Shown here: in pieces, positions 1 to 63,676 of the stretch
Numbering within the stretch: position 1 is the first letter of the stretch
How the letters are laid out: every line of letters starts with the position of its first letter
DNA from: an uncultured Veillonellaceae bacterium
Lineage (GTDB): Bacteria; Bacillota; Negativicutes; Selenomonadales; Selenomonadaceae
Reading direction: 5' to 3'
NCBI GenBank assembly: GCA_902801565.1
Contig: CADCIX010000014.1
Coordinates: 1 to 63,676 of the forward strand
DNA length: 63,676 nt
Position numbers and translations under genes: made by a program
Notes under the pieces: model-generated
What the model was told of the DNA's origin: nothing
Databases searched by the model: none
Seen by the model: only the letters and a program-made list of their open reading frames with translations

Positions 1-96
1 GAGACGGAAACCATAAAAAGTAAAGTAACCAATTGGATTGCCAGCCAGAGCAGGTATATCAAGGGATTGTTTCAAAATTTATGCTGGGAAAGTTGA
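1..96 (+). CDS. C-terminal end of an unidentified protein (partial)
   Basis: Frame 1 is open from the window edge to a TGA at 94-96 and gives about 31 residues ending NLCWES. A rho-independent terminator follows 15 bases later, which fits the end of a real gene. Too little is visible to name a family. Confidence 0.35.
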   Translation, partial: ETETIKSKVTNWIASQSRYIKGLFQNLCWES

Positions 97-110
97 GTAG
101 ATAACAAAGC

Positions 111-145
111 AAAAGCCTTCCTTGGATGGGGAAGGCTTTTGTTTA
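111..145 (+). terminator. Rho-independent terminator
   Basis: The stem AAAAGCCTTCC / GGAAGGCTTTT has a 7-8 base loop and is followed by T-rich sequence. It ends the transcript of the partial gene at the window edge. Confidence 0.8.
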
Positions 146-212
146 TGGAATCTCTTGATTTGTGGTATAATAATAAATAGAGAAAATCTTGATGGTTAGG
201 TGGGATCCGAAA

Positions 213-1040
213 GTGAAACGACAAAAGCGCATCGCGCTCATCAATGACATTACGGGCTTTGGGCGTTGTTCCATGACCGTAGAGCTGCCTCTTATTTCGG
301 CCATGAAGATACAGGCATGTCCTTTCCCGACAGCAATCCTGTCGGTGCATACGGGGTTTGAATCCCATTACATCGACGACTATACGGAGCGCATGCGCCC
401 CTATATGGAGAACTGGCAGGAGAACGGGCTGGAATTCGACGGCATCTGCACGGGATTTCTCGGTTCCGTGGAACAGATCGGGATTGTGGAGGATTTCATC
501 GCCCGGTTCAAAGGCGGGAACACGAAAGTCATGGTAGACCCTGTTATGGGGGATTATGGGAAACTTTATGCCTCGTATACGCCTGAGATGTGCAAGGAAA
601 TGAGAAAGCTCCTCGTCCATGCAGATCTCGTGACGCCGAATCTGACGGAGGCCTGCGAGCTCCTTGGCATCCCTTATCCCGAGGGAGGGATCGTGGCGGA
701 TGAGGAACTCCGGCAGATGGCGGAGGAACTTTCCAGTCGCGGCCCGCGCCAGGTGGTCATCACGGGGCTGCATGAGGAGGATTTCGTAGAGAATTTCATC
801 TATGAACGGGACCGTGGTACGGAGGTCCTGCGGGTGAAGCGGGTCGGTGATGACCGCTCCGGGTCAGGAGATGCCTTTGCCGCCATCGTTGCCGCCAGCC
901 TCGTGAACGGAGAGACCTTGAGCCAGGCCGTCCAGAAGGCGGCGATTTTCATCAGCAAGGTGCTCCGCTATGCGGTGGAGCTGGACCTGCCATGGAATTA
1001 TGGTCTGCCCTTTGAGGAATATCTTACGCAGTTGAAATAA
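213..1040 (+). CDS. Pyridoxamine/pyridoxine kinase, PdxY/PdxK type
   Basis: A ribokinase-fold ATP-dependent kinase that phosphorylates B6 vitamers for pyridoxal phosphate salvage in the cytoplasm. The N-terminus INDITGFGRCS, the VDPVMGDYGKLY segment, VTPNLTEACELLG and the C-terminal DDRSGSGDAFAA (anion hole and catalytic Asp) are typical. I chose the GTG at 213 because AGGTGG lies 9 bases upstream. In-frame TTG and ATG codons at 189 and 192 have no ribosome binding site. Length 275 residues, normal for the family. Single-gene unit closed by the terminator at 1055-1101. Confidence 0.88.
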   Translation: MKRQKRIALINDITGFGRCSMTVELPLISAMKIQACPFPTAILSVHTGFESHYIDDYTERMRPYMENWQENGLEFDGICTGFLGSVEQIGIVEDFIARFKGGNTKVMVDPVMGDYGKLYASYTPEMCKEMRKLLVHADLVTPNLTEACELLGIPYPEGGIVADEELRQMAEELSSRGPRQVVITGLHEEDFVENFIYERDRGTEVLRVKRVGDDRSGSGDAFAAIVAASLVNGETLSQAVQKAAIFISKVLRYAVELDLPWNYGLPFEEYLTQLK

Positions 1041-1054
1041 AGGATAAGGAACAG

Positions 1055-1101
1055 AAAAATCGGTATCGCCGGCAATTGCCTGCCGTGCGATACCGATTTT
1101 T
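1055..1101. terminator. Bidirectional rho-independent terminator
   Basis: The stem AAAAATCGGTATCGC / GCGATACCGATTTTT gives an A-tract on one side and a T-tract on the other. It can therefore end both the kinase gene (+) and the FtsA-like gene (-), which converge here. Confidence 0.9.
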
Positions 1102-1110
1102 TTACACGTC

Positions 1111-3735
1111 CTAATCATGCCGTATGAAGTCGGCGATGGAAGGTTTGTGGGGCTTGTCCTTCTGGGTTCCTCCCGGAGTGAAATTGTTATGGATCAGGTT
1201 GCTGAAGGGAGAGGGCTTGGAAGAAGGCATGGGGGGCGGCGTGGGAGCCGGGCTTGCGGCATCCGGTGCTGCACTGGGGGCAGGACTGGATGGCTCCTCT
1301 GTGCGTGAGGCCTTTATGGCGTCGCTTAGTCCCGGGATATTTGGGATGGAGGCAGCACTTGAAGAACTTGGCTTCGCCGCATTGTTGATGGCGGAAAGGG
1401 TCTGGACCCCTGCCGTATTGGTGGGTTTCGCCGCAGGTGCCTCATTTGGCGGCGGGGCAGAGGGGGAGCCGTCGATGGGGGTGAGGATGACATCGAGGGA
1501 ATCGCCGTTCTTCACCGGGTCGGTGAACTCTGCCGGTTGCTGGTTCACCAGCAGGGTGAACTTCATGCGGCTGGTGGCGGCGGGGGGCTGGAAATTCACG
1601 GCCAGCAGCGCATCGCTGACGGTGGTGGCGGTGCGCTCCGAGCGCACATAGCGCACATCGCAACCCTCCTCGATGAGGGTGCCGGGACTGGCATTCCGCC
1701 CGTTGACGATGAGCTCGATGCTGGCGGAGGGAATGCGGCATTCCGTCTTGTTGTAGTAGATGGTGAGGCTTGCCTCATTCTCCTTGATGTCCAGGATGTC
1801 GCCGAGTTTCGGGTTGTCGTTGCCGATGAACTCAATGCGGTCTCCTTCCTCGATGGTCTGGGAAATGGCGGCAGGTTCGTCGTTCAGCATGATTTCCGGC
1901 TTGCAGGCATAATGGGCCGTCTTGCCGTTGAGGGTATAGCGGATGCGTCGTCCCCCCGGAGAGTAGCCGGCGGATTTCAGAACCTCCCCCAGTGTCTTCG
2001 GTTCGCGGCTCTCCACGATATCCCCGTCGGCGAGAGCCCGGTCCATCTGGGCAGGCTCCCCGTTGACGAAGAGCTGCTGCTGGATGCTCTTTTCCTCCCC
2101 GTTGATCTGGATGTTGTAGGCATCGGCACCCGTCACCACGTCCTTGAGCCGGACCACAGGGGTGGTGCCGTTCTTGCCGGGAACAATGGAGATGCGGCTG
2201 TCGTTCTGGACAGGGGTGTCCAGGCTGGCGGCATTTCCATCAATGGTGATCTGGGCAAGGGTTCCCATGGTGCCGGGGAAGAATTTCTTCTCGCCCTTCA
2301 CCGTGACCATGAGGCCAAGTCCCGGATGCCCATTGAACTTCCGAAGCTGGATGCCGGCATTGAGCAGGGCATCGGAAACCGTAAGCTCGCGGAAATTGAA
2401 CAGACTGTATTCCTCGTCGTTGACATAGACGGAGAGGAAATGGAGGGTGTTGATGGAGGCGATCTTCAGGATGCCCAGCGGGGTCACCGCATCCGGTGAC
2501 TGCAGGGGCTCGGGGATTTCCTCGATGCCGTCCACCTTGTCGGGATGGCGTACGGCCACGCGGTTCTCCGGCATGGAAAGTCCTTCCGCGACAAAGGTGC
2601 TGAGCCTTGGCGTCAGGGAGCCGCCACCCACCAGCATGACGGCCTGTGGCGCCTCGCCGTTGAGCTCCAGGATTTGCTTGGAGATGGCATTGGCAAGATT
2701 CTGGACGTTGGGCAGGATGGGATTGATGATTTCCTCGGCGGTGAGGTCATAGCTTGCGCCGAGGATGTCCGAGAAGGAGGCGCCTTCCCCGTTGGCGGCC
2801 TTGCGCTTGATGCTTTCCGCCACGTTGAAGTCCAGCAGGAATCGTTGGGAAATGGCCTCCGTGATCTCGTCGCCGGCCAGGGGAACCATGCCGTAGGCGA
2901 TGACGGAGCCGTTCTTTGTGATGGCCACGTCGGAGGTTCCCGCGCCGATATCCACCAGCACCAGATTCAGGTGGCGCATGGTGGGCGGAATCAGGACGTT
3001 GATGGCGGCGATGGGCTCCAGGGTCAGGGCACGCATGTCGAGCTCCGATGCGTGCAGTGCCGACTGCATGGAGTCAATGACCTGGCGGGGCAGGAAGGTG
3101 GCGATGACCGATGCCTTTGCAATCTTTCCACGCTGTCCCACAAGGGATTTCAAGGGGATGTCGTCGAGAATGTACTTGATGGTGCTGTAGCCCACGCAGT
3201 AATAGCGCGTGGGGTCCTCCACCGTGTGGGAGGATGCCAGCTTTGCCTGTGCAGCCTGCACCCCTGCGAAGTCCAGGCTGCGCTCCTGCTCCGCGGTGAT
3301 GATGCCGTTCACGGCGACTTCCGCCTCGGCGGTCATGGTGTAGAGGGCGCGTCCTGCAGCTGCGACGGCTGCGCTGGTGATGGGGCCGGTCTCCTTTACG
3401 AGAGTCTCCTTGACCTCGCGGATGATGGCAGCCACCTGAGGGACATCGTGGATCTGCCCGTCCAGCATGGCCCGTGTCTTGTGTTCCTGACGGGTGGTGG
3501 CAATGATGTCAAGCTGCCCGTCGTCATTCGTTTCTGCCACGATGCCGATGACACTGCGGGTGCCGATGTCCAGGGAGAAAATACGCTCCGAAGATTCTTT
3601 CTTGCTCTTGGGCGCAGGATTTTTCTCCGCAGATGAGGCCGTTTTGTTTTCCAGGACGCTCTTGCGGGGCTTTCCGGTTCTGTGGCTTGCCTGTGATGTA
3701 TCCAGATGGAGTGGTGCTTTTTTTGTCTTGGCCAT
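1111..3735 (-). CDS. Large FtsA/PilM-like actin-fold ATPase with repeated C-terminal domains
   Basis: 874 residues, about twice the length of FtsA. Residues about 50-430 are an actin-like ATPase of the FtsA/PilM group: phosphate-1 FSLDIGTRSVIGIV, phosphate-2 LVLVDIGAGTSDVAI, adenosine motif VMLVGGGS. The segment 430-760 holds at least four divergent repeats, each opening like TVSDALLNAG, TLGEVLKSAG, KLGDILDI or TVSDALLAVN. They look like small beta-rich modules of the beta-grasp/ThiS sort, but that is inference. The tail is rich in Pro/Ala/Ser. Start ATG with GGAG upstream. Divergent from the DAK2 gene. A role in division or envelope assembly is likely; the exact one is unknown. Confidence 0.75.
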   Translation of the reverse strand: MAKTKKAPLHLDTSQASHRTGKPRKSVLENKTASSAEKNPAPKSKKESSERIFSLDIGTRSVIGIVAETNDDGQLDIIATTRQEHKTRAMLDGQIHDVPQVAAIIREVKETLVKETGPITSAAVAAAGRALYTMTAEAEVAVNGIITAEQERSLDFAGVQAAQAKLASSHTVEDPTRYYCVGYSTIKYILDDIPLKSLVGQRGKIAKASVIATFLPRQVIDSMQSALHASELDMRALTLEPIAAINVLIPPTMRHLNLVLVDIGAGTSDVAITKNGSVIAYGMVPLAGDEITEAISQRFLLDFNVAESIKRKAANGEGASFSDILGASYDLTAEEIINPILPNVQNLANAISKQILELNGEAPQAVMLVGGGSLTPRLSTFVAEGLSMPENRVAVRHPDKVDGIEEIPEPLQSPDAVTPLGILKIASINTLHFLSVYVNDEEYSLFNFRELTVSDALLNAGIQLRKFNGHPGLGLMVTVKGEKKFFPGTMGTLAQITIDGNAASLDTPVQNDSRISIVPGKNGTTPVVRLKDVVTGADAYNIQINGEEKSIQQQLFVNGEPAQMDRALADGDIVESREPKTLGEVLKSAGYSPGGRRIRYTLNGKTAHYACKPEIMLNDEPAAISQTIEEGDRIEFIGNDNPKLGDILDIKENEASLTIYYNKTECRIPSASIELIVNGRNASPGTLIEEGCDVRYVRSERTATTVSDALLAVNFQPPAATSRMKFTLLVNQQPAEFTDPVKNGDSLDVILTPIDGSPSAPPPNEAPAAKPTNTAGVQTLSAINNAAKPSSSSAASIPNIPGLSDAIKASRTEEPSSPAPSAAPDAASPAPTPPPMPSSKPSPFSNLIHNNFTPGGTQKDKPHKPSIADFIRHD

Positions 3736-3884
3736 GAAAAAACTCCTTATGAATTGATTTCATAGTAAAAATTCCGTAGAAAAAGGTGATTCTTATTATT
3801 TCGCGAATATATACATAGAATCCTGTTTTTGATGAAAAATTTGCAGTTGAGAATATGTCTGCAGAAAAGATTGGATGTGATGGT

Positions 3885-5138
3885 ATGACAGGAAACAAAG
3901 AAGTGATTACGGGCAGCGATTTCAAGCGCATGATAGCGGGGGCCTACAGCGAATTGTTGCTGGAATATGAAAATATCAACCAGATGCAGGGCGGCGGGCA
4001 ATTCCCCGGGACCCATATTTTGAGAACCATGGGGGCTGCCATCATGCCCTTGGCGGATGTGAGGGACAGCAGCATCGGCGGACTGGCCCGCCGTATATCC
4101 ACGGCTGCGCTCTTTGGGGCGCGGGGGAATGCCGGTGTGGTGCTTTCACAGCTCCTTCGCGGTATCAGCAAGGGTCTTTCGGGAAAGTACGAGGCCACCT
4201 CGTCGGAATTCGGCAAGGCCTTCCAGTACGGCATCCTCTACGCAGAACGCGTGATCCATGGAGGAGCAGAGCATCCCTTCATCACGGTTGCAAAAGCAGT
4301 GGCGAAGGGAGCCTACCATGCGGTGCGCGCCAATCTTCCTATCACGGAGATTCTTGCGGCGGCCATGGAAGCAGGCAGGTCGGCCATGGAAAAACTGGAG
4401 GGGCATGATGCCGGTGCGGGAATCATGTTCATCTTCCTCAAGGGCTGCCTGAACGGGCTGGACGGGAATTTTGTCTCCCCGGCGGTAAGCCTTTCCCTTG
4501 GGATAACGGCAACCAAGGGCGGCATGCCGGATCCCAGGGAGGATCTGGTCCGTCCCTATTGTGTGCGGTTCCGTGCGAAAAACCAGAAGATCACTGTGCA
4601 GGAAATGGAACGGCAGCTGAAGGATTTTGGGATCTTTGCCCTGGTGGAGCGCCGGGAAAACGGCATCCATGTGCACATCCATACCGATCATCCGGGGAAA
4701 CTCATGGAATGGGCCATTGGTGTAGGTCCCCTTCGCGACATCCACATCACGAACATGTCCGAACCTCATGCCCTCGGCATCCATGATGCCATCATGCCGG
4801 TGGCGGCAGTGGCCGTGGCAGAAGGAAAAGAAGAAGCCCGCAGGATGCAGGAGGCGGGTGCCCATGTCATCGTGACGGGAACCCGGGACCGCTGCCCGTC
4901 CGTGGCGGAACTGGTAGGGGCGGCGCACAGCGATTTTGCCTCCCATTACGTGCTGGTGGCCCCCAGTGCTGATTACTGGATGGTGTTCCGCCAGGCAAAG
5001 CACATGCTGGAGGATCGGGTGGAACTGGTCCTCTGTGAGGACGCGGAAGCCCAGGAAAGGGCACTCAAGGCATTCAATGGCGAAAAGAACGTATCGGAGA
5101 ATGCCCTTGCCATGCTGCAGGCGGCCAAACAAGCATAA
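3885..5138 (+). CDS. DAK2-domain protein, FakA-like, with a degenerate metal-binding motif
   Basis: Resembles the DAK2 domain and following region of FakA (YloV), the kinase half of bacterial fatty acid kinase. Conserved parts: ITGSDFKRMI at the N-terminus, GARGNAGVVLSQLLRGIS, the GHDAGAGIMFI segment, and the later IHTDHPG region. At the usual PDGDTGTNM loop, whose aspartates bind Mg-ATP, this protein has QGGGQFPGTHILRTM, so the aspartates are missing. Catalysis is doubtful. No fatty-acid-binding DegV gene is nearby. ATG 3885 gives the usual spacing to ITGSDF; an in-frame ATG at 3855 is the alternative. About 417 residues against about 550 for FakA. Confidence 0.65.
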   Translation: MTGNKEVITGSDFKRMIAGAYSELLLEYENINQMQGGGQFPGTHILRTMGAAIMPLADVRDSSIGGLARRISTAALFGARGNAGVVLSQLLRGISKGLSGKYEATSSEFGKAFQYGILYAERVIHGGAEHPFITVAKAVAKGAYHAVRANLPITEILAAAMEAGRSAMEKLEGHDAGAGIMFIFLKGCLNGLDGNFVSPAVSLSLGITATKGGMPDPREDLVRPYCVRFRAKNQKITVQEMERQLKDFGIFALVERRENGIHVHIHTDHPGKLMEWAIGVGPLRDIHITNMSEPHALGIHDAIMPVAAVAVAEGKEEARRMQEAGAHVIVTGTRDRCPSVAELVGAAHSDFASHYVLVAPSADYWMVFRQAKHMLEDRVELVLCEDAEAQERALKAFNGEKNVSENALAMLQAAKQA

Positions 5139-5147
5139 ATCGTAGAT

Positions 5148-6197
5148 TCAGAAAAGGAGTTCCTTGAGCTTTTTGGCCACGGTTTCGGGCTGGATGGCAT
5201 TCATGCAGGCATTCGTTTGATGCCTGCATTTTGTTTTGCAGCAGTTCGTGCAGTCATGAGGACTCAGGATGAAGTGATGCCCGGGTGTCAAGGGACCGTA
5301 AATATTGGGGTGGGTAGGTCCCCAGAGGCTCAGGGTGGGGAGCCCGACGGCCTCCGCGATGTAAAGGGGCCCGGTGTCGCCCGTGAGTAGCAGGGAAGCA
5401 GTTCTGAAAAGGGCCGCCAGTTCCATGAGGCTGGTCTCTCCTGCAATAGACAAGGACCTTTGTATATGGGATTGCGCTCTTTTTATGTAGGGAATGTCCT
5501 GTCTGGCCCCACAGAAGACAATCTGGATATCGGTGGGGAGGGCTTTCAGGGCCATGCCGAAGGCATCGGGCCCCCAATTTTTATCCGGCCAGGTGGTACG
5601 TGTATTGACCATCAGGATGGGACGCGATATATTAATGTTGTGCTTCTTCCAGAAAATCCCGGCGAAATCTTTCATCTTCCGAGGGACGGAAAGAGAAAGT
5701 CCTGCATTGAATTCCTTGATGCCAAGCGGCATCAGGGCCGTCCGGTAGCGATGAATCTTGTGCGGGCTCTCGATGTTCGGCGCGACTTCTGTCATGAAAA
5801 GGCTGTTTCCCTCATGCCGCTCATGGATGCCGATGCGGCGCTTTGCACCGCTGAACCGTGTGAGGAGACCAGTGAGGAAAAGCCCCTGGATATCCAGGGC
5901 GATATCGAATTCATAGGCCTTCAGCAAGGTGCGCGCTTCCATCAGGCAACGCCATGCACCGAGGAGATTCCTGTGAAAAAATGCCTCGTCCATGGGGCGT
6001 CGATCCCAGACGAGCAGGCGATTGATGTCCTTGTTCCCACTCAACAATTCACTGGCGGGGGGGCTTGCCAACCATGTGACATGGCAGTCAGGAACGTGTT
6101 CCTTCAGATTGCGTACAACATCGGTGGCATGCAGCACATCCCCGATGGCACTGAGACGGACCACGAGTATCCTGGCGTGTTCCGGTATGGTAGACAT
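5148..6197 (-). CDS. Glycosyltransferase family 9 (heptosyltransferase-like)
   Basis: A 349-residue GT-B glycosyltransferase of the WaaC/WaaF/RfaQ group, which adds heptose or a similar sugar to the lipopolysaccharide core on the cytoplasmic face of the inner membrane. The N-terminal ILVVRLSAIGDVLHATDV and the C-terminal nucleotide-sugar site TGDTGPLYIAEAVGLPTLSL, then WGPTHPNIYGP, are clear. A Cys-rich tail (CTNCCKTKCRHQTNACM) resembles other family 9 members. Tail-to-tail with the DAK2 gene, 9 bases apart. Supports a Gram-negative-type envelope. Confidence 0.85.
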   Translation of the reverse strand: MSTIPEHARILVVRLSAIGDVLHATDVVRNLKEHVPDCHVTWLASPPASELLSGNKDINRLLVWDRRPMDEAFFHRNLLGAWRCLMEARTLLKAYEFDIALDIQGLFLTGLLTRFSGAKRRIGIHERHEGNSLFMTEVAPNIESPHKIHRYRTALMPLGIKEFNAGLSLSVPRKMKDFAGIFWKKHNINISRPILMVNTRTTWPDKNWGPDAFGMALKALPTDIQIVFCGARQDIPYIKRAQSHIQRSLSIAGETSLMELAALFRTASLLLTGDTGPLYIAEAVGLPTLSLWGPTHPNIYGPLTPGHHFILSPHDCTNCCKTKCRHQTNACMNAIQPETVAKKLKELLF

Positions 6198-6365
6198 TGT
6201 TCTTTTTTCACTTCGCTTTAAGTTCAGATGCTTTCACGTCAAATCATGTGCAAAGTATACTACAGCGTGATATTATGTGCAACAAGAGATTTTTGGTAAA
6301 AAGGAAATCATGGGGACGTTGTCGAATTTTTATAAATTATGATATTTGAACTGGAGGAAAGGGCA

Positions 6366-9300
6366 TTGTTGAAGGAGATCACGATACAGTCATTGGCAAC
6401 AGAGGCAGCCTATGTGCGGGGATGCCGTGATTATAAGAAGAGGCTGGTGCGGGGGTTTCAGGAGAAAAAGGCACCACTTCCCTCCTATGAGGCCTTCGTT
6501 GCCAATGATGGGCAGGGTTATAGCAAGGCCGGTGTGGTGCTCTCGCGCAGTGGGAATTCTGTGGAATCCTATTCCTGTGACTGCCCTTCCGCTGCTGTCC
6601 ATCTGGAGGCATGCCATCATGTGGTGGCTCTTTTGAAGGCCGTGCAGTCGGAGCAGAAAGAACATGGGAATCCCCATGTGGAAGAATCAAGGAGCTCCGC
6701 GAAACGAGAATTGCAGAGACGGGACTACGCTGCGGGGGAGAGGATGCTGCGTATTTTCGATGACGCTGCCTCCGAGGAAGGGGTTCCCCAGATTTTGCGG
6801 CTGGAGCCGCATCTTATTGTGCAGAATCTCTATTATCGCCGCATTTGCTGGCTGGAGTTTCGCATCGGGCAGCAGAAGCTCTATGTCATGAGGAATTTGC
6901 AGGATTTCATGAGGTATGCAGAAGAAGGCCGCGAGATGAAGTTCGGCAAGGATCTCACGGTGGACACGGCCCGCATGCGGTTTGAGGATGAGATATCCCA
7001 AGGCTTATGGAAGATGCTGCTTCGTACCTGGAAGGATGAGATGGGAGAAAGGGAAGAGCGGTTTGGTCTGCGGTATTATGGAGGAGGCGCCGGGGGCAGC
7101 TTCAACCAGAGGCAGTTTCGCCTGTCAGAGGGGCGGCTCCTGGATTTCCTGAACCTTATGGGCAATCAGGAGTTTCTTTTCACCTATGGGGAAGAAGGGG
7201 AAAGGCGAATCAAGACCATACGGTCAAATCCCCATTTCCGGATTGAGGTGGAGGATCATGGCGGCTCCGGCAGCATCAGCCTCGTGAATGAAAGACTCGT
7301 CCCTTTGGACAATGACTGCCGCATGCTTTACGGTGAGGACTTCATCTATCTTCTGGAGGAAGATTTTGCACGGGAGGCGAAGCTGCTTTTGGGGGCATTT
7401 CCCAAGGAGAAGCGTGTCTACATGGACAGCGCCCATATGGCGCGTTTCTTTGGGGAGCTCCTGCCACGCATCCAGCGGTCTGCAGAGGTGAAGGTGGCGG
7501 ATACCTTCCAGACGCGCTTCTTGCTGGAGCCCTTGCAGGCGGAGTTCTACCTGGACTATTTCGGCGATGGGCTGGAGGTCCGTCCTGTGTTCCGCTATGG
7601 GGAGAGCAGGTTCAACCCGTTGCTGCAAAAGGAACCGACACCGCCCAAGGGGCGTATCATTGTGCGGGACAAACCTTTGGAAACGAAGTTCCTGAACTAT
7701 TTCCACACCTATGGATTTCGGGAAGAGCATGGCCGCATGCTCCAGCCGGAGGAGGAAAGGAGTTATGCTTTCCTGACGGAGGCACTGCCGGGATTGGCGG
7801 AGACGGCGGATATCTTCTATGCGGATTCCTTTGAGAAGAAGCCTGTGAGGAAGATGCCGAAGATCACGGCGGGGGTCAGTGTCAATGACAGCAATCTCCT
7901 GGAGGTGACCTTCAGCGCAAAGGACATCGATTTCGATGAACTCATGGACATACTGGCAGACTACCGGCAGAAACGGCGTTATCATCGTATGTCGGACGGG
8001 ACCTTTGTGACCTTGGAGGAACAGCAGCTTTCCGCCCTGGCGGACTTTGTGGAAAACACGGGGCTCAAGAAGGGCATGGCGGATGAGGAGCGAAGGGTGC
8101 AGCTTTCCCTGTCCCATGCCATGTATCTCGACGAGCTGGCGCGGGAGGATGAGAGCCTCCGGCTGGAGCGCAGCAAGCGTTTCCGGGCGATGGTGCGGGA
8201 TATCCGTCATCCAGGGGATGTGGAAGTGGAGGTGCCGGAGAGCCTCCGCGGTGTCCTTCGGGATTATCAGGTGACGGGATTTGGCTGGCTGTCCGCCCTG
8301 GCGAATTGCGGGCTGGGAGGAATCCTGGCCGATGACATGGGCCTGGGGAAGACCTTGCAGGTCATTGCCTTCCTGCTGGCCCATCGGGAGGAAGGGAAAC
8401 CGCCATCTCTTGTGGTAGTGCCTACGTCCCTCATGTACAACTGGATGGAGGAGATCCATCGATTTGCGCCGGAGCTCAAGGCCGCCGTGGTGGCGGGAAC
8501 CAAGTCAGAGCGGGAGAGTGCTCTGGAGAAACTGGACGAGGGAATGGATGTCATCATCACTACCTATAATATGCTGAAGCGGGATATCGACCTCTATCGG
8601 GAGAAGGAATTCCGCTTCTGTTTCCTGGATGAGGCCCAGCACATCAAGAATCCCGTGACCCAGAATGCCCGTTCCGTGAAGAAGCTCAAGACCAATGGCT
8701 ATTTTGCACTGACGGGGACGCCCATCGAGAATACGCTGACAGAGCTTTGGTCGATTTTTGATTTCCTCATGCCGGGATATCTTGGCAACCATGCCAAGTT
8801 CAAGCAGCGATATGAGATTCCCATTGTCCGGGCGCAGGATGTCCATGCCATGAAGGACCTTAAGCGCCATGTGATGCCTTTCATCCTGCGGCGCATGAAA
8901 AAGGATGTGCTGCAGGAACTTCCCGACAAGGTGGAAAGCCGAAGGACCAATGAGATGACGCCGAAGCAGGCGAAGATCTATCGCGCTTACTTTCTCAAGA
9001 GCCAGAAGGAGTTTGCCCAGGCGATGCAGGAGGCAGGTTTTGAGGAATCCCGCATCAAGATTCTCGCTATTCTGACCCGGCTGAGGCAGATTGCCTGCGA
9101 TCCTTCCCTCTTCCTTGAGGATTACGATGGAGGCTCCGGCAAGCTGGACATGCTGGAGGAAGTGGTGGAGGAAGCGGTTTCCGGCGGTCATCGCATGCTG
9201 GTATTCTCGCAGTTCACGAGCATGCTCAAAAACATTGCAAGGCGTCTGGATACTATCTATGTGCGCTATTTCTACCTGGATGGCAGTACGCCAGCCATGG

Positions 9301-9647
9301 AACGGCTGCATCTCGTGAAGGAGTTCAATGCAGGGCAGGTGCCTGTGTTCCTCATATCCCTCAAGGCGGGAGGGACGGGGCTCAATCTCACGGGGGCGGA
9401 CATGGTCATCCATTATGACCCCTGGTGGAATCCCGCCGTGGAGGACCAGGCAACGGACAGGGCCTACCGCATCGGACAGCAGAAAAATGTCCAGGTCCTG
9501 AAGTTCATCACGAAGGATACGGTGGAAGAAAAGATCTATCAGTTGCAGGAGAAGAAAAAATCTCTTGTGGACCAGATGATACAACCGGGAGAAAACTTTT
9601 TGTCGAAGCTTACAGAGGACGAGATTCGCGATTTGTTCCATCTGTGA
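6366..9647 (+). CDS. SNF2-family ATPase with N-terminal SWIM zinc finger
   Basis: A DNA-dependent ATPase/translocase of the RapA/HepA-like SNF2 group. The SWIM zinc finger YSCDCPSAAVHLEACHHV lies near residue 75. A long middle region follows, then the SNF2 core with Walker A ADDMGLGKTLQ, DEAQ box FLDEAQHIKN, motif III ALTGTPIENT and motif VI QATDRAYRIGQQ. I favour TTG 6366 as start because GGAGGAAA lies 8 bases before it; ATG 6339 has no ribosome binding site. About 1093 residues. Such proteins probably remodel protein-DNA complexes; the target is unknown. Confidence 0.85.
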   Translation: MLKEITIQSLATEAAYVRGCRDYKKRLVRGFQEKKAPLPSYEAFVANDGQGYSKAGVVLSRSGNSVESYSCDCPSAAVHLEACHHVVALLKAVQSEQKEHGNPHVEESRSSAKRELQRRDYAAGERMLRIFDDAASEEGVPQILRLEPHLIVQNLYYRRICWLEFRIGQQKLYVMRNLQDFMRYAEEGREMKFGKDLTVDTARMRFEDEISQGLWKMLLRTWKDEMGEREERFGLRYYGGGAGGSFNQRQFRLSEGRLLDFLNLMGNQEFLFTYGEEGERRIKTIRSNPHFRIEVEDHGGSGSISLVNERLVPLDNDCRMLYGEDFIYLLEEDFAREAKLLLGAFPKEKRVYMDSAHMARFFGELLPRIQRSAEVKVADTFQTRFLLEPLQAEFYLDYFGDGLEVRPVFRYGESRFNPLLQKEPTPPKGRIIVRDKPLETKFLNYFHTYGFREEHGRMLQPEEERSYAFLTEALPGLAETADIFYADSFEKKPVRKMPKITAGVSVNDSNLLEVTFSAKDIDFDELMDILADYRQKRRYHRMSDGTFVTLEEQQLSALADFVENTGLKKGMADEERRVQLSLSHAMYLDELAREDESLRLERSKRFRAMVRDIRHPGDVEVEVPESLRGVLRDYQVTGFGWLSALANCGLGGILADDMGLGKTLQVIAFLLAHREEGKPPSLVVVPTSLMYNWMEEIHRFAPELKAAVVAGTKSERESALEKLDEGMDVIITTYNMLKRDIDLYREKEFRFCFLDEAQHIKNPVTQNARSVKKLKTNGYFALTGTPIENTLTELWSIFDFLMPGYLGNHAKFKQRYEIPIVRAQDVHAMKDLKRHVMPFILRRMKKDVLQELPDKVESRRTNEMTPKQAKIYRAYFLKSQKEFAQAMQEAGFEESRIKILAILTRLRQIACDPSLFLEDYDGGSGKLDMLEEVVEEAVSGGHRMLVFSQFTSMLKNIARRLDTIYVRYFYLDGSTPAMERLHLVKEFNAGQVPVFLISLKAGGTGLNLTGADMVIHYDPWWNPAVEDQATDRAYRIGQQKNVQVLKFITKDTVEEKIYQLQEKKKSLVDQMIQPGENFLSKLTEDEIRDLFHL

Positions 9648-9701
9648 GGCTGATTTCCTGTTCCTTTCCTGCATGTACTTTCAGGAAAGGAGGGGATGGA
9701 A

Positions 9702-9872
9702 ATGGCAGACTATCTGAATGCCGTGGGAAACCTGGGATTCCCGATTGCTGTGACAGCATTTTTGCTGGTGCGTATCGAGGGGAAGCTTGGTGCGCTAAAC
9801 GACAGCATCCAGCAGCTGACCCAGACGATTGCCCGAAAGCAGGGGAATGGATGTGATGGGACGAGCCCGTAG
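9702..9872 (+). CDS. YvrJ family small membrane protein
   Basis: 56 residues, too short for routine ORF calling. The sequence NLGFPIAVTAFLLVRIEGKL matches the YvrJ family pattern: one short membrane helix followed by a charged helix. A strong AAGGAGG sits 8 bases before ATG 9702 (the ATG at 9696 is too close to it). It lies between the helicase and the SGNH hydrolase, probably co-transcribed with the latter. Function unknown in all species. Confidence 0.75.
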   Translation: MADYLNAVGNLGFPIAVTAFLLVRIEGKLGALNDSIQQLTQTIARKQGNGCDGTSP

Positions 9873-9887
9873 AGGAGGTCATGAGGA

Positions 9888-11192
9888 ATGAATGGAGAAT
9901 GGAAGAGGCTGTGCATGGCAGGGGCATTTTGTGCCGTGTCTCTTTGTACGATGGATACGCAGACGGCATGTGTTCTGCAGGAATCTGCTGTTTCAGCGGA
10001 GGAGCAGGCCGGGGCAGGAGAGGCGGAGGGAGATGTTTTGGCACAGCCCATGAAGAAGGTGCGGCTTTCCTGGCCGGCGACACCGCGTGCCGTGTATTAT
10101 CAGCTGGTGCTGCTGAAAGATGGGAAGGATACGGAAGACAATATTGTCATGGTGGAGGAGAAGGTCTATACCAATGGGATAGAGCTTGACCTTACGCCCT
10201 ATGGGGAGGAACGGAAGAATTTCTATTGGAAGGTATGCCCGTTGAACTTCGATGGCAGGCCCTTGGAACATTTCTCCGAGCCGCAACCCATTGTGGAAAC
10301 CGGGGAGTTTGACACGACTGCGCCCTTGCCGACCACGGAATATGACAAGATGTCGGAGATGCCCCTGTACCCCGTGTTTTCCTGGGTGCCGGTTCTGGGA
10401 GCGGAGTACCATGAGGTGGAAGTGTATCGGCGCAGGGCAGGAAAGGATACTTTGATCCGTACGCTGCATGGCGGGAAATATACTATCTATGAGGACGGGG
10501 GCTATACCTATCCCGACGAGTATTGCTGGCGGGTACGGGCGGTGACGGAAGACGGGCAGCCCTTGAGCGATTGGTCGGAGAAGGTGCCCTTCCGCGTGGA
10601 TGCAAAGGTGACTGTAGCGGCTTTGGGAGACAGCATCACTCAGGGGGGAGGTGCCTTTTCGGTATCTCCCTGCCATACGCTTTACAATTGGGAAACCTAT
10701 TCTGCCGTGCCCGTGAAGAATCTGGGGCTCAGCGGCGATACCACGCAGCAGATGCTGGAGCGTTTTGACCGGGATGTGCTGCCCTTCCATCCGAAAATTC
10801 TCGTCATCATGGGAGGTGTCAACGATTTTCGCGGTGGGACGGATGCATGGGCCACGGTGCAGAACCTGGAGGCCATCGGGGAAAAATGCGAAGAGAATGG
10901 CATCATCCCTGTTTTCGCAACGGCTACGCCAATCAGTCCCTATATCATCGCCTTGCGGGGATTCCTTGAAATGCCGCAGGAGGACTGGGTAGACCGGCAG
11001 CGGCATATCAATCAGTGGATCATGTCCCAGCGGTATGCCGTGGATGTTTCCAGCATGCTGGCAGATGCCGATGGGAATCTTAAGTCGGGCTATACGACAG
11101 ATGGACTTCATCCGGACTACATTGCAAAAAAGTACATTGGCGAGACCATTGGTGAATATCTGTTGGAGCAGTTTCCTGATATCGTGAAGTAG
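9888..11192 (+). CDS. Secreted SGNH/GDSL-type hydrolase
   Basis: 434 residues. Signal-peptide-like N-terminus (about residues 1-30), then two beta-rich modules rich in aromatic residues (about 45-235) resembling fibronectin-type folds. The catalytic SGNH domain follows: block I AALGDSITQGGG with the nucleophile Ser, block III GGVNDFRGG, and the catalytic DGLHPD near the C-terminus. Family members are lipases or carbohydrate esterases; extracellular polysaccharide deacetylation is a reasonable guess. AGGAGG precedes the ATG. A terminator follows directly. Confidence 0.8.
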   Translation: MNGEWKRLCMAGAFCAVSLCTMDTQTACVLQESAVSAEEQAGAGEAEGDVLAQPMKKVRLSWPATPRAVYYQLVLLKDGKDTEDNIVMVEEKVYTNGIELDLTPYGEERKNFYWKVCPLNFDGRPLEHFSEPQPIVETGEFDTTAPLPTTEYDKMSEMPLYPVFSWVPVLGAEYHEVEVYRRRAGKDTLIRTLHGGKYTIYEDGGYTYPDEYCWRVRAVTEDGQPLSDWSEKVPFRVDAKVTVAALGDSITQGGGAFSVSPCHTLYNWETYSAVPVKNLGLSGDTTQQMLERFDRDVLPFHPKILVIMGGVNDFRGGTDAWATVQNLEAIGEKCEENGIIPVFATATPISPYIIALRGFLEMPQEDWVDRQRHINQWIMSQRYAVDVSSMLADADGNLKSGYTTDGLHPDYIAKKYIGETIGEYLLEQFPDIVK

Positions 11193-11196
11193 ACGA

Positions 11197-11226
11197 GCCC
11201 TCCCCTTTTGGGGAGGTTTTTTTCAA
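11197..11226 (+). terminator. Rho-independent terminator
   Basis: CCTCCCC-TTTT-GGGGAGG followed by seven T residues, directly after the SGNH hydrolase stop codon. Confidence 0.85.
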
Positions 11227-11331
11227 GACCAAAAATTTTAGAGGCAAGGCATAGGATATTTGTGGATGCTTGTGGAATAGTATAAATAAATGATAATAAA
11301 TGATACGAAAAAGATAAGGGGTGTTTTGCGT

Positions 11332-12261
11332 ATGAAACTGTGTTGGAAGGCTCTTGCTGTATCCTGTGCAGCATTCACCGCTTTTGGGCTTGCGGGGTGC
11401 GGCTCGGAGAGCGGCTCCTCCGGGAAAAAGGTATTCTTTGCTGCCCATGCGGATGCCGTGGACTATACGGGAATGCTCTATGAGGGCGTGAAGTCGAGGC
11501 TTGGCAGCCAGGGGGCAGAGGTGGAATTCCTCAATTCCAATGGTGATGCCAATATGCAGATTGACCAGATCAACGAGGCGATTGCCCAGAAGCCGGCGGC
11601 AATCGTTGTCCTTGCCGTGGATGGGGATGCGGTGATTCCTGTGGTGGAGAAGGCCAATGAAGCGGGGATTCCCGTCATTGCGACGAACCGTGACCTCAAT
11701 GGCGGCAAGATTGCCAAGGTCATGTCCGATGAGCGGCAGGCGGGGAGACTGCAGGGCGAGTACATGGCAAAGCATCTGCCCCAGGGGGCGAAGATTGTCT
11801 ATCTGATGGGAGAGGGCAGCCAGAGCAGTGCCGTGCAGCGTTGGGAAGGCTTCAAGGAAGCCTGCCTTGACAAGCGCAGCGACATCCAGCTGCTGGCAAA
11901 GGCAGACGGCAATTGGAGCGAGGCGGAAGGCCTCAAGTACATGACGCTCTGGCTGCAGGTTTTCCCGAAGATCGATGCCGTGATTGCAGGAAATGACAAC
12001 ATGGCATTGGGAGCGTCCAAGGCACTCAAGGCAGCAGGACGGAATCAGGGCGTGCTGGTTTCCGGTGTGGATGCCATGGATTACGCGGTGGCAGGCGTTG
12101 CCTCCGGGGAGATCGCCCAGACGGTCAAACAGGATGCCGACAAGACCGCCGAGGCCATTGCCGGGCTCTTGCAGGCAGCGTTGAGCGGGAAGATTCCGAC
12201 GGATGATGTGAAGGTTCCCTTCACGGAAATCACCAAGGAAAATGTAGCGCAGTTCAAATAG
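11332..12261 (+). CDS. Sugar-binding lipoprotein (type 1 periplasmic binding protein, RbsB-like)
   Basis: The N-terminus [10 protein letters not shown]... ends in a lipobox LAGC (Cys 23), so it is a lipid-anchored binding protein. The body matches the ribose/galactose binding family: [24 protein letters not shown]-like [44 protein letters not shown] 11332 has AAGGGG upstream; further in-frame starts upstream lack one. No ABC permease or ATPase gene follows. Instead a chemoreceptor gene begins 13 bases downstream, so the protein probably serves sensing rather than uptake. Confidence 0.85.
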
Positions 12262-12274
12262 GAGGGCGGAAGCG

Positions 12275-13981
12275 ATGAACCATTTGAGCGTAAAGATAAA
12301 AATACTTTTGCTGGCCGTCATCATGCTGATGATCACCTGTCTGGTGGCTGCTGTTGGCATCTACTCGAATTCCCAGGCGAAGCAGTCCCTGGACGATATG
12401 TACAATTACAATCTCATGACGACCCAGTACCTCAACGATGCCAACAACCAATTGAGGGGAATCGTATCGGATGTGTCCTACATCCAGCAGCAGAATTTCA
12501 CCGTGGAGAACCGCAAGGTGCTGTTGGAGGACATCAACGACAAATTGAAGATTCTTTCGGAGGACGTGGCGAAGGTCAAGGAGATCGACCGAAGCCAGCG
12601 GGCACAGGATACGATTGCTTCTCTGGAGAAGAATCTCACAGGGTTCTCGGCGAAGGTCAAGGAAACGGAATCCCTCGGAACCACGCCCCAGGACAGGATC
12701 AAGATACTGGAGAACCTTTCCGGGGCAAGCGCCATCGGGGCGGATCTTTCCGTGCTGACACCGGACAATGTGCTGCAGGGGAAGTTGCTCTTTGAGGCGA
12801 ACAATGAGGCCTATGCCCGTGCCATCCAGGTGTTCATGGGAATCATCCTTTTGGGCATTATCATCGGTGTTGCCGTGGCAACTCTGATTGCCCGGAATAT
12901 CGCAGATCCTTTGGGCGAGTCTGTGCGGCAGCTCAATGCCGTGGCGGATGGCGATTTGACGCAGAACATCCCGGTGGAGCTTGGGAATCGGCGGGATGAG
13001 GTCGGCAGCATGGTCCAGGCCCTCCAGAAGATGCAGGTATCCCTTCGCAGTGTCCTGAAGGAAGTCAGGGAAGAGGCGGACAAGAGCGCCGATATGGCGC
13101 TGGAGGTGCAGCATCTGGTCGGGGAACTCAATGACAGTACCCAGGATATGTCTGCCGCCACGGAGGAAATGGCAGCGGGCATGGAGGAAACTGCGGCATC
13201 CACGTCCAATTTGCAGCATCTGAGCGATACCATTGGCGAGAAGATCCATGAGAATGCCAGGGGCGCCAAGGAGAGCGAGGATTACACGGATCAGGTGGCA
13301 GAGCGCGCGACCCGCCTGCAGACCAGCATGGCCCAGTCCTCGGAGGAGGCGCACAAGGTTTATACCGCTACGAAAACCTCGGTGGAAGAGGCCATCGAGT
13401 CGGCGAAAGTGGTGGAACAGATCAATGATTTGACGAAGGATATCACGGAGATTGCCGAGCAGACGAACCTTTTGGCGCTCAATGCGGCCATTGAGGCGGC
13501 CCGTGCCGGTGAGCATGGACGCGGTTTCGCCGTGGTGGCGGATGAGGTCAGGAAGCTTGCGGAGCAGTCCCATGATACGGCAGTGAACATCCATGCTCTG
13601 ACGGAACGGGTGACGAGTTCCGTGCAGAATCTTTCCTCGGGGGCCTTTGGCCTGCTGAATTTCATGGAGGAGAATGTCACCAAGGATTATGAGCTCATCA
13701 ATGAGACCGCCGTCCAGTACCGGGATGACGCGGACTACCTGAGGGGCTTTGCGCGCAAGAGCAATGCGACTTCCCAGGAACTGGCGGGCTCCATCGAAAC
13801 CATGAACAATGCCATGGAGGAGATTGCAAAGGCTACTCATGAGGGGGCTGTCGGCAATACCACGGTGGCGGAAAAGGTCACGGTGGTGGCGGAGAAGGCC
13901 AACGATATCCTGTCGAAGGTCAACATTTCCCAGCAGGGCGCGGAGAACCTCAAGCAGCAGGTGGCAAAATTCAAGGTTTGA
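12275..13981 (+). CDS. Methyl-accepting chemotaxis protein
   Basis: 568 residues: membrane helix at about 10-30, a periplasmic helical-bundle sensor domain, a second helix at about 185-207, a HAMP linker ([15 protein letters not shown]), then the cytoplasmic signalling hairpin with the highly conserved tip [20 protein letters not shown]. It passes ligand signals to CheA/CheW at cell poles. Co-transcribed with the binding lipoprotein just upstream, which is its likely ligand carrier. GGAGGGCGG precedes the ATG. Confidence 0.92.
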
Positions 13982-14102
13982 TTCCAGTTTGATGGAAATA
14001 ATTTTGCGAAGAGGTCATGGATTGGCAGGAAATCGCGCTTCTTTAGCGAAATAATCAAGAAAGGAAAAGGTTTTGCATTCTTGAGGAAAGGAGAGGGTTT
14101 CG

Positions 14103-14732
14103 GTGGTTGTTCGTACCATATGTTCCGTGGCGTTTTATTGCCAGCGTTGTGGACAGATCCACATCCAGGATGTGCCTTGTTTTAGTGGTCAGAAAAAATT
14201 CGTCCTGCGTTGCGGCAACTGCTCCCACGAGCAGGCGCTTGTCAGTTTTCGCCCGCATAAGGGGCTGGTCATTGAGATTTCCTGCGGCGTTTGCGGGACG
14301 AAAAACACCGTGACCTATCCTTTGCGGTTGCTTCGCAAGATGCAGTTCGAGAAGATCTATTGCGGGCAGGACCAGTTTGAGCTCGGATATATCGGGCGCT
14401 GGCAGTCCATTGCGGAGTTCCTGGATTTCAACACAGCGGAATACGAGGCATTGCATCCGGGGGACGAGGACAATTTCATGGGCAGGCAGCAGATCCTGCT
14501 GGAAGCCGTGAACCGTGTCCATGATATGGTGGAGGATGGCGGGATTTCCTGCCCCTGCGGGAGCAGCGACTTTATGGCAGATGTGGCGGAGGACTCCATC
14601 GTATTGGAATGCGCCCATTGCGGGAGCTATGCGGTGGTTCCCGCGGGTTCTGCCGAGGATTTGAGAGAGATCGGCTCGGGATGTTCTCTTGAGTTTCTCC
14701 TGCCGGATTCTAATCGTGTGCGGAAACGGTAA
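14103..14732 (+). CDS. Zinc-ribbon protein of unknown function
   Basis: 209 residues with CxxC pairs: YCQRCGQIH, RCGNC, ISCGVCG, a CPCGSS site and LECAHCGSY near the C-terminus. These suggest two or three structural zinc ribbons. Start GTG 14103 with AAGGAGAG upstream. No enzyme motif, signal peptide or membrane helix. A comparable double zinc-ribbon protein is encoded at 21402, also inside this housekeeping region. Confidence 0.6.
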   Translation: MVVRTICSVAFYCQRCGQIHIQDVPCFSGQKKFVLRCGNCSHEQALVSFRPHKGLVIEISCGVCGTKNTVTYPLRLLRKMQFEKIYCGQDQFELGYIGRWQSIAEFLDFNTAEYEALHPGDEDNFMGRQQILLEAVNRVHDMVEDGGISCPCGSSDFMADVAEDSIVLECAHCGSYAVVPAGSAEDLREIGSGCSLEFLLPDSNRVRKR

Positions 14733-14756
14733 CGGATAACAAAAATGATGGTCTTA

Positions 14757-14795
14757 GGGGCTGTCGGTGGGTATTGCCTGCCGAGAGTCCCCTTT
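14757..14795 (+). terminator. Possible terminator after the zinc-ribbon gene
   Basis: GGGGCTGTCGG...CCGAGAGTCCCC forms a stem with one internal bulge, followed by TTTT. It separates the zinc-ribbon gene from mfd. Confidence 0.4.
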
Positions 14796-14849
14796 TACGG
14801 TGTTTGGGAACCTGGATAAGATGGGTTCTGCGGGTATAGGAGTGTAAGG

Positions 14850-17800
14850 ATGAATTCACTTTTTGCGGCAATGCTTCAGGACAGCTCCCTTCGGAAGTTG
14901 CAGGAGTATTTTTCGGGAAAATTCCAGACCCTGGTATATGGATTGGGGAACGCTCAAAAACATGCAGCCTTTGCGGCATGCTTTCAGCTTGCGCCCCGCC
15001 CGCTGGTCATCCTGGTGCATAACAGGGAGGCTCTGCAGGAATGGGAGGAGGATCTTCGGACACTATTGCCGGAGGTTCCTGTCCTGGAATTGCCGGAGCT
15101 GGATTCTTTTCAGGTGCAGGCTGCGGTAAAGAGCGTGGAACGATCCGCGAGGCGCATGGATGTTCTGGGGCATCTCGTGCGGAAGGAGCCAGCGATTGTC
15201 CTGGCGCCTGCGGCAGCTGCGGTGCAGAAAGGGCTGTCGAAGAGCGATTTTGAGCGCTTGCGCCTGCAGATTTCCCTGGGAAATGTGCTGCCGAGAGAGG
15301 AGCTTCTGAAGCGCTTCGTGCAGCTTGGCTACGCGCATGTGACAGAAGTGGAATGCATAGGACAGTTCAGCGTGCGGGGCAGCATCGTCGATGTGTTCCC
15401 CATCAATGCCATGAAGCCTTTCCGCATGGAGTTCTTCGATGATGAGGTGGATACCATCCGGGAATTCGATATCCTCACGAAGCGCTCCCTCCGCAATGTG
15501 GGCAGTATTTCCATCCTGCCACTGGCACAGCAGGAGGAGGGAAAGGGCAAGGCGGCCCTGTTCCTTTCCTATCTGGAAGGGGAGGGCACGGTGGTCTTTG
15601 ATGAGCCCATGCGCATCCGCGAACAGATCAAGAGCATCGTGAAGGAGACACCGGAACTGAAGAAAGTGCTCTTTCGTTGGGAAGACCTTCTGGAAGCCGC
15701 GGGGGAGTGCAACGTCATCTATTCGGCCTTGATGCTCCAGCAGGTACATGGGGCGGAACCGGAGCATATCCTCAGCGTGACGATGGTGAACATGATGCCC
15801 TTCCGGCGTCAGATGGATATGCTGGAGAATGAGATTTCCCGATGGCTCTCGCAGAAACAGAAGGTGCTTCTGCTCTTGGGGGACCGGCAGAAGGCGGAGG
15901 CATTGCGGGAGACCCTGGCCAAAAAGCGCATTCCATCTTCTCTTATTCCCGAGGGGCAGGAGCTTTCCGATAAGCTGGTGAACATCCAGCAGGGCGCCAT
16001 CCGAAACGGTTTTGAGCTTGCGTCCGCACGGCTGGTGGTGGTAACGGAGCGGGATATCTTCGGCCATGCTAAACGGCGTGTGGAAAAGCATTCTTCCCAG
16101 GGGGAGAGGATTTCCCATTTTCGCGATATCAAGCCCGGGGACTATGTGGTCCATGTGAACCACGGCATCGGTAAGTACCTCGGGGTTGAGACACTGGAAG
16201 TGGGGGGCATTCACAAGGATTACCTCCATATCAAATACGGCGGGGATGACAAGCTCTTTGTGCCGACGGACCAGGTGCATCTCTTGCAGAAGTACATCGG
16301 CTCGGAGGGGGAGACGCCCCGTCTCCATCGCATGGGCGGAACGGAATGGGCCAGGGCGAAGGCACGGGCAAAGGCATCGGTGGAGGATATTGCCCAGCAT
16401 CTCATCGAGGTCTATGCCAAACGCAAGGAAGCCAAGGGTTTTGCCTTTTCACCGGATGACAGCTTGCAGCATGAGTTTGAGGATGCCTTTCCCTATGAGG
16501 AGACGGCAGACCAGAGGAAGGCCATTGAGGAGATCAAGGCGGACATGGAGAAGGAGAAGCCCATGGATCGCCTTCTTTGCGGTGATGTGGGATTCGGCAA
16601 GACGGAGGTGGCTGTGCGGGCGGCTTACAAGGCTGCCATGGACGGCAAGCAGGTGGCGGTGCTCGTGCCGACCACGGTTCTGGCGCAGCAGCATTACCAG
16701 ACTTTTTCCGCAAGATTCATGGATTTCCCGCCGAAAATTGATGTCATCTGCCGTTTCCGCACGGCAAGGGAGCAGAAGGCGACCTTGCAGAAGGTGGAGG
16801 AGGGAAAGGTCGATATCCTCATCGGCACCCATGCGATCCTGAACCAGAACCGGGTGCATTTCAAGAACCTGGGGCTCCTCATTGTCGACGAGGAGCAGCG
16901 CTTCGGCGTGAAGCAGAAGGAGAAGATCCGAAGCCTCGCGGCGGGGATCGATGTGCTCACACTGTCCGCCACGCCGATCCCGAGGACCCTTCACATGTCC
17001 CTGGTGGGCGCGAGGGACATGAGCCTCATTGAGACGCCTCCGGCGGAGCGCTTTCCGGTGCAGACCTATGTCATCGAGAACAATGATGGTATTCTGGCGA
17101 ATGCCATCAAGCGGGAGATGAAGCGGGGCGGGCAGGTCTATTTCGTCTACAACCGCGTGGATAGCATCGACAGGATGCGGGCGCATCTGGAGGAGATTGT
17201 TCCCGATGCACGCATTATGACCGCCCATGGGCAGATGCCGGAGGAGCTTCTGGAACGGGTGATGATGGATTTCTACGAGGGGCGCTATGACATCCTTCTT
17301 GCGACGAGCATCGTGGAAAATGGGCTGGACGTGGCCAATGCAAATACCATCATCGTCTACGATGCTGACCATTTCGGGCTGTCCCAGCTCTACCAGATGC
17401 GGGGACGGGTGGGGCGTTCCCATCACATGGCCTTTGCCTATTTTGTCTATCGGGCGGACAAGGTGCTCACGGAAACCGCAGAGAAGAGGTTGCAGTCCAT
17501 GAAAGAATTTGCAGAGCTCGGTGCGGGATTCAAGATTGCCATGCGGGATCTTGAGATCCGGGGCGCGGGCAACCTTCTGGGGGCGCAGCAGCATGGGCAT
17601 ATTGCCAGCGTTGGGTTTGAGATGTACTGCAGGCTGCTGGAGGAGGCCGTGGAGGCGTTGCGGGAGGGCAAGCCTGCCGCACCGGAGGAGCAGGCTGACC
17701 CTGTGATTGATTTGCGGACGGATGCCTATATCGATGGGGGCTACATTGCGGATGCCATGCATAAGATCGAACTCTATCAGCGCATTGCCGCGATCCGAAA

Positions 17801-18179
17801 GAATGAGGAGATACGGGATCTTCTGGATGAGCTCATCGACCGTTTCGGCGAGCCCAGCGCGAACATGATGAATCTTCTGGCGGTGGCCCGCATCAAGAAC
17901 TATGCGCGGGATATCGGCGTGAAGTCCATTGTGGAGAAGCCCTCCATGCTGGAAATCGTCCTGCAGGACAAGCCGAATTTTGCCGTGAAGGGTATGGTGA
18001 AGCTGGAGGACACCTTTGGGCGGAATCTCAGGATGCTGCCCGCCCAACACGCGATGCAGTTCAGGCTCTTGCCGGCATACAAGAAGAGCATCACGGGATT
18101 CGTCACGAGGGTGCTCATGATGCTGTCGGGGGACGAGAAGGCATTTCAGCCGAGGAAAAGCAAAAAAGTGCTGGCATGA
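14850..18179 (+). CDS. mfd: Transcription-repair coupling factor Mfd
   Basis: 1109 residues. Mfd removes RNA polymerase stalled at DNA lesions and recruits UvrA. The UvrB-like module occupies the first third, then the RNA polymerase-interaction domain (PGDYVVHVNHGIGKYLG), then the RecG-like translocase with Walker A GDVGFGKTE, DEEQ box IVDEEQRFGVKQKEK, motif III TLSATPIPRTL and QLYQMRGRVGRS. The C-terminal TRCF domain is complete. Opens the mfd-to-ftsH cluster typical of Firmicutes. Confidence 0.97.
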   Translation: MNSLFAAMLQDSSLRKLQEYFSGKFQTLVYGLGNAQKHAAFAACFQLAPRPLVILVHNREALQEWEEDLRTLLPEVPVLELPELDSFQVQAAVKSVERSARRMDVLGHLVRKEPAIVLAPAAAAVQKGLSKSDFERLRLQISLGNVLPREELLKRFVQLGYAHVTEVECIGQFSVRGSIVDVFPINAMKPFRMEFFDDEVDTIREFDILTKRSLRNVGSISILPLAQQEEGKGKAALFLSYLEGEGTVVFDEPMRIREQIKSIVKETPELKKVLFRWEDLLEAAGECNVIYSALMLQQVHGAEPEHILSVTMVNMMPFRRQMDMLENEISRWLSQKQKVLLLLGDRQKAEALRETLAKKRIPSSLIPEGQELSDKLVNIQQGAIRNGFELASARLVVVTERDIFGHAKRRVEKHSSQGERISHFRDIKPGDYVVHVNHGIGKYLGVETLEVGGIHKDYLHIKYGGDDKLFVPTDQVHLLQKYIGSEGETPRLHRMGGTEWARAKARAKASVEDIAQHLIEVYAKRKEAKGFAFSPDDSLQHEFEDAFPYEETADQRKAIEEIKADMEKEKPMDRLLCGDVGFGKTEVAVRAAYKAAMDGKQVAVLVPTTVLAQQHYQTFSARFMDFPPKIDVICRFRTAREQKATLQKVEEGKVDILIGTHAILNQNRVHFKNLGLLIVDEEQRFGVKQKEKIRSLAAGIDVLTLSATPIPRTLHMSLVGARDMSLIETPPAERFPVQTYVIENNDGILANAIKREMKRGGQVYFVYNRVDSIDRMRAHLEEIVPDARIMTAHGQMPEELLERVMMDFYEGRYDILLATSIVENGLDVANANTIIVYDADHFGLSQLYQMRGRVGRSHHMAFAYFVYRADKVLTETAEKRLQSMKEFAELGAGFKIAMRDLEIRGAGNLLGAQQHGHIASVGFEMYCRLLEEAVEALREGKPAAPEEQADPVIDLRTDAYIDGGYIADAMHKIELYQRIAAIRKNEEIRDLLDELIDRFGEPSANMMNLLAVARIKNYARDIGVKSIVEKPSMLEIVLQDKPNFAVKGMVKLEDTFGRNLRMLPAQHAMQFRLLPAYKKSITGFVTRVLMMLSGDEKAFQPRKSKKVLA

Positions 18180-18198
18180 TGTTCTGGGAGGTTATCAT

Positions 18199-18882
18199 AT
18201 GGCAGGAATCAAGGTCGTGGGCTTGGGCCCGGGGAGATTTGGGCTCATTACGCTGGAAGCATGGGAGGCAATGAAGGGAGCCGGGCATCTGCTTTTGCGG
18301 ACAGCCGTCCATCCCACGGTGGAGGACATCAAGGCACGGGGGATAAGGGCGGATTCCTATGATGAGTTCTACGAGGATGCCGGGGATTTTGCGTCCTTGT
18401 ACCAGCGTATTGCAGAAGATCTCATCCATCGGGCTCAGACTGGTGAGGACATCGTCTATGCGGTGCCGGGAAGCCCTTTGGTGGCAGAGCGCACGGTTGT
18501 CCTTCTGCGGGAGATGGCGAAGGAGGCAAAGGTTGCGTTGGAAATCCTGCCGGGCATGAGCTTTTTGGATATCATGTATACGCGGCTTTGCATGGACCCC
18601 GTGGAGGGCCTTGCCATTGTGGATGCATCGGATCTGGATCGTCTGGTCCATTGCTCGGATTTTCCTCTTTTGGTGACACAGGTTTATGACCGGCACGTTG
18701 CCTCGGATGCGAAGATCATGTTGCTGGAGCTGTTGCCGGATGAATATGAGATCATCTATGCCCATAATCTTGCCTTGCCTGATGAGTCCATCCGCAGGAT
18801 TCCCTTGTTTGAGCTTGACCGGCAGCCGGATCTGGATCACCTGACAAGTCTTTTTATACCAAGATATATAGAATCTGCATAA
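18199..18882 (+). CDS. Tetrapyrrole methylase-fold protein, YabN N-terminal half without MazG
   Basis: 227 residues in the position of yabN, 19 bases after mfd. The SAM-binding methylase fold is recognisable: [14 protein letters not shown] at the N-terminus, [26 protein letters not shown]. YabN proteins of Bacillus type join this domain to a C-terminal MazG pyrophosphohydrolase; here the protein stops before it and no MazG gene follows. The substrate is unknown. Confidence 0.8.
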
Positions 18883-19043
18883 AAAGTATTCAAAAAGAGG
18901 TTTTTTCATCGGGATTTTCGTCTTTTTTTTGTCAAGGCCTTGATTTTTCAATGCTTTTCTGTTACATTTTGGTGGTGGACAGGAACGACGCTGTTTTTAG
19001 CGGAGTCGATCCATCGTATCAAAACAAGAAGGAGGCTACGATC

Positions 19044-19319
19044 TTGAACAAAACTGAATTAGTAGCTAAAGTGGCAGAGAAGGCTGGCTTGACGAAAAAG
19101 GATGCAGAGAAGGCAGTGAACGCATTCTTCTCCAGTGTGGAGGATGCTCTTGTCGAGAATGACAAGGTACAGATCATCGGCTTTGGTACCTTTGAGGTGA
19201 AGGAGCGCGCTGCTCGCAAGGGCCGCAATCCCCAGACCGGTGTGGAAATCGATATTCCGGCTTCCAAGAATCCGGTATTCAAGGCTGGCAAGGCACTGAA
19301 GGATGCTGTCAATAATTGA
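19044..19319 (+). CDS. hup: DNA-binding protein HU
   Basis: 91-residue histone-like protein that bends and compacts DNA. The sequence [33 protein letters not shown] and the C-terminal [13 protein letters not shown] cover the whole HU fold, including the DNA-inserting arm (KGRNPQTG). The start is TTG 19044, with AAGGAGG 8 bases upstream. It is followed by a strong terminator. Confidence 0.95.
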
Positions 19320-19337
19320 TAATGGAATTGCCTGTGA

Positions 19338-19366
19338 GGCCGGGTTCGCGGAACCCGGTCTTTTTT
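19338..19366 (+). terminator. Rho-independent terminator after hup
   Basis: CCGGGTTC-GCG-GAACCCGG followed by TCTTTTTT. Confidence 0.92.
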
Positions 19367-19385
19367 GGCGGCAGGAGAGGATAGC

Positions 19386-20153
19386 TTGTCAGAGGGTATG
19401 ATGGGAAAACGGGTGCTTGTCACGGGCGGCACTTCCGGCATAGGGTTCGCTGCGGTGAAGATGTTCCTGGCACAGGGAGCCAGGGTTGCGATGGCGGGAC
19501 GCTCTGCAGAGCGGGGAGAGTGCGCGCTGGCATCTCTTGCGTCCATGGAGAGAGACCGGGCGGAATTTTTTTCGGCGGATGTCGCCTCCGCTGCCGGATG
19601 CCGCAGTCTGGTGGAGGCAGCCGCAGAATGGCTGGGGGGCATCGATGTGCTGGTGAACTCAGCGGGCATTTATCTGGAACGCCCCATCGAGGATATGACG
19701 GAGGAGCTTTTTGATGAGGTTATGGCGGTGAATGTGAAGGGAACCTATTTCATGTGCCGCTATGCCGTGCCCGAACTCCGGAGACAGGAAGGAGCCTCCA
19801 TCGTCAATGTGTCCTCGGATGCCGGTGTCCATGGCAATTATGGCTGCACGGCCTATTCTGCATCCAAGGGCGCGGTGACGATGCTCACGCGATCCCTGGC
19901 CTTGGAACTCGCCAGTTTCGGTGTGCGGGTGAACTGCATCTGCCCAGGGGATATCCTGACACCCATGACGGAGGAGCAACTGGCGCAGGGAGGAAACCGG
20001 GAGGAGATGCTGCGGGAGATGAAGTCAGTATATCCTTTGGGACGCATTGGGACGGCTGAGGAAGCCGCGGCGGTGATTTTCTTTCTTGCCTCTCCTGCCG
20101 CTTCTTTTGTGACAGGGGCGGCCTGGGGAGTTGATGGAGGGATTACGGCATGA
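19386..20153 (+). CDS. Short-chain dehydrogenase/reductase (FabG-like)
   Basis: Classical SDR of about 255 residues: NAD(P)-binding VTGGTSGIG, NSAG motif VLVNSAGIYL, catalytic Ser in VSSDAG, YxxxK in AYSASKGAV, and the C-terminal GAAWGVDGGI. TTG 19386 has AGGAGAGG upstream and is my choice; ATG 19398 and ATG 19401 are alternatives. The stop overlaps the start of the glycosyltransferase (ATGA), so the two are translationally coupled. The substrate cannot be read from sequence. Confidence 0.85.
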   Translation: MSEGMMGKRVLVTGGTSGIGFAAVKMFLAQGARVAMAGRSAERGECALASLASMERDRAEFFSADVASAAGCRSLVEAAAEWLGGIDVLVNSAGIYLERPIEDMTEELFDEVMAVNVKGTYFMCRYAVPELRRQEGASIVNVSSDAGVHGNYGCTAYSASKGAVTMLTRSLALELASFGVRVNCICPGDILTPMTEEQLAQGGNREEMLREMKSVYPLGRIGTAEEAAAVIFFLASPAASFVTGAAWGVDGGITA

Positions 20154-21289
20154 CGAAGAAACGAAAGTTCCTCATTATGACGGCCTCCATCGGTTCAGGG
20201 CACATACGGGCAGCGGAGGCGGTGGAACGGGAACTCCGGCGCCAGTTCCCGGGGGATGATATCCAGATTGTGGATTTCATGTCCCGCAAGACATCCATCT
20301 TCCATGGGATGCTCAAATCCCTTTATTTGAGGATGCTGGATTTTGTGCCAAATCTGTATGATGTTTTCTATAAGGTATCCGGTGACGGTTCCAGCGGGGT
20401 CTTTGCGCAGACCATGTTTGCCGTGGTCATGTGCCATACCATGTGCCGCATCGTGAAGGAGTATGAGCCGGATGTTCTCATCTGTACGCATCCCTTTCCG
20501 GAGGGGGCGGCGGCATTGGCAAGGCGCCTGGGACGGCGCGATGAGTTTTTGCTGGCAGCGGTGCTCACGGATTATTCCCTGCATCAGATATGGATTTACC
20601 CAAAGGTGGACCTGTATTTCACGGCAACGGAAGAAATGCGGGAGGGGCTTCTTGCGAAAGGTTTTTCCCCGGAGCAGGTTTTTGCATCGGGGATTGCGGT
20701 GGCGGAGAATATCCTGGGGGCGCCCTCACGGGAGGAGGCCCGCCGGGGTCTTGGGATGGATGCGGACGCAAAGGCAGTCCTTCTCATGGGGGGCGGTCTT
20801 GGACTTGGGGGGATTCAGGAATCCCTGAAGGACATGGAGCGGATAAAGCGCCCCCTTTCCCTTCTGGTGATTGCCGGACGCAATCTGGAGCTTCAGCAGA
20901 AGGTGGAGCAGTTTGGCAGGGCCTCCCATCATGAGGTCAAGGTATGGGGATACACGGACAGGGTATACGAACTCATGTCGGCGGCGGATATCCTCATCAC
21001 GAAGCCGGGGGCTCTCACCATGAGCGAGGCCTTTGTGCTGGGACTTCCCATGCTGCTTCATGAGCCGATTCCGGGGCCGGAGACGAAGAATGCAGTGTAT
21101 GCATCAGACCATGGGGCAGCAGTATGGGTCCATCATGGAGAGTCCATTGCGGAGGCCGTTGAAAAAATCGTCTTTGATGAGGAGCGACTAGGCTCCATGC
21201 GACGACAAGCTCTCTCATGTGCCCGTCCCCATGCGGCTCACGATATTGTGGGGGTGCTTTCCTCCCTTCTTGCCGACAGGAACTCTTGA
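20150..21289 (+). CDS. Glycosyltransferase, MGDG synthase / UgtP-like (GT28)
   Basis: 379 residues. The N-terminal half matches the MGDG synthase domain (ITASIGSGHIRAAEAVE, CTHPFPEGAA). The C-terminal half matches the GT28 nucleotide-sugar domain (ILITKPGALTMSEAFVLGLP, then PGPETKNA). Family members transfer glucose or galactose to diacylglycerol at the inner membrane, or act in the MurG-like group. Overlaps the SDR gene by 4 bases. Confidence 0.85.
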   Translation: MTKKRKFLIMTASIGSGHIRAAEAVERELRRQFPGDDIQIVDFMSRKTSIFHGMLKSLYLRMLDFVPNLYDVFYKVSGDGSSGVFAQTMFAVVMCHTMCRIVKEYEPDVLICTHPFPEGAAALARRLGRRDEFLLAAVLTDYSLHQIWIYPKVDLYFTATEEMREGLLAKGFSPEQVFASGIAVAENILGAPSREEARRGLGMDADAKAVLLMGGGLGLGGIQESLKDMERIKRPLSLLVIAGRNLELQQKVEQFGRASHHEVKVWGYTDRVYELMSAADILITKPGALTMSEAFVLGLPMLLHEPIPGPETKNAVYASDHGAAVWVHHGESIAEAVEKIVFDEERLGSMRRQALSCARPHAAHDIVGVLSSLLADRNS

Positions 21290-21401
21290 GCAGAAAATTT
21301 CATATATTTTTTTTCGGCCAGAAGGTTTTTGGACGTTTGCATTGAAATATATTATAGAGAAGTGGACGTGTTTACACCAATAGTGGGCTTGGTGATGGGA
21401 T

Positions 21402-21866
21402 ATGACAGTGACAAAGTTGCAACTCAATGCAAATAAGAAATTTCTTTGCCCAAAGTGCGGGCGGGAGCTCGGCCTGATTGAGGGCGGTGCTGTGGCCGTT
21501 GTGGGCGGGAAGGTGGATATGAATGCCGTTCTGCCGAAGCATACCTGCGAGTCTTGCGGCGTATACTATCAGGAACTCTTGAATTCCGGATATTATGACG
21601 AGTTTCCGCTGCCCAAGCAAGAAAAGCTGAAGAAGGTCCTGAAGACGGGCGATCTCCAGCCGATGGAGCTCAAGCGGGAAGCAGATGGGAAGTGTACCTG
21701 CCCGCGTTGTGGCGAGCGCATGGATTTCGTCGAGGGGCAGCCGGTCAGGATTGTCAATGGCAAGCCGGATATGGAGAATGTGATGGACCACTTCGAATGC
21801 CATTATTGCAACTCCGTTTACCGACGCATTGCGACGACGAACTATTTCCAGTGGTCGGAGAAATAA
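21402..21866 (+). CDS. Duplicated zinc-ribbon protein of unknown function
   Basis: 154 residues made of two similar halves. Each has CPKCGRELG- or CPRCGERMD-type CxxCG, then a GG/EGQPVRIVNGKPDME-like stretch, then a second CESCG or CHYCN site and a Tyr-rich end. Each half probably binds one zinc. No membrane helix. It precedes divIC and is possibly in its operon. Confidence 0.6.
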   Translation: MTVTKLQLNANKKFLCPKCGRELGLIEGGAVAVVGGKVDMNAVLPKHTCESCGVYYQELLNSGYYDEFPLPKQEKLKKVLKTGDLQPMELKREADGKCTCPRCGERMDFVEGQPVRIVNGKPDMENVMDHFECHYCNSVYRRIATTNYFQWSEK

Positions 21867-21951
21867 TTCGGGAAACCACTTGCAGAAACGCTGAAATCTC
21901 TGTATCATATATTGGGATGGATGGTTGGCGTTGCTTGAAGGAAGTGTCTTT

Positions 21952-22248
21952 ATGGAAAAGCAGGAGAAAAAGAAGGGTTTCGATTGGTTCCTGCCCATAA
22001 TCGTGTTGATTGTCATCTATTTTTCGTCCCTGCTGATCTCCCAGCAGTTTTATCTGAATCAGGTAAGCCGGGATCAGTCGGCAGCTGATTTGCGCCTGCA
22101 GGCGGCGCAACAGGAAAATGAGGCGCTGCGTCAGGAGCGGGACAGGCTGGAAGATGCGGACTATGTTGAGCGCATTGCGCGGGAGGACCTTGGACTGACA
22201 AGGGCAGGGGAGATACCGTACAGCCCTGTGAAGAAAAATGGAAAATGA
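21952..22248 (+). CDS. divIC: Septum formation initiator, DivIC/FtsB family
   Basis: 98 residues: short basic cytoplasmic tail, one membrane helix (WFLPIIVLIVIYFSSLL), then a periplasmic coiled coil (QAAQQENEALRQERDRLED) and the closing YVERIAREDLGLTRAGE. This is the FtsB/DivIC plan; the protein links FtsL and FtsQ/DivIB at the division site. ATG 21952 with AAGGAAG upstream. The position ahead of the S1-domain gene matches divIC-yabR of Firmicutes. Confidence 0.85.
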   Translation: MEKQEKKKGFDWFLPIIVLIVIYFSSLLISQQFYLNQVSRDQSAADLRLQAAQQENEALRQERDRLEDADYVERIAREDLGLTRAGEIPYSPVKKNGK

Positions 22249-22328
22249 TTTTTTGATGCCATCAGAATGATGCCATCAGGATAATAGTTGTGTTTTGATG
22301 AATCTATCTAAGGGGAGGAAGAATTGTT

Positions 22329-22784
22329 TTGTCTATTGAAGTAGGCAGTGTGGTAGAAGGCGTTGTCACTGGCATCACGAATTTCGGTGCCTTTGTTGAA
22401 CTGCCGGAGGGCAAGGTGGGACTTGTCCACATATCTGAGGTTGCTGACGTCTATGTGAAGGATGTCCATGATTTCCTGAAGGAGCGCGACCAGATCAAAG
22501 TAAAGGTGTTGAGCGTTGATGAGAGGGGCAAGATAGGTCTTTCCATCAAGCAGCTTCAGGAGAAAAAGGAAGAGGCGGCGCAGCCAGCACAGAATTCCTC
22601 TCCTCGTCCGCAATATGGCGCGCGGGATTTTCGCAAGCAGGGTCGCTATGGGGGCGGCAATCTTTCTGCCTCCTTTGAGGACAAGCTTTCGAAGTTTCTC
22701 AAGGACAGCGATGAAAGACTGACGGATTTGCGCAGGAAAACGGACTCGAAACGCGGGGGGCGTGGATCGCGCAGGTCGGATTGA
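22329..22784 (+). CDS. S1-domain RNA-binding protein (YabR-like)
   Basis: 151 residues starting at TTG 22329 behind GGGGAGGAA. Residues 2-72 form an S1 domain (VGSVVEGVVTGITNFGAFVE, LVHISEVADVYVKDV). The rest is a basic, Arg/Gly-rich tail. This is the general-stress/YabR type found between divIC and tilS in Firmicutes; it probably binds RNA or ribosomes. Confidence 0.88.
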   Translation: MSIEVGSVVEGVVTGITNFGAFVELPEGKVGLVHISEVADVYVKDVHDFLKERDQIKVKVLSVDERGKIGLSIKQLQEKKEEAAQPAQNSSPRPQYGARDFRKQGRYGGGNLSASFEDKLSKFLKDSDERLTDLRRKTDSKRGGRGSRRSD

Positions 22785-22866
22785 TATTTGGCACCTGGCA
22801 GGGGTGCAGGCATGGGGCGTGCGTGGCGCGCCCCTATTGCTGTACATTTGAGGAGATTGAGGATGG

Positions 22867-24255
22867 ATGCTGCGGGAAGTAGAGCGGTTCTGTCGTGAGC
22901 ATGGGGTGATCCGTTCGGGAGAGGGCATTGTCGTTGCCTGTTCCGGCGGGGCGGATTCCATGGCATTGGTGCAATGGCTTATGGAGCATCGGCAGCAATG
23001 GGAGCTTCGCCTGTGCATCGCCCATTTCGAGCATGGCATCCGTGGGGAGGAATCCTTGCAGGATGCGGCTTTCGTGGAGAAATGGTGCATGGAGCACCAT
23101 TTGATGTTCCGCAGGGGTTCGGCGAAAATACCGGAGCTTGCCGCAAAGACAGGCGCTTCCCTGGAATTGGCTGCAAGGGAGCAGCGCTATGGGTTCCTTG
23201 AGGGGCTTCGGCAGGAGCTTGGATATGATGTCATTGCGACAGCACATCATGCGGATGACCAGGCGGAGACCGTGCTCATGCGCCTTTTGCGGGGGAGCGG
23301 TATCGACGGCCTTGCCGCCATGCTGCCACGTACCGGATGCATCGCACGCCCGTTCCTTTCCGTGAGGAAGCGGGAACTGGAAGCGTTCTGTGCGGCGCGT
23401 GGGATTGCATCGAGATATGATGCGACAAATGGAATGCCTGACTGCACACGCAACCGTTTGCGGCTGGAACTCATACCAAGGCTTCAAAAGGAGTACAATC
23501 CCAATCTTGTGGAATCCTTGTGCCATTTGGCAAGGTTGGCCTCAGAGCAGCGGGAGTACATGGAGGGAGAGGTTTCCGGGATTCTTCCTGCGGCAGTTCG
23601 GCGCGGGGGCAAGGAACTTTCCCAGAAGGTATTTTGTGAGCAGCCTCCTGCTCTGCAGCGTACCATGCTAAGACGGTTCTTGCAGGAGGGAGAGGCAGGG
23701 TGCAGGGATTTGGGCTTTCAGCATTTTGAAAGTCTGCGCGAATTTCTGTTGCACCGTGGCACAGGGAGCCATATGGAACTGCCGAGGGGATGGAAGGCGG
23801 AGCTTTCTTATGGCTGGTTGCGCCTCTGCCGGCAGCAGGAGACAGAGGATGTGCCATTGCCCGAACGGAGGATTACCGTGCCCGGACGCACCTTGCTGCA
23901 GGAATACGGCATCTCCATAGAGGCGGCGTTCCTTTCGGAGAAACCCGTGCATACAGGGCCGGAGGAATTTTACTGCGATTACGGGAAATTGCCGGGGGAA
24001 CTGGTTGTCCGTCCACGCAGGGCAGGCGATGTGATTTCCTTGTCTGCGGGGCGGAAGTCCCTGAAGAAATTGTTTATCGACAGCCATGTTCCACGGGAAG
24101 AGCGGAACCGGATACCGGTCCTTGTCTCGTCTGATTTGGTCCTGTGGGTTCCCGGGCTGCGGCGCAGTGTCCTTTGTCCTGTGGATGAGGATACCGGGAA
24201 AATACTTTATCTGAGAGTGATGAAAGAAGAGGTGCGAGGCCATGATGAAGGATGA
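22867..24255 (+). CDS. tilS: tRNA(Ile)-lysidine synthase
   Basis: 462 residues. Attaches lysine to C34 of tRNA-Ile(CAU) so that it reads AUA. The PP-loop CSGGADSMAL, the HFEHGIRGEES segment and the TAHHADDQAET motif are all present, with the C-terminal TilS domain (RPRRAGDVI... KKLFIDSHVPR). Overlaps hpt by 14 bases, the usual arrangement. Confidence 0.95.
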   Translation: MLREVERFCREHGVIRSGEGIVVACSGGADSMALVQWLMEHRQQWELRLCIAHFEHGIRGEESLQDAAFVEKWCMEHHLMFRRGSAKIPELAAKTGASLELAAREQRYGFLEGLRQELGYDVIATAHHADDQAETVLMRLLRGSGIDGLAAMLPRTGCIARPFLSVRKRELEAFCAARGIASRYDATNGMPDCTRNRLRLELIPRLQKEYNPNLVESLCHLARLASEQREYMEGEVSGILPAAVRRGGKELSQKVFCEQPPALQRTMLRRFLQEGEAGCRDLGFQHFESLREFLLHRGTGSHMELPRGWKAELSYGWLRLCRQQETEDVPLPERRITVPGRTLLQEYGISIEAAFLSEKPVHTGPEEFYCDYGKLPGELVVRPRRAGDVISLSAGRKSLKKLFIDSHVPREERNRIPVLVSSDLVLWVPGLRRSVLCPVDEDTGKILYLRVMKEEVRGHDEG

Positions 24256-24787
24256 TATCGAGAAAGTCGTCTTCACCGAAGAGGAAATCAAGAAGCGGGT
24301 AGAGGAGATGGGGGCAGAGATCAGCCGTGACTATGCTGATGTACCGGAGGGACTCTTCTGCGTCGGAATCCTGAAGGGGGCAGCCATTTTCTATACGGAT
24401 CTCGTTCGGAAGATTTCCCTGCCGGTCCAGTTCGACTTCATGATTGCCTCCAGCTATGGGGATGCCATGGAGTCCAGCGGGACCGTGCAGATCTTGAAGG
24501 ATCTGGACTATGATATCAAGGGGAAGCATGTTGTCCTCGTCGAGGATATCATCGATTCGGGGACGACCATGCATTATCTTTTGGATTACATCCGTCTCCG
24601 CAAGGCCGCCAGTGTGAAGATCTGCGCTTTTCTGAGCAAGCCTTCGCGCCGCAAGGTGGAGGTCCCCATCGACTACTGTGGCTTCGATGTGCCCGATGAG
24701 TTTCTTGTGGGCTATGGGCTGGACTATGCGGAGAAGTACAGGAATCTTCCCTATATCGGCGTGCTGAAGAAGGAGGTTTACAGCTGA
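24242..24787 (+). CDS. hpt: Hypoxanthine phosphoribosyltransferase
   Basis: 181 residues. Makes IMP and GMP from hypoxanthine or guanine and PRPP. The PRPP loop VVLVEDIIDSGTTM, the N-terminal GILKGAAIFYTDL and the VGYGLDYAEKYRNLPYIG motif are complete. The stop is followed at once by the repeat element that carries the ftsH promoter. Confidence 0.95.
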   Translation: MMKDDIEKVVFTEEEIKKRVEEMGAEISRDYADVPEGLFCVGILKGAAIFYTDLVRKISLPVQFDFMIASSYGDAMESSGTVQILKDLDYDIKGKHVVLVEDIIDSGTTMHYLLDYIRLRKAASVKICAFLSKPSRRKVEVPIDYCGFDVPDEFLVGYGLDYAEKYRNLPYIGVLKKEVYS

Positions 24788-24788
24788 A

Positions 24789-24922
24789 TTTTGCCGTTGG
24801 CAAAATTTGAATCCCCTCCGGGGACTAGCTTTGCGTCGCAACGCGTTATGACAGGATAAACCTGTCGAAACGCCATAAAGAATGTTTTGCCTCTGGCAAA
24901 ACTTGAACAATAGCGTTATAAT
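24789..24922 (+). repeat. Interspersed palindromic promoter repeat, copy 1 (two units)
   Basis: Two palindromes, TTTTGCC-GTT-GGCAAAA and TTTTGCC-TCT-GGCAAAA, flank a spacer containing CCCCTCCGGGG and GACAGG-ATAAA-CCTGTC. The same layout recurs at 33299-33407 and, on the opposite strand, at 63378-63486. A single unit is at 31401-31438. The downstream unit ends in TATAAT. Confidence 0.85.
24893..24922 (+). promoter_or_regulatory. Promoter of ftsH inside the repeat
   Basis: CTGGCA (24893-24898), 18 bp, TATAAT (24917-24922). The -35 box is formed by the right arm of the palindrome, so a protein binding the palindrome would block it. Confidence 0.65.
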
Positions 24923-24975
24923 AATTGGGAATTGATTCTTGGGGAGATGGCTCCTTGAGAGAGGGAGGTCCCGGT

Positions 24976-27015
24976 TTGAATAAGTTTTTACGCAATGTTG
25001 GGTTTTATCTGCTGATCATCCTGGTGGCGATATCCATCATTGACTATTTTTCGGTAAAGAATACAACGAAGCAGGAAATCGGCTACACCGAGTTCCTGCA
25101 GAAGGTGGACAAGGGTGAGGTCGCGAAGGTGACGCTCATCAACAACATGATTCGCGGCACGCTGTCGGATGGGACGGAGTTCACGACGATTACGCCGAAC
25201 TATCCGAACAACGATCCGGGGCTCTATGACAAGCTCCAGGCAAAGAATCTTGAGATTTCGGCGGAGAATCCGCCGGAGCCGCCCTGGTGGTCCACCATGT
25301 TCTCGTCCATCCTGCCCATTCTCCTGCTCATTGGTGTATGGTTCTTCATCATGCAGCAGACGCAGGGTGGCGGCGGCAGGGTGATGTCCTTTGGCCGCAG
25401 CAGGGCCCGCATGAGCGGCAGCGACAAGATCAAGGTCACCTTCGAGGACGTTGCCGGTGCGGATGAGGCAAAACAGGAATTGGAAGAGGTCGTGGAATTT
25501 CTCAAGCATCCGAAGAAATTCGATCTTCTGGGTGCGCGCATTCCAAAGGGCGTCTTGCTCTTCGGCCCTCCGGGCACAGGCAAGACCCTTCTGGCGAAGG
25601 CTGTTGCGGGAGAGGCGGGGGTTCCTTTCTTCTCCATCAGCGGTTCGGATTTCGTTGAGATGTTCGTGGGTGTCGGTGCATCCCGTGTGCGCGATCTTTT
25701 CGAGCAGGCGAAGAAAAATGCGCCCTGCATCGTGTTCATCGATGAGATTGATGCTGTGGGACGTCAGCGCGGCGCCGGTGTCGGCGGCGGGCATGACGAG
25801 AGGGAGCAGACCCTCAATCAGTTGCTGGTGGAAATGGATGGTTTTGCGGCGAATGAGGGAATCATCATCGTCGCGGCGACGAACCGGCCGGACATTCTTG
25901 ATCCGGCGCTCCTGCGCCCAGGACGTTTTGACCGCCAGATCGTGGTGGACAAGCCCGATGTGCGCGGACGTCTTGCCATCCTCAAGGTGCATACGAAGGG
26001 CAAGCCCGTGGCGAAGGATGCAGATTTGGATATCCTCGCTCGCCGCACCCCCGGCTTTACGGGAGCCGACCTGTCGAATCTCGTGAATGAGGCAGCACTT
26101 CTCTCGGCGCGGCGCGACAAGAAGGAAATTGCCATGGCGGAGCTGGAGGAATCCATCGAACGCGTCATGGCAGGTCCTGAACGGAAATCCCACGTCATGA
26201 GCGATGATGAAAAGAAGCTCACGGCATATCATGAGGGCGGTCATACCCTTGTTGGAATGATGCTCAAGCATGCCGATCCCGTCCACAAGGTCACGATCAT
26301 TCCGCGGGGCAGGGCGGGAGGATATACTCTCATGCTGCCCAAGGAAGACCGCTCCTATGCCACGCGTTCGGAGCTCATGGACCGGCTGAAGGTTGCCATG
26401 GGCGGCAGGGTAGCAGAGGAAGTGGTGTTGCAGGAAATCAGCACAGGGGCCTCCCAGGACATCCAGCAGGCCTCGCGGATTGTCCGCAGCATGGTCATGC
26501 AGTATGGCATGAGCGACGTTCTCGGCCCCATTGCCTACGGCGAGGGGCAGGATCATCAGGTGTTCCTGGGCAGGGATTTCAACCACCAGCGCAATTATTC
26601 CGAGGAAGTTGCCTGTGAGATCGACAAGGAAGTTCGCAGGTACATGGAAGAAGCCTATGAGGAGTGCCGCAAGATCATCACGGAGAACCGCGACAAGCTG
26701 GAACTCATCGCTCAGGCCCTCATTGAGCGTGAGACCTTGAGCGCGAAGGAACTGGAGGAACTTCTCACCACAGGCAGGATTGCTGCACCTGTCATCAGGA
26801 AGGACGATGATGTGCCGCCTCCCAAGGGGGATGACGGGAAACCGGCGCTTCCACATCAGGAAGAAGGCCCGAAGGACGGGAGTCCGGCCTATATTGGCCC
26901 GACTCTTTCGGAGCCTGTGAAGGTCGATGCCGAAGCTGTTCCCGTGGAGGAAAAAGAAAAGATTCCCGCAGGGGAATCCGAGCCGAAATTCAATGTGACA
27001 CATTATGATAAATGA
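24976..27015 (+). CDS. ftsH: ATP-dependent zinc metalloprotease FtsH
   Basis: 679 residues: membrane helix near the N-terminus, periplasmic part, second helix ([18 protein letters not shown]), AAA domain with Walker A GPPGTGKT, Walker [12 protein letters not shown] and SRH, then the zinc protease with HEGGH (the Ala usual at the third position is Gly; HExxH is intact). Degrades unassembled membrane proteins and regulators. TTG 24976 has GAGGGAGG 6 bases upstream. The C-terminal tail is Pro/Glu-rich. Confidence 0.97.
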
Positions 27016-27018
27016 TGT

Positions 27019-27050
27019 ACGGGGCTGCCGATAGGGCAGCCCCGTTTTGT
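27019..27050 (+). terminator. Rho-independent terminator after ftsH
   Basis: GGGGCTGCC-GATAG-GGCAGCCCC followed by GTTTTG. Confidence 0.88.
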
Positions 27051-27076
27051 ACGGAAATGTATAGGAGTATGTCTTT

Positions 27077-27697
27077 TTACAGGGTAACTTTTTCGAAATC
27101 GGAGGCGGGATGTTTGCAGATGGGGCAGATGAAGTCTGCCGGGAGTTCCTCTCCCTCGTATTCATAGCCGCAGATCTTGCAGCGCCAGACGGTTTTTCCG
27201 GAGGGTGCCTTGGGGGCCTGCGGTTTTGGCTTGATATGCTGCTGGTAGTAGGTATAGGTGGCGGAGGGAATCTCGTTCAGGGCTTCCACGTCCACGACCT
27301 TTGCGAGGAAGATGGTATGGGTACCCACATCGATTTTCTGGGTGACATCTGCGGAGAGGAAGGAATTTGTTCCCTGGGTGATGGCCAGGGTCCCGTTCGC
27401 TGTCCTCTGCACCGCATCGAAGCCTGCAAACTTGTCCACGGTCTTCCCGCTCTGGAACCCGAAACGCTTGAAGAGGTCAAAATCTGCCTTCTCGCTGAGG
27501 ATGGAAGCGGTGAAATGTCCTGTTGCGGCAATCATGTCGTGGGTATAGTTCATTTTGTTGACGGCGATCGTGACCTGGAGCGGGTCCGATGTCACCTGTG
27601 TCACCGTGTTGATGATGCACCCGTTGTCCTTGCCATCCTGATTTGCCGTCAGTACGAACAGGCCGTAGGAAATGTTGAACATTGCTTTTGTGTCCAT
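27077..27697 (-). CDS. High-molecular-weight rubredoxin (flavin reductase + rubredoxin)
   Basis: 206 residues. Residues 1-150 are an FMN-binding flavin reductase-like domain (MFNISYGLFVLTA, VTSDPLQVTIAVNK); residues 165-206 are rubredoxin with WRCKICGYEYEGEELP and FICPICKH binding one iron. Such proteins pass electrons to diiron flavoproteins that reduce O2 or NO in anaerobes. The start at 27697 has AAAGGAG upstream; the longer frame to 27730 does not. Follows the AsmA-like gene in the same direction. Confidence 0.88.
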   Translation of the reverse strand: MDTKAMFNISYGLFVLTANQDGKDNGCIINTVTQVTSDPLQVTIAVNKMNYTHDMIAATGHFTASILSEKADFDLFKRFGFQSGKTVDKFAGFDAVQRTANGTLAITQGTNSFLSADVTQKIDVGTHTIFLAKVVDVEALNEIPSATYTYYQQHIKPKPQAPKAPSGKTVWRCKICGYEYEGEELPADFICPICKHPASDFEKVTL

Positions 27698-27716
27698 GAG
27701 AAAAACTCCTTTCGAT

Positions 27717-29135
27717 TCACTGTTTGTCATAGATATAGGTCATTCTTGTCTCACCCGTCGTCATATTGACCAGATCGACGGGGTGGAGGGTCAGTTTTCC
27801 GTCGATGATGCTGATGAAATCTGTTTGGAGCTGGTAATGCCCGATGTCGATCCTTGCATCGTAGAAGCGGAGATCGCGGTAGGCATTGCTGAAACGTCCG
27901 CTGATCTTGTCGAAGGGTATCCATTCATACCTCCCGGGACCGGAGGTGAAACTGCCGTAGCATTTCAGGTCGCGGGATTGTTCATTGGAGACAAGGTAGA
28001 TTTCCATATCCACGGGACAGCTCAATCCTGCACCACGAAATGCCTTGCTCGCCCGCAGATCCTTTCCAAACCCGTGAATGTGGTAATATCGTGTGTCGAT
28101 ATTGTAGTCGCCTTCTGCATTCAAAGTTCCGCCATATACTTTGGCGGAGACATCGTGGAAGTCGAGCTGGGCATCCTCATAGTGGACGTCGCCTCGTACA
28201 TTCTCGAATTCCATTCCGGGAAGGCGCAGCCGGTCCATGGAGAGGGTTCCGTTTGCCACGGGATGGGAGATGGGACCTGTGAAATAGGTTTGCAGAGTGA
28301 CGGCATCCTCGATGTTCAGGCCGAAACCGAGAGAAGCGGGCTGGACATCCTGCAGGAGAACGGTCAGGTCGCATTCCGGCACAGGCTCACAGGTGAGGTC
28401 AATGTCACCGTGGATGGTCATGCCGTTGCCGATCATGGTTCCACCAAATCGTCCGGTATAGGCTTTCAGTGACACCGATTTGTCACTGTTGATGTCCGTG
28501 TTGAAATAGACGCCGCTCAGGTAATATTGGCGCTCCTTGTAGAAGATTTCCATCAGGCAGTTTTCCAGATGAAATTTCAGACGGAATCTGTGTCCCTTGT
28601 GGTTGAAATTCTGCCACTGGTTTTCCATTTTTTGCTGATTTCGCATGCGGCGCCGTTCGCCGATAGCCCTTCGTTCCTCCTCACTCTTGCCGGCAAGACT
28701 GACCTTGTCTTCCCAATTCGGCTCGGTGTCGTCAATTTTCTTCAGGTCGGGGGAATGGCGCACGAAATCCACGTTCATATGGTCGTCGAAATGGATGGAA
28801 ACCAGGGCGTTCTTGAGGGTGAGTTCCTGCAGTGTTGTGGATTTGAGATTCCAGGTGATAATATCCCAGGGGCGGACATGAAAGCTTCCTTCCGGAATGT
28901 GAAGGATGGTTCCGCCGTGATCGTCTATCCATTTCAGGTCTTCAAACTCTACATCGCCGAGGATATTGGCCTCAATGCGTTCAACAGTAATTGTGCCGCG
29001 CAATATATCCTGCCGTTCCATGGCGTAGTTGAAGACCATGGCGGCGCTTTTGGCAAGGATGAAACTCCAGAGAAACAGGAGGATGAGGATAGAAGGTATA
29101 CCGTACTTGAGAAATTTGTATAGGGTTTTCAGCAT
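27717..29135 (-). CDS. AsmA/TamB-like envelope protein
   Basis: 472 residues: one N-terminal membrane helix (IPSILILLFLWSFILA), then a long beta-rich periplasmic region (GTITVERIEANILGDVEFED, ISHPVANGTLSMDRL, FGGTMIGNGM). This is the AsmA/DUF748-like pattern of proteins that bridge inner and outer membranes and move lipids, which fits a diderm. The family is inferred from fold pattern, not from a signature motif. Confidence 0.55.
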   Translation of the reverse strand: MLKTLYKFLKYGIPSILILLFLWSFILAKSAAMVFNYAMERQDILRGTITVERIEANILGDVEFEDLKWIDDHGGTILHIPEGSFHVRPWDIITWNLKSTTLQELTLKNALVSIHFDDHMNVDFVRHSPDLKKIDDTEPNWEDKVSLAGKSEEERRAIGERRRMRNQQKMENQWQNFNHKGHRFRLKFHLENCLMEIFYKERQYYLSGVYFNTDINSDKSVSLKAYTGRFGGTMIGNGMTIHGDIDLTCEPVPECDLTVLLQDVQPASLGFGLNIEDAVTLQTYFTGPISHPVANGTLSMDRLRLPGMEFENVRGDVHYEDAQLDFHDVSAKVYGGTLNAEGDYNIDTRYYHIHGFGKDLRASKAFRGAGLSCPVDMEIYLVSNEQSRDLKCYGSFTSGPGRYEWIPFDKISGRFSNAYRDLRFYDARIDIGHYQLQTDFISIIDGKLTLHPVDLVNMTTGETRMTYIYDKQ

Positions 29136-29321
29136 AGAGAACAGCCCTTTTCCGTTCCGTGTGTTTTGTGTTTTTGCAAAAGTCTTAGAAAATCTTGAAG
29201 GATTTTGCTTTTGCTGTATCGAATCAATCTATAAGGATATATTCTACAAATCGTAAGATAATTCCTGCAAGGAGACGGGAGTTTATACAAGAGAACTTTG
29301 AAGGACAAAGGATGTGAGATT

Positions 29322-30068
29322 ATGAACAAACAGGAGGTTAGCTGGTTCAGCCCGAGTTTGCATAAAGATATGCGGATTCGTGTGTATGGCAGCGGCGAGG
29401 TGCCGTTTCTGGTTTTTCCGACCCAGGCAGCAATGAGTGATAATTTTGAAAATTTTGGGATGATAGATGCTTTGGTGGGGGACATTGACAGCGGACGTAT
29501 CCAGTTGTTCTGCGTGGACAGCGTGGACGAGGAGAGTTGGCTCAATCTTTGGGGAGACTTGTATGGGCGGGCGCAGAGGCAGGAGGAATACTACGAGTAC
29601 ATCATTGAGGAAGTGCTTCCCTTTGTTCGGAAAAACAATGGCACAGGGATGCTGCCGATTGCGACGGGCTGTGACTTGGGGGCACTCCATGCTGCGATTG
29701 TCTTCCTGCGCCGCCCGGAACTTTTCGGCGGGCTTCTGGCCCTGTCCGGTACCTATGATGCGAAGTTCTACTTTGGCGGATGGTCCAATGGCACCCTCTA
29801 TGACAATTCTCCCGTGGATTCCCTGGCGAACATCTCTCCGGATCATGAATACATCGATATCTACAATGAGAAACGCATTGTGCTTTGCGTGGGGCAGGGG
29901 CGATGGGAGGATGAAGCGCGTCGTACCACAGCCATCATGCGGGATATCTTTGATGCGAAGGGAATCCATGGCTGGGTGGATTTCTGGGGCTATGATGTGG
30001 ACCATGACTGGTACTGGTGGAAGAAGCAGATGGTCTACTTCCTTCCCTATGTGCTGGGAGAGGCCTGA
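29322..30068 (+). CDS. Esterase-fold protein with Asp at the nucleophile position
   Basis: 248 residues of the bacterial esterase D-like alpha/beta hydrolase group. The nucleophile elbow, usually GCSMGA, reads GCDLGA here, so the catalytic Ser is missing. The C-terminal His region GYDVDHDWYWWKKQM is kept. ATG 29322 follows AAAGGATG. It is probably not a serine esterase; it may bind a ligand, or use another mechanism. Its end overlaps the end of yigZ on the other strand by 22 bases. Confidence 0.65.
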   Translation: MNKQEVSWFSPSLHKDMRIRVYGSGEVPFLVFPTQAAMSDNFENFGMIDALVGDIDSGRIQLFCVDSVDEESWLNLWGDLYGRAQRQEEYYEYIIEEVLPFVRKNNGTGMLPIATGCDLGALHAAIVFLRRPELFGGLLALSGTYDAKFYFGGWSNGTLYDNSPVDSLANISPDHEYIDIYNEKRIVLCVGQGRWEDEARRTTAIMRDIFDAKGIHGWVDFWGYDVDHDWYWWKKQMVYFLPYVLGEA

Positions 30069-30706
30069 GAGATATCTTTCAGGGGAATGGGGAGGAGAAC
30101 TTCCTCCCGTGGCTCGTACCGGCAGCGGGCAGCCGTGAGGTCGGTGATTTCAGTGAGGATGCTCTCGGCCTGTTCCGGTGGGAGCATCAGGGGTATGGTG
30201 ACTTTTTCCGCATAGGAGGTATCTCCCATGCGGATTTTTTTCTGGCGCAGGAAATTGTCGATGGTATTGAACAGGGTATAATCGCAGGTGAGGTTCACCT
30301 GTCGGAAGGGCATCATGGCGATGATGTCTGCCGCATCGAGTCCCAGTCCTGCCGCATGCCCATAGGCGCGGATGAGTCCCCCGGCGCCGAGCTTGATGCC
30401 GCCGAAATACCGGGTGACGACGACGACAACATCCGTGAGGCCGCGTTTCTTGATGGCTTCAAGGATGGGATTGCCGGCAGTGCCGCCTGGTTCGCCGTCG
30501 TCGTTGGATTTCTGCTTGTCCCCCTGCTCTCCCAGTACCCAGGCAGAGCAATTATGGCGTGCATCGAAATAGCTTTTTTTCTGCCGGAGGATGAATTCCC
30601 GGGCCTCCTCCTCGCTTTCCGCATGGCTCGCATGGGTGATGAAGCGGGAACGCTGGATTTCGTACTGGGCAGAGCTTTCTCCTTGTATGGTCAGGTATTT
30701 GTTCAT
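30047..30706 (-). CDS. YigZ / IMPACT family protein
   Basis: 219 residues. The N-terminal IMPACT domain has RSRFITHASHAESEEEA, SNDDGEPGGTAGNPILEA and VTRYFGGIKLGAGGLIRAYG; a C-terminal DUF1949-like domain follows. In bacteria the family is linked to ribosome or translation control. The start lies immediately after the stop of the upstream membrane protein gene, so the two form an operon. Confidence 0.9.
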   Translation of the reverse strand: MNKYLTIQGESSAQYEIQRSRFITHASHAESEEEAREFILRQKKSYFDARHNCSAWVLGEQGDKQKSNDDGEPGGTAGNPILEAIKKRGLTDVVVVVTRYFGGIKLGAGGLIRAYGHAAGLGLDAADIIAMMPFRQVNLTCDYTLFNTIDNFLRQKKIRMGDTSYAEKVTIPLMLPPEQAESILTEITDLTAARCRYEPREEVLLPIPLKDISQASPST

Positions 30707-30707
30707 A

Positions 30708-31370
30708 TCATTGATCTTCTTCCGGAATGGTCAGGTAGTTTCGGATGGCGGAAATCTCACTGGCAGTGAAGAGTCCTGTGGGGGATTCCCGTATCATGAT
30801 GTCCTGCAGGGAGCGGCTTTGTTCCTTTTGATCATCGCTCCGAAGATGGACGGGGTCGCAGGCGGCGCGTGAGAGGGCAATGGTGCGGTATTGGGCCTCT
30901 GCATATGCACGGGTCTTCTGCATGACCTCGATGAGAAGGTCATAGCAGGTATCGTTGAGGGACAGCGGTGGGTTCTTCTGCGCGAGACGGTCCCGAAGCT
31001 GGCGGGACTCGTCCTCCAGTTGCTTGAGGCGTACATAGGCAGTCTGGATGCTGATGGCATCTTCCTTGAAGGCCTCCAGAATGGAGTGGTAGAGCTGCCA
31101 GTTGTGGTCCAGCTGGTCGATGTCCTTCTGGTAGTCGGCGTACCAGATCATGAAGGTGTGCTGCTGCTGCTGCATCTCGTATTTTTCCTCTGCGCTCATC
31201 ACCGGCGGCTCCGGGTGTGAGGAATGGACAAAGACGTAGGCAAGGAAGCCCGTAAAGGCCAGTGTGAAGCAAAAGTACCAGAAAATCCTGCGGTTGGGCA
31301 GATGCCGGTAGAGGAGCACCAGCAGGATGATTGTGGCAATGGCAAGGATTGCCGTGATGTAAGGGAGCAT
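30708..31370 (-). CDS. Membrane-anchored coiled-coil protein of unknown function
   Basis: 220 residues: two N-terminal membrane helices (LPYITAILAIATIILLVLLY and WYFCFTLAFTGFLAYVFV), then a helical, Gln/Asp-rich region. GGAG precedes the ATG. Its promoter appears to be the repeat at 31401-31438. No family recognised. Confidence 0.6.
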   Translation of the reverse strand: MLPYITAILAIATIILLVLLYRHLPNRRIFWYFCFTLAFTGFLAYVFVHSSHPEPPVMSAEEKYEMQQQQHTFMIWYADYQKDIDQLDHNWQLYHSILEAFKEDAISIQTAYVRLKQLEDESRQLRDRLAQKNPPLSLNDTCYDLLIEVMQKTRAYAEAQYRTIALSRAACDPVHLRSDDQKEQSRSLQDIMIRESPTGLFTASEISAIRNYLTIPEEDQ

Positions 31371-31400
31371 GATACCGTCTCCTTGAAAATGATGGTTTCT

Positions 31401-31438
31401 ATTATAACGCAATTGTTCAAGTTTTGCCAAGGGCAAAA
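31401..31438 (-). repeat. Interspersed palindromic promoter repeat, copy 2 (single unit)
   Basis: On the minus strand it reads palindrome TTTTGCCCTTGGCAAAA, then TATAAT at 31401-31406. TTGGCA (31425-31430) and TATAAT are 18 bp apart, and the gene starting at 31370 lies just downstream. It therefore supplies that gene's promoter. Confidence 0.75.
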
Positions 31439-31473
31439 AGAAAGACGGGCACGCCTCGAAAGCGTACCCGTCT
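31435..31473 (-). terminator. Rho-independent terminator for the small ORF at 31495
   Basis: On the minus strand the stem AGACGGGTACGC / GCGTGCCCGTCT is followed by TTCTTTTT. Its T-tract abuts the repeat element. Confidence 0.75.
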
Positions 31474-31494
31474 CCGGTTTATGATGAAAAGATG

Positions 31495-31707
31495 TTACAA
31501 GCAAAGACCAAGCGCGAAAAGCCCTATCATCGCTGTGAATGTCCCGATTCTGAGCTCCTGGATGCTCATGCAGTTCGCATCGGAAATCTCCGGGTTCGGA
31601 CGGGAGACATGCTCGATGAAGCTGTAAGGCTGCATGTCGAGCGCCATTGCATGATGCAGGTATCCCATACGGTTCGTTGTTTTTCTGAGTGAAGTTTCCA
31701 TCATCAC
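31495..31707 (-). CDS. Small protein of unknown function
   Basis: 70 residues. AAAGGGG lies upstream of the ATG and a good terminator follows the stop, which together argue for a real transcript. The C-terminal third (IGTFTAMIGLFALGLCL) could be a membrane helix. The N-terminal half holds MGYLHHAMALDMQPYSFIEH. No homolog recognised. Confidence 0.5.
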   Translation of the reverse strand: MMMETSLRKTTNRMGYLHHAMALDMQPYSFIEHVSRPNPEISDANCMSIQELRIGTFTAMIGLFALGLCL

Positions 31708-31729
31708 AGTCCCCTTTCAAAAATCCTGT

Positions 31730-31755
31730 CATTCGGACAAGATCATGTCCGAATG
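31730..31755. promoter_or_regulatory. 26-bp perfect inverted repeat
   Basis: CATTCGGACA-AGATCA-TGTCCGAATG, followed on the plus strand by a T-rich tract. It sits between the small minus-strand gene and the AraC gene. It may be an operator for the divergent pair, or a plus-strand terminator with no recognised gene in front of it. Confidence 0.55.
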
Positions 31756-31863
31756 TTTTTCTTTTTTTGTTTCTCTATGCTTGTAGTATAATAGAACAGG
31801 GGGAAATCTTCTACTACAGGAACGACAAAAAATGTTCTATATACGACAGAATGGGGGAGAGAC

Positions 31864-32775
31864 ATGATCCAAAGAATGACGGCCATGCGCATCACGGCGG
31901 ACAAGGAGAAGGAGCAGCTGCATGAGAGCCCGCTCTTTCCATGCAGTGCCTATTTCACAGACTGGAAACGAGGCGGCATCGAAGGATGCCCGTGGCACTG
32001 GCATAAGGAGCTGGAACTCATGTATGTGTCCCATGGAGGCGCTGTGGCGGAATATGGGACGCAGCGTGCGCATCTGGGAGAGGGGGACGGCTTCTTTTGC
32101 AATACCAGGGTGCTGCATCGCTTTCGGATAGAAGGCAGCGAGGATTGTCGCCTCTGTTATCTTGTGTTTGACACGAGGATGATTACCGGCGGGACGGGAA
32201 CTGTTTACTACCAAAAATATGTGCAGCCCCTCGTTTCTGACCACGGGTTTCCGGGGCAGTTCCTTTACAGCTCTGACGGGAGGGACAGGGGAGTCCTTGA
32301 GCGGATCCGTGCGGCGTATTCTGCGGCACAGGAGGAGGACGTTGGATTTGAGTATGATGTCCGGTATCATATGGAAAAGGCCTTGCTCCTGCTCGCCTGT
32401 GAGCATCAGACGGCATTTCGCAGTCCCCGTCAGGCAACGCCGCAGATGGAGCGCATCAAGGCAATGCTGGATTATATCCATGCCCATTTTTCCGAGACCA
32501 TTATCGTTTCGGAGATGGCATCCCATGCGGGAATCAGTGACAGGGAGGCGCAGCGCTGTTTCCGGGCGGTCTTTCAGATGTCCCCGATGCGCTACATCCA
32601 GAACTATCGGCTGCAGGTGGCGGAGGAAATGCTGCTGGATACCTCGGAGCCCATCCTTTCCATCGGGCTTGCCTGTGGCTTCTCCAATCCCAGCCATTTC
32701 AGCAAGGCGTTCCGCACATATCGGGGATGCACGCCGCACGTTTTCCGGCGGAGGAACGTCGGGTCGAAGGAATGA
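31864..32775 (+). CDS. AraC-family transcriptional regulator with cupin sensor
   Basis: 303 residues. Residues 20-90 form a cupin (CPWHWHKELELMYVSHG, GDGFFCNTRVLHRF). The C-terminal 100 residues hold two HTH motifs (ETIIVSEMASHAGISDREAQRCF and a second ending SNPSHFSKAFRTYRGCTP). A TATAAT at 31787-31792 probably serves as -10. The ogt gene follows at once; a joint role is possible. Confidence 0.9.
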   Translation: MIQRMTAMRITADKEKEQLHESPLFPCSAYFTDWKRGGIEGCPWHWHKELELMYVSHGGAVAEYGTQRAHLGEGDGFFCNTRVLHRFRIEGSEDCRLCYLVFDTRMITGGTGTVYYQKYVQPLVSDHGFPGQFLYSSDGRDRGVLERIRAAYSAAQEEDVGFEYDVRYHMEKALLLLACEHQTAFRSPRQATPQMERIKAMLDYIHAHFSETIIVSEMASHAGISDREAQRCFRAVFQMSPMRYIQNYRLQVAEEMLLDTSEPILSIGLACGFSNPSHFSKAFRTYRGCTPHVFRRRNVGSKE

Positions 32776-32817
32776 GTGCAGGACAGGAAAAGGGTGGAAA
32801 GGAGTGTCGCGAAAGCC

Positions 32818-33321
32818 ATGGAATACACGCATCATTATGCATCACCGCTTGGCGGGATTACGATGGCCAGTGATGGGGAATCCTTGATTGGGCTGTGGTT
32901 TGATGGGCAGAAATGCTTTTTGGCCGGACTTTCGGAGGCATATGAGGAAAAAAGCCTCATTATATTCAATGACACGGTTCGGTGGCTGGACCTCTATTTC
33001 AGCGGAAGGGTGCCGGATTTTGCGCCAAGGCTTTCCCTGAGGGGATCGGCATTCCGCAAAGCAGTCTGGGATATTCTGCGCAAGATTCCCTATGGAGAGA
33101 GGATGACCTATGGGGAAATCGCTGCAAGGCTTTCGGAAAAAAGAGGTTCCCCCACGTCTGCCCGTGCGGTGGGCGGTGCAGTGGGACACAATCCCATCTC
33201 GCTGATCATCCCGTGCCACAGGGTGGTGGGGAGCGATGGGAGCCTCAAGGGATACGCGGGGGGCATGCAGAGGAAGAAGTATCTGCTGGCATTAGAATAT
33301 TTTGCCCTTGGCAAAATCTGA
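32818..33321 (+). CDS. ogt: Methylated-DNA--protein-cysteine methyltransferase
   Basis: Repairs O6-methylguanine by suicide transfer to Cys. The active site IPCHRVVG, the helix-turn-helix ARAVGGAVGHNPIS and IPYGERMTYGEIA are intact. ATG 32818 (AAAGGAG upstream) gives 167 residues; GTG 32776, just after araC, is an alternative. The last residues FALGKI are encoded by the left arm of the repeat at 33299, so the repeat has replaced or trimmed the native 3' end. Confidence 0.9.
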   Translation: MEYTHHYASPLGGITMASDGESLIGLWFDGQKCFLAGLSEAYEEKSLIIFNDTVRWLDLYFSGRVPDFAPRLSLRGSAFRKAVWDILRKIPYGERMTYGEIAARLSEKRGSPTSARAVGGAVGHNPISLIIPCHRVVGSDGSLKGYAGGMQRKKYLLALEYFALGKI

Positions 33322-33407
33322 ACCCCCTCCGGGGGCTAGCTTCGCGTCGCAATATGTTATGATTGGTAGATTTTGCCCTTGGCAAAATCTGAACAATACG
33401 TTATAAT
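33299..33407 (+). repeat. Interspersed palindromic promoter repeat, copy 3 (two units)
   Basis: Two TTTTGCC-CTT-GGCAAAA palindromes with the same CCCCCTCCGGGGG-CTAGCTT spacer as copy 1. The second unit contains TTGGCA (33379-33384), 17 bp, TATAAT (33402-33407), the promoter of the DUF4234 gene. Confidence 0.88.
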
Positions 33408-33450
33408 CAGTACGTTGTTGTTATGTTATATGGAAAGAGGAGGATTTATT

Positions 33451-33816
33451 TTGGAAAAAAGAAGTGTTGGTCTGGCAATTGTATTGAGTTTTGTTACATG
33501 TGGTATCTATTGCCTGTATTGGCAGTATGTCATGACGAATGAGGTGCATGCATTGGTAGGTCGCGAAACCACGGCAACTGGTGGCATGGCTATCTTGTAC
33601 ACCATTCTTTCTTGCGGCATCTATGCTTTTTATTGGATGTATAAGATGGGCGAGAGTGTTTCGGAAATCCAGGAACAGCGCGGCCTTCGCGTGGAGAACA
33701 ATGCCGGTTTGATGTACGTGGTGCTGACGGCTGTTGGTCTGGCCATTGTTTCCTATGCATTGATCCAGAACAGCATCAACAATGCGATCGATCACGATAA
33801 CGGCCAGTTTGCGTAA
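33451..33816 (+). CDS. DUF4234-type membrane protein
   Basis: 121 residues from TTG 33451 (GAGGAGG 7 bases upstream). Three membrane helices: the first two each contain a TCGIYCLYW or SCGIYAFYW signature, characteristic of DUF4234; the third is near the end. Followed by a DUF2752 gene. Function unknown. Promoter in the preceding repeat. Confidence 0.75.
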   Translation: MEKRSVGLAIVLSFVTCGIYCLYWQYVMTNEVHALVGRETTATGGMAILYTILSCGIYAFYWMYKMGESVSEIQEQRGLRVENNAGLMYVVLTAVGLAIVSYALIQNSINNAIDHDNGQFA

Positions 33817-33832
33817 GAACATCCTCTATGGG

Positions 33833-34213
33833 ATGGCCCTGAAGCACGACAGACATAGGAAGACAGGGAAAGGTAGTTTTCGGGTTTGGCTGGCCATAGG
33901 CATCTTGTATTTTTTCTGGGTGAAAGCTACAGGGGATGCCTTGCCTTGCCCGTTGCATTCGCTGACAGGATACTATTGCCCGAGCTGCGGAATCACCACC
34001 ATGATGCTTTGCCTTTCGGTTGGGGATTTCCGTCAGGCCTTTAGTGCCAATCCTGCCATACTCATATTATCTCCTGTTATTATATGGTTGATTGTGTGTG
34101 AGGAATTCTCATTTTTTCATCGTGAGGATTGGCAAAGAAGAGTCAATGGGTATCTCTTGGGCTTTGTGGTTGTTGCATTATTGATTTATGGCATTTGCAG
34201 GAATATTTTCTGA
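33833..34213 (+). CDS. DUF2752 membrane protein
   Basis: About 126 residues. The signature DALPCPLHSLTGYYCPSCGI (paired cysteines) between two membrane helices, plus a third helix at the C-terminus, is DUF2752. No clear ribosome binding site; an in-frame ATG at 33782 would overlap the DUF4234 gene. Ends at a bidirectional terminator. Confidence 0.75.
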   Translation: MALKHDRHRKTGKGSFRVWLAIGILYFFWVKATGDALPCPLHSLTGYYCPSCGITTMMLCLSVGDFRQAFSANPAILILSPVIIWLIVCEEFSFFHREDWQRRVNGYLLGFVVVALLIYGICRNIF

Positions 34214-34250
34214 AAAAAAGATCCACCGCTTGCGGGCGGTGGATTTTTTG
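34213..34250. terminator. Bidirectional rho-independent terminator
   Basis: A-tract, ATCCACCGC / GCGGTGGAT stem, T-tract. Serves the DUF2752 gene (+) and the TPR gene (-), which converge. Confidence 0.88.
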
Positions 34251-34253
34251 CGC

Positions 34254-35132
34254 TCAAAGTTCCTGCATTTGGAGGCGGATGGGTTCCGTTTGGGTGCTTT
34301 TCGGCATCGTTTCCTCTGGGGCAGGCTTTGCATCCGGGACATCTTTGGGAAGTGTGTCCATCTTCTGTTGCTTTTCAGCTTCCGGTTCCTGATTCGTGGC
34401 CCGGAAGCATTCTGCCAGGAAGAAGTGGGGCTCTTTGCTCTGAGGTTCCAGTGCGGCGGCTGCCTGGAATGCGGCAATCGCCTTGTCGTAGTTCCCCAGA
34501 TGGGCATTGGAGATGCCCAGGGCAAGCTGTGCCAGATATTCCTCCGGTTCCTGTGCGGCTGCATTTTGAGCACATTCCAGTGCTTTGTTGTAATAGCCCA
34601 TTTCTGCATAGGCAAGACTGAGCAGGCTCATGAGCTTTTCGGAAACAGGATGCCGCTGCTCGACCTGGCGCAGATTTTCCAGTGCCATGGGAATATTATG
34701 TGAGGCATAGGCATCTCTTCCCTGTTGGATCCATGTCAACAGGGAGAGGTTATGTTCTTCCTCTGCGGCCATCCGTTCAATTTCTCGGATGACTGGGGAA
34801 TGAGATTGCTCCCGCTCTGCCAGGGCGCTTTCCGTCTGCTGTACTGTTTTCTCCAGCTCCTGCAGGAGGAGTGTGTCTTCCCGGTCACACCAAGGATTCT
34901 GCTCCTTTTTGTCTGTCGGAAGGCTGCTCTCCGTGCCCGTCGCAGTGGAGGAATCTCCTTGTATGGAGGTCTGGGGGAGACTCTCGGCATCGAAAGGAGA
35001 AGCGGCTTCCGTCTGCAGTCCCGTTTCCGGGATTGCAGCAAAATTCCTTGCCGGGCCAGCTGCACCCGAGATGAACGCAATTGCCGCACCAAGGCTGAGT
35101 ACGGTCATGACTTTGATGATTGGCATACGCAT
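34254..35132 (-). CDS. Exported TPR protein
   Basis: 292 residues: N-terminal hydrophobic segment (VMTVLSLGAAIAFISGA) as signal or anchor, a low-complexity Ser/Thr/Glu linker, a coiled-coil-like helix, then about three TPR units (LMSLLSLAYAEMGYYNKALECAQ, LAQLALGISNAHLGNYDKAIAAF). AAAGGAGG precedes the ATG. Same direction as the two LPP20 genes upstream, so perhaps one operon. Confidence 0.75.
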   Translation of the reverse strand: MRMPIIKVMTVLSLGAAIAFISGAAGPARNFAAIPETGLQTEAASPFDAESLPQTSIQGDSSTATGTESSLPTDKKEQNPWCDREDTLLLQELEKTVQQTESALAEREQSHSPVIREIERMAAEEEHNLSLLTWIQQGRDAYASHNIPMALENLRQVEQRHPVSEKLMSLLSLAYAEMGYYNKALECAQNAAAQEPEEYLAQLALGISNAHLGNYDKAIAAFQAAAALEPQSKEPHFFLAECFRATNQEPEAEKQQKMDTLPKDVPDAKPAPEETMPKSTQTEPIRLQMQEL

Positions 35133-35161
35133 GCTCTCATCCTCCTTTGGAGTCCCGGCGA

Positions 35162-36184
35162 CTATCGAACGAAAATCACATTGAGTTTGTCAAGAAAATG
35201 GCTCTGCTCATTTTCAAGCAGGACACGATTGGCATCGGCTACTGTGAGGACAGGATTGATGTTGTTGTCCGAAAGGGAAACGCATTTCACCACCAGGGGC
35301 TTGCTTCCTGCCCTGGCAACGCCGGAGACATCAAGATCGCGCCAATATGCTGTCATGCCCCGGGTGGATACCAGATCGTAATCGAGATTGTTCACGCCGT
35401 AGATGGCCTCGCCCTTCTCATTCTTGATGACAGGACTCATGGCAGGACACAGGCCGAATCCTGTGCAGTCAACTACCAGGCTGGTATAATCTCCCATGAT
35501 GGGCTCACTCTGTCTGCTGCTTTTTCCCCGTGACGTTTCCTTGGAATACTGTGGCTGCTGCACTGCAGCATAAGAGGGAATCCGGGGTATCTGGTCATTG
35601 GAGAAGTTTGTGGCGGCATAGGATATCCTGCTTCTATTTCCCGTATAGTCCGGCATGTTTGTGTCAATCCTGATATCCATGTGAACGGAGGAGGTATAGG
35701 CGGGGAACGTCTCGTCCTCGTCTTCCTCCGGTGAAGGCGCAGGGAAGGGCTGGCGCATTGCCGGCCTTTGAAGCACGGCTGCTGCCAGGGAATTGGAACT
35801 GCCGAACATGGGCACCTCCATCCTTACCGCATAGGAACCGTCCGGAAGGATCTGCTCGTCCAGGACGCGGGCTCCCTTGATGCAGGCAGAAACCTTTGTG
35901 CGGACGATATCGGAAAGGATCATCATGTTTTCCACGGTGCTCTCGGCATCTACCTGCACACCGTTAATCTGCTCCGCCATTTGCCGATAGCCATCCACCA
36001 CAGCGGCACGCCTTGCCAGCATTCTCGCCTGGGCTGCATTGACTGCGGTGGGTGGCGCAATGCCCATGCCTGTGACGATGACCTTCTGGTTTTCCCAATC
36101 AACGCCGTCTGAGGCAAAGGCCGATGCCATGGTCATTGCGAGCAACACCCATGACATCATCATAGAAAAGATACACTTTTTCAT
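35162..36184 (-). CDS. LPP20/FlgT-like secreted protein, paralog A
   Basis: 340 residues with a signal peptide (cut near ASAFAS). The LPP20-type domain (about 35-150) has VTGMGIAPPTAVNAAQARML and ARRAAVVDGYRQMAEQ. A second domain carries LVVDCTGFGLCPAMSPVI and a conserved end LSDNNINPVLTVADANRVLL. The same layout recurs in the genes at 36365 and 37565. Periplasmic or surface role unknown; FlgT relatives act at the flagellar base. Confidence 0.72.
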   Translation of the reverse strand: MKKCIFSMMMSWVLLAMTMASAFASDGVDWENQKVIVTGMGIAPPTAVNAAQARMLARRAAVVDGYRQMAEQINGVQVDAESTVENMMILSDIVRTKVSACIKGARVLDEQILPDGSYAVRMEVPMFGSSNSLAAAVLQRPAMRQPFPAPSPEEDEDETFPAYTSSVHMDIRIDTNMPDYTGNRSRISYAATNFSNDQIPRIPSYAAVQQPQYSKETSRGKSSRQSEPIMGDYTSLVVDCTGFGLCPAMSPVIKNEKGEAIYGVNNLDYDLVSTRGMTAYWRDLDVSGVARAGSKPLVVKCVSLSDNNINPVLTVADANRVLLENEQSHFLDKLNVIFVR

Positions 36185-36283
36185 CTCTCGATCATCCTTC
36201 CTTTCCCTGCAAGCTTTTCGGCGGCACTGGCCGCCGTGATTTTCTTTTGTGTTTGTGTGCGGGCCTTGGAACGGAAGCCCATC

Positions 36284-36317
36284 GGAGCTGCCGCATAGAA
36301 TGCGGCAGCTCCTTTTT
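36284..36317 (+). terminator. Strong hairpin between two LPP20 paralogs
   Basis: GGAGCTGCCGCA-TAGAA-TGCGGCAGCTCC followed by TTTTT on the plus strand. Both neighbouring genes run on the minus strand, where the hairpin lacks a T-tract, so it may work there as an RNA-stabilising or attenuating stem. Confidence 0.55.
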
Positions 36318-36322
36318 GGGAC

Positions 36323-36369
36323 TGACTTGATTAACGGATTGACTTGATTAACGGATTGACTTGATTAGC
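36323..36369. repeat. 17-bp tandem repeat over a stop codon
   Basis: GACTTGATTAACGGATT occurs twice in a row and then a third time in part. The third copy overlaps the stop codon of the LPP20 gene that ends at 36365. Confidence 0.8.
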
Positions 36370-37273
36370 GAATGAACACGACGTTGGTCTTCTCGAGGAA
36401 TCCGGTGGCCCTGTTCTCAATCAGGATGCGGTTGGCATCTGCCACGGAGACCACAGGATAGCAGTTGTGGCTCTGCAGGGATACGGCCTTGACCACCAGC
36501 GGATTGCTGCCGGCACGGGAAGTGCCGTTTGCGATGTCCTTCGTGTAGCTGGCCATGCCATGGGCAATCACGAAATCGGAATCCAGGTTCTTGTGACCGT
36601 AGATGCTCTCGCCGTTCTCGTTCTTGACAACCGGGCTCATGATCGGATTGAGGCCGAGGCCGCGGCAATCCACGATAAGGCCCGTATAGCCGCCGATGGC
36701 ATCATTGTTCGCTGCTGCTGTTGCAGTGGCGGATGCCGTCACGTCGATGCGTACACTGATGGAGGCGGAGGAATCATAGGACGGAACAGAAGGCGCAACG
36801 GACTGCACCGGCTCCGGGAATACTTCCTTCACTTCGTTTTGCGGCATGACTGCCGATGCCAGGGAATCGGAGACACCGAACATGGCGATCTTCATGGTGA
36901 CTTCATAACCGCCGTCAGGAGTAGCGCGCTCGCTGATGACCTGGGCACCCTGTACCAGGGCATTGACCTTGGTGCGGGTGACATCGCTGGTCACCATGAA
37001 GTTCTCGACGGTGGTCTCGGAATCCACATTGACGCCCTTGACAACCTCTGCCAGCTGGCGATAGCCATCCACCATGGCGGCGCGGCGTGCCATCATGCGG
37101 GCCTGTGCCTGGTTCCGTGCATTGGCCGGAGGGGCACCCATACCAGTGACGGTGATGGTGGAATCCTGCCAGTTAAGGCTGTCCGATGGCATGGCCAGAA
37201 CGCTTGCCATGGAGAAGACCATGACTGTCAGCATGGAAAACAACGCGGAAAAAAGTTTGAACTGCTTTTTCAT
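36365..37273 (-). CDS. LPP20/FlgT-like secreted protein, paralog B
   Basis: 302 residues from ATG 37273 with GAGGGAG upstream. Signal peptide, then VTGMGAPPANARNQAQARMM, ARRAAMVDGYRQLAEVV, YTGLIVDCRGLGLNPIMSPV and VSVADANRILIENRATGF. Very close to the gene at 35162. Divergent from the third paralog at 37565 across the palindromes at 37434-37470. Confidence 0.75.
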   Translation of the reverse strand: MKKQFKLFSALFSMLTVMVFSMASVLAMPSDSLNWQDSTITVTGMGAPPANARNQAQARMMARRAAMVDGYRQLAEVVKGVNVDSETTVENFMVTSDVTRTKVNALVQGAQVISERATPDGGYEVTMKIAMFGVSDSLASAVMPQNEVKEVFPEPVQSVAPSVPSYDSSASISVRIDVTASATATAAANNDAIGGYTGLIVDCRGLGLNPIMSPVVKNENGESIYGHKNLDSDFVIAHGMASYTKDIANGTSRAGSNPLVVKAVSLQSHNCYPVVSVADANRILIENRATGFLEKTNVVFIR

Positions 37274-37433
37274 CTGTCTCACTCCCTCTTTCATAAACAT
37301 GATTACATAAAATGACCGGGCTCCCGTTCCAAAGTTCGCACATTTTTGCTCTATGGCATTCCCCCTCATCCTCCATAAAAACTTCCTGCTTATATATTAC
37401 CAAAAAAATTGAAAAAGGTATATACTCAAAAGT

Positions 37434-37470
37434 AATTTGTCATTGACAAATTTGTCAATTTTGTGACAAA
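37434..37470. promoter_or_regulatory. Operator region: 19-bp palindrome plus spaced half-sites
   Basis: AATTTGTCA-T-TGACAAATT (37434-37452) is a perfect palindrome. TTTGTCA (37451-37457) and TGACAAA (37464-37470) repeat the half-site 6 bp apart. It lies between two divergent LPP20 genes; TTGCGA...TACAAT around 37476-37502 could be the plus-strand promoter. Confidence 0.65.
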
Positions 37471-37564
37471 TCTATTGCGAAACGCGTAAATCATGGTACA
37501 ATAATAATGGAAATAAATTAGGATTGTTTGGGTGTATTGAAAATTTTTGATGGGAGGAATTGTA

Positions 37565-38347
37565 ATGAAAAAGTTTTTGCAAGTCTTGCTCACCGCACTG
37601 ATGGTCATGACCTTCAGTATAGCCTCGGCAGCGCAGATCGGCAATGATGGGTTCGTCGAGGTCGAAGGGGTCGTGTATCCGGAACCGGGGGAATCCCTCA
37701 ATGACATGCGGCGGGTAGCGATAGCGGAGGCATATCGCGCCTTGGCGGAGGAAGTGGACAATCTGCATGTCACATCCGATACGACCATTGTGAAATCCCG
37801 CCGCGTCAATGACCAGATCAACATCTCCGTGGATGCGATCCTGAGCGGGGTGAAAATTGCCAAGGTCTATCGGGAAAGTGACGGCTCCTTCCATGCCATT
37901 GCCCGCCTGGGCGTGTACGGCGGCTCCAGTTCCTTGGCCGGGGTGGTTTTGCCCACGGATGTCGTGCATGAGGATTTCCCCTCCCCGAAGATGACGGCCA
38001 TGGAAAGCATTTCTTCCAGCCAGAATTACACGGGCCTGATTGTGGATTGCCGTGGCAAGAACCTCGACACGGCCATTGCCCCGGTCATCGAGTCCGCAGG
38101 TGGGGACCGTGTCTATGCCTATGAGCAGATCTCCCGCCAGACGGCCATCAGCTTCGGTATGGTGGACTATTCGAAGGACATGAATAGCGGCGTATCCCGT
38201 GCAGGCAACACTCCCCTCGTCGTCAAGGCCGTCCGCGTATCCGGCAGCTGTGACCCTGTCATCAGCCAGGAGGATGCGGACAAGGTTCTCGTGGCTAATC
38301 AGGCCAACCATTTCCTTGACAACTGTAGTGTCGTGATTGTTTATTGA
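37565..38347 (+). CDS. LPP20/FlgT-like secreted protein, paralog C
   Basis: 260 residues: signal peptide (cut near IASAA), LPP20-type domain with RRVAIAEAYRALAEEVDNLHV, and the shared second domain YTGLIVDCRGKNLDTAIAPVI ending in QEDADKVLVANQANHFLD. Heads a plus-strand run of four secreted-protein genes through 40808. Confidence 0.75.
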   Translation: MKKFLQVLLTALMVMTFSIASAAQIGNDGFVEVEGVVYPEPGESLNDMRRVAIAEAYRALAEEVDNLHVTSDTTIVKSRRVNDQINISVDAILSGVKIAKVYRESDGSFHAIARLGVYGGSSSLAGVVLPTDVVHEDFPSPKMTAMESISSSQNYTGLIVDCRGKNLDTAIAPVIESAGGDRVYAYEQISRQTAISFGMVDYSKDMNSGVSRAGNTPLVVKAVRVSGSCDPVISQEDADKVLVANQANHFLDNCSVVIVY

Positions 38348-38373
38348 TGGAAAGGGCACAGGGGGTGAAATCC

Positions 38374-39501
38374 ATGAAAAAATTTGGTGTTCTCGCAGCT
38401 TCCCTGGGACTGGCGCTGGCCCTGGCACAGCCCGTCCCCGCCTCGGCCGCCATCCAGACCATTGAGGCCTCCGGCGTCTATGTGATGGATTCCAGGCTGG
38501 GCGAAACGACAGAGGCCGCCACGGCCCGCGCACGGGAGGATGCCAAGCGTGCAGCGGCGGAAAAGGCCGGTGTCTATGTGGAATCCTATTCCAAGATGGT
38601 GAATATGGTGCTGGAGGAGGATGAGGTCCGCACCATTGCGGCCCAGGTACTCAAGATCCAGGGAGAGAAATCCAAGGTGGCCGTGCTGGAGGACAGTCTG
38701 CTCCAGTTCACCGTGACCATCACCGCACTGGTGGATGACAACGGCCCGGCCATGCAGGAGGCCATGAGCGCCGACCGGGGTACACTGGCCGAGAGTACGC
38801 GCCGCAACAATGAGCTGCAGAAAGCCTATGACGAGCTGAAACAGCAGATGGAGGACCTGAAGCGGCAATATGCCTCCGCCAGTGACGCACAGCGGCAGGA
38901 AATCAAGGCAGAGGCTGCCAGGAATACGGAACGCCTGGGTGCTGTGGAAGAACTGGAAAAGGCCAATGCCTGCTATCTGCGCCGCAACTATGGACAGGCC
39001 CTTACCTCCTATAGCAATGCCATCCGGATGGATTCGAGGCTTTATGAGGCCTATAACGGCCGGGGGCTGACCTATTATTATATGCGGCGGCTGAACGAGG
39101 CTGTGAACGATTTCAGCCAGGCCATTGCATTGAAGAGCGATTTTGCCAATGCCTACAATAACCGTGGGATGGCCTACGGTGCTGCCGGGCAGTACCAGAA
39201 CGCAGCGCAGGATCTTCAGACAGCGGCGCGGCTCATGCCGAACAGCGCGGAAATCCACAGCAATCTTGGCAGCGTCTATCTGTCCCTGCAGAATTACGAT
39301 GCCGCCATCGGGGAGTGCAGCAAGGCGATCCAGTTGAACCCGGACTATACCGAGGCATACTTTAACAGGTCTTTGGCTTATGGACATCAGGGCCGCTATG
39401 TGGATGCCCTGCCCGATGCCAAGCGTGCCCAGGATCTGAGCCCCGGGGACAAGTCCATCCAGGATTGGTACCAGCGGGTACGGAGCAAGGTAGGGGGCTG
39501 A
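38374..39501 (+). CDS. Secreted protein: LPP20-like domain + coiled coil + TPRs
   Basis: 375 residues from ATG 38374 (GGGGGTG upstream). Signal peptide ending ASAA, then an LPP20-like domain (AREDAKRAAAEKAGVYVES, DEVRTIAAQVLKIQG), a coiled-coil linker (NNELQKAYDELKQQMED) and about five TPR units (AYNNRGMAYGAAGQYQNAAQ). This three-part plan recurs at 42721, 47068 and 54989. Acts outside the cytoplasm, probably as a protein-binding scaffold. Confidence 0.78.
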   Translation: MKKFGVLAASLGLALALAQPVPASAAIQTIEASGVYVMDSRLGETTEAATARAREDAKRAAAEKAGVYVESYSKMVNMVLEEDEVRTIAAQVLKIQGEKSKVAVLEDSLLQFTVTITALVDDNGPAMQEAMSADRGTLAESTRRNNELQKAYDELKQQMEDLKRQYASASDAQRQEIKAEAARNTERLGAVEELEKANACYLRRNYGQALTSYSNAIRMDSRLYEAYNGRGLTYYYMRRLNEAVNDFSQAIALKSDFANAYNNRGMAYGAAGQYQNAAQDLQTAARLMPNSAEIHSNLGSVYLSLQNYDAAIGECSKAIQLNPDYTEAYFNRSLAYGHQGRYVDALPDAKRAQDLSPGDKSIQDWYQRVRSKVGG

Positions 39502-39505
39502 TGTC

Positions 39506-39937
39506 ATGAGATACGGAAAGAGCCTCAGGAATGCCCTGGCCGCATTCCTTGTCCTTGGAGGACTGGCGATGACCTCGCCGGCAGAGGCGGAAGTCCTGTC
39601 ACTGGAGGGCATCGGCGAGTACTACATGGAGGATGATTCCATGTCCCTGAGCAAGGCCAAGGACGAGGCGAAACTGCTGGCGGAGATCGATGCAGTGGAG
39701 CAGGCCAGGGTCAATGTGGAAAGCGATACCACCGTCCAGAATTCCAAGCTGACGAAGAATGAGATCACCACCATTGCGGCGGCGATTCTCATGGTGCAGA
39801 AGGTGGATTACACCATCTCGTCGGATTTTGATGATGTCATGGTGGTGAAGGCTGTCATCAAGGCAGATATCGATACGGATGAGATTCCGGCCCTGGTGGA
39901 GCGGGAACTGAAACGCAGACAGGCCGAACAGGAATAA
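39506..39937 (+). CDS. Secreted single LPP20-like domain protein
   Basis: 143 residues: signal peptide (cut near PAEAE), then only the LPP20-like domain (EAKLLAEIDAVEQARVNVES, NEITTIAAAILMVQ). Lacks coiled coil and TPRs. It starts 4 bases after the upstream stop, so it is in the same operon. Confidence 0.7.
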   Translation: MRYGKSLRNALAAFLVLGGLAMTSPAEAEVLSLEGIGEYYMEDDSMSLSKAKDEAKLLAEIDAVEQARVNVESDTTVQNSKLTKNEITTIAAAILMVQKVDYTISSDFDDVMVVKAVIKADIDTDEIPALVERELKRRQAEQE

Positions 39938-39965
39938 ACGGTTTTGCAAAAAGGGGGCGAATGAC

Positions 39966-40808
39966 ATGCAGAGGTGCTTAAAAGGAATCCTGATGATGTT
40001 CGTATTTGCCATCGTCCTGGCTTTTTCGGGCAGCTGCTATGCGGCAGTAACCTTTCAGGCCGATGGTGGGAAGGACTTTGTATTGGATTTTAACCAAAAG
40101 AACAGTTATGGGCGGTATATCCTGCTGGAAGCAAACGGCAGTACGGTATTTACCTTCGACTATGATGACAGCACTCAGGAATTTACCATGTACAATGACA
40201 ATGGCTCCATCTATGCCATAAGAAAAATGCTCAGTTGGGACAGGATGTTCCATAGGCCCAAACCAGGTGCAGACGGCTTTGTGTTTGTAAGAAGGGGCGA
40301 TGGCGACTATTACAGGGAAAACTATAGCAGCCCCAGCACCTATGAGCATACGCCCAAAGCCTTTAACACGTTTTTGGCAAACAAGAGCTTGTTTATGGGC
40401 GGCCAATCGAGTCCAGAGCCAGAGACAAAACAAGGTAGTGTGACATATAAGGCCAAAAATGGAACATATATTTTGACTTACAACAACACAGATAATTATG
40501 GTCAGTATGTTGTGTTTGTCAACGGTGACGTGGTAGACATTACCTTTGATTTCGATCCTGTTTCCAAGGAGTTCACCGTGTACAGAGTTATAAACCTAAA
40601 CGATGGGGATGGCTCGGTCTGGGGCATAATAAAAATGTTAAGCCCGGGAAAAATGCTCTTTAAAAAGACTCGCGATGCGGAAGGCTATATTTTCAACAAG
40701 CACAGCTTCTACCGCGATTACATCCGCGAAGATGGCAAAACCCTTATCGACGAGAGCACCGGTGCAGCCTTCAACATTATTTTGGAGAGAAATGGCAACC
40801 TTGGCTGA
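39966..40808 (+). CDS. Secreted protein with two internal repeats, unknown function
   Basis: 280 residues: signal peptide (cut near CYAA), then two homologous halves. The first has FVLDFNQKNSYGRYILLEAN and FTFDYDDSTQEFTMY; the second has YILTYNNTDNYGQYVVFVNG and ITFDFDPVSKEFTVY. Each half is beta-rich. The DNA looks more AT-rich than the neighbours, hinting at recent transfer. No family recognised. Confidence 0.6.
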   Translation: MQRCLKGILMMFVFAIVLAFSGSCYAAVTFQADGGKDFVLDFNQKNSYGRYILLEANGSTVFTFDYDDSTQEFTMYNDNGSIYAIRKMLSWDRMFHRPKPGADGFVFVRRGDGDYYRENYSSPSTYEHTPKAFNTFLANKSLFMGGQSSPEPETKQGSVTYKAKNGTYILTYNNTDNYGQYVVFVNGDVVDITFDFDPVSKEFTVYRVINLNDGDGSVWGIIKMLSPGKMLFKKTRDAEGYIFNKHSFYRDYIREDGKTLIDESTGAAFNIILERNGNLG

Positions 40809-40886
40809 GTCCGGGATGATAAGCCAACCGTCTCAAATCACTGAAAAAGAGGCGAACAGTTCTTAAGGAACTGTTCCAAGCATGAT

Positions 40887-40920
40887 CGGTGCTGCCGAAA
40901 CAGGCAGCACCGAAAATTTT
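40887..40920 (+). terminator. Rho-independent terminator
   Basis: CGGTGCTGCC-GAAACA-GGCAGCACCG followed by AAAATTTT. Closes the secreted-protein operon and faces the convergent AAA-ATPase gene. Confidence 0.8.
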
Positions 40921-42495
40921 CTATGGCATATCATATTCTTCAATCAGGCACTCATGCTTCCTTGTCTCCTTGTCGTAGCAGATGCCCACGGCGAGAAGTT
41001 TTCCTGCGTAATTTTCCAGTGCATTCCCATAGCGGCGATCCCTGATTTGCTGGATCGCTGCTTTTGCGTTTTTGTCCCATTTGAGCTCCATCACCAGGGC
41101 GGGGAGTTCTGCATGGAGAGGACGGGGAAGGAATACCAAATCGGCATATCCCTTTCCCGTTGGCAATTCGCGGAATATCTTGTACTTCTGTCTTGCGCTG
41201 TAAAAGGCCAGGGAGAGAGTATAGGAAAGGGCATTCTCGTCATTGTACTGGATATGGCTGGTTTCCATATGGGCTTCCTCGATGCCCTTTGCCACGGACT
41301 CCTCATCTTTTGCCAGAACAGCCTGGAGCAGCTTCTCCGATTGCTTGAGGGTGCGGGCCACGATATCCCAATCCGTGGTGGTGATGGCATTGTAGTATTC
41401 CCTGGCGATTTCCTGATTGGGGATGAAGACTTCCTCCGTGGAACTGTCATAGCCCAGGTAGCCCAGATGGACCAGCAGGGTCAGAACGTCATCCGCCGAA
41501 TGGAAGCTGGTCATGTCATTGCTGAAGGTCTTTGTATTGACCATCTGCCGTTCCCCGGCCAGAAGCTTTAGGATGGAGTCCCGAAGCCCGTCAAAGTTCA
41601 TGGTGATATAGATCTTGAGGGCTTCATAGGTCTCTGTCTGGTTCCAATAGGTATCGAATCTGCCGGAGGAGATGGCTCTCACCACGGAATGGGGGTTGTA
41701 GACCTCGCCCACGTCCTGGAAGGAATAGCCGTCATACCACCGCTGGCATTCCTCGAAGCTGCGGCCATATTTCTCGCAGAGAGATTTGACCTCCTCGCTT
41801 GTGAAGCCCACATGAGGAGCAAGTTCTGACGGGTCTTCCATGGAAAACTCCCAGAACATGTTGAGGGCTGAATGTGTCCCGTATTTTTTGATGGGGAGGA
41901 TGCCCGTCATATAGACGAGGGCAATGCTGGAGTTGTCCTTGAGCCAGTCTCTCAAAAAATCCAGATAGAGTTTCTGCCATTCCTTGTTGTCGCGGTATTC
42001 GCGAAAAACGCAATCCCATTCGTCAATGATGATGACAAAGGGGCGTTTTGTCTGGCGGTGGACATCGGACAGGGTGCGGATGAGGTCTTCGGTATCGAAA
42101 TAGCGATAGTCGGGATATTCTTCCATCACGTCCCACAGGATGGATTTTTTCAATCGTTGTAAAAAAGCCTGCATGTCATGGGTTCGGCTGAGAAAGTTCT
42201 GCATATTGAGCTGGATGACATCGTACTTGTTGCGGCAGGCCTCAAAATCGGCGGACTGCGTGATGGCAAGTCCCGCGAAGGTGCTGCTTGCGTCCACGGT
42301 GCGGTCATAGTAGGCCGCAACCATGTTCGCCGCCATGGACTTGCCGAAGCGCCGCGGGCGGCTCACGCAAAGATATTTTTTGCTCGTCCGGAGCACCTTG
42401 TTGGTATAGTTCAGGAGTCCTGTCTTGTCCACATAGATTTCGGAATGGACGGCCTGCCAGAAAAGCTCGTCCCCCGGATTCAGGTAGATTCCCAT
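40921..42495 (-). CDS. AAA-ATPase-like / PD-(D/E)XK protein, type A (intact)
   Basis: 524 residues. The N-terminal P-loop domain (AAA-ATPase_like, PF09820) has Walker A-like RPRRFGKS at 46-53 and Walker B IIIDEWDC near 160. The C-terminal PD-(D/E)XK nuclease-like domain (PF08011) has GYADLVFLP then VMELKWDK, with the acidic and Lys residues present. These proteins are abundant in gut and rumen anaerobes and have no proven role. Divergent from the TPR gene at 42721, sharing the palindrome at 42612. Close paralogs: 59441 (broken) and 61352. Confidence 0.88.
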   Translation of the reverse strand: MGIYLNPGDELFWQAVHSEIYVDKTGLLNYTNKVLRTSKKYLCVSRPRRFGKSMAANMVAAYYDRTVDASSTFAGLAITQSADFEACRNKYDVIQLNMQNFLSRTHDMQAFLQRLKKSILWDVMEEYPDYRYFDTEDLIRTLSDVHRQTKRPFVIIIDEWDCVFREYRDNKEWQKLYLDFLRDWLKDNSSIALVYMTGILPIKKYGTHSALNMFWEFSMEDPSELAPHVGFTSEEVKSLCEKYGRSFEECQRWYDGYSFQDVGEVYNPHSVVRAISSGRFDTYWNQTETYEALKIYITMNFDGLRDSILKLLAGERQMVNTKTFSNDMTSFHSADDVLTLLVHLGYLGYDSSTEEVFIPNQEIAREYYNAITTTDWDIVARTLKQSEKLLQAVLAKDEESVAKGIEEAHMETSHIQYNDENALSYTLSLAFYSARQKYKIFRELPTGKGYADLVFLPRPLHAELPALVMELKWDKNAKAAIQQIRDRRYGNALENYAGKLLAVGICYDKETRKHECLIEEYDMP

Positions 42496-42611
42496 GGTAT
42501 CGCCTCCCTGTCAAGAACGGTTGCGCTTGCCATAAGTATATCACAAATATTTCTTGCTTGCAGGAAGTTCATGAAAACAGACACCTGCGTTCCTATGTCA
42601 CGAAATTGCCG

Positions 42612-42630
42612 GATTTGTCAATGACAAATC
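42612..42630. promoter_or_regulatory. 19-bp palindrome between nuclease and TPR genes
   Basis: GATTTGTCA-A-TGACAAATC, perfect. It is identical to the site at 46961-46979, and each sits about 100 bases before an LPP20/TPR start codon. A TATAAC-like -10 follows at about 42676. Confidence 0.7.
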
Positions 42631-42720
42631 TTTCTCTGCCGATGGGGCAGGAGGTTTTTGGAGGAGAGATGGCGAATATAACAGATAGCGATATTTCTTG
42701 ACCTAAGGAGCTGATTCAGC

Positions 42721-43959
42721 ATGCGAACGATACAACAACTCCCCTTCGCCGTCCTCGGAGCAGGTGCGGCCTTCACCGTCCTTTGGGGCGTTGCCGACCC
42801 CATGGCAGCCTATGCCGAGGTGAAGGTGGTGGAGGCAGACGGATATTACATCATGGGAGACGGGCCGGAGGAGAACCAGGCCGTGGCAGAGGAGCGGGCG
42901 CGGGTGGATGCCAGGCGTGCCGCCATCGAGCAGGCAGGCATTTGCGTGGAAAGCCTTTCCGATGGGAAGATGAGCAAGCTGACCAAAGACGAGATCCGTA
43001 CCATCTCCGCCAATGTGCTGGAGGTGCAGGAGGCGGAGGTCACCTCCGAAGCCCTTGGCGGTACCACCATCCAATACCATTGCCATATAAAGGCCCGTGT
43101 GGATACCTCCAATATCACGCAACAGCTTCAGCAGGACAGGTGGCAGCTTGAGGATGCGGCGAGGCAGAACAAGGAGCTGGAGGAACAGTTCGCCAAGGTC
43201 CATGCGGAACTGGAAGAGATGAAGGAGAGATACAAGACTGCAACGGAGGCGGAGAAGCAGGAAATCAACCGCGAGGTGAAGCGGAATGAGGATGAGTTCA
43301 CGGCGGTGCAGTGGGATTCTAAGGGACGTGAACTGAACAATAAAAAGGATTACCATGGTGCCATCGAGTGCTTGCAAAAGTCCATCGAGCTTGCCCCGAA
43401 GTATGCGGCCCCATGGAGCGATATGGGATATGCCTATAACGACTTGGGGAACTACGACAAGGCCATTGAGTGCTACCAAAAGGCCATCGAGCTTGACCCG
43501 AAGGATGCAACTAGTTGGAACAATATGGGGATTGCCTACAAGAACCTGAGCAACGATGACAAGGCCATCGAATGTTACCGGAAGTCCATCGAACTTGCCC
43601 CGAAGATTGCAATTACCTGGTACAATATGGGCTATGTCTATGACGACCTGGGTAACTATGACAAGGCCATTGAGTGCTTGCAAAAGTCCATCGAGATTGC
43701 CCCGAAGGATGCAACTGCTTGGAATGATATGGGATTTTCCTACAATAAGTTAGGCAACTATGATAAAGCCATCGAGTGTTGTCAGAAAGCCATCGAACTT
43801 GACCCGAAGTTTGCAAATCCATGGAAGCATATGGGAACTTCCTATTACCAACTGGGCAACTACGAAAAAGCCGTGGAATGCTTCCGGAAAGCGATCCGGC
43901 TGGACCCGGACTACGAGGGCGCAAAAGAAGGGCTTGCCCTTGCACAGGCAAAGCTGTAA
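42721..43959 (+). CDS. Secreted LPP20-TPR protein
   Basis: 412 residues. Signal peptide MRTIQQLPFAVLGAGAAFTV... cut near AYA-EV, LPP20-like domain (ARVDARRAAIEQAGICVES, DEIRTISANVLEVQEA), coiled coil (NKELEEQFAKVHAELEEMKE), then six near-identical TPR units of the pattern PWSDMGYAYNDLGNYDKAIE. AAGGAG precedes the ATG. Homologous over its N-terminal half to the genes at 47068 and 54989; the number and type of TPRs differ. Confidence 0.82.
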   Translation: MRTIQQLPFAVLGAGAAFTVLWGVADPMAAYAEVKVVEADGYYIMGDGPEENQAVAEERARVDARRAAIEQAGICVESLSDGKMSKLTKDEIRTISANVLEVQEAEVTSEALGGTTIQYHCHIKARVDTSNITQQLQQDRWQLEDAARQNKELEEQFAKVHAELEEMKERYKTATEAEKQEINREVKRNEDEFTAVQWDSKGRELNNKKDYHGAIECLQKSIELAPKYAAPWSDMGYAYNDLGNYDKAIECYQKAIELDPKDATSWNNMGIAYKNLSNDDKAIECYRKSIELAPKIAITWYNMGYVYDDLGNYDKAIECLQKSIEIAPKDATAWNDMGFSYNKLGNYDKAIECCQKAIELDPKFANPWKHMGTSYYQLGNYEKAVECFRKAIRLDPDYEGAKEGLALAQAKL

Positions 43960-44057
43960 AGGTTTCTTCAGGCGACTGGCGAAGCAGATCAAACTGTGAC
44001 CTGCAACCACTGTCATAATATACTGGAGGCACAAGGCAGGTATCGGAGGTGCAGGAA

Positions 44058-45869
44058 ATGCAGGAAAGAAAACGTCCTATGCCCGTGGGCATCGAGGATT
44101 TTGGGGATCTGATCCGGAAGGAATACTGTTTTGTTGATAAGACCCGGTTTATCCGGGATTTGCTGGATTTTCAAACGCCGGTCACCCTCATCACCCGCCC
44201 CCGCCGCTTCGGTAAGACGCTGACCCTTTCCATGCTCCGCTATTTCTTCGATATGGAGAACGGGGAGGAAAACAGGGAACTTTTCTGCGGGCTGGATATC
44301 GAGAGGGCCGGGGAGAGGTACATGAGGGAGCAGGGAACCCGGCCCGTGGTGTTTCTTACGCTGAAGGAAGTTCGGGCGGGAGAGCAAGCTGTGATGATGG
44401 ATCTTTTGGCGAGAACATTGCAGGATCTCTATCTGAACTATTCCTATTTGCTTGCCAGTGAGCGATTGACCAAGGAAGAAAAAAATATTTTTCGACGCGT
44501 GGTTGAGCTTGGTGGAAACGAGGCGGATTTTCGTCTTTCCCTTTACACGCTTATGCAATGTCTGGAAAAACATCATGGAAAAAAGCCTGTCCTTCTTTTG
44601 GACGAGTGTCCCACCTCGTTCAGAAACATAAAAATAATTGTTCGAGATGTAGTCAGATGCTAGGAAGAGGAGGGCGGCGTAGCGGTGGCTACGCCAACTG
44701 CGGGCAATTATTATGGATATGAACGAGGCGGGACACGAGTATGATGCCCCGATTCTCTCCGCCTGGGAGAATGGCTATTACGAGGAATGTATCGACTTCA
44801 TGCGGGGCTTTCTGGGTTCTGCCTTCAAAACAAATCCGTCCTTGGGGTTTGCTGTCCTGACAGGAGTGACGAGAGTTTCCAAGGAAAGCATCTTTTCAGG
44901 GCTCAACAATCTGGAGGTATGCAGTGTCCTGTCCGACAGCTATGCCGATGCCTTTGGTTTTACACAGGAGGAAGCGGCAAGGCTCATGGAGGAATGCGGG
45001 GTTGGGGACAGGATGTCGGAACTGAAGAAGTGGTATGACGGCTATCGGTTCGGGCAGGTGGAAATCTACAATCCCTGGTCGGTGATCAATTTCATCAAGA
45101 ATGGCTGCCAATTCCGGCCCTATTGGATGAACACTTCCGGCAATTCTATCCTGAAGGAGCTTTTGAATCGTGTGGATACCCGTCGCCACAGGGAACTGCA
45201 GGGGTTGGTTCAAGGGAAAGCGGTGGAATCTCCTGTGTTGGAGAATATTGTCTACGTAGATATCCATACGAATCGGGATGCCCTCTTCATGATGCTTATG
45301 ACTACAGGGTATTTGAAGCCTGTGGAGACTTGGAAGGACGAGGATTGTGCAGACTGGGTATTGCTCAAGATACCGAATCTTGAGGTTCGCATGGCGTACC
45401 GAAAGGAGATTCTGGGCCACATTGTCCCAAGTCAGGGGGAGACCCTTCTTCGGGATATGCTGCGCTCCATGACGGCCGGGGATGGGGAAGGCTTTTGGAG
45501 AACCTGTCGGATCTGTTGCGGGATTTTGTGAGCTATCACGACATAGCCCATCCGGAGAGCTTTCACCATGGCTTGCTGTTGGGGCTTTCCGTCCTGCTGG
45601 ATGGGGAGTATCGTGTAGAGTCCAACCGCGAGAGTGGCTATGGCTGTTTCGATATCGCTTTCTTTCCCTTAAAGACGGGTACTCCCGGTATCGTTCTGGA
45701 ACTGAAATCCGCAAAGTCCGAGGAGGAACTGGAAGAAAAAGCCAAGGAAGCCCTGCGCCAGATTGAGGAAAAAGCATATATCACGGAACTTTCCCGCCAG
45801 GGGGTGGGGGAGGTCTGGAAGTACGGCATTGCCTTCTGCGGGAAGAAGGTATGGCTGGAACGGGGCTGA
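44058..45869 (+). pseudogene. AAA-ATPase-like / PD-(D/E)XK gene, type B, broken by a MITE and a frameshift
   Basis: Aligns end to end with the intact gene at 53276. Piece 1 (44058-44606) holds Walker A TRPRRFGKT and ends at VLLLDE. A 129-bp insertion follows. Piece 2 resumes at YDAPILSAWENG (44740) and runs to about 45490. One base is missing near 45491-45497 compared with the intact copy, which shifts the frame. Piece 3 (to 45869) has the nuclease motif FDIAFFPLKT and VLELKSAK. GGAGG precedes ATG 44058. Confidence 0.88.
44607..44735. mobile_element. MITE-like insertion with terminal inverted repeats
   Basis: The left end TGTCCCACCTCGTTCA and the right end (reverse complement) TGTCCCGCCTCGTTCA match, and similarity continues to about 31 bases. 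CGAG flanks both sides (44603-44606 and 44736-44739), a 4-bp target duplication. Removing 44607-44739 restores the reading frame exactly as in the intact paralog. An inner hairpin GGCGTAGC-GGTG-GCTACGCC lies at 44676-44695. No transposase inside. Confidence 0.85.
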
Positions 45870-45899
45870 CCGTTGGACGAATATAAGGAGTTGAGCAGA

Positions 45900-45920
45900 A
45901 TGAGAACCATCCATCAAATA
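45900..45920 (+). pseudogene. Stranded start of an LPP20-TPR gene
   Basis: ATG 45900 encodes MRTIHQI, the conserved opening of the LPP20-TPR signal peptides (compare MKTIHQIPF at 47068 and 54989). The preceding 30 bases match the linker between the intact AAA gene and TPR gene at 54956-54988. Similarity stops after the seventh codon; the rest of the gene is gone. Confidence 0.65.
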
Positions 45921-45955
45921 GTAAAACCGTCGCTGCCCCATGCGGGCAACGACGG
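45921..45955 (-). terminator. Rho-independent terminator of the Rpn gene
   Basis: On the minus strand CCGTCGTTGCCC-GCAT-GGGCAGCGACGG is followed by TTTTAC. Confidence 0.7.
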
Positions 45956-45987
45956 CAGAACATCCGATGAAGTGCAGATGCTTGCGT

Positions 45988-46866
45988 TCAGCTATAGGCC
46001 AAGTTGTTCATTTTGGCGATGCGCTTGACATTTTCCAAGGAGGTAGAGGCGAGACGTGAAATCTTTTCATAAGGTTCATGTTCTTGCAACAGATTGATTA
46101 CAAATTCCGTAGTTTTTTCATCTGCAACTTTTGCAGCAGTCTTTTCCGTAGCTTCTGCCGCAGCCTCTGCCGCCCTGACTTCCATAGCCCGGTTCCAGTC
46201 CCACTTGAAGTTTACCATATCGAAAACCTCCTCCTGTTCCTTCTTGGCGAAATAGTCTGCCAACAGGTCATTTTCTTTGCAGTAGCTAATCGCCGATGTG
46301 ACCGATTGGCGGAGGGTTTGCCCTAAGGCGAGTTCCTTGCGAACCTTATCGATGAAAATGCTGTAGCATTTGAGGTCGTGACATTTTTCCAGCAGTTCCT
46401 TGTTTTCCTCATAGTTGATGTTATAGGCGGTGACAACCAGTTCCAGTGTATGCTCGTTTTCCTCGAAGGCATCGGACAGGCGCATCATCCATTTCTCCGG
46501 TGCAGCTGTCGTACCATTGTAGAACATAAAAAAGTGTGGCACAGGAAGAGGAACGCGAGCTTTTTTGTAAGGGGCATCGGGATTCACTTTTTGCCGGTAC
46601 AGTTTGGCGATATACCAAAGCATGCGGAGCGGTATATTCTCCGAAAGAGTTGACTGGTGCTCCATCAGTACAATGTGGTGGCTGCCTGCCATGAAGCTGA
46701 CATCGTTCTTGATATCCTCGAAAAAGGTTCCCCGCAGGGTGGTAATCTTGATGTCCTTCAGGGTAACCAGTTTCCCGGTCAATGCCTTGTAGATGCGTTG
46801 CAGACGCCGTCTGTCGTTGAATATATCTCGAAACAGAGAGTCCTTGTAAATGCGTTTTGCCTTCAT
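45988..46866 (-). CDS. Rpn-family recombination-promoting nuclease / putative transposase
   Basis: 292 residues with a PD-(D/E)XK_2 domain (PF12784): IYKDSLFRDIFND at the N-terminus, NDVSFMAGSHHIVLMEHQST with the catalytic-type Asp and ExQ, and LRMLWYIAKLY. The C-terminal half holds an Ala/Glu-rich helix (RAAEAAAEATEKTAAKVAD). Rpn proteins of E. coli cut DNA and raise recombination. ATG 46866 with AAGGTGG upstream. Divergent from the TPR gene at 47068 across the palindrome at 46961. Confidence 0.8.
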   Translation of the reverse strand: MKAKRIYKDSLFRDIFNDRRRLQRIYKALTGKLVTLKDIKITTLRGTFFEDIKNDVSFMAGSHHIVLMEHQSTLSENIPLRMLWYIAKLYRQKVNPDAPYKKARVPLPVPHFFMFYNGTTAAPEKWMMRLSDAFEENEHTLELVVTAYNINYEENKELLEKCHDLKCYSIFIDKVRKELALGQTLRQSVTSAISYCKENDLLADYFAKKEQEEVFDMVNFKWDWNRAMEVRAAEAAAEATEKTAAKVADEKTTEFVINLLQEHEPYEKISRLASTSLENVKRIAKMNNLAYS

Positions 46867-46960
46867 CCATACCACCTTCTGAGAGAATTATACCATGTTT
46901 ACGGTTTGTTCTCAAGATGGGAGCTGTTCCCCTGTCCCGGTTGTTGTCACGAAATTGCTG

Positions 46961-46979
46961 GATTTGTCAATGACAAATC
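46961..46979. promoter_or_regulatory. 19-bp palindrome between Rpn and TPR genes
   Basis: GATTTGTCA-A-TGACAAATC, identical to 42612-42630. TATAAT at 47026-47031 could be the -10 of the TPR gene; the palindrome would then centre well upstream of the start point, more like an activator site than a blocking operator. Confidence 0.7.
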
Positions 46980-47067
46980 TGTTTCCGCCGTTAGAGCAGG
47001 AGGTTTTACGCGGGGCGGTGGCGAATATAATAGGTCGGACATTTCTTGATACGAGGAGTTGAACAGA

Positions 47068-48220
47068 ATGAAAACCATCCATCAGATTCCTTTCGCTGCC
47101 CTTGGCATGGGCGCGGCCTTCACTGTCCTTTGGGGCGTGGCCGACCCGGTGGCGGCCTTTGCAGAGGTCAGGACCTATACCGGCGTGGGCAAGTGCGCCA
47201 TGGGGGATCTGGTGTCTCCGGAACAGGCGAAGAACTACGCCCGCGAGATGGCGCTGCAGAATGCCAGGGAACAGGCGGGGGTGTATCTCACGAGCTACAC
47301 CCGCACCACCAATACCAAACTGAGCGCCAAGGAGATCACGGCCATTTCCAACAACATCACCGAGCTGGTGGGCGAGGTGAAATACACGCAGACACCTACC
47401 GAAGCCGATGGCGTGCCCGTGGTGGTCTATACGGCGACTCTGCAGGCCAATGTAAATACGGACGGCATCAAGCAGTATTTGGAGCGGGGCGAAGAGGAAA
47501 GAGTCACCATCGTCAGCCAGAGCGAACAGGCGCAAAAGGACATCGCAGGCAGCCTGGAGAAGATCGAGCGGCTGAATGAAGCCTACAACAAGGCACAGTC
47601 GGAAGCGGAGAAGGAGAGGATACGCGGCGAGTTCGCCGAGGCCGACCGGCACTTATTGGCCGAACAGAAGAACAGTGAAGGTTTCGAGCTGTTGTATAAA
47701 AAGGATTATCAGGGTGCCATCATGTGCTTGCAAAAGGCTATAGAGCTTGACCCGAAGTTTGCATATCCTTGGAACAATATGGGTTATGCTTATTACGGCT
47801 TGGGTAACTATAACAAGGCCATCGAATGCTATCATAAGGCTATAGAGCTTGACCCTGATTATTCACATCCCTGGAACAATATAGGCGATATCTATCAGAG
47901 GTTAGGGGACTGGCAAAAGGCTATGGAATGCTATCGTAAAGCCATAAGCCATAGCACTTGACCCTGATTATTCACATCCTTGGAACAATATAGGCGATAT
48001 CTATCGGAAATTAGGAGACGGCCAAAAGGCCATCGAATGCTATCAAAAGGCTATAGCACTTGACCCGAATTATTCACATCCTTGGAACAATATGGGCTAT
48101 GTCTATAACAGTTTAGGCAACTATGACAAGGCCATTGAATGCTTCCGGAAGGCACTCGAACTGTATCCGGATTATGAAGCCGCCAAAAAGGGACTCGCGC
48201 TTGCACAGGCAATGCTGTAA
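47068..48220 (+). pseudogene. Secreted LPP20-TPR gene with a slippage frameshift
   Basis: Signal peptide MKTIHQIPFAALGMGAAFTV..., LPP20-like domain (AREMALQNAREQAGVYLTS), coiled coil, then TPRs (PWNNMGYAYYGLGNYNKAIE). The frame stops at 47961 because AAAGCC-ATAAGCC-ATAGCAC contains a 7-base near-duplication. Dropping seven bases restores IALDPDYSHPWNNIG and a frame that runs through two more TPRs to TAA 48218-48220, ending AAKKGLALAQAML as in the gene at 42721. The short 298-residue product may still be made; phase variation is possible. Confidence 0.82.
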
Positions 48221-48949
48221 ATGGGCAGATATGACCGGGCCATTGAGGACTGCAACGAAGCCTTGGCCATTGATGCAAAGGATGCCGTCGCGTATTACAA
48301 TCGTGGTGGTCTCTACTATGATAAAGGGGATAATGATCGTGCCATTGCGGACTACGACAAGGCAATCTCCCTGAATTCCAAGTATTTTGAGGCATATAAC
48401 AATCGGGGCAACGCTTATGCCCATAAGGGGAACTATACCCATGCCATTTCAGACTATAGCCGGGCATTGGTATTGAATCCGGATTTTTCCATTGCGTACT
48501 ACAATCGCGGCAGTGCCTATATTGATACAGGTGAGTACGACCGTGCCATTGCCGACTTTGACAGGGCACTGGCCTTGTCGCCGAAGAATGCCGATGTGTA
48601 CTATGATCGCGGCCTTGCCTATGACGGCAAGGGGGATTTTGACCGCGCTATTGCCGACTACAGTCAGGCCTTGGCCTTGGATCCCAAGGATGTGAAGGCG
48701 TATATCAATCGCGGCAACGCCTATCTTCATAAGGGGGACAATGATTCTGGTATCGCCGATTATAACGCGGCTCTGGCCATAGATCCCGAGGATCCGAATG
48801 CGTATTATGATCGCGCTCTCGCCTATGCCAGAAATGGGGACTATGACCAGGCCATGGCTGATTGCCGGAAGGCACTGGAGCTTAACCCGGATGATGCCAA
48901 TGCCAAAGTGTTGATGCAGCGTATCGAAGAGGCAGAGAGTGGGGACTGA
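48221..48949 (+). CDS. TPR protein without signal peptide
   Basis: 242 residues, essentially seven TPR units of the AYNNRGNAYAHKGNYTHAIS type. ATG 48221 directly follows the stop of the preceding frame (TAAATG), so translation may be coupled to it. There is no signal peptide, LPP20 domain or coiled coil, unlike its relatives. Probably the 3' part of another TPR gene joined here by recombination; it may be cytoplasmic if made. Confidence 0.6.
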   Translation: MGRYDRAIEDCNEALAIDAKDAVAYYNRGGLYYDKGDNDRAIADYDKAISLNSKYFEAYNNRGNAYAHKGNYTHAISDYSRALVLNPDFSIAYYNRGSAYIDTGEYDRAIADFDRALALSPKNADVYYDRGLAYDGKGDFDRAIADYSQALALDPKDVKAYINRGNAYLHKGDNDSGIADYNAALAIDPEDPNAYYDRALAYARNGDYDQAMADCRKALELNPDDANAKVLMQRIEEAESGD

Positions 48950-49039
48950 TATCTGCTATGGAGAAGTCGTTGTTTTGCGATGTTGCCAGTGAACTTGATT
49001 GAAAAGAGCTTTTGCCGGCGGAAATAAAGGAGTAAGACT

Positions 49040-50809
49040 ATGGAAACTTCAGCGAAGATAAAACGCGTGTTCACCATTGAAGAAAAATGTACCGGGTGCA
49101 ACAAGTGCATTGCTGTTTGTCCCGTGGATTGTGCCAATCAGGTGTATCGCGCCTACGATGGAGCCCGAAAGATCATGGTGGATAACGAATATTGCATCGC
49201 CTGTGGCGCTTGTTTGTCCGTCTGTGACCATCAAGCCCGGGATTATGCGGATGATACGGCAGCCTTTTTGAAGGACCTGGAAAAAAGAATCCCCATGACG
49301 GTGGTGGTGGCTCCGGCGGCACAGGTGCATTTTGCGGAACTGCAGCGCCTCTTTGGATGGCTGAAATACCTGGGGGTGGAAAAGATTTACGATGTGTCCT
49401 ACGGAGCCGATTTGGCCACCTGGGCTTACCTGCGCTCCCGGGAAGCGGACAAGGCATCGACCTCCATCGGCCAATCCTGTTCCGCCATCGTGAATTATTG
49501 TCAGCGCTATATGCCGGAGCTGCTGCCCTATCTCATGCCCATTCAGAGCCCGTTGCTGTGTCTGGCGATCTACCTGCGGCGTCATTTGGGACTGACCGGC
49601 TCCATCGCCTTTCTTTCCCCTTGCGTTGCCAAGGCCGAGGAAATCGTCGATGCCAATACGGAAAACCTCGTCAACTACAATGTCACCTTCAAGAAACTGC
49701 AAGCGAAACTCGTCGCCGATGAGGTGGATTTGTCCCTTTATCCGGCTCTGGACTTTGATGGCTTCCCGGCAGGCTTGGGCCACGTCTATAGCCGCCCCGG
49801 CGGTTTTACTGAGACCATCCGGGCCACGGAGCCTGATATTTGGATACGGCAAATGGAGTCTGTGGATCGGGTTTATCCCTACTTGCAGGAATACTGGCAA
49901 AGGCTCCAGGAGGGCAAACCTGTGCCGGAACTGCTGGATGTCCTGAACTGCAGCGGCGGCTGCAACTGCGGTACCGGCACCAGAAGAAACGTGGCGCCGG
50001 ACGATATGGATGCCATGACCAACGCCAAGAAGGCGAAAGTGCGGGAACGCACGCTGAAAGAATCGGCAGAGGGCATCGTCTATTCGCCCCACGCATATTT
50101 TGACCGCCATCTTGACTGGCGCGATTTTCAGCGCAGATACACAGCCGAGCCAATGGCCTCCGGAAAGTTCGTGGACGAGGATTTGGAACCGGTTTTTTCC
50201 TTCTTGCACAAAAAGACCCCGCAATCGCGGAACATCAATTGCCACGCTTGCGGCTACGGCGATTGCAAGCGCTTTGCCCAGGCATTGAAACTTGCCATGA
50301 ACGTGCCGGAAAGCTGTATTGATTACCAACGCAGCGTACTGAAGATGGATATGCTTACGGGACTCCTGAATCATGGCGGGTTAGGGGAAGCCATGGAAAA
50401 TGTCCTGCGCTGGTATCGGGCGGAACCGATTGACTTGTCCCTGATCATGATGGACGTGGACGATTTCAAGTCGGTCAACGATCGTTTTGGACACGATGTG
50501 GGCGATATTGCCCTGCAAACGGTGGCAAGGGCTATCGAAAGGAACCTTCGCGCCACGGATTATGCCGGGCGTTGGGGCGGCGATGAATACATGATCATTC
50601 TCCCCAACACCAGCAAAGAGGCCGCCATGACCGTGGCCGAGCGCATCCGGCAGGATATTGCCGCCTCTGACGTTCTCCCCGGCGGGGCGCGTTTTACCTC
50701 CAGCGCCGGCATTGCTGCAGCGCAAAAGGGCGACTCCTCGGTGGAGTTTTTCCAGCGGGCCGATCAGGCCCTGTACGAGGCAAAGAAGCATAAACATCGA
50801 AAACAATAG
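49040..50809 (+). CDS. [FeFe]-hydrogenase-type H-cluster protein fused to a GGDEF domain
   Basis: 589 residues. Two [4Fe-4S] ferredoxin sites (Cys 17/20/23/27 and 52/55/58/62). An iron-hydrogenase large-subunit domain (about 85-370) keeps all four H-cluster cysteines: L1 QSCSAI (147), L2 SPCVAK (195), L3 NCSGGC (304, 308). A third cluster domain has CHACGYGDC and a later Cys (401, 404, 409, 426). The GGDEF domain (about 436-585) has DMLTGLLNH, signature GGDEY (513-517) and I-site RATD (504-507). Likely a soluble sensor of H2 or redox state that makes c-di-GMP. Start ATG with AAGGAG upstream. Confidence 0.85.
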   Translation: METSAKIKRVFTIEEKCTGCNKCIAVCPVDCANQVYRAYDGARKIMVDNEYCIACGACLSVCDHQARDYADDTAAFLKDLEKRIPMTVVVAPAAQVHFAELQRLFGWLKYLGVEKIYDVSYGADLATWAYLRSREADKASTSIGQSCSAIVNYCQRYMPELLPYLMPIQSPLLCLAIYLRRHLGLTGSIAFLSPCVAKAEEIVDANTENLVNYNVTFKKLQAKLVADEVDLSLYPALDFDGFPAGLGHVYSRPGGFTETIRATEPDIWIRQMESVDRVYPYLQEYWQRLQEGKPVPELLDVLNCSGGCNCGTGTRRNVAPDDMDAMTNAKKAKVRERTLKESAEGIVYSPHAYFDRHLDWRDFQRRYTAEPMASGKFVDEDLEPVFSFLHKKTPQSRNINCHACGYGDCKRFAQALKLAMNVPESCIDYQRSVLKMDMLTGLLNHGGLGEAMENVLRWYRAEPIDLSLIMMDVDDFKSVNDRFGHDVGDIALQTVARAIERNLRATDYAGRWGGDEYMIILPNTSKEAAMTVAERIRQDIAASDVLPGGARFTSSAGIAAAQKGDSSVEFFQRADQALYEAKKHKHRKQ

Positions 50810-50871
50810 GTGATTGCTGATAGACAACGAAACAAACAATGGACGGTCTGTTATATGGGCAGTGACGGCCA

Positions 50872-51516
50872 TCAAATGAAACGCAGCATCTGGACCAGTT
50901 CGTGCGGTTTCTCTTCATCAGTGGATTTGGTCACACGGCGGTCAAAAGCCTTGAATCCGTTTTCGGCATAGAAATCAAGGAGGAAAGGATTGTCCTCGCA
51001 TTCCAGGAACTCCACCACGCCGCCAAAGTCATATTGAGTTCTCGCAATGCGGCGATTGGCAAGGTCCAGGAGTTCCACTCCTTTGATTCGATTGCTTTTC
51101 GGCAAAGCAAAATTCTTTCCAATTTGGGCAATGAGATAGGCTGCGGCAGTATAGGTAATGAGATAGGCTGCGGCAGTATAGGTTCCATCATCGGGATTCA
51201 GCGTGCTGACCCGTGCCAATTTTCTCTCCATCGTTCGGCTGATGGATGAGGCTCGAACAGAAATCGGCTTGATGGCAAGAGTGTAGTAGCCTACGAGAAT
51301 ATCTTTATGTGCGGTATTGCAAAATACCAAATAGGTTATCGATTGATTTTTCTTGGTAAATTCAATGGAGCTATGCTTTAAGAAGTGTTCAACCTCTGGA
51401 TTTGACGGACAGGAAAAGCCCTCGATCAGATGGCTCAATGCATTCTCGCCTATATAAGCACAATCATCCTTGTCGAGCGTGCGGCGTAAATTCATTGCAT
51501 AGAAAGAAACCATCAT
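50872..51516 (-). CDS. GNAT-type toxin of a toxin-antitoxin pair
   Basis: 214 residues, with features of GNAT acetyltransferase toxins: VGYYTLAIKP near the middle, VEFLECEDNPFLLDFYAENGFKAF near the C-terminus. Such toxins acetylate aminoacyl-tRNA. A 27-bp exact tandem duplication (51130-51156, 51157-51183) repeats the segment YTAAAYLI in frame, next to the expected cofactor-binding region, which may disturb activity. Its start overlaps the antitoxin stop (ATGA). Confidence 0.65.
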   Translation of the reverse strand: MMVSFYAMNLRRTLDKDDCAYIGENALSHLIEGFSCPSNPEVEHFLKHSSIEFTKKNQSITYLVFCNTAHKDILVGYYTLAIKPISVRASSISRTMERKLARVSTLNPDDGTYTAAAYLITYTAAAYLIAQIGKNFALPKSNRIKGVELLDLANRRIARTQYDFGGVVEFLECEDNPFLLDFYAENGFKAFDRRVTKSTDEEKPHELVQMLRFI

Positions 51517-51719
51517 AGCTTGCCTTCTTCCCTGAGTTGTGTCTTGATGCGAGCGGCGAATGCAGCAAGCTCTTGTGGCTCTGTCAGTTCACGCCCCACA
51601 GGTTCCACAGGCTTCCGATGCTTTGCCTCTTCCTCCGATTCCTCTAACGCCTGCACGAAACGCTCTACGGCCTTTGGGTCGGTAATGAAAAAATTATGGG
51701 TGATACTGGACGTTGCCAC
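51513..51719 (-). CDS. Antitoxin partner of the GNAT toxin
   Basis: 68 residues from GTG 51719, chosen because AAAGGAGG lies 7 bases upstream; the longer frame to 51809 has no such site. Sequence SITHNFFITDPKAVERFVQA followed by a charged Glu/Lys-rich tail, as in small antitoxins whose tail caps the toxin. Upstream gene of the pair and overlapping it by 4 bases, the usual order. Confidence 0.65.
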   Translation of the reverse strand: MATSSITHNFFITDPKAVERFVQALEESEEEAKHRKPVEPVGRELTEPQELAAFAARIKTQLREEGKL

Positions 51720-51780
51720 GGCAATTCCTCCTTTGCAGAAAACTCTTTTCATAAATATTCTTCGCTTTCTTTCTGTTTTC

Positions 51781-51823
51781 AGTATATCGCCCCAACATTT
51801 CCCTGTCAACGACAGTGGGGCGA
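51781..51823 (-). promoter_or_regulatory. Promoter and inverted-repeat operator of the toxin-antitoxin pair
   Basis: On the minus strand TTGACA (51804-51809), 17 bp, TATACT (51781-51786). Inverted repeats TCGCCCCA / TGGGGCGA (51787-51794, 51816-51823) and CTGTC / GACAG (51803-51807, 51811-51815) cover the -35 box, as expected for autorepression. Confidence 0.7.
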
Positions 51824-51848
51824 AACATCATAGGGAGCTGATTCATAA

Positions 51849-51922
51849 TGAAAACCGGCAGAAGAAGATTTTCATTGAATTTTCGAAGTGTTTTGCAGAG
51901 AAAGGGGGGTGCATACAGATGA
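51849..51922 (+). CDS. Possible short leader ORF before the TPR gene
   Basis: 24 codons, MKTGRRRFSLNFRSVLQRKG..., preceded by GGGAGCTGATTCATA, which resembles the leader before ATG 42721. Its TGA overlaps the ATG of the TPR gene (ATGA). It could be a coupling leader peptide or a relic start. Confidence 0.25.
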
Positions 51923-53148
51923 AACGAACTTTTCCATTCACTCTGCTGTTGGGCATGGCAATCCTTCTCGCCACGCAGTGGGGGCTGTCGGGCCGGGCCT
52001 ATGCCGGTGCAGGGGAGGGGACGATGTCCCCTTCTTTGGAGGAGCAGTTGAGGCTGATTTATGCCGAGGCCTATTTCAACCGCGGTCTGGAGTACAGCGA
52101 CAAGGGAGAGAATGCCCTTGCCATTGCCGACTACACCGTGGCTCTGGCCCTGAACCCGAAGCATGTCAACGCTTACAATAACCGTGGCTGCACCTATGAC
52201 GACATGGGGGAGTATGACCTTGCCATTGCCGACTACACCAAGGCTCTGTCCCTGGAGCCGAAGAATGCCGAGCTGTACAACAATCGGGGGGTGTCCTACA
52301 AGAATAAGGGGGAGTATGATCTTGCCATTGCCGACTATACCAGGGCACTGGCCCTGAATCCCAAGCATGTGGATGCATACAACAACCGCGGGGCAGCATA
52401 CGATGGCAAAGGGGAGTATGACCTTGCCATCGAGGACTATAACCAGGCACTGGCTCTGGACCCGAAGTATGCCAAGGCGTATTTCAATAGCGCCCTGGCC
52501 TTCCAGCACAAGGGCGAGTATGACTTCGCCATCGTTGATTACAATCAGGCACTGGCCCTGGAGCCGGACTATGCCGCTGCCTATTACAATCGCGGATCTT
52601 CCTATCATGCCAAGGGAGACTATGATCTTGCCATTGCGGACTATACCAGGGCATTGGCTCTTCGTCCGGACTACGCCGATGCCCTGCTCAATCGCGGCGT
52701 GGCCTATTACAGCAAGGGCGAGTACGATAAGGCCATTGCCGACGATACCAGGGTGCTGGAACTGCGCCCCGACTACGCCGGGGGATACAACAATCGCGCT
52801 CTGGCCTACAAGGAAAAAGGTGAATACGACCTCGCCATCGCTGACTACGATCAGTCTTTGGCCTTGAACCCGGAAGCCGCCGCAACCTATTACAATCGCG
52901 GCACAGCATATGAGAGCAAAGGCGAGCATGATCTTGCCATCTCTGACTTCGACAAGGCGCTGGCCTTGAACCCGGAGGATGCCCTGGCGTACCTGAACCG
53001 CGGCAACGCGTATTATGGCAAGGGAAACTATGACCGGGCCATCGCCGACTGGAAGCAGGTTCTGGCTCTGGATCCGGAGAATGGGCTTGCAGAGAATAAT
53101 ATCCAGTCGGTGGAAAAAGAAACGGGGAATACTGCCTTTTCCATGTGA
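51919..53148 (+). CDS. Secreted TPR protein (ten repeats)
   Basis: 409 residues: signal peptide (MKRTFPFTLLLGMAILLA..., cut near AYAGA), then about ten TPR units of the AYNNRGCTYDDMGEYDLAIA type to the end. No LPP20 domain. ATG 51919 has AAAGGGGGG upstream. The last residues (about NTAFSM) are read out of frame from a stranded piece of a CAP-domain gene (53126-53224), so the native 3' end was replaced by recombination. Confidence 0.8.
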   Translation: MKRTFPFTLLLGMAILLATQWGLSGRAYAGAGEGTMSPSLEEQLRLIYAEAYFNRGLEYSDKGENALAIADYTVALALNPKHVNAYNNRGCTYDDMGEYDLAIADYTKALSLEPKNAELYNNRGVSYKNKGEYDLAIADYTRALALNPKHVDAYNNRGAAYDGKGEYDLAIEDYNQALALDPKYAKAYFNSALAFQHKGEYDFAIVDYNQALALEPDYAAAYYNRGSSYHAKGDYDLAIADYTRALALRPDYADALLNRGVAYYSKGEYDKAIADDTRVLELRPDYAGGYNNRALAYKEKGEYDLAIADYDQSLALNPEAAATYYNRGTAYESKGEHDLAISDFDKALALNPEDALAYLNRGNAYYGKGNYDRAIADWKQVLALDPENGLAENNIQSVEKETGNTAFSM

Positions 53149-53224
53149 CGGGGACGGCGGTGGATGACACGGCCTTTGACTGGGGAACCTTTGCCGCGGA
53201 CGTGATCTGCCTAGTCAATGAGGA
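53126..53224 (+). pseudogene. Stranded fragment of the CAP-domain gene
   Basis: About 99 bases nearly identical to 57091-57189 inside the CAP-domain gene (the part encoding FHVTGTAVDDTAFDWG). Similarity begins inside the end of the TPR gene and stops abruptly before the AAA gene. Confidence 0.88.
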
Positions 53225-53275
53225 AAATATTTGCAGGAGAAATTCTTTGGGCGCTGTGTATCGGAGGTACTCAAA

Positions 53276-54955
53276 ATGCAGGAAAGAAAACGTCCCATGC
53301 CTGTGGGCATCGAGGATTTCAAGAAGCTGATCCAAAAGGAATATTATTTCGTGGACAAGACCCGTTTTATCCGGGAATTGATGGATGTTCAAACAGAAGT
53401 AACCCTCATCACACGCCCCCGCCGTTTTGGAAAGACGCTGACACTCTCCATGCTCCGGTATTTCTTCGATATGGAGAATGGGGAGGAAAACAGGGAACTT
53501 TTTCGCGGGCTGGATATCGAGAGGGCCGGGGAGAAATACATGAGGGAGCAGGGAACCCGGCCTGTGGTGTTTCTCACCCTGAAGGATATCCGAAGTGATC
53601 ATTGGGAAGGGGAACTGGAAAAATTTGCGCTGCATCTGTCGAATTTGTACCAGAATTACATTTTCTTATTGAAATCTCCCGCACTGACAGAGGTAGACCA
53701 TGAAGTGTTTCGGACCATTTGGAAGAGAAACGGAAGCCCTGGGGAGATGGAAGGTGCCATAACCAGCCTTTGCCGCATGCTGGAAAAGCATCACGGGAAA
53801 AAGCCCGTCCTTCTTCTGGACGAGTACGATGCCCCTATTCTCTCCGCTTGGGAGAATGGTTATTACAAGGAATGCATTGAGTTTGTGAGAGGGTTTCTTG
53901 GTTCCGTCCTCAAAACGAATCCTTCCCTGGATTTTGCAGTCCTGACAGGAGTGACGAGAGTCTCCAAGGAAAGCATCTTTTCGGGACTCAACAATCTCAA
54001 GGTCTGCTCCATACTGTCCGATGCCTACTGCGATATTTTCGGCTTTACTCAGGAGGAGGCCGCAAGGCTCATGGAGGAATGCGGGGTAGAGGACAAACTG
54101 CCGGAGCTCAAGAAATGGTATGACGGTTATCGCTTCGGGCAGGTGGAAATCTACAACCCCTGGTCGGTCATTTGCTATATTGGCGAGGGATGCAGGTTCC
54201 GTCCCTACTGGCTGAATACATCGGGCAACAGCATTTTGAGAGACCTTTTGGAGCATGTGGACAGGCGCAGGCAAAAGGAATTGGAGGGGTTGCTCCAAGG
54301 AAAGGGAGTGGAGGCTCCCGTCATGGAGAATGTGGTCTATTCTGATTTGTCGCACCATCGGGATGCCCTTTTCATGATGCTCATGACTGCCGGATATCTG
54401 AAGCCGGTGGAGACTTGGAAGGACGAGGACTGTGCAGACTGGGTGCTGCTCAAGATACCGAATGTTGAGGTTCGCATGGCGTATCGAAAGGAAATTCTGG
54501 GGCACATTGTCCCAAGTCAGGGGGAGATCCTTCTTCGTGATATGCTTCGCTCCATGACGGACGGGGATGCGGAGGGGTTCCTGGAGAACTTGTCGGAACT
54601 TTTGCGGGACTTTGTAAGCTATCATGATGCAGCCCAGCCGGAGAGTTTCCACCATGGCTTGCTGCTGGGGCTTTCCGTCCTGCTGGATGGGAAGTATCGT
54701 GTGGAATCCAACCGTGAAACTGGCTATGGACGTTTCGATATTGCCTTTTTCCCACTCAAGACGAATACTCCCGGTGTGATTCTGGAACTGAAATCCACAA
54801 AGTCCGAGGAGGAACTGGAGGAAAAAGCCAAGGAAGCTCTGCGTCAGATTGAGGAGAAAGCCTACATCACGGAACTTTCCCGCCAGGGGGTGCAGGAGGT
54901 CTGGAAATACGGCATTGCCTTTTGCGGGAAGAAGGTATGGCTGGAACGGGGCTGA
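53276..54955 (+). CDS. AAA-ATPase-like / PD-(D/E)XK protein, type B (intact)
   Basis: 559 residues: opening MQERKRPMPVGIEDF, Walker A TRPRRFGKT (46-54), Walker B VLLLDEYDAP, conserved KKWYDGYRFGQVEIYNPWSV, and a C-terminal PD-(D/E)XK core (GRFDIAFFPLKT then VILELKST). ATG 53276 with GGAGGT upstream. The LPP20-TPR gene begins 33 bases after its stop, so the two are co-transcribed. The broken copy at 44058 keeps the same neighbour as a relic. Type A copies share the domains but differ at the N-terminus. Confidence 0.9.
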   Translation: MQERKRPMPVGIEDFKKLIQKEYYFVDKTRFIRELMDVQTEVTLITRPRRFGKTLTLSMLRYFFDMENGEENRELFRGLDIERAGEKYMREQGTRPVVFLTLKDIRSDHWEGELEKFALHLSNLYQNYIFLLKSPALTEVDHEVFRTIWKRNGSPGEMEGAITSLCRMLEKHHGKKPVLLLDEYDAPILSAWENGYYKECIEFVRGFLGSVLKTNPSLDFAVLTGVTRVSKESIFSGLNNLKVCSILSDAYCDIFGFTQEEAARLMEECGVEDKLPELKKWYDGYRFGQVEIYNPWSVICYIGEGCRFRPYWLNTSGNSILRDLLEHVDRRRQKELEGLLQGKGVEAPVMENVVYSDLSHHRDALFMMLMTAGYLKPVETWKDEDCADWVLLKIPNVEVRMAYRKEILGHIVPSQGEILLRDMLRSMTDGDAEGFLENLSELLRDFVSYHDAAQPESFHHGLLLGLSVLLDGKYRVESNRETGYGRFDIAFFPLKTNTPGVILELKSTKSEEELEEKAKEALRQIEEKAYITELSRQGVQEVWKYGIAFCGKKVWLERG

Positions 54956-54988
54956 CAGTTGGACGAATATCATAAGGAGATGATCATC

Positions 54989-56755
54989 ATGAAAACCATT
55001 CATCAAATTCCTTTCACTGCCCTTGGCATAGGGGCGGCCTTCACGGTCCTCTGGGGCGTGGCCGATCCCATGGCAGCCAATGCGGAGGTGAAGATGTATA
55101 CCGGCGTAGGGACTTGTACCATTGGAGATATTGGGACACCGGCCCAGGCGAAGAATCTGGCCCGGGAAAAGGCCCTGCAGAATGCCAGGGAACAAGCCGG
55201 AGTCTATGTCAGAAGTTATACCCACTCCACAAACGCGAAGCTGGCCGACAGTGAAATCTCCGCTATCACCAATACCATTACCAGCCTGATGGGGGAGGTA
55301 AAGTATGAGCAGAAAGCCGGCATGGTAGACGGCCAGCCGGTCATAATCTACACAGCCACCCTGCAGGCCAATGTGGATACCGAAGGGATTAAAAAATGGC
55401 TGGATCGTGGCGGGGAGGCAAATGCTATCTATGTCGAGGAAAATGAAATTACGCAAAAGAGCATCAAAAACAACATTGAACAGCTGGACAGCATAACCGA
55501 GCAGTACAACAAAGCCGGGTCAGCGCAGGAGAAAGAGCAGCTGAAGAAGGAATACAACGAAGCAGATAAAAAACTGTTGGCCGACCAGAAATACGATGAG
55601 GCTTTGGATTGTTGGTACAAAGGCGACTATGATAGCGCAATCAGGCTTTGGAGCGAAGTCATTGAACTGGAGCCTGACAACGATAAGGCGTACTTCTCTC
55701 GCGGACGTGCCTATTACGACAAGAAGGATTATGACCGGGCCATTGCTGATAATGACAAGGCCATTGCCCTGAATCCCAAGGATGCTCGTTACTATAATAA
55801 CCGCGGTCTTGATTATTATGAAAAAGGTGAGTATGATCGCGCCATCGAGGACTACAACAAGGCACTGGCGCTTGACCCCAACAAGGTCAATGCATATAGC
55901 AACAGGGGCTCTGCTTATAGAGCGAAAGGCGACTATGACCGCGCCATCGCTGATTGTGAAAAGGCCTTGTCCATAGACCCTGACTATGCCGATGCCTATA
56001 ATAATCGCGGTAATCTTTATTGTGACAAAGGCGACTATGACCGGGCCATAGATGACTATGACAAGGCAATCTCCTTGAATCCGGATAAAGCAATGTTCTA
56101 CAAAAATCGTGGCAATACTTATATAAATAAAAAGGACTATGACCGTGCCATGGTTGACATCAACAAAGCCATATCTTTGGACCCGGATTATGCCGATGCC
56201 TATGATAATCGCGGCATAATTTATTATTGGCAAGGTGATTATAACCGCGCCCTTGAGGACTACAACAAAGCCATATCTTTGGACCCCAACTTTGCTGAAG
56301 CCTATAGTCATCGCGGCAATATTTATTATGATGTCAAAGAAGACTATAAACGCGCCATGGATGACTACAGCAAAGCCATTGCCCTGAAGCCGGACTATGC
56401 TGACGCTTATCACCATCGCGCTGGCTGCTACAATATGCAAGGGGCGTATGATCGTGCCATCGCTGACTTAAACAAAGCCATTGCCCTGAAGCCGGACTAT
56501 GCTAACGCTTACTACAGACGTGCCTTGGCTTATGGGAAAAAAGGTGATTATGATCGTTCCCTGGCTGACTACAACAAAGCCATTGCGCTGGATTCAGGCA
56601 ATGCCTATTATTATGCCGACCGCGGTTGTATTTATACGTTAAAGGGAAATTATGACCGCGCTCTTGTGGATTTCCAAAAAGCACTGGATTTGGGGCTGGA
56701 TAGCGAAAGAGCAGCGGCGACCAGGGAGCTGATTGAAGCAATCAAGGAAAGATAA
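54989..56755 (+). CDS. Secreted LPP20-TPR protein (eleven repeats)
   Basis: 588 residues: signal peptide MKTIHQIPFTALGIGAAFTV..., LPP20-like domain (AREKALQNAREQAGVYVRS, SEISAITNTITSLMGEV), coiled-coil linker, then about eleven TPRs (AYNNRGNLYCDKGDYDRAID). The longest and most complete member of the set. AAGGAG precedes it; co-transcribed with the AAA gene upstream and perhaps the CAP gene downstream. Confidence 0.85.
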   Translation: MKTIHQIPFTALGIGAAFTVLWGVADPMAANAEVKMYTGVGTCTIGDIGTPAQAKNLAREKALQNAREQAGVYVRSYTHSTNAKLADSEISAITNTITSLMGEVKYEQKAGMVDGQPVIIYTATLQANVDTEGIKKWLDRGGEANAIYVEENEITQKSIKNNIEQLDSITEQYNKAGSAQEKEQLKKEYNEADKKLLADQKYDEALDCWYKGDYDSAIRLWSEVIELEPDNDKAYFSRGRAYYDKKDYDRAIADNDKAIALNPKDARYYNNRGLDYYEKGEYDRAIEDYNKALALDPNKVNAYSNRGSAYRAKGDYDRAIADCEKALSIDPDYADAYNNRGNLYCDKGDYDRAIDDYDKAISLNPDKAMFYKNRGNTYINKKDYDRAMVDINKAISLDPDYADAYDNRGIIYYWQGDYNRALEDYNKAISLDPNFAEAYSHRGNIYYDVKEDYKRAMDDYSKAIALKPDYADAYHHRAGCYNMQGAYDRAIADLNKAIALKPDYANAYYRRALAYGKKGDYDRSLADYNKAIALDSGNAYYYADRGCIYTLKGNYDRALVDFQKALDLGLDSERAAATRELIEAIKER

Positions 56756-56800
56756 CGGGGTGCGATCAGGATTTTTTCAACATGCCGGGAGGGGAACGAC

Positions 56801-57523
56801 ATGGAAAAGAGGAGAAGCGTGAAGATGGTGTTGGTTCTGCTGGTACTGTGCCTGTTTGGCATGTGTGGATGGGATGAGGCAGAAGCCGCCGTCCAATACG
56901 AGGAGGAACTGACCCGGCCCACGGGGACGAACTGGGGATTTCCGGGCTATCGGGCGGAATATGAGGTGAGCGACCCGGAAATCGCGGAAATCCTGCAGGG
57001 GAAGAACGGGGAATACCGCATCCATCTGATCAAGCCCGGCGATGTGGTGGTCAAGGTGACCTTTTTCAGCGAAGGCGAGAGACTGGAGCCGGAATACTAC
57101 CTTTTCCATGTGACGGGGACGGCGGTGGATGACACGGCCTTTGACTGGGGAACTTTTGCCGCGGATGTGATCCGCCTGGTCAATGAGGAGCGCGCCAAGG
57201 TGGGGGTGAAGCCCTTGCGGGCGGCCTTTGATCTCTCGGAGGAGGCTGCGATACGGGCAGGGGAGGTTTCCGAGGTGTATTCCCATACGCGTCCGGACGG
57301 AACCTCCTTCTCCACCGTGTTTGAGGAAGGCAGCTACGAGGCCGTGGGCGAAAACCTCCAGGCAGGGGCATCCACCCCGGAGGAAGCCATCCGGCAATGG
57401 ATGAATTCCCCCAGCCATCGGGAAAACATTCTCTCCGAGGAATATGAGGAACTGGGCGTGGGATATATCTACGTGCCGGAAAGCAAGTACAAGCATTACT
57501 GGGTGCAGCTCTTCCGCCGCTGA
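56801..57523 (+). CDS. Secreted CAP-domain (SCP/PR1-like) protein
   Basis: 240 residues: signal peptide (cut near AEAAV), a beta-rich module (about 30-105), then a CAP domain (PF00188) with VIRLVNEERAKVGVKPL, HTRPDGTSFSTVF, YEAVGENLQAG, AIRQWMNSPSHRENIL and a final YWVQLF. The His/Glu set of the CAP cavity is present. Bacterial CAP proteins are extracellular; activity is unproven. Source of the fragment at 53126. Confidence 0.88.
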   Translation: MEKRRSVKMVLVLLVLCLFGMCGWDEAEAAVQYEEELTRPTGTNWGFPGYRAEYEVSDPEIAEILQGKNGEYRIHLIKPGDVVVKVTFFSEGERLEPEYYLFHVTGTAVDDTAFDWGTFAADVIRLVNEERAKVGVKPLRAAFDLSEEAAIRAGEVSEVYSHTRPDGTSFSTVFEEGSYEAVGENLQAGASTPEEAIRQWMNSPSHRENILSEEYEELGVGYIYVPESKYKHYWVQLFRR

Positions 57524-57572
57524 CGATGGCATGCGCAGAAAATCCGTCCTTCTATGATGGAAGGAGGTATCC

Positions 57573-57677
57573 GAAAAGGCCATCGAATGCTGCCGCAGAG
57601 CCTTGGAACTCGACCCAACGAATGAGGAATGTCAGATAATGAAGGATGTTTTTCAGCAGAAAGTGAATGAGGGATAA
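57573..57677 (+). pseudogene. C-terminal TPR relic
   Basis: An open stretch with no start codon: EKAIECCRRALELDPTNEEC then about 14 residues and TAA. This is the last TPR of a lost gene, of the same type as 42721. Confidence 0.65.
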
Positions 57678-57716
57678 TTTTTGAAGAACTGGTAAAAGGA
57701 AGCGAGGGACTTCATT

Positions 57717-59276
57717 ATGGGGTTGAATATTGGTCGAAAACTGGATTTCCTGATGCGATTGTCGGGAACGCAGAACAGGGTCTTGGGAAAGGCGCTGTCT
57801 TTCGATGCCTCCTATGTCAGCCGTATCCGCTCCGGGAAGCGCACGCTTCCCAGGAATCGGAATCTCATTATCCCCATCGCGGCTTTTTTTGCCAGGAGCA
57901 TCGATCAGGAGAGCCAGACGGCGGTCCTGGCCAAGCGGATCTGCCCGGAGGAGCCCTGGCCGGATCTTGTGGAGGAAAGGACAAAACTCCTTGCTCGTTG
58001 GCTGGCGGATACGAAAAATATCATGGACGAAGATGTGTCGGATCTCCTGGAGCTCGATATCCAGGCGAACCTGAAGAATGCGTACAAGCAGGAAAAACCT
58101 TCGGGCAGTGAGGTGGTCGAATTCTTTTATGGAAACGCGGGAAGACGCCAGGGGGTGGAGAGATTTCTGGCGGAGGCCTATGAGGCGGACGAGCAGGTCA
58201 CATTGCTGCTGCATTCGGATGAGAGCATGGAGTGGCTGTACGAGGATCCCGATTTCGTGAAGGACTGGTCAAAGCTGCTTATGGGTATCCTTGAAAAGGG
58301 CGGAAAGATCAAGATGATCCATACCCTCCGCCGCAACATTGAGGAAATGATGGAGGCCATCAGGAAATGGGTTCCCATCTATATGACGGGGAGGATTGAA
58401 ACCTATTACTGCCCCCGCATCCGGGACAATATCTACCGTCGGACCCTCTTCATCGCCCAGCATCATGCCGCATTGGTTTCCCATTCCATCGTGAATACGA
58501 AAAGTGCCATGGTGAATCTCCTCATTCGTGACAAGTCTGCAGTCAATGCCCTGGAGGATGAGTTCTTTGATTTTCTTGGGCTCTGCCGCCCCCTGATCCG
58601 TGTCTTCAATACGAGGAATGTGGAGGATTTCCTGCATACCTATTCCGAGTTCACCAAGGCGGATGACAATACCATCATGCTCCGTTCTCTCCCGTCCCGC
58701 TGCACCATGCCTGAGTGCGTGAACGAGAGCATGGCGGAACGCATCAAGCATGCCATCTTCAAGCAGGAAACGGATCGATTGTGCGCGCGTTTCAGGTCCC
58801 ACCTGGACAAAGGGCATCATGTTACAGAGATCCTGCAGTTGAAAAGCATTGATGTCGTGAGAGAGACTTTGCCTCCCATACCTTTTCGGGATATCCTGGG
58901 ACAGCCCGAACTCCGCTATACGGTTTCGGAACTGTGCCGGCACTACGAGAATATCATCGAGATGATGGAGAGGTACAGCAATTACCATGTGTTCTTGTTC
59001 CAGAGTGGTGATAGCATGTTCGACCGCAAATATCTTGCTCCCTTTGATACATCCATTCCCCATATGGAGAATATCATGCTTACGGTGAAGGAGCAGACGG
59101 GGGTTCTCATGTACAACGCGGGAGACCGCACCACGGCATTCTTTACCGACGACATGGAAAGCACATTGTCCTTCTGGGATTATCTCTATCGCTTCACCGA
59201 GGGGGAGGACCGGAAGAGAACGATAGAGCGGTTGAAAGCCTATATTGAAGAACTGTCCGAGGGAAATACGCCCTGA
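57717..59276 (+). CDS. HTH transcriptional regulator-like protein of unknown ligand
   Basis: 519 residues. The N-terminal 50 residues look like a helix-turn-helix (LGKALSFDASYVSRIRSGKR). Residues 130-300 (VTLLLHSDESMEWLY, GKIKMIHTLRRNIEEMMEA, ALVSHSIVNTKSAMVNLLI) resemble the phospholipase-D-like fold without its HKD residues. The C-terminal third is helical. I do not recognise a named family. Transcribed alone. Confidence 0.55.
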   Translation: MGLNIGRKLDFLMRLSGTQNRVLGKALSFDASYVSRIRSGKRTLPRNRNLIIPIAAFFARSIDQESQTAVLAKRICPEEPWPDLVEERTKLLARWLADTKNIMDEDVSDLLELDIQANLKNAYKQEKPSGSEVVEFFYGNAGRRQGVERFLAEAYEADEQVTLLLHSDESMEWLYEDPDFVKDWSKLLMGILEKGGKIKMIHTLRRNIEEMMEAIRKWVPIYMTGRIETYYCPRIRDNIYRRTLFIAQHHAALVSHSIVNTKSAMVNLLIRDKSAVNALEDEFFDFLGLCRPLIRVFNTRNVEDFLHTYSEFTKADDNTIMLRSLPSRCTMPECVNESMAERIKHAIFKQETDRLCARFRSHLDKGHHVTEILQLKSIDVVRETLPPIPFRDILGQPELRYTVSELCRHYENIIEMMERYSNYHVFLFQSGDSMFDRKYLAPFDTSIPHMENIMLTVKEQTGVLMYNAGDRTTAFFTDDMESTLSFWDYLYRFTEGEDRKRTIERLKAYIEELSEGNTP

Positions 59277-59277
59277 C

Positions 59278-59434
59278 ATACGGCAACAGTGAGGACAATG
59301 TCATTCGTTTTTACCTGAATGATGACGGAAGTATCTCGCGCATGCAGATCGGCGTCCCCAAGGATTCTGTCGCTGGCGGAAATGCCGAAAGTATTGGGAA
59401 TGTCGGCTTCTTTATGGGGCTGATGCCCCACTAA
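59278..59434 (+). pseudogene. C-terminal fragment of an unidentified protein
   Basis: Open frame without a start: TYGNSEDNVIRFYLNDDGSI, ending FFMGLMPH and TAA. It reads like the end of a secreted beta-rich protein. The body is missing. Confidence 0.4.
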
Positions 59435-59440
59435 CCGTTT

Positions 59441-60537
59441 CTATTGCTCCCATTCTTCTATTTTACAAGAATGTTTTTTTGTTGATTTGTCGTAGCTGAT
59501 GCCGACCAGGAGGATCCTTCCCTTGTATCCCGTCAATGCGTGGACATACTGTCTTTCTTTGATCTGGTCGATGGCTGCCCTGGTGCTTTTGTTCCACTTC
59601 AGCTCGATAATCATGGCAGGAAGTTCAGGATGTGTGGGGCGGGGGAGATATACGAGATCGGCAAAGCCTTTCCCTGTAGGAAATTCGCGTACCACGAGAT
59701 ATTTCCGGCGGGCCGTATAATAGGCGAGGGATATCGTGTAGGCAAGGGCATTTTCGTCGTTGTATGTGAGATGGCTTGTTTCCAGGTGTGCAGCCTCAAT
59801 GCTGCGGGCCACTTTTTCTTCTTCCATGTCCAGTGTGCAGGCCAGAAGCTCCTCGGATGCCTTGACCGCCTTGGCGACGCAGCTCCAGTCCCCCGAACGG
59901 ACGGAGCTTGCGTATTCCGACAGGATCTCCTGGTTGGGAATGAAAACGCTGCTTGTAGAAAAATCGTACCCCAGATAGCCAAGATGGATCAGCAGGGTAA
60001 GTACATCATCCTTGTCCTGGAAGGTGCTCATGTCATTTGCAAAGTTCTTTGTGTTGATATGATGCCTTTCCCCGGCCATGAGGGCAATGACCGCTTCCCG
60101 CAGTCCATCGAAATTGAGGTCGATATAGATTTTGAGTGCCTCGAATGTTTCTGTTCTGTTCCAGTAGTTGTCAAAGGTGCCGTTCTCCATGACAGAAACC
60201 ACTGAGCGCGGATTATAGACCTCCTGCACGCCTGAGCAGGGAAAATATTCAGATGTATTACATCATATTTTCCGGCATAGTGCTGAAAAGACTCGGACTG
60301 TGCAATAGCAAGTCCCTTAAAGATCTTTTCTGCATCGGATGCTCTGGAATAGTATGCCGATACCATGTTGGCAGCGATGGATTTGCCGAACCTTCTTGGG
60401 CGACTCACGCAAACAAAGCGTTGCTCCTTTCCCAGGACGGAGTTAAGGTATGAAAGCATTTCCGTTTTGTCAACATAGATGGCAGACTGCACAGCCATTT
60501 CAAAGGCTTCCCCGTTTGGGTTCAGGTAAATTCCCAT
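59441..60537 (-). pseudogene. AAA-ATPase-like / PD-(D/E)XK gene, type A, with internal deletion
   Basis: The first 98 residues (MGIYLNPNGEAFEMAV..., Walker A RPRRFGKS, ending YDVIHLN) and the last 260 (EVYNPRSVV... to the nuclease core ADLVYLPRP, IELKWN) match the intact copies at 40921 and 61352. About 160 residues between them, including Walker B, are deleted, and the frame shifts at the joint near 60230-60245. Confidence 0.88.
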
Positions 60538-60623
60538 GTGCCAGCACCTTTCTCTCGTCTCGAACCAATATATTTGAGCTAACCCATCATTGTTTGGCTC
60601 CAGTATACTCTATGGGATAGAGG

Positions 60624-60880
60624 GTGTCAAACTAACCGGTGAAAGTCCGGAATCTGCCCGGTAGCTGGAAAGATATAGCCAATGGCAAGGGTGTCCGTCG
60701 TGAGGCGGAATCTGAAGGAAGCCGGCGGCAAACCTCTGGCCTGACGGACAGAAATCGCATAGAGGCTACTATTGGGGATAAGGCCGCAGTACAGGTCGAA
60801 GTCCAATAGCTACACGGAACCAACGGTAGTAAATGCGGCAGGTAGATGGAGGGAAGGGTATACTCATCGAGCAATTATGT
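60624..60880 (+). mobile_element. Truncated group II intron (5' part of domain I)
   Basis: GTGTCAAAC then AACCGGTGAAAGTCCGG, TAGCTGGAAAG, CCGTCGTGAGGCGGAATC and GAAGGAAGCCGGCGGCAAAC are hallmarks of bacterial group II intron domain I. No reverse transcriptase/maturase and no domain V or VI follow, so it is a dead fragment. The remaining sequence to 61048 shows no recognisable gene. Confidence 0.75.
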
Positions 60881-61056
60881 TCCATGCGTATCATCGATTC
60901 TGCGGCTCCAAAAGCCTTGTAAATTACGCTTCAACGGTTCCGGCTTGCCGATTCCTTCAAAAGGATGGCGCAAAATATCCTTTATGAGGCCAAAAGGGAT
61001 CCAGTTAGGTGGGCGAATGGTTCTTGTTGGTGCCATATTTCTAAGTCTCCTTCCCT

Positions 61057-61245
61057 ATGTTTACGCAAGAAGTGCATTTGGGGCACACTTTCCCAACCCT
61101 GCTGCTAAAACAGGGAGTCAACCCCAAAATTGTGCAGGAAAGATTGGGACATTCATCAATCAAAGTCACAATGGTCATGTATAGTCATGTTTTACCGGAC
61201 ATGCAACAACAGGCGATAAATGCCCTGAAAGAGCTGTTTCCCTGA
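61057..61245 (+). pseudogene. C-terminal remnant of a tyrosine recombinase (integrase)
   Basis: About 60 codons: LGHTFPTLLLKQGVNPKIVQ, ERLGHSSIKVTM and YSHVLPDMQQQAINAL. This is the end of a phage-type integrase: the HxLRHT box is altered (EVHLGHTF), LGH and the Tyr region (MVMYSHV) remain. The N-terminal four fifths are gone. About 2 kb from tRNA-Arg, a common integration site. Confidence 0.8.
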
Positions 61246-61351
61246 TACGAACCAACAGAAGGTGGTCGAGATTATCTCGGCCACTTTTCTTTTGGAAGGA
61301 AATCCGATATAATGGGGGCAAAAGAAAAGCGTACAGCAAGGTGGTGAGAAA

Positions 61352-63025
61352 GTGGGCATCTATTTGAATCCAGGCGGTGAATCCTTCGGTATGGCAGTAC
61401 AGTCCGATATCTACGTGGACAAGACAGGTATGCTGGCATACCTCAATTCCATCTTGGGAACGGAGAAGCGGTTCGTGTGCATCAGCCGTCCTCGGAGGTT
61501 TGGAAAGTCCATGGCTGCTCACATGGTTGCAGCCTATTATGATCGCACTGCAGATGGGAATGGTCTGTTTGGCAACCTTTCCATATCCGGGCATCCATCC
61601 TTCCTGCAACATCAAGGGAAATATGATGTAATCCAGCTGAACATGCAGGACTTTTTAAGCAATGCGGAAACGATGGAGGATATGCTGGGGCTTCTTCAGA
61701 AGTCCATCCTTTGGGATTTGCTGGAGGAATACCAGGATTTCCGCTATTTTGACACGACGAATCTCATCCGCACCATGTCCGACATATATCGGAACACTAA
61801 ACGTCGCTTTATCCTCGTGATTGATGAGTGGGATTGCGTATTCCGTGAGTACAAGGAGAGAGCGGATGACCAGAAGAGGTATCTTGACTTCCTGCGGGTG
61901 TGGATGAAGGACAAGCCCTATATTGGTCTGGCCTACATGACAGGCATCCTTCCCATCAAGAAATACGGTTCCCATTCTGCCCTCAATATGTTCTGGGAGT
62001 TCTCCATGGAAAACCCAAATGTGCTGGCAGAATATGTTGGCTTCACAGAAGATGAAGTCAGAGCCCTTTGTGATTCATATGATATGGACTTTGACGAGTG
62101 CAGATCATGGTATGATGGCTACCGCTTCCAGAATGCTATTTCCGCCTACAATCCTCGCTCCGTGGTTGGTGCTATGACGACCAAGGTTTTTGATACCTAT
62201 TGGAACCGGACGGAAACCTATGAGGCATTGAAGATCTATCTCGATATGAATTTCGATGGACTGAGGGAGTCCATTCTGTCCTTGCTGGCAAATGAGAGGG
62301 TTCGGATTGACACCGGGACCTTTTCCAACGACATGACCACACTCAACCGAGCAGATGACGTCATGACGCTCCTCGTCCACTTGGGATACCTCGGCTATGA
62401 TTTTGGAACGAAAGAGGTCTTCATACCGAACAGGGAAATCGCGCAGGAATATGTGAATGCCTTGGTCGGCAGCACGGGCTGGAAGGAAGTCATAGAAGCG
62501 GTAAAGGCATCTGACAGGCTTCTGCAGGCGACACTGGAGCAGGATGCCGATATGGTGGCAGATGGCATAGAAAAGGCCCATGCTGCCATGTCACATTTGC
62601 AGTATAATGATGAAAATTCTTTGTCCTGTGCGATATCCCTTGCCTATTACAGCGCGAAACGCTTTTATGATGTCATGCGTGAGTTTCCCTCTGGCAAGGG
62701 ATATGCCGATCTGGTGTTCCTTCCCCGTCCCCGACATGCGGAAAAACCAGCCATTATCATCGAATTGAAATGGAATCAGGATGCCAAGGCTGCCATTCAG
62801 CAAATTAAGGAAAAAGGGTATGTCCAAGCATTGGAATCATATAAGGGCAGAATCTTGCTAGTCGGCATCGCCTACGATAAGCGAACTCGGAAGCACAATT
62901 GTGAAATTGAGGAATTCGAGATAGATGCGGCCATTGCTGAATCTGAGAAAGAGATGGCCGACGGTGTTGGTCTGATAGAGGCTAGAGCGGTGCTCTCTGC
63001 TCTGCGGGTGAAGCATCTTGGATAG
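61352..63025 (+). CDS. AAA-ATPase-like / PD-(D/E)XK protein, type A (intact)
   Basis: 557 residues from GTG 61352, with AAGGTGG 8 bases upstream. MGIYLNPGGESF, Walker A RPRRFGKS, Walker B LVIDEWDCVFRE, MTGILPIKKYGSHSALNMFW, and the nuclease core GYADLVFLPRP then IELKWNQ. About 30 residues longer at the C-terminus than the copy at 40921. Stands alone at the island edge, between the integrase remnant and the tRNAs. Confidence 0.88.
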   Translation: MGIYLNPGGESFGMAVQSDIYVDKTGMLAYLNSILGTEKRFVCISRPRRFGKSMAAHMVAAYYDRTADGNGLFGNLSISGHPSFLQHQGKYDVIQLNMQDFLSNAETMEDMLGLLQKSILWDLLEEYQDFRYFDTTNLIRTMSDIYRNTKRRFILVIDEWDCVFREYKERADDQKRYLDFLRVWMKDKPYIGLAYMTGILPIKKYGSHSALNMFWEFSMENPNVLAEYVGFTEDEVRALCDSYDMDFDECRSWYDGYRFQNAISAYNPRSVVGAMTTKVFDTYWNRTETYEALKIYLDMNFDGLRESILSLLANERVRIDTGTFSNDMTTLNRADDVMTLLVHLGYLGYDFGTKEVFIPNREIAQEYVNALVGSTGWKEVIEAVKASDRLLQATLEQDADMVADGIEKAHAAMSHLQYNDENSLSCAISLAYYSAKRFYDVMREFPSGKGYADLVFLPRPRHAEKPAIIIELKWNQDAKAAIQQIKEKGYVQALESYKGRILLVGIAYDKRTRKHNCEIEEFEIDAAIAESEKEMADGVGLIEARAVLSALRVKHLG

Positions 63026-63154
63026 ATATGAGGTCAAGCTAACCACCAGCCCAACATGATCTATGGAAATCCGATGGACGGAAAAATGTCATCCCTGCCC
63101 ATGCTTTCCATAGATTTTTTTCTTTCATGCCCCCCCAATTGCCCCCCCTGACGC

Positions 63155-63187
63155 AAAAAGGGCCTTGGCGAAAAGCCAAGACCCTTG
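63155..63187 (-). terminator. Terminator of the tRNA transcript
   Basis: On the minus strand GGGTCTTGGC-TTTTC-GCCAAGGCCC is followed by TTTTT. Confidence 0.82.
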
Positions 63188-63194
63188 ATTTTAC

Positions 63195-63271
<77 letters not shown>

Positions 63272-63275
63272 GAAA

Positions 63276-63352
63276 TGGTCGGGACGACAGGATTTGAACC
63301 TGCGGCCCCCTCGTCCCAGGCGAGGTGCGCTACCAAACTGCGCTACGTCCCG
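63276..63352 (-). tRNA. tRNA-Pro (anticodon TGG)
   Basis: 77 bases with encoded CCA: CGGGACGTAGCGCAG..., anticodon loop CCTGGGA between CCTCG and CGAGG, T-loop GGTTCAAATCC. Four bases separate it from tRNA-Arg. The promoter is in the adjoining repeat. Confidence 0.95.
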
Positions 63353-63377
63353 AACTGTTGCACACAACAATATTAAT

Positions 63378-63486
63378 ATTATAACGCATTGTTCAGATTT
63401 TGCCAAGGGCAAAATATACAAATTGTCGTTTCGACAGGCGAAGTCCTGTCATAACGCATTGTTCAAATTTTGCCAAGGGGAAAATT
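63378..63486 (-). repeat. Interspersed palindromic promoter repeat, copy 4 (two units)
   Basis: On the minus strand, two units: TTGGCA-17 bp-TATGAC (63476 to 63448), then TTGGCA (63406-63401), 17 bp, TATAAT (63383-63378). The spacer contains GACAGGACTTCGCCTGTC, as in copy 1. The second unit ends about 25 bases before tRNA-Pro and is its promoter. Confidence 0.88.
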
Positions 63487-63563
63487 GCTTACCTTATATA
63501 TAATATATGCATATATACCAGAATGTCGATATGAAAAAGGCTGGAGATTTTTGGAAAAAGGTA

Positions 63564-63592
63564 TTGACAAAGGAGCCAAAAGCGTGTAACAT
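63564..63592 (+). promoter_or_regulatory. Strong outward promoter at the window edge
   Basis: TTGACA (63564-63569), 17 bp, TAACAT (63587-63592), in AT-rich surroundings. No start codon with a ribosome binding site follows in the remaining 80 bases. A stable RNA operon just outside the window is a likely target. The rest of 63487-63676 shows no gene. Confidence 0.6.
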
Positions 63593-63676
63593 AATGCAAG
63601 TCGTCAGCAAACAGCGCCTGGAAGGAAAGCATGGAGCGGACGGCAGCGCCGAAAAAAGTTTGGAAAAAGAGAAAAA

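Follow-up and report, generated by a model that had tools for sequence, protein, structure and literature searches.

A single gene in the window, the 63,676-nucleotide stretch of DNA from an uncultured Veillonellaceae bacterium that was analysed here, encodes a protein in which a sensory-type [FeFe]-hydrogenase module is joined to a predicted diguanylate cyclase. On balance, although without great confidence, we read this fusion as a one-protein transducer of H2 or redox state into c-di-GMP, i.e. a sensory [FeFe]-hydrogenase with a diguanylate cyclase output. This interpretation, put forward in a first-pass annotation of the window, is supported as the best reading available. The features in its favour are the domain order, the ligand and catalytic residues, their conservation, the swapping of modules and the heptad-spaced linkers. 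In the proposed mechanism, the N-terminal ferredoxin clusters would link the H-domain electronically to the low-potential pool of the cell, and H2, together with the redox state linked to it, would act at a slow, signalling-type H-cluster. The event at the H-cluster would then cause a conformational change, transmitted first by the C-terminal [4Fe-4S] domain and then by a short helix whose heptad phase is fixed. This would alter the mutual orientation of the two GGDEF domains of a dimer and with it the rate of c-di-GMP synthesis, on which the RxxD motif would exert feedback. We infer that H2, rather than the general redox state, is the ligand, that the [2Fe] subcluster is inserted into the H-domain, and that the fusion dimerises and has c-di-GMP synthesis as its output.

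HydDB divides the sensory [FeFe]-hydrogenases into C1 (histidine kinase), C2 (chemotactic) and C3 (phosphatase), and its class 'diguanylate cyclase-linked (putative)', 2c, comprises [NiFe] enzymes only (PMC5037454). The outputs listed in the first-pass annotation (PAS, kinase or phosphatase modules) are known ones, but this list was too short, the putative chemotaxis outputs being already present in HydDB C2. GGDEF is absent from the text of a 2022 review on [FeFe]-hydrogenases (PMC8924675), and a 2022 census of c-di-GMP inputs holds no hydrogenase or Fe-S sensor (PMC8846402). No account of an [FeFe]-hydrogenase/GGDEF fusion was found in the literature searched, an earlier mention in subscription papers being possible. 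Within that literature, GGDEF is a new output for the sensory [FeFe]-hydrogenases; the domain pair may already be annotated in databases without comment.

The open reading frame is a real gene, preceded by AAGGAG, and its parts follow one another in the order first proposed (Table 1). Pfam models matched the protein at 6.7e-23 for Fe_hyd_lg_C and at 1.4e-38 for GGDEF (132.6 bits, cut-off 23.8), with Fer4 dicluster models at about 1e-7 and FeS (PF04060) at 5.7e-4. The two ferredoxin-type clusters and the further [4Fe-4S] domain that had been claimed are borne out by these matches, and the cysteines of the latter (401, 404, 409 and 426) fit Cx2Cx4Cx16C exactly. A PDB sequence search returned, among the matches listed, only GGDEF and [FeFe]-hydrogenase chains. 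The GGDEF domain does carry an I-site, its RxxD standing five residues N-terminal of the signature, which was rightly reported as GGDEY. As the metal- and base-binding residues D472, N480 and D489 and the catalytic GGDE are all intact, the active site is not degenerate, and by its signature and these residues the GGDEF half is a predicted diguanylate cyclase. GGDEY is also present in two close relatives of the fusion, the others having GGDEF.

Table 1. Features of the fusion gene and its product (positions in the window; residue numbers refer to the protein)
Feature	Position	Strand	Basis
Gene encoding the H-domain/GGDEF fusion protein (589 aa)	49040..50809	+	single open reading frame
AAGGAG, likely ribosome-binding site, ATG 7 nt further on	49027..49032	+	sequence
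Ferredoxin-type [4Fe-4S] motif 1, C17/20/23/27	49088..49120	+	Pfam, cysteine spacing
Ferredoxin-type [4Fe-4S] motif 2, C52/55/58/62	49193..49225	+	Pfam, cysteine spacing
H-domain, Fe_hyd_lg_C, residues 86-311	49295..49972	+	Pfam, predicted structure, fold match
L1 H-cluster ligand C147; preceding position (CpI C299) is Ser	49478..49480	+	alignment
L2 H-cluster ligand C195 in S-P-C-x-x-K	49622..49624	+	alignment
L3 H-cluster ligands C304 and C308; CpI M497 replaced by Leu	49949..49963	+	alignment
C-terminal [4Fe-4S] motif Cx2Cx4Cx16C, residues 401-426	50240..50317	+	Pfam, cysteine spacing
10-residue helical linker up to DxLT motif; Cys-to-Asp spacing 11	50318..50347	+	predicted structure, spacing count
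GGDEF (diguanylate cyclase) domain, residues 435-586	50342..50797	+	Pfam
I-site RxxD, R504-D507	50549..50560	+	sequence, alignment
Active-site signature GGDEY, 513-517	50576..50590	+	sequence, alignment

The four cysteines that had been named as H-cluster ligands (147, 195, 304 and 308) were numbered correctly, match the ligands of motifs L1 to L3 by sequence alignment and are conserved without exception in the 55 aligned relatives, together with S193, K198 (the retained CpI K358), L302 and the four C-terminal cysteines. In CpI, C299, M353 and M497 mark positions that are typically changed in sensory enzymes (PMC10055695), and in the fusion they are replaced by S146, S193 and L302 respectively. 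At position 299, Ala accounts for about 43% of sensory sequences, Cys for 17%, Pro for about 10% and Ser for about 10% (PMC10055695). S146 is found in the window protein alone, the other 54 of the 55 aligned proteins having Pro, which is a point against the transducer reading. A reading of C147 as the proton-transfer cysteine (QSCSA read against TSCCP) was rejected: since C147 is invariant and preceded by Pro in 54 of 55 proteins, it is the ligand. An AlphaFold2 model of the fusion (mean pLDDT 93, pTM 0.81) superposed with residues 2-370 on CbA5H (Z 34.9, rmsd 2.6, 350 residues) and with residues 4-371 on CpI (Z about 31, rmsd about 3, about 350 residues); the fold search used the full-length model and the H-domain dominated the matches, so that these bear on residues 2-371. 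A Cx2Cx4Cx16C motif after the H-domain is a hallmark of the putative sensors of group C (M2f) and group D (M2e) (PMC8163306, PMC13104023). Judged by its sequence, the N-terminal part of the fusion is a sensory-type [FeFe] module.

In the comparison of the H-cluster region with HydA and the sensory groups that had been recommended, the region aligns with CpI and is of sensory type by its altered positions, but fits neither group C nor group D fully, as far as the published TmHydS and TamHydS residues, on which this comparison rests, define them. Like group C (M2f; TmHydS) and group D (M2e; TamHydS), the fusion has two N-terminal [4Fe-4S] motifs, an H-domain and a C-terminal Cx2Cx4Cx16C, with CpI C299, M353 and M497 replaced, and like TamHydS it has S in place of M353 and L in place of M497 (PMC8163306). 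Unlike group C, it has no PAS match, the DxLT of the GGDEF domain following 11 residues past the last cysteine, and where in group D conserved aspartates (D378 and D403 of TamHydS) adjoin the first and the last cysteine of the C-terminal cluster, the fusion has N400 and S425 (PMC13104023). Because it has neither the PAS domain nor the flanking aspartates, it was filed under neither group; in contrast to both, its output GGDEF sits in the same chain. As to HydDB [FeFe] C2, chemotactic (putative), the nearest relatives of the sensor outside its own clade carry MCP, the output after which C2 is named, whereas the fusion itself has GGDEF in the place of MCP. The same logic, H2 sensing coupled to c-di-GMP, has been proposed for HydDB [NiFe] group 2c (putative) (PMC5037454), but there the enzyme is an unrelated [NiFe] hydrogenase, while here an [FeFe] H-domain is fused in one chain.

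Carriers of the same domain order were looked for in other genomes, as the first-pass annotation had advised, and the full fusion was found in other Selenomonadaceae and in one Acidaminococcaceae MAG (L043). Among 189 Selenomonadaceae genomes, the sensor is present at E <= 1e-60 in 31 and the full-length fusion in 11 (the window's own and ten relatives at 55-69% identity); pieces running into GGDEF in three further genomes bring the total to about 14. Pairwise comparison of relatives gave dN/dS values of 0.08-0.23 in the sensor half and 0.18-0.41 in the GGDEF half, both of which are under purifying selection. A chimera or assembly artefact was rejected: independent assemblies encode the same full-length protein in unrelated neighbourhoods, in one case on a 348-kb contig in a genome assembled into 8 contigs (G053), and the fusion is therefore not a product of chance or assembly. 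The neighbouring genes differ between genera and no conserved operon partner was found. Shorter H-domain proteins from genomes of the same class (L025 to L028; 38-42% identity over the H-domain) have no output domain, and the three that were aligned (L025 to L027) have no C-terminal FeS motif.

The sensor module is fused to a range of outputs, of which MCP is the commonest, the others being HisKA-HATPase with or without a receiver, HD-GYP-type HD_5 (mostly in Lachnospiraceae), SpoIIE, GGDEF-EAL and GGDEF; since it is combined with so many partners, it acts as an input domain. In a tree of the sensor region alone (95 rows, quick method, SH-aLRT support only), the window's GGDEF clade comprises 9 rows with support 92 and has as its sister a Selenomonadaceae MCP clade (6 rows, support 99), and the node joining them has support 100. 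A second GGDEF clade (L021, L023 and L024) lies elsewhere, the HD-GYP fusions form a single clade with support 100, and the starred branches require at least two changes for GGDEF. A swap between MCP and GGDEF behind a common sensor, in either direction, is well supported by these sequences, and GGDEF has been joined to the sensor at least twice independently. The second GGDEF clade (clade 2) has L021, L023, L024 and L146 to L149 as members. HD_5 fused to the sensory [FeFe] module was seen in L100, L103, L105, L106, L110 and L113, three of them Pfam-checked, and the domain content of these fusions suggests an H2-controlled breakdown of c-di-GMP.

The spacing between the last FeS cysteine and the DxLT Asp is 11 residues in every protein read from clade 1, the window's clade, 18 in clade 2 and 32 in the GGDEF-EAL proteins (counted by pattern, which left one clade-2 protein with an altered motif unscored). 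All three spacings are 4 mod 7, an agreement that was spotted post hoc, rests on three lengths and would arise by chance about once in 49. In Rec-GGDEF proteins, too, linker lengths are spaced at multiples of 7, and activation shifts the coiled coil into another register (PMC8041772); phytochrome-GGDEF linkers mostly follow the same multiple-of-7 rule (PMC9587094). The fusion thus resembles DgcR, WspR and the phytochrome-GGDEF protein PadC in having GGDEF behind a helical linker, with linker lengths of its three fusion kinds that differ by multiples of seven, and differs from them in its input, an [FeFe]-hydrogenase/FeS module. By analogy, this suggests that the FeS domain passes a conformational signal to GGDEF via a helical stalk. 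As the last heptad position a is not Leu, the switch of the window clade need not be canonical.

The host genome holds 28 GGDEF matches and two PilZ proteins, and it encodes an NADH-dependent A6-type HydABC, a group B hydrogenase, HydE and HydF. HydG was not detected in this genome (99.8% complete), the best match being a ThiH adjoining ThiG; this is a point against the transducer reading, since it leaves H-cluster maturation in the host in doubt. In the congener G002, hydG directly follows hydA, and the host hydA is located 984 bp from the end of its contig (C19), with brxA in between. HydG is also absent from G001, G219 and G042 and from seven of the eight clade-2 genomes, although prototypical hydrogenases are encoded there, while most carriers of the window clade have it at full length. 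A simple assembly gap is tenable only in part, given the clade-2 genomes; the absence reflects either systematic assembly loss, true loss, or maturation without canonical HydG or with a replacement. The absence of HydG from the host and from several relatives with two prototypical [FeFe]-hydrogenases concerns G000 (the host genome), G001, G219, G004, G027, G050, G222 to G225 and the locus L123 (C19:1-8000).

The main rival to H2 sensing is a general redox input, in which the intracellular low-potential redox state would be read through the ferredoxin clusters (reduced ferredoxin, or cluster damage by O2) and H2 would matter only through its equilibrium with the low-potential pool. The two ferredoxin motifs, the C-terminal [4Fe-4S] site and the H-cluster add up to four redox centres, sensing of redox or O2 is common among c-di-GMP enzymes (PMC8846402), and in TamHydS one N-terminal cluster becomes reduced under H2 (PMC13104023). 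We nevertheless hold this input to be rather unlikely, for a plain redox sensor would need no H-cluster pocket, and all 55 aligned proteins share the ligands of that pocket, K198, S193 and L302. For the transducer reading itself, H2 does not reduce the C-terminal cluster of TamHydS (PMC13104023), which makes a relay by electron transfer alone improbable.

It is improbable that the H-domain binds a [4Fe-4S] cluster alone, as in Nar1/Narf, and serves as an FeS sensor devoid of H2 chemistry. Four cysteines would suffice to bind a cubane, HydG was found neither in the host nor in most clade-2 genomes, the three clade-2 relatives examined have Gly at S193, and L024 has no equivalent of K198; given the missing HydG, the clade-2 fusions may themselves be FeS sensors without a [2Fe] site. 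The window clade, however, retains S193, K198, E201 and L302, full-length HydG is present in most of its carriers, and the host, which has two prototypical [FeFe]-hydrogenases along with HydE and HydF, must obtain H-clusters somehow. A GGDEY domain that is a degenerate receptor for c-di-GMP or GTP, with no cyclase activity, would explain the deviating signature, but it seems very improbable in view of the intact active site, the recurrence of GGDEY in two relatives within a clade otherwise of GGDEF type, and the purifying selection on the GGDEF half.

The direct link from sensor to c-di-GMP is strengthened by the existence of two independent GGDEF fusions, in addition to those with GGDEF-EAL and HD-GYP. 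Since the fusion lies in one protein and recurs in related genomes, H2 may directly set the choice between swimming and settling in the cells that carry it, which belong to a rumen-associated family. More tentatively, and with chances that we place a little short of even, one-protein transduction from H2 to c-di-GMP by [FeFe] modules could be a recurrent, unrecognised system of anaerobes, through which H2 sets swimming or settling in gut and rumen Bacillota with no intermediate kinase; this reading is based on the joining of the H-cluster module to GGDEF twice, to GGDEF-EAL at least once and to HD-GYP once. The level of H2 governs rumen fermentation and methane formation. A direct link between H2 and lifestyle, if true, would tie microbial gas exchange to attachment and motility. 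Sensors of group C abound in rumen data and have been proposed as H2 sensors (PMC6776011). With the sensor and an assayable enzyme in one chain, the amount of c-di-GMP made per minute could serve as a direct readout of H2 signalling, and the MCP-, HD-GYP- and EAL-linked relatives provide natural comparisons for the GGDEF fusion.

The fusion gene lies among genes for long TPR-repeat proteins and AAA-ATPase-like/PDDEXK_9 proteins (39000-57000). Several of the TPR-repeat proteins have similar N-termini (47059-47958, 48221-48946, 51520-53145 and 54959-56752), and one AAA-ATPase-like/PDDEXK_9 open reading frame is apparently frame-broken (44049-45869). Two adjacent small open reading frames on the minus strand (98 and 214 aa, 50875-51809) have, by eye, the look of a DUF1778/GNAT toxin-antitoxin pair and had no Pfam match at 0.001. 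Elsewhere in the host genome, the gene of the group B [FeFe]-hydrogenase is located directly 3' of a gene that reads as GGDEF-EAL (L122:4618-7896, on contig C15), an arrangement that makes another link between hydrogenase and c-di-GMP in this host possible.
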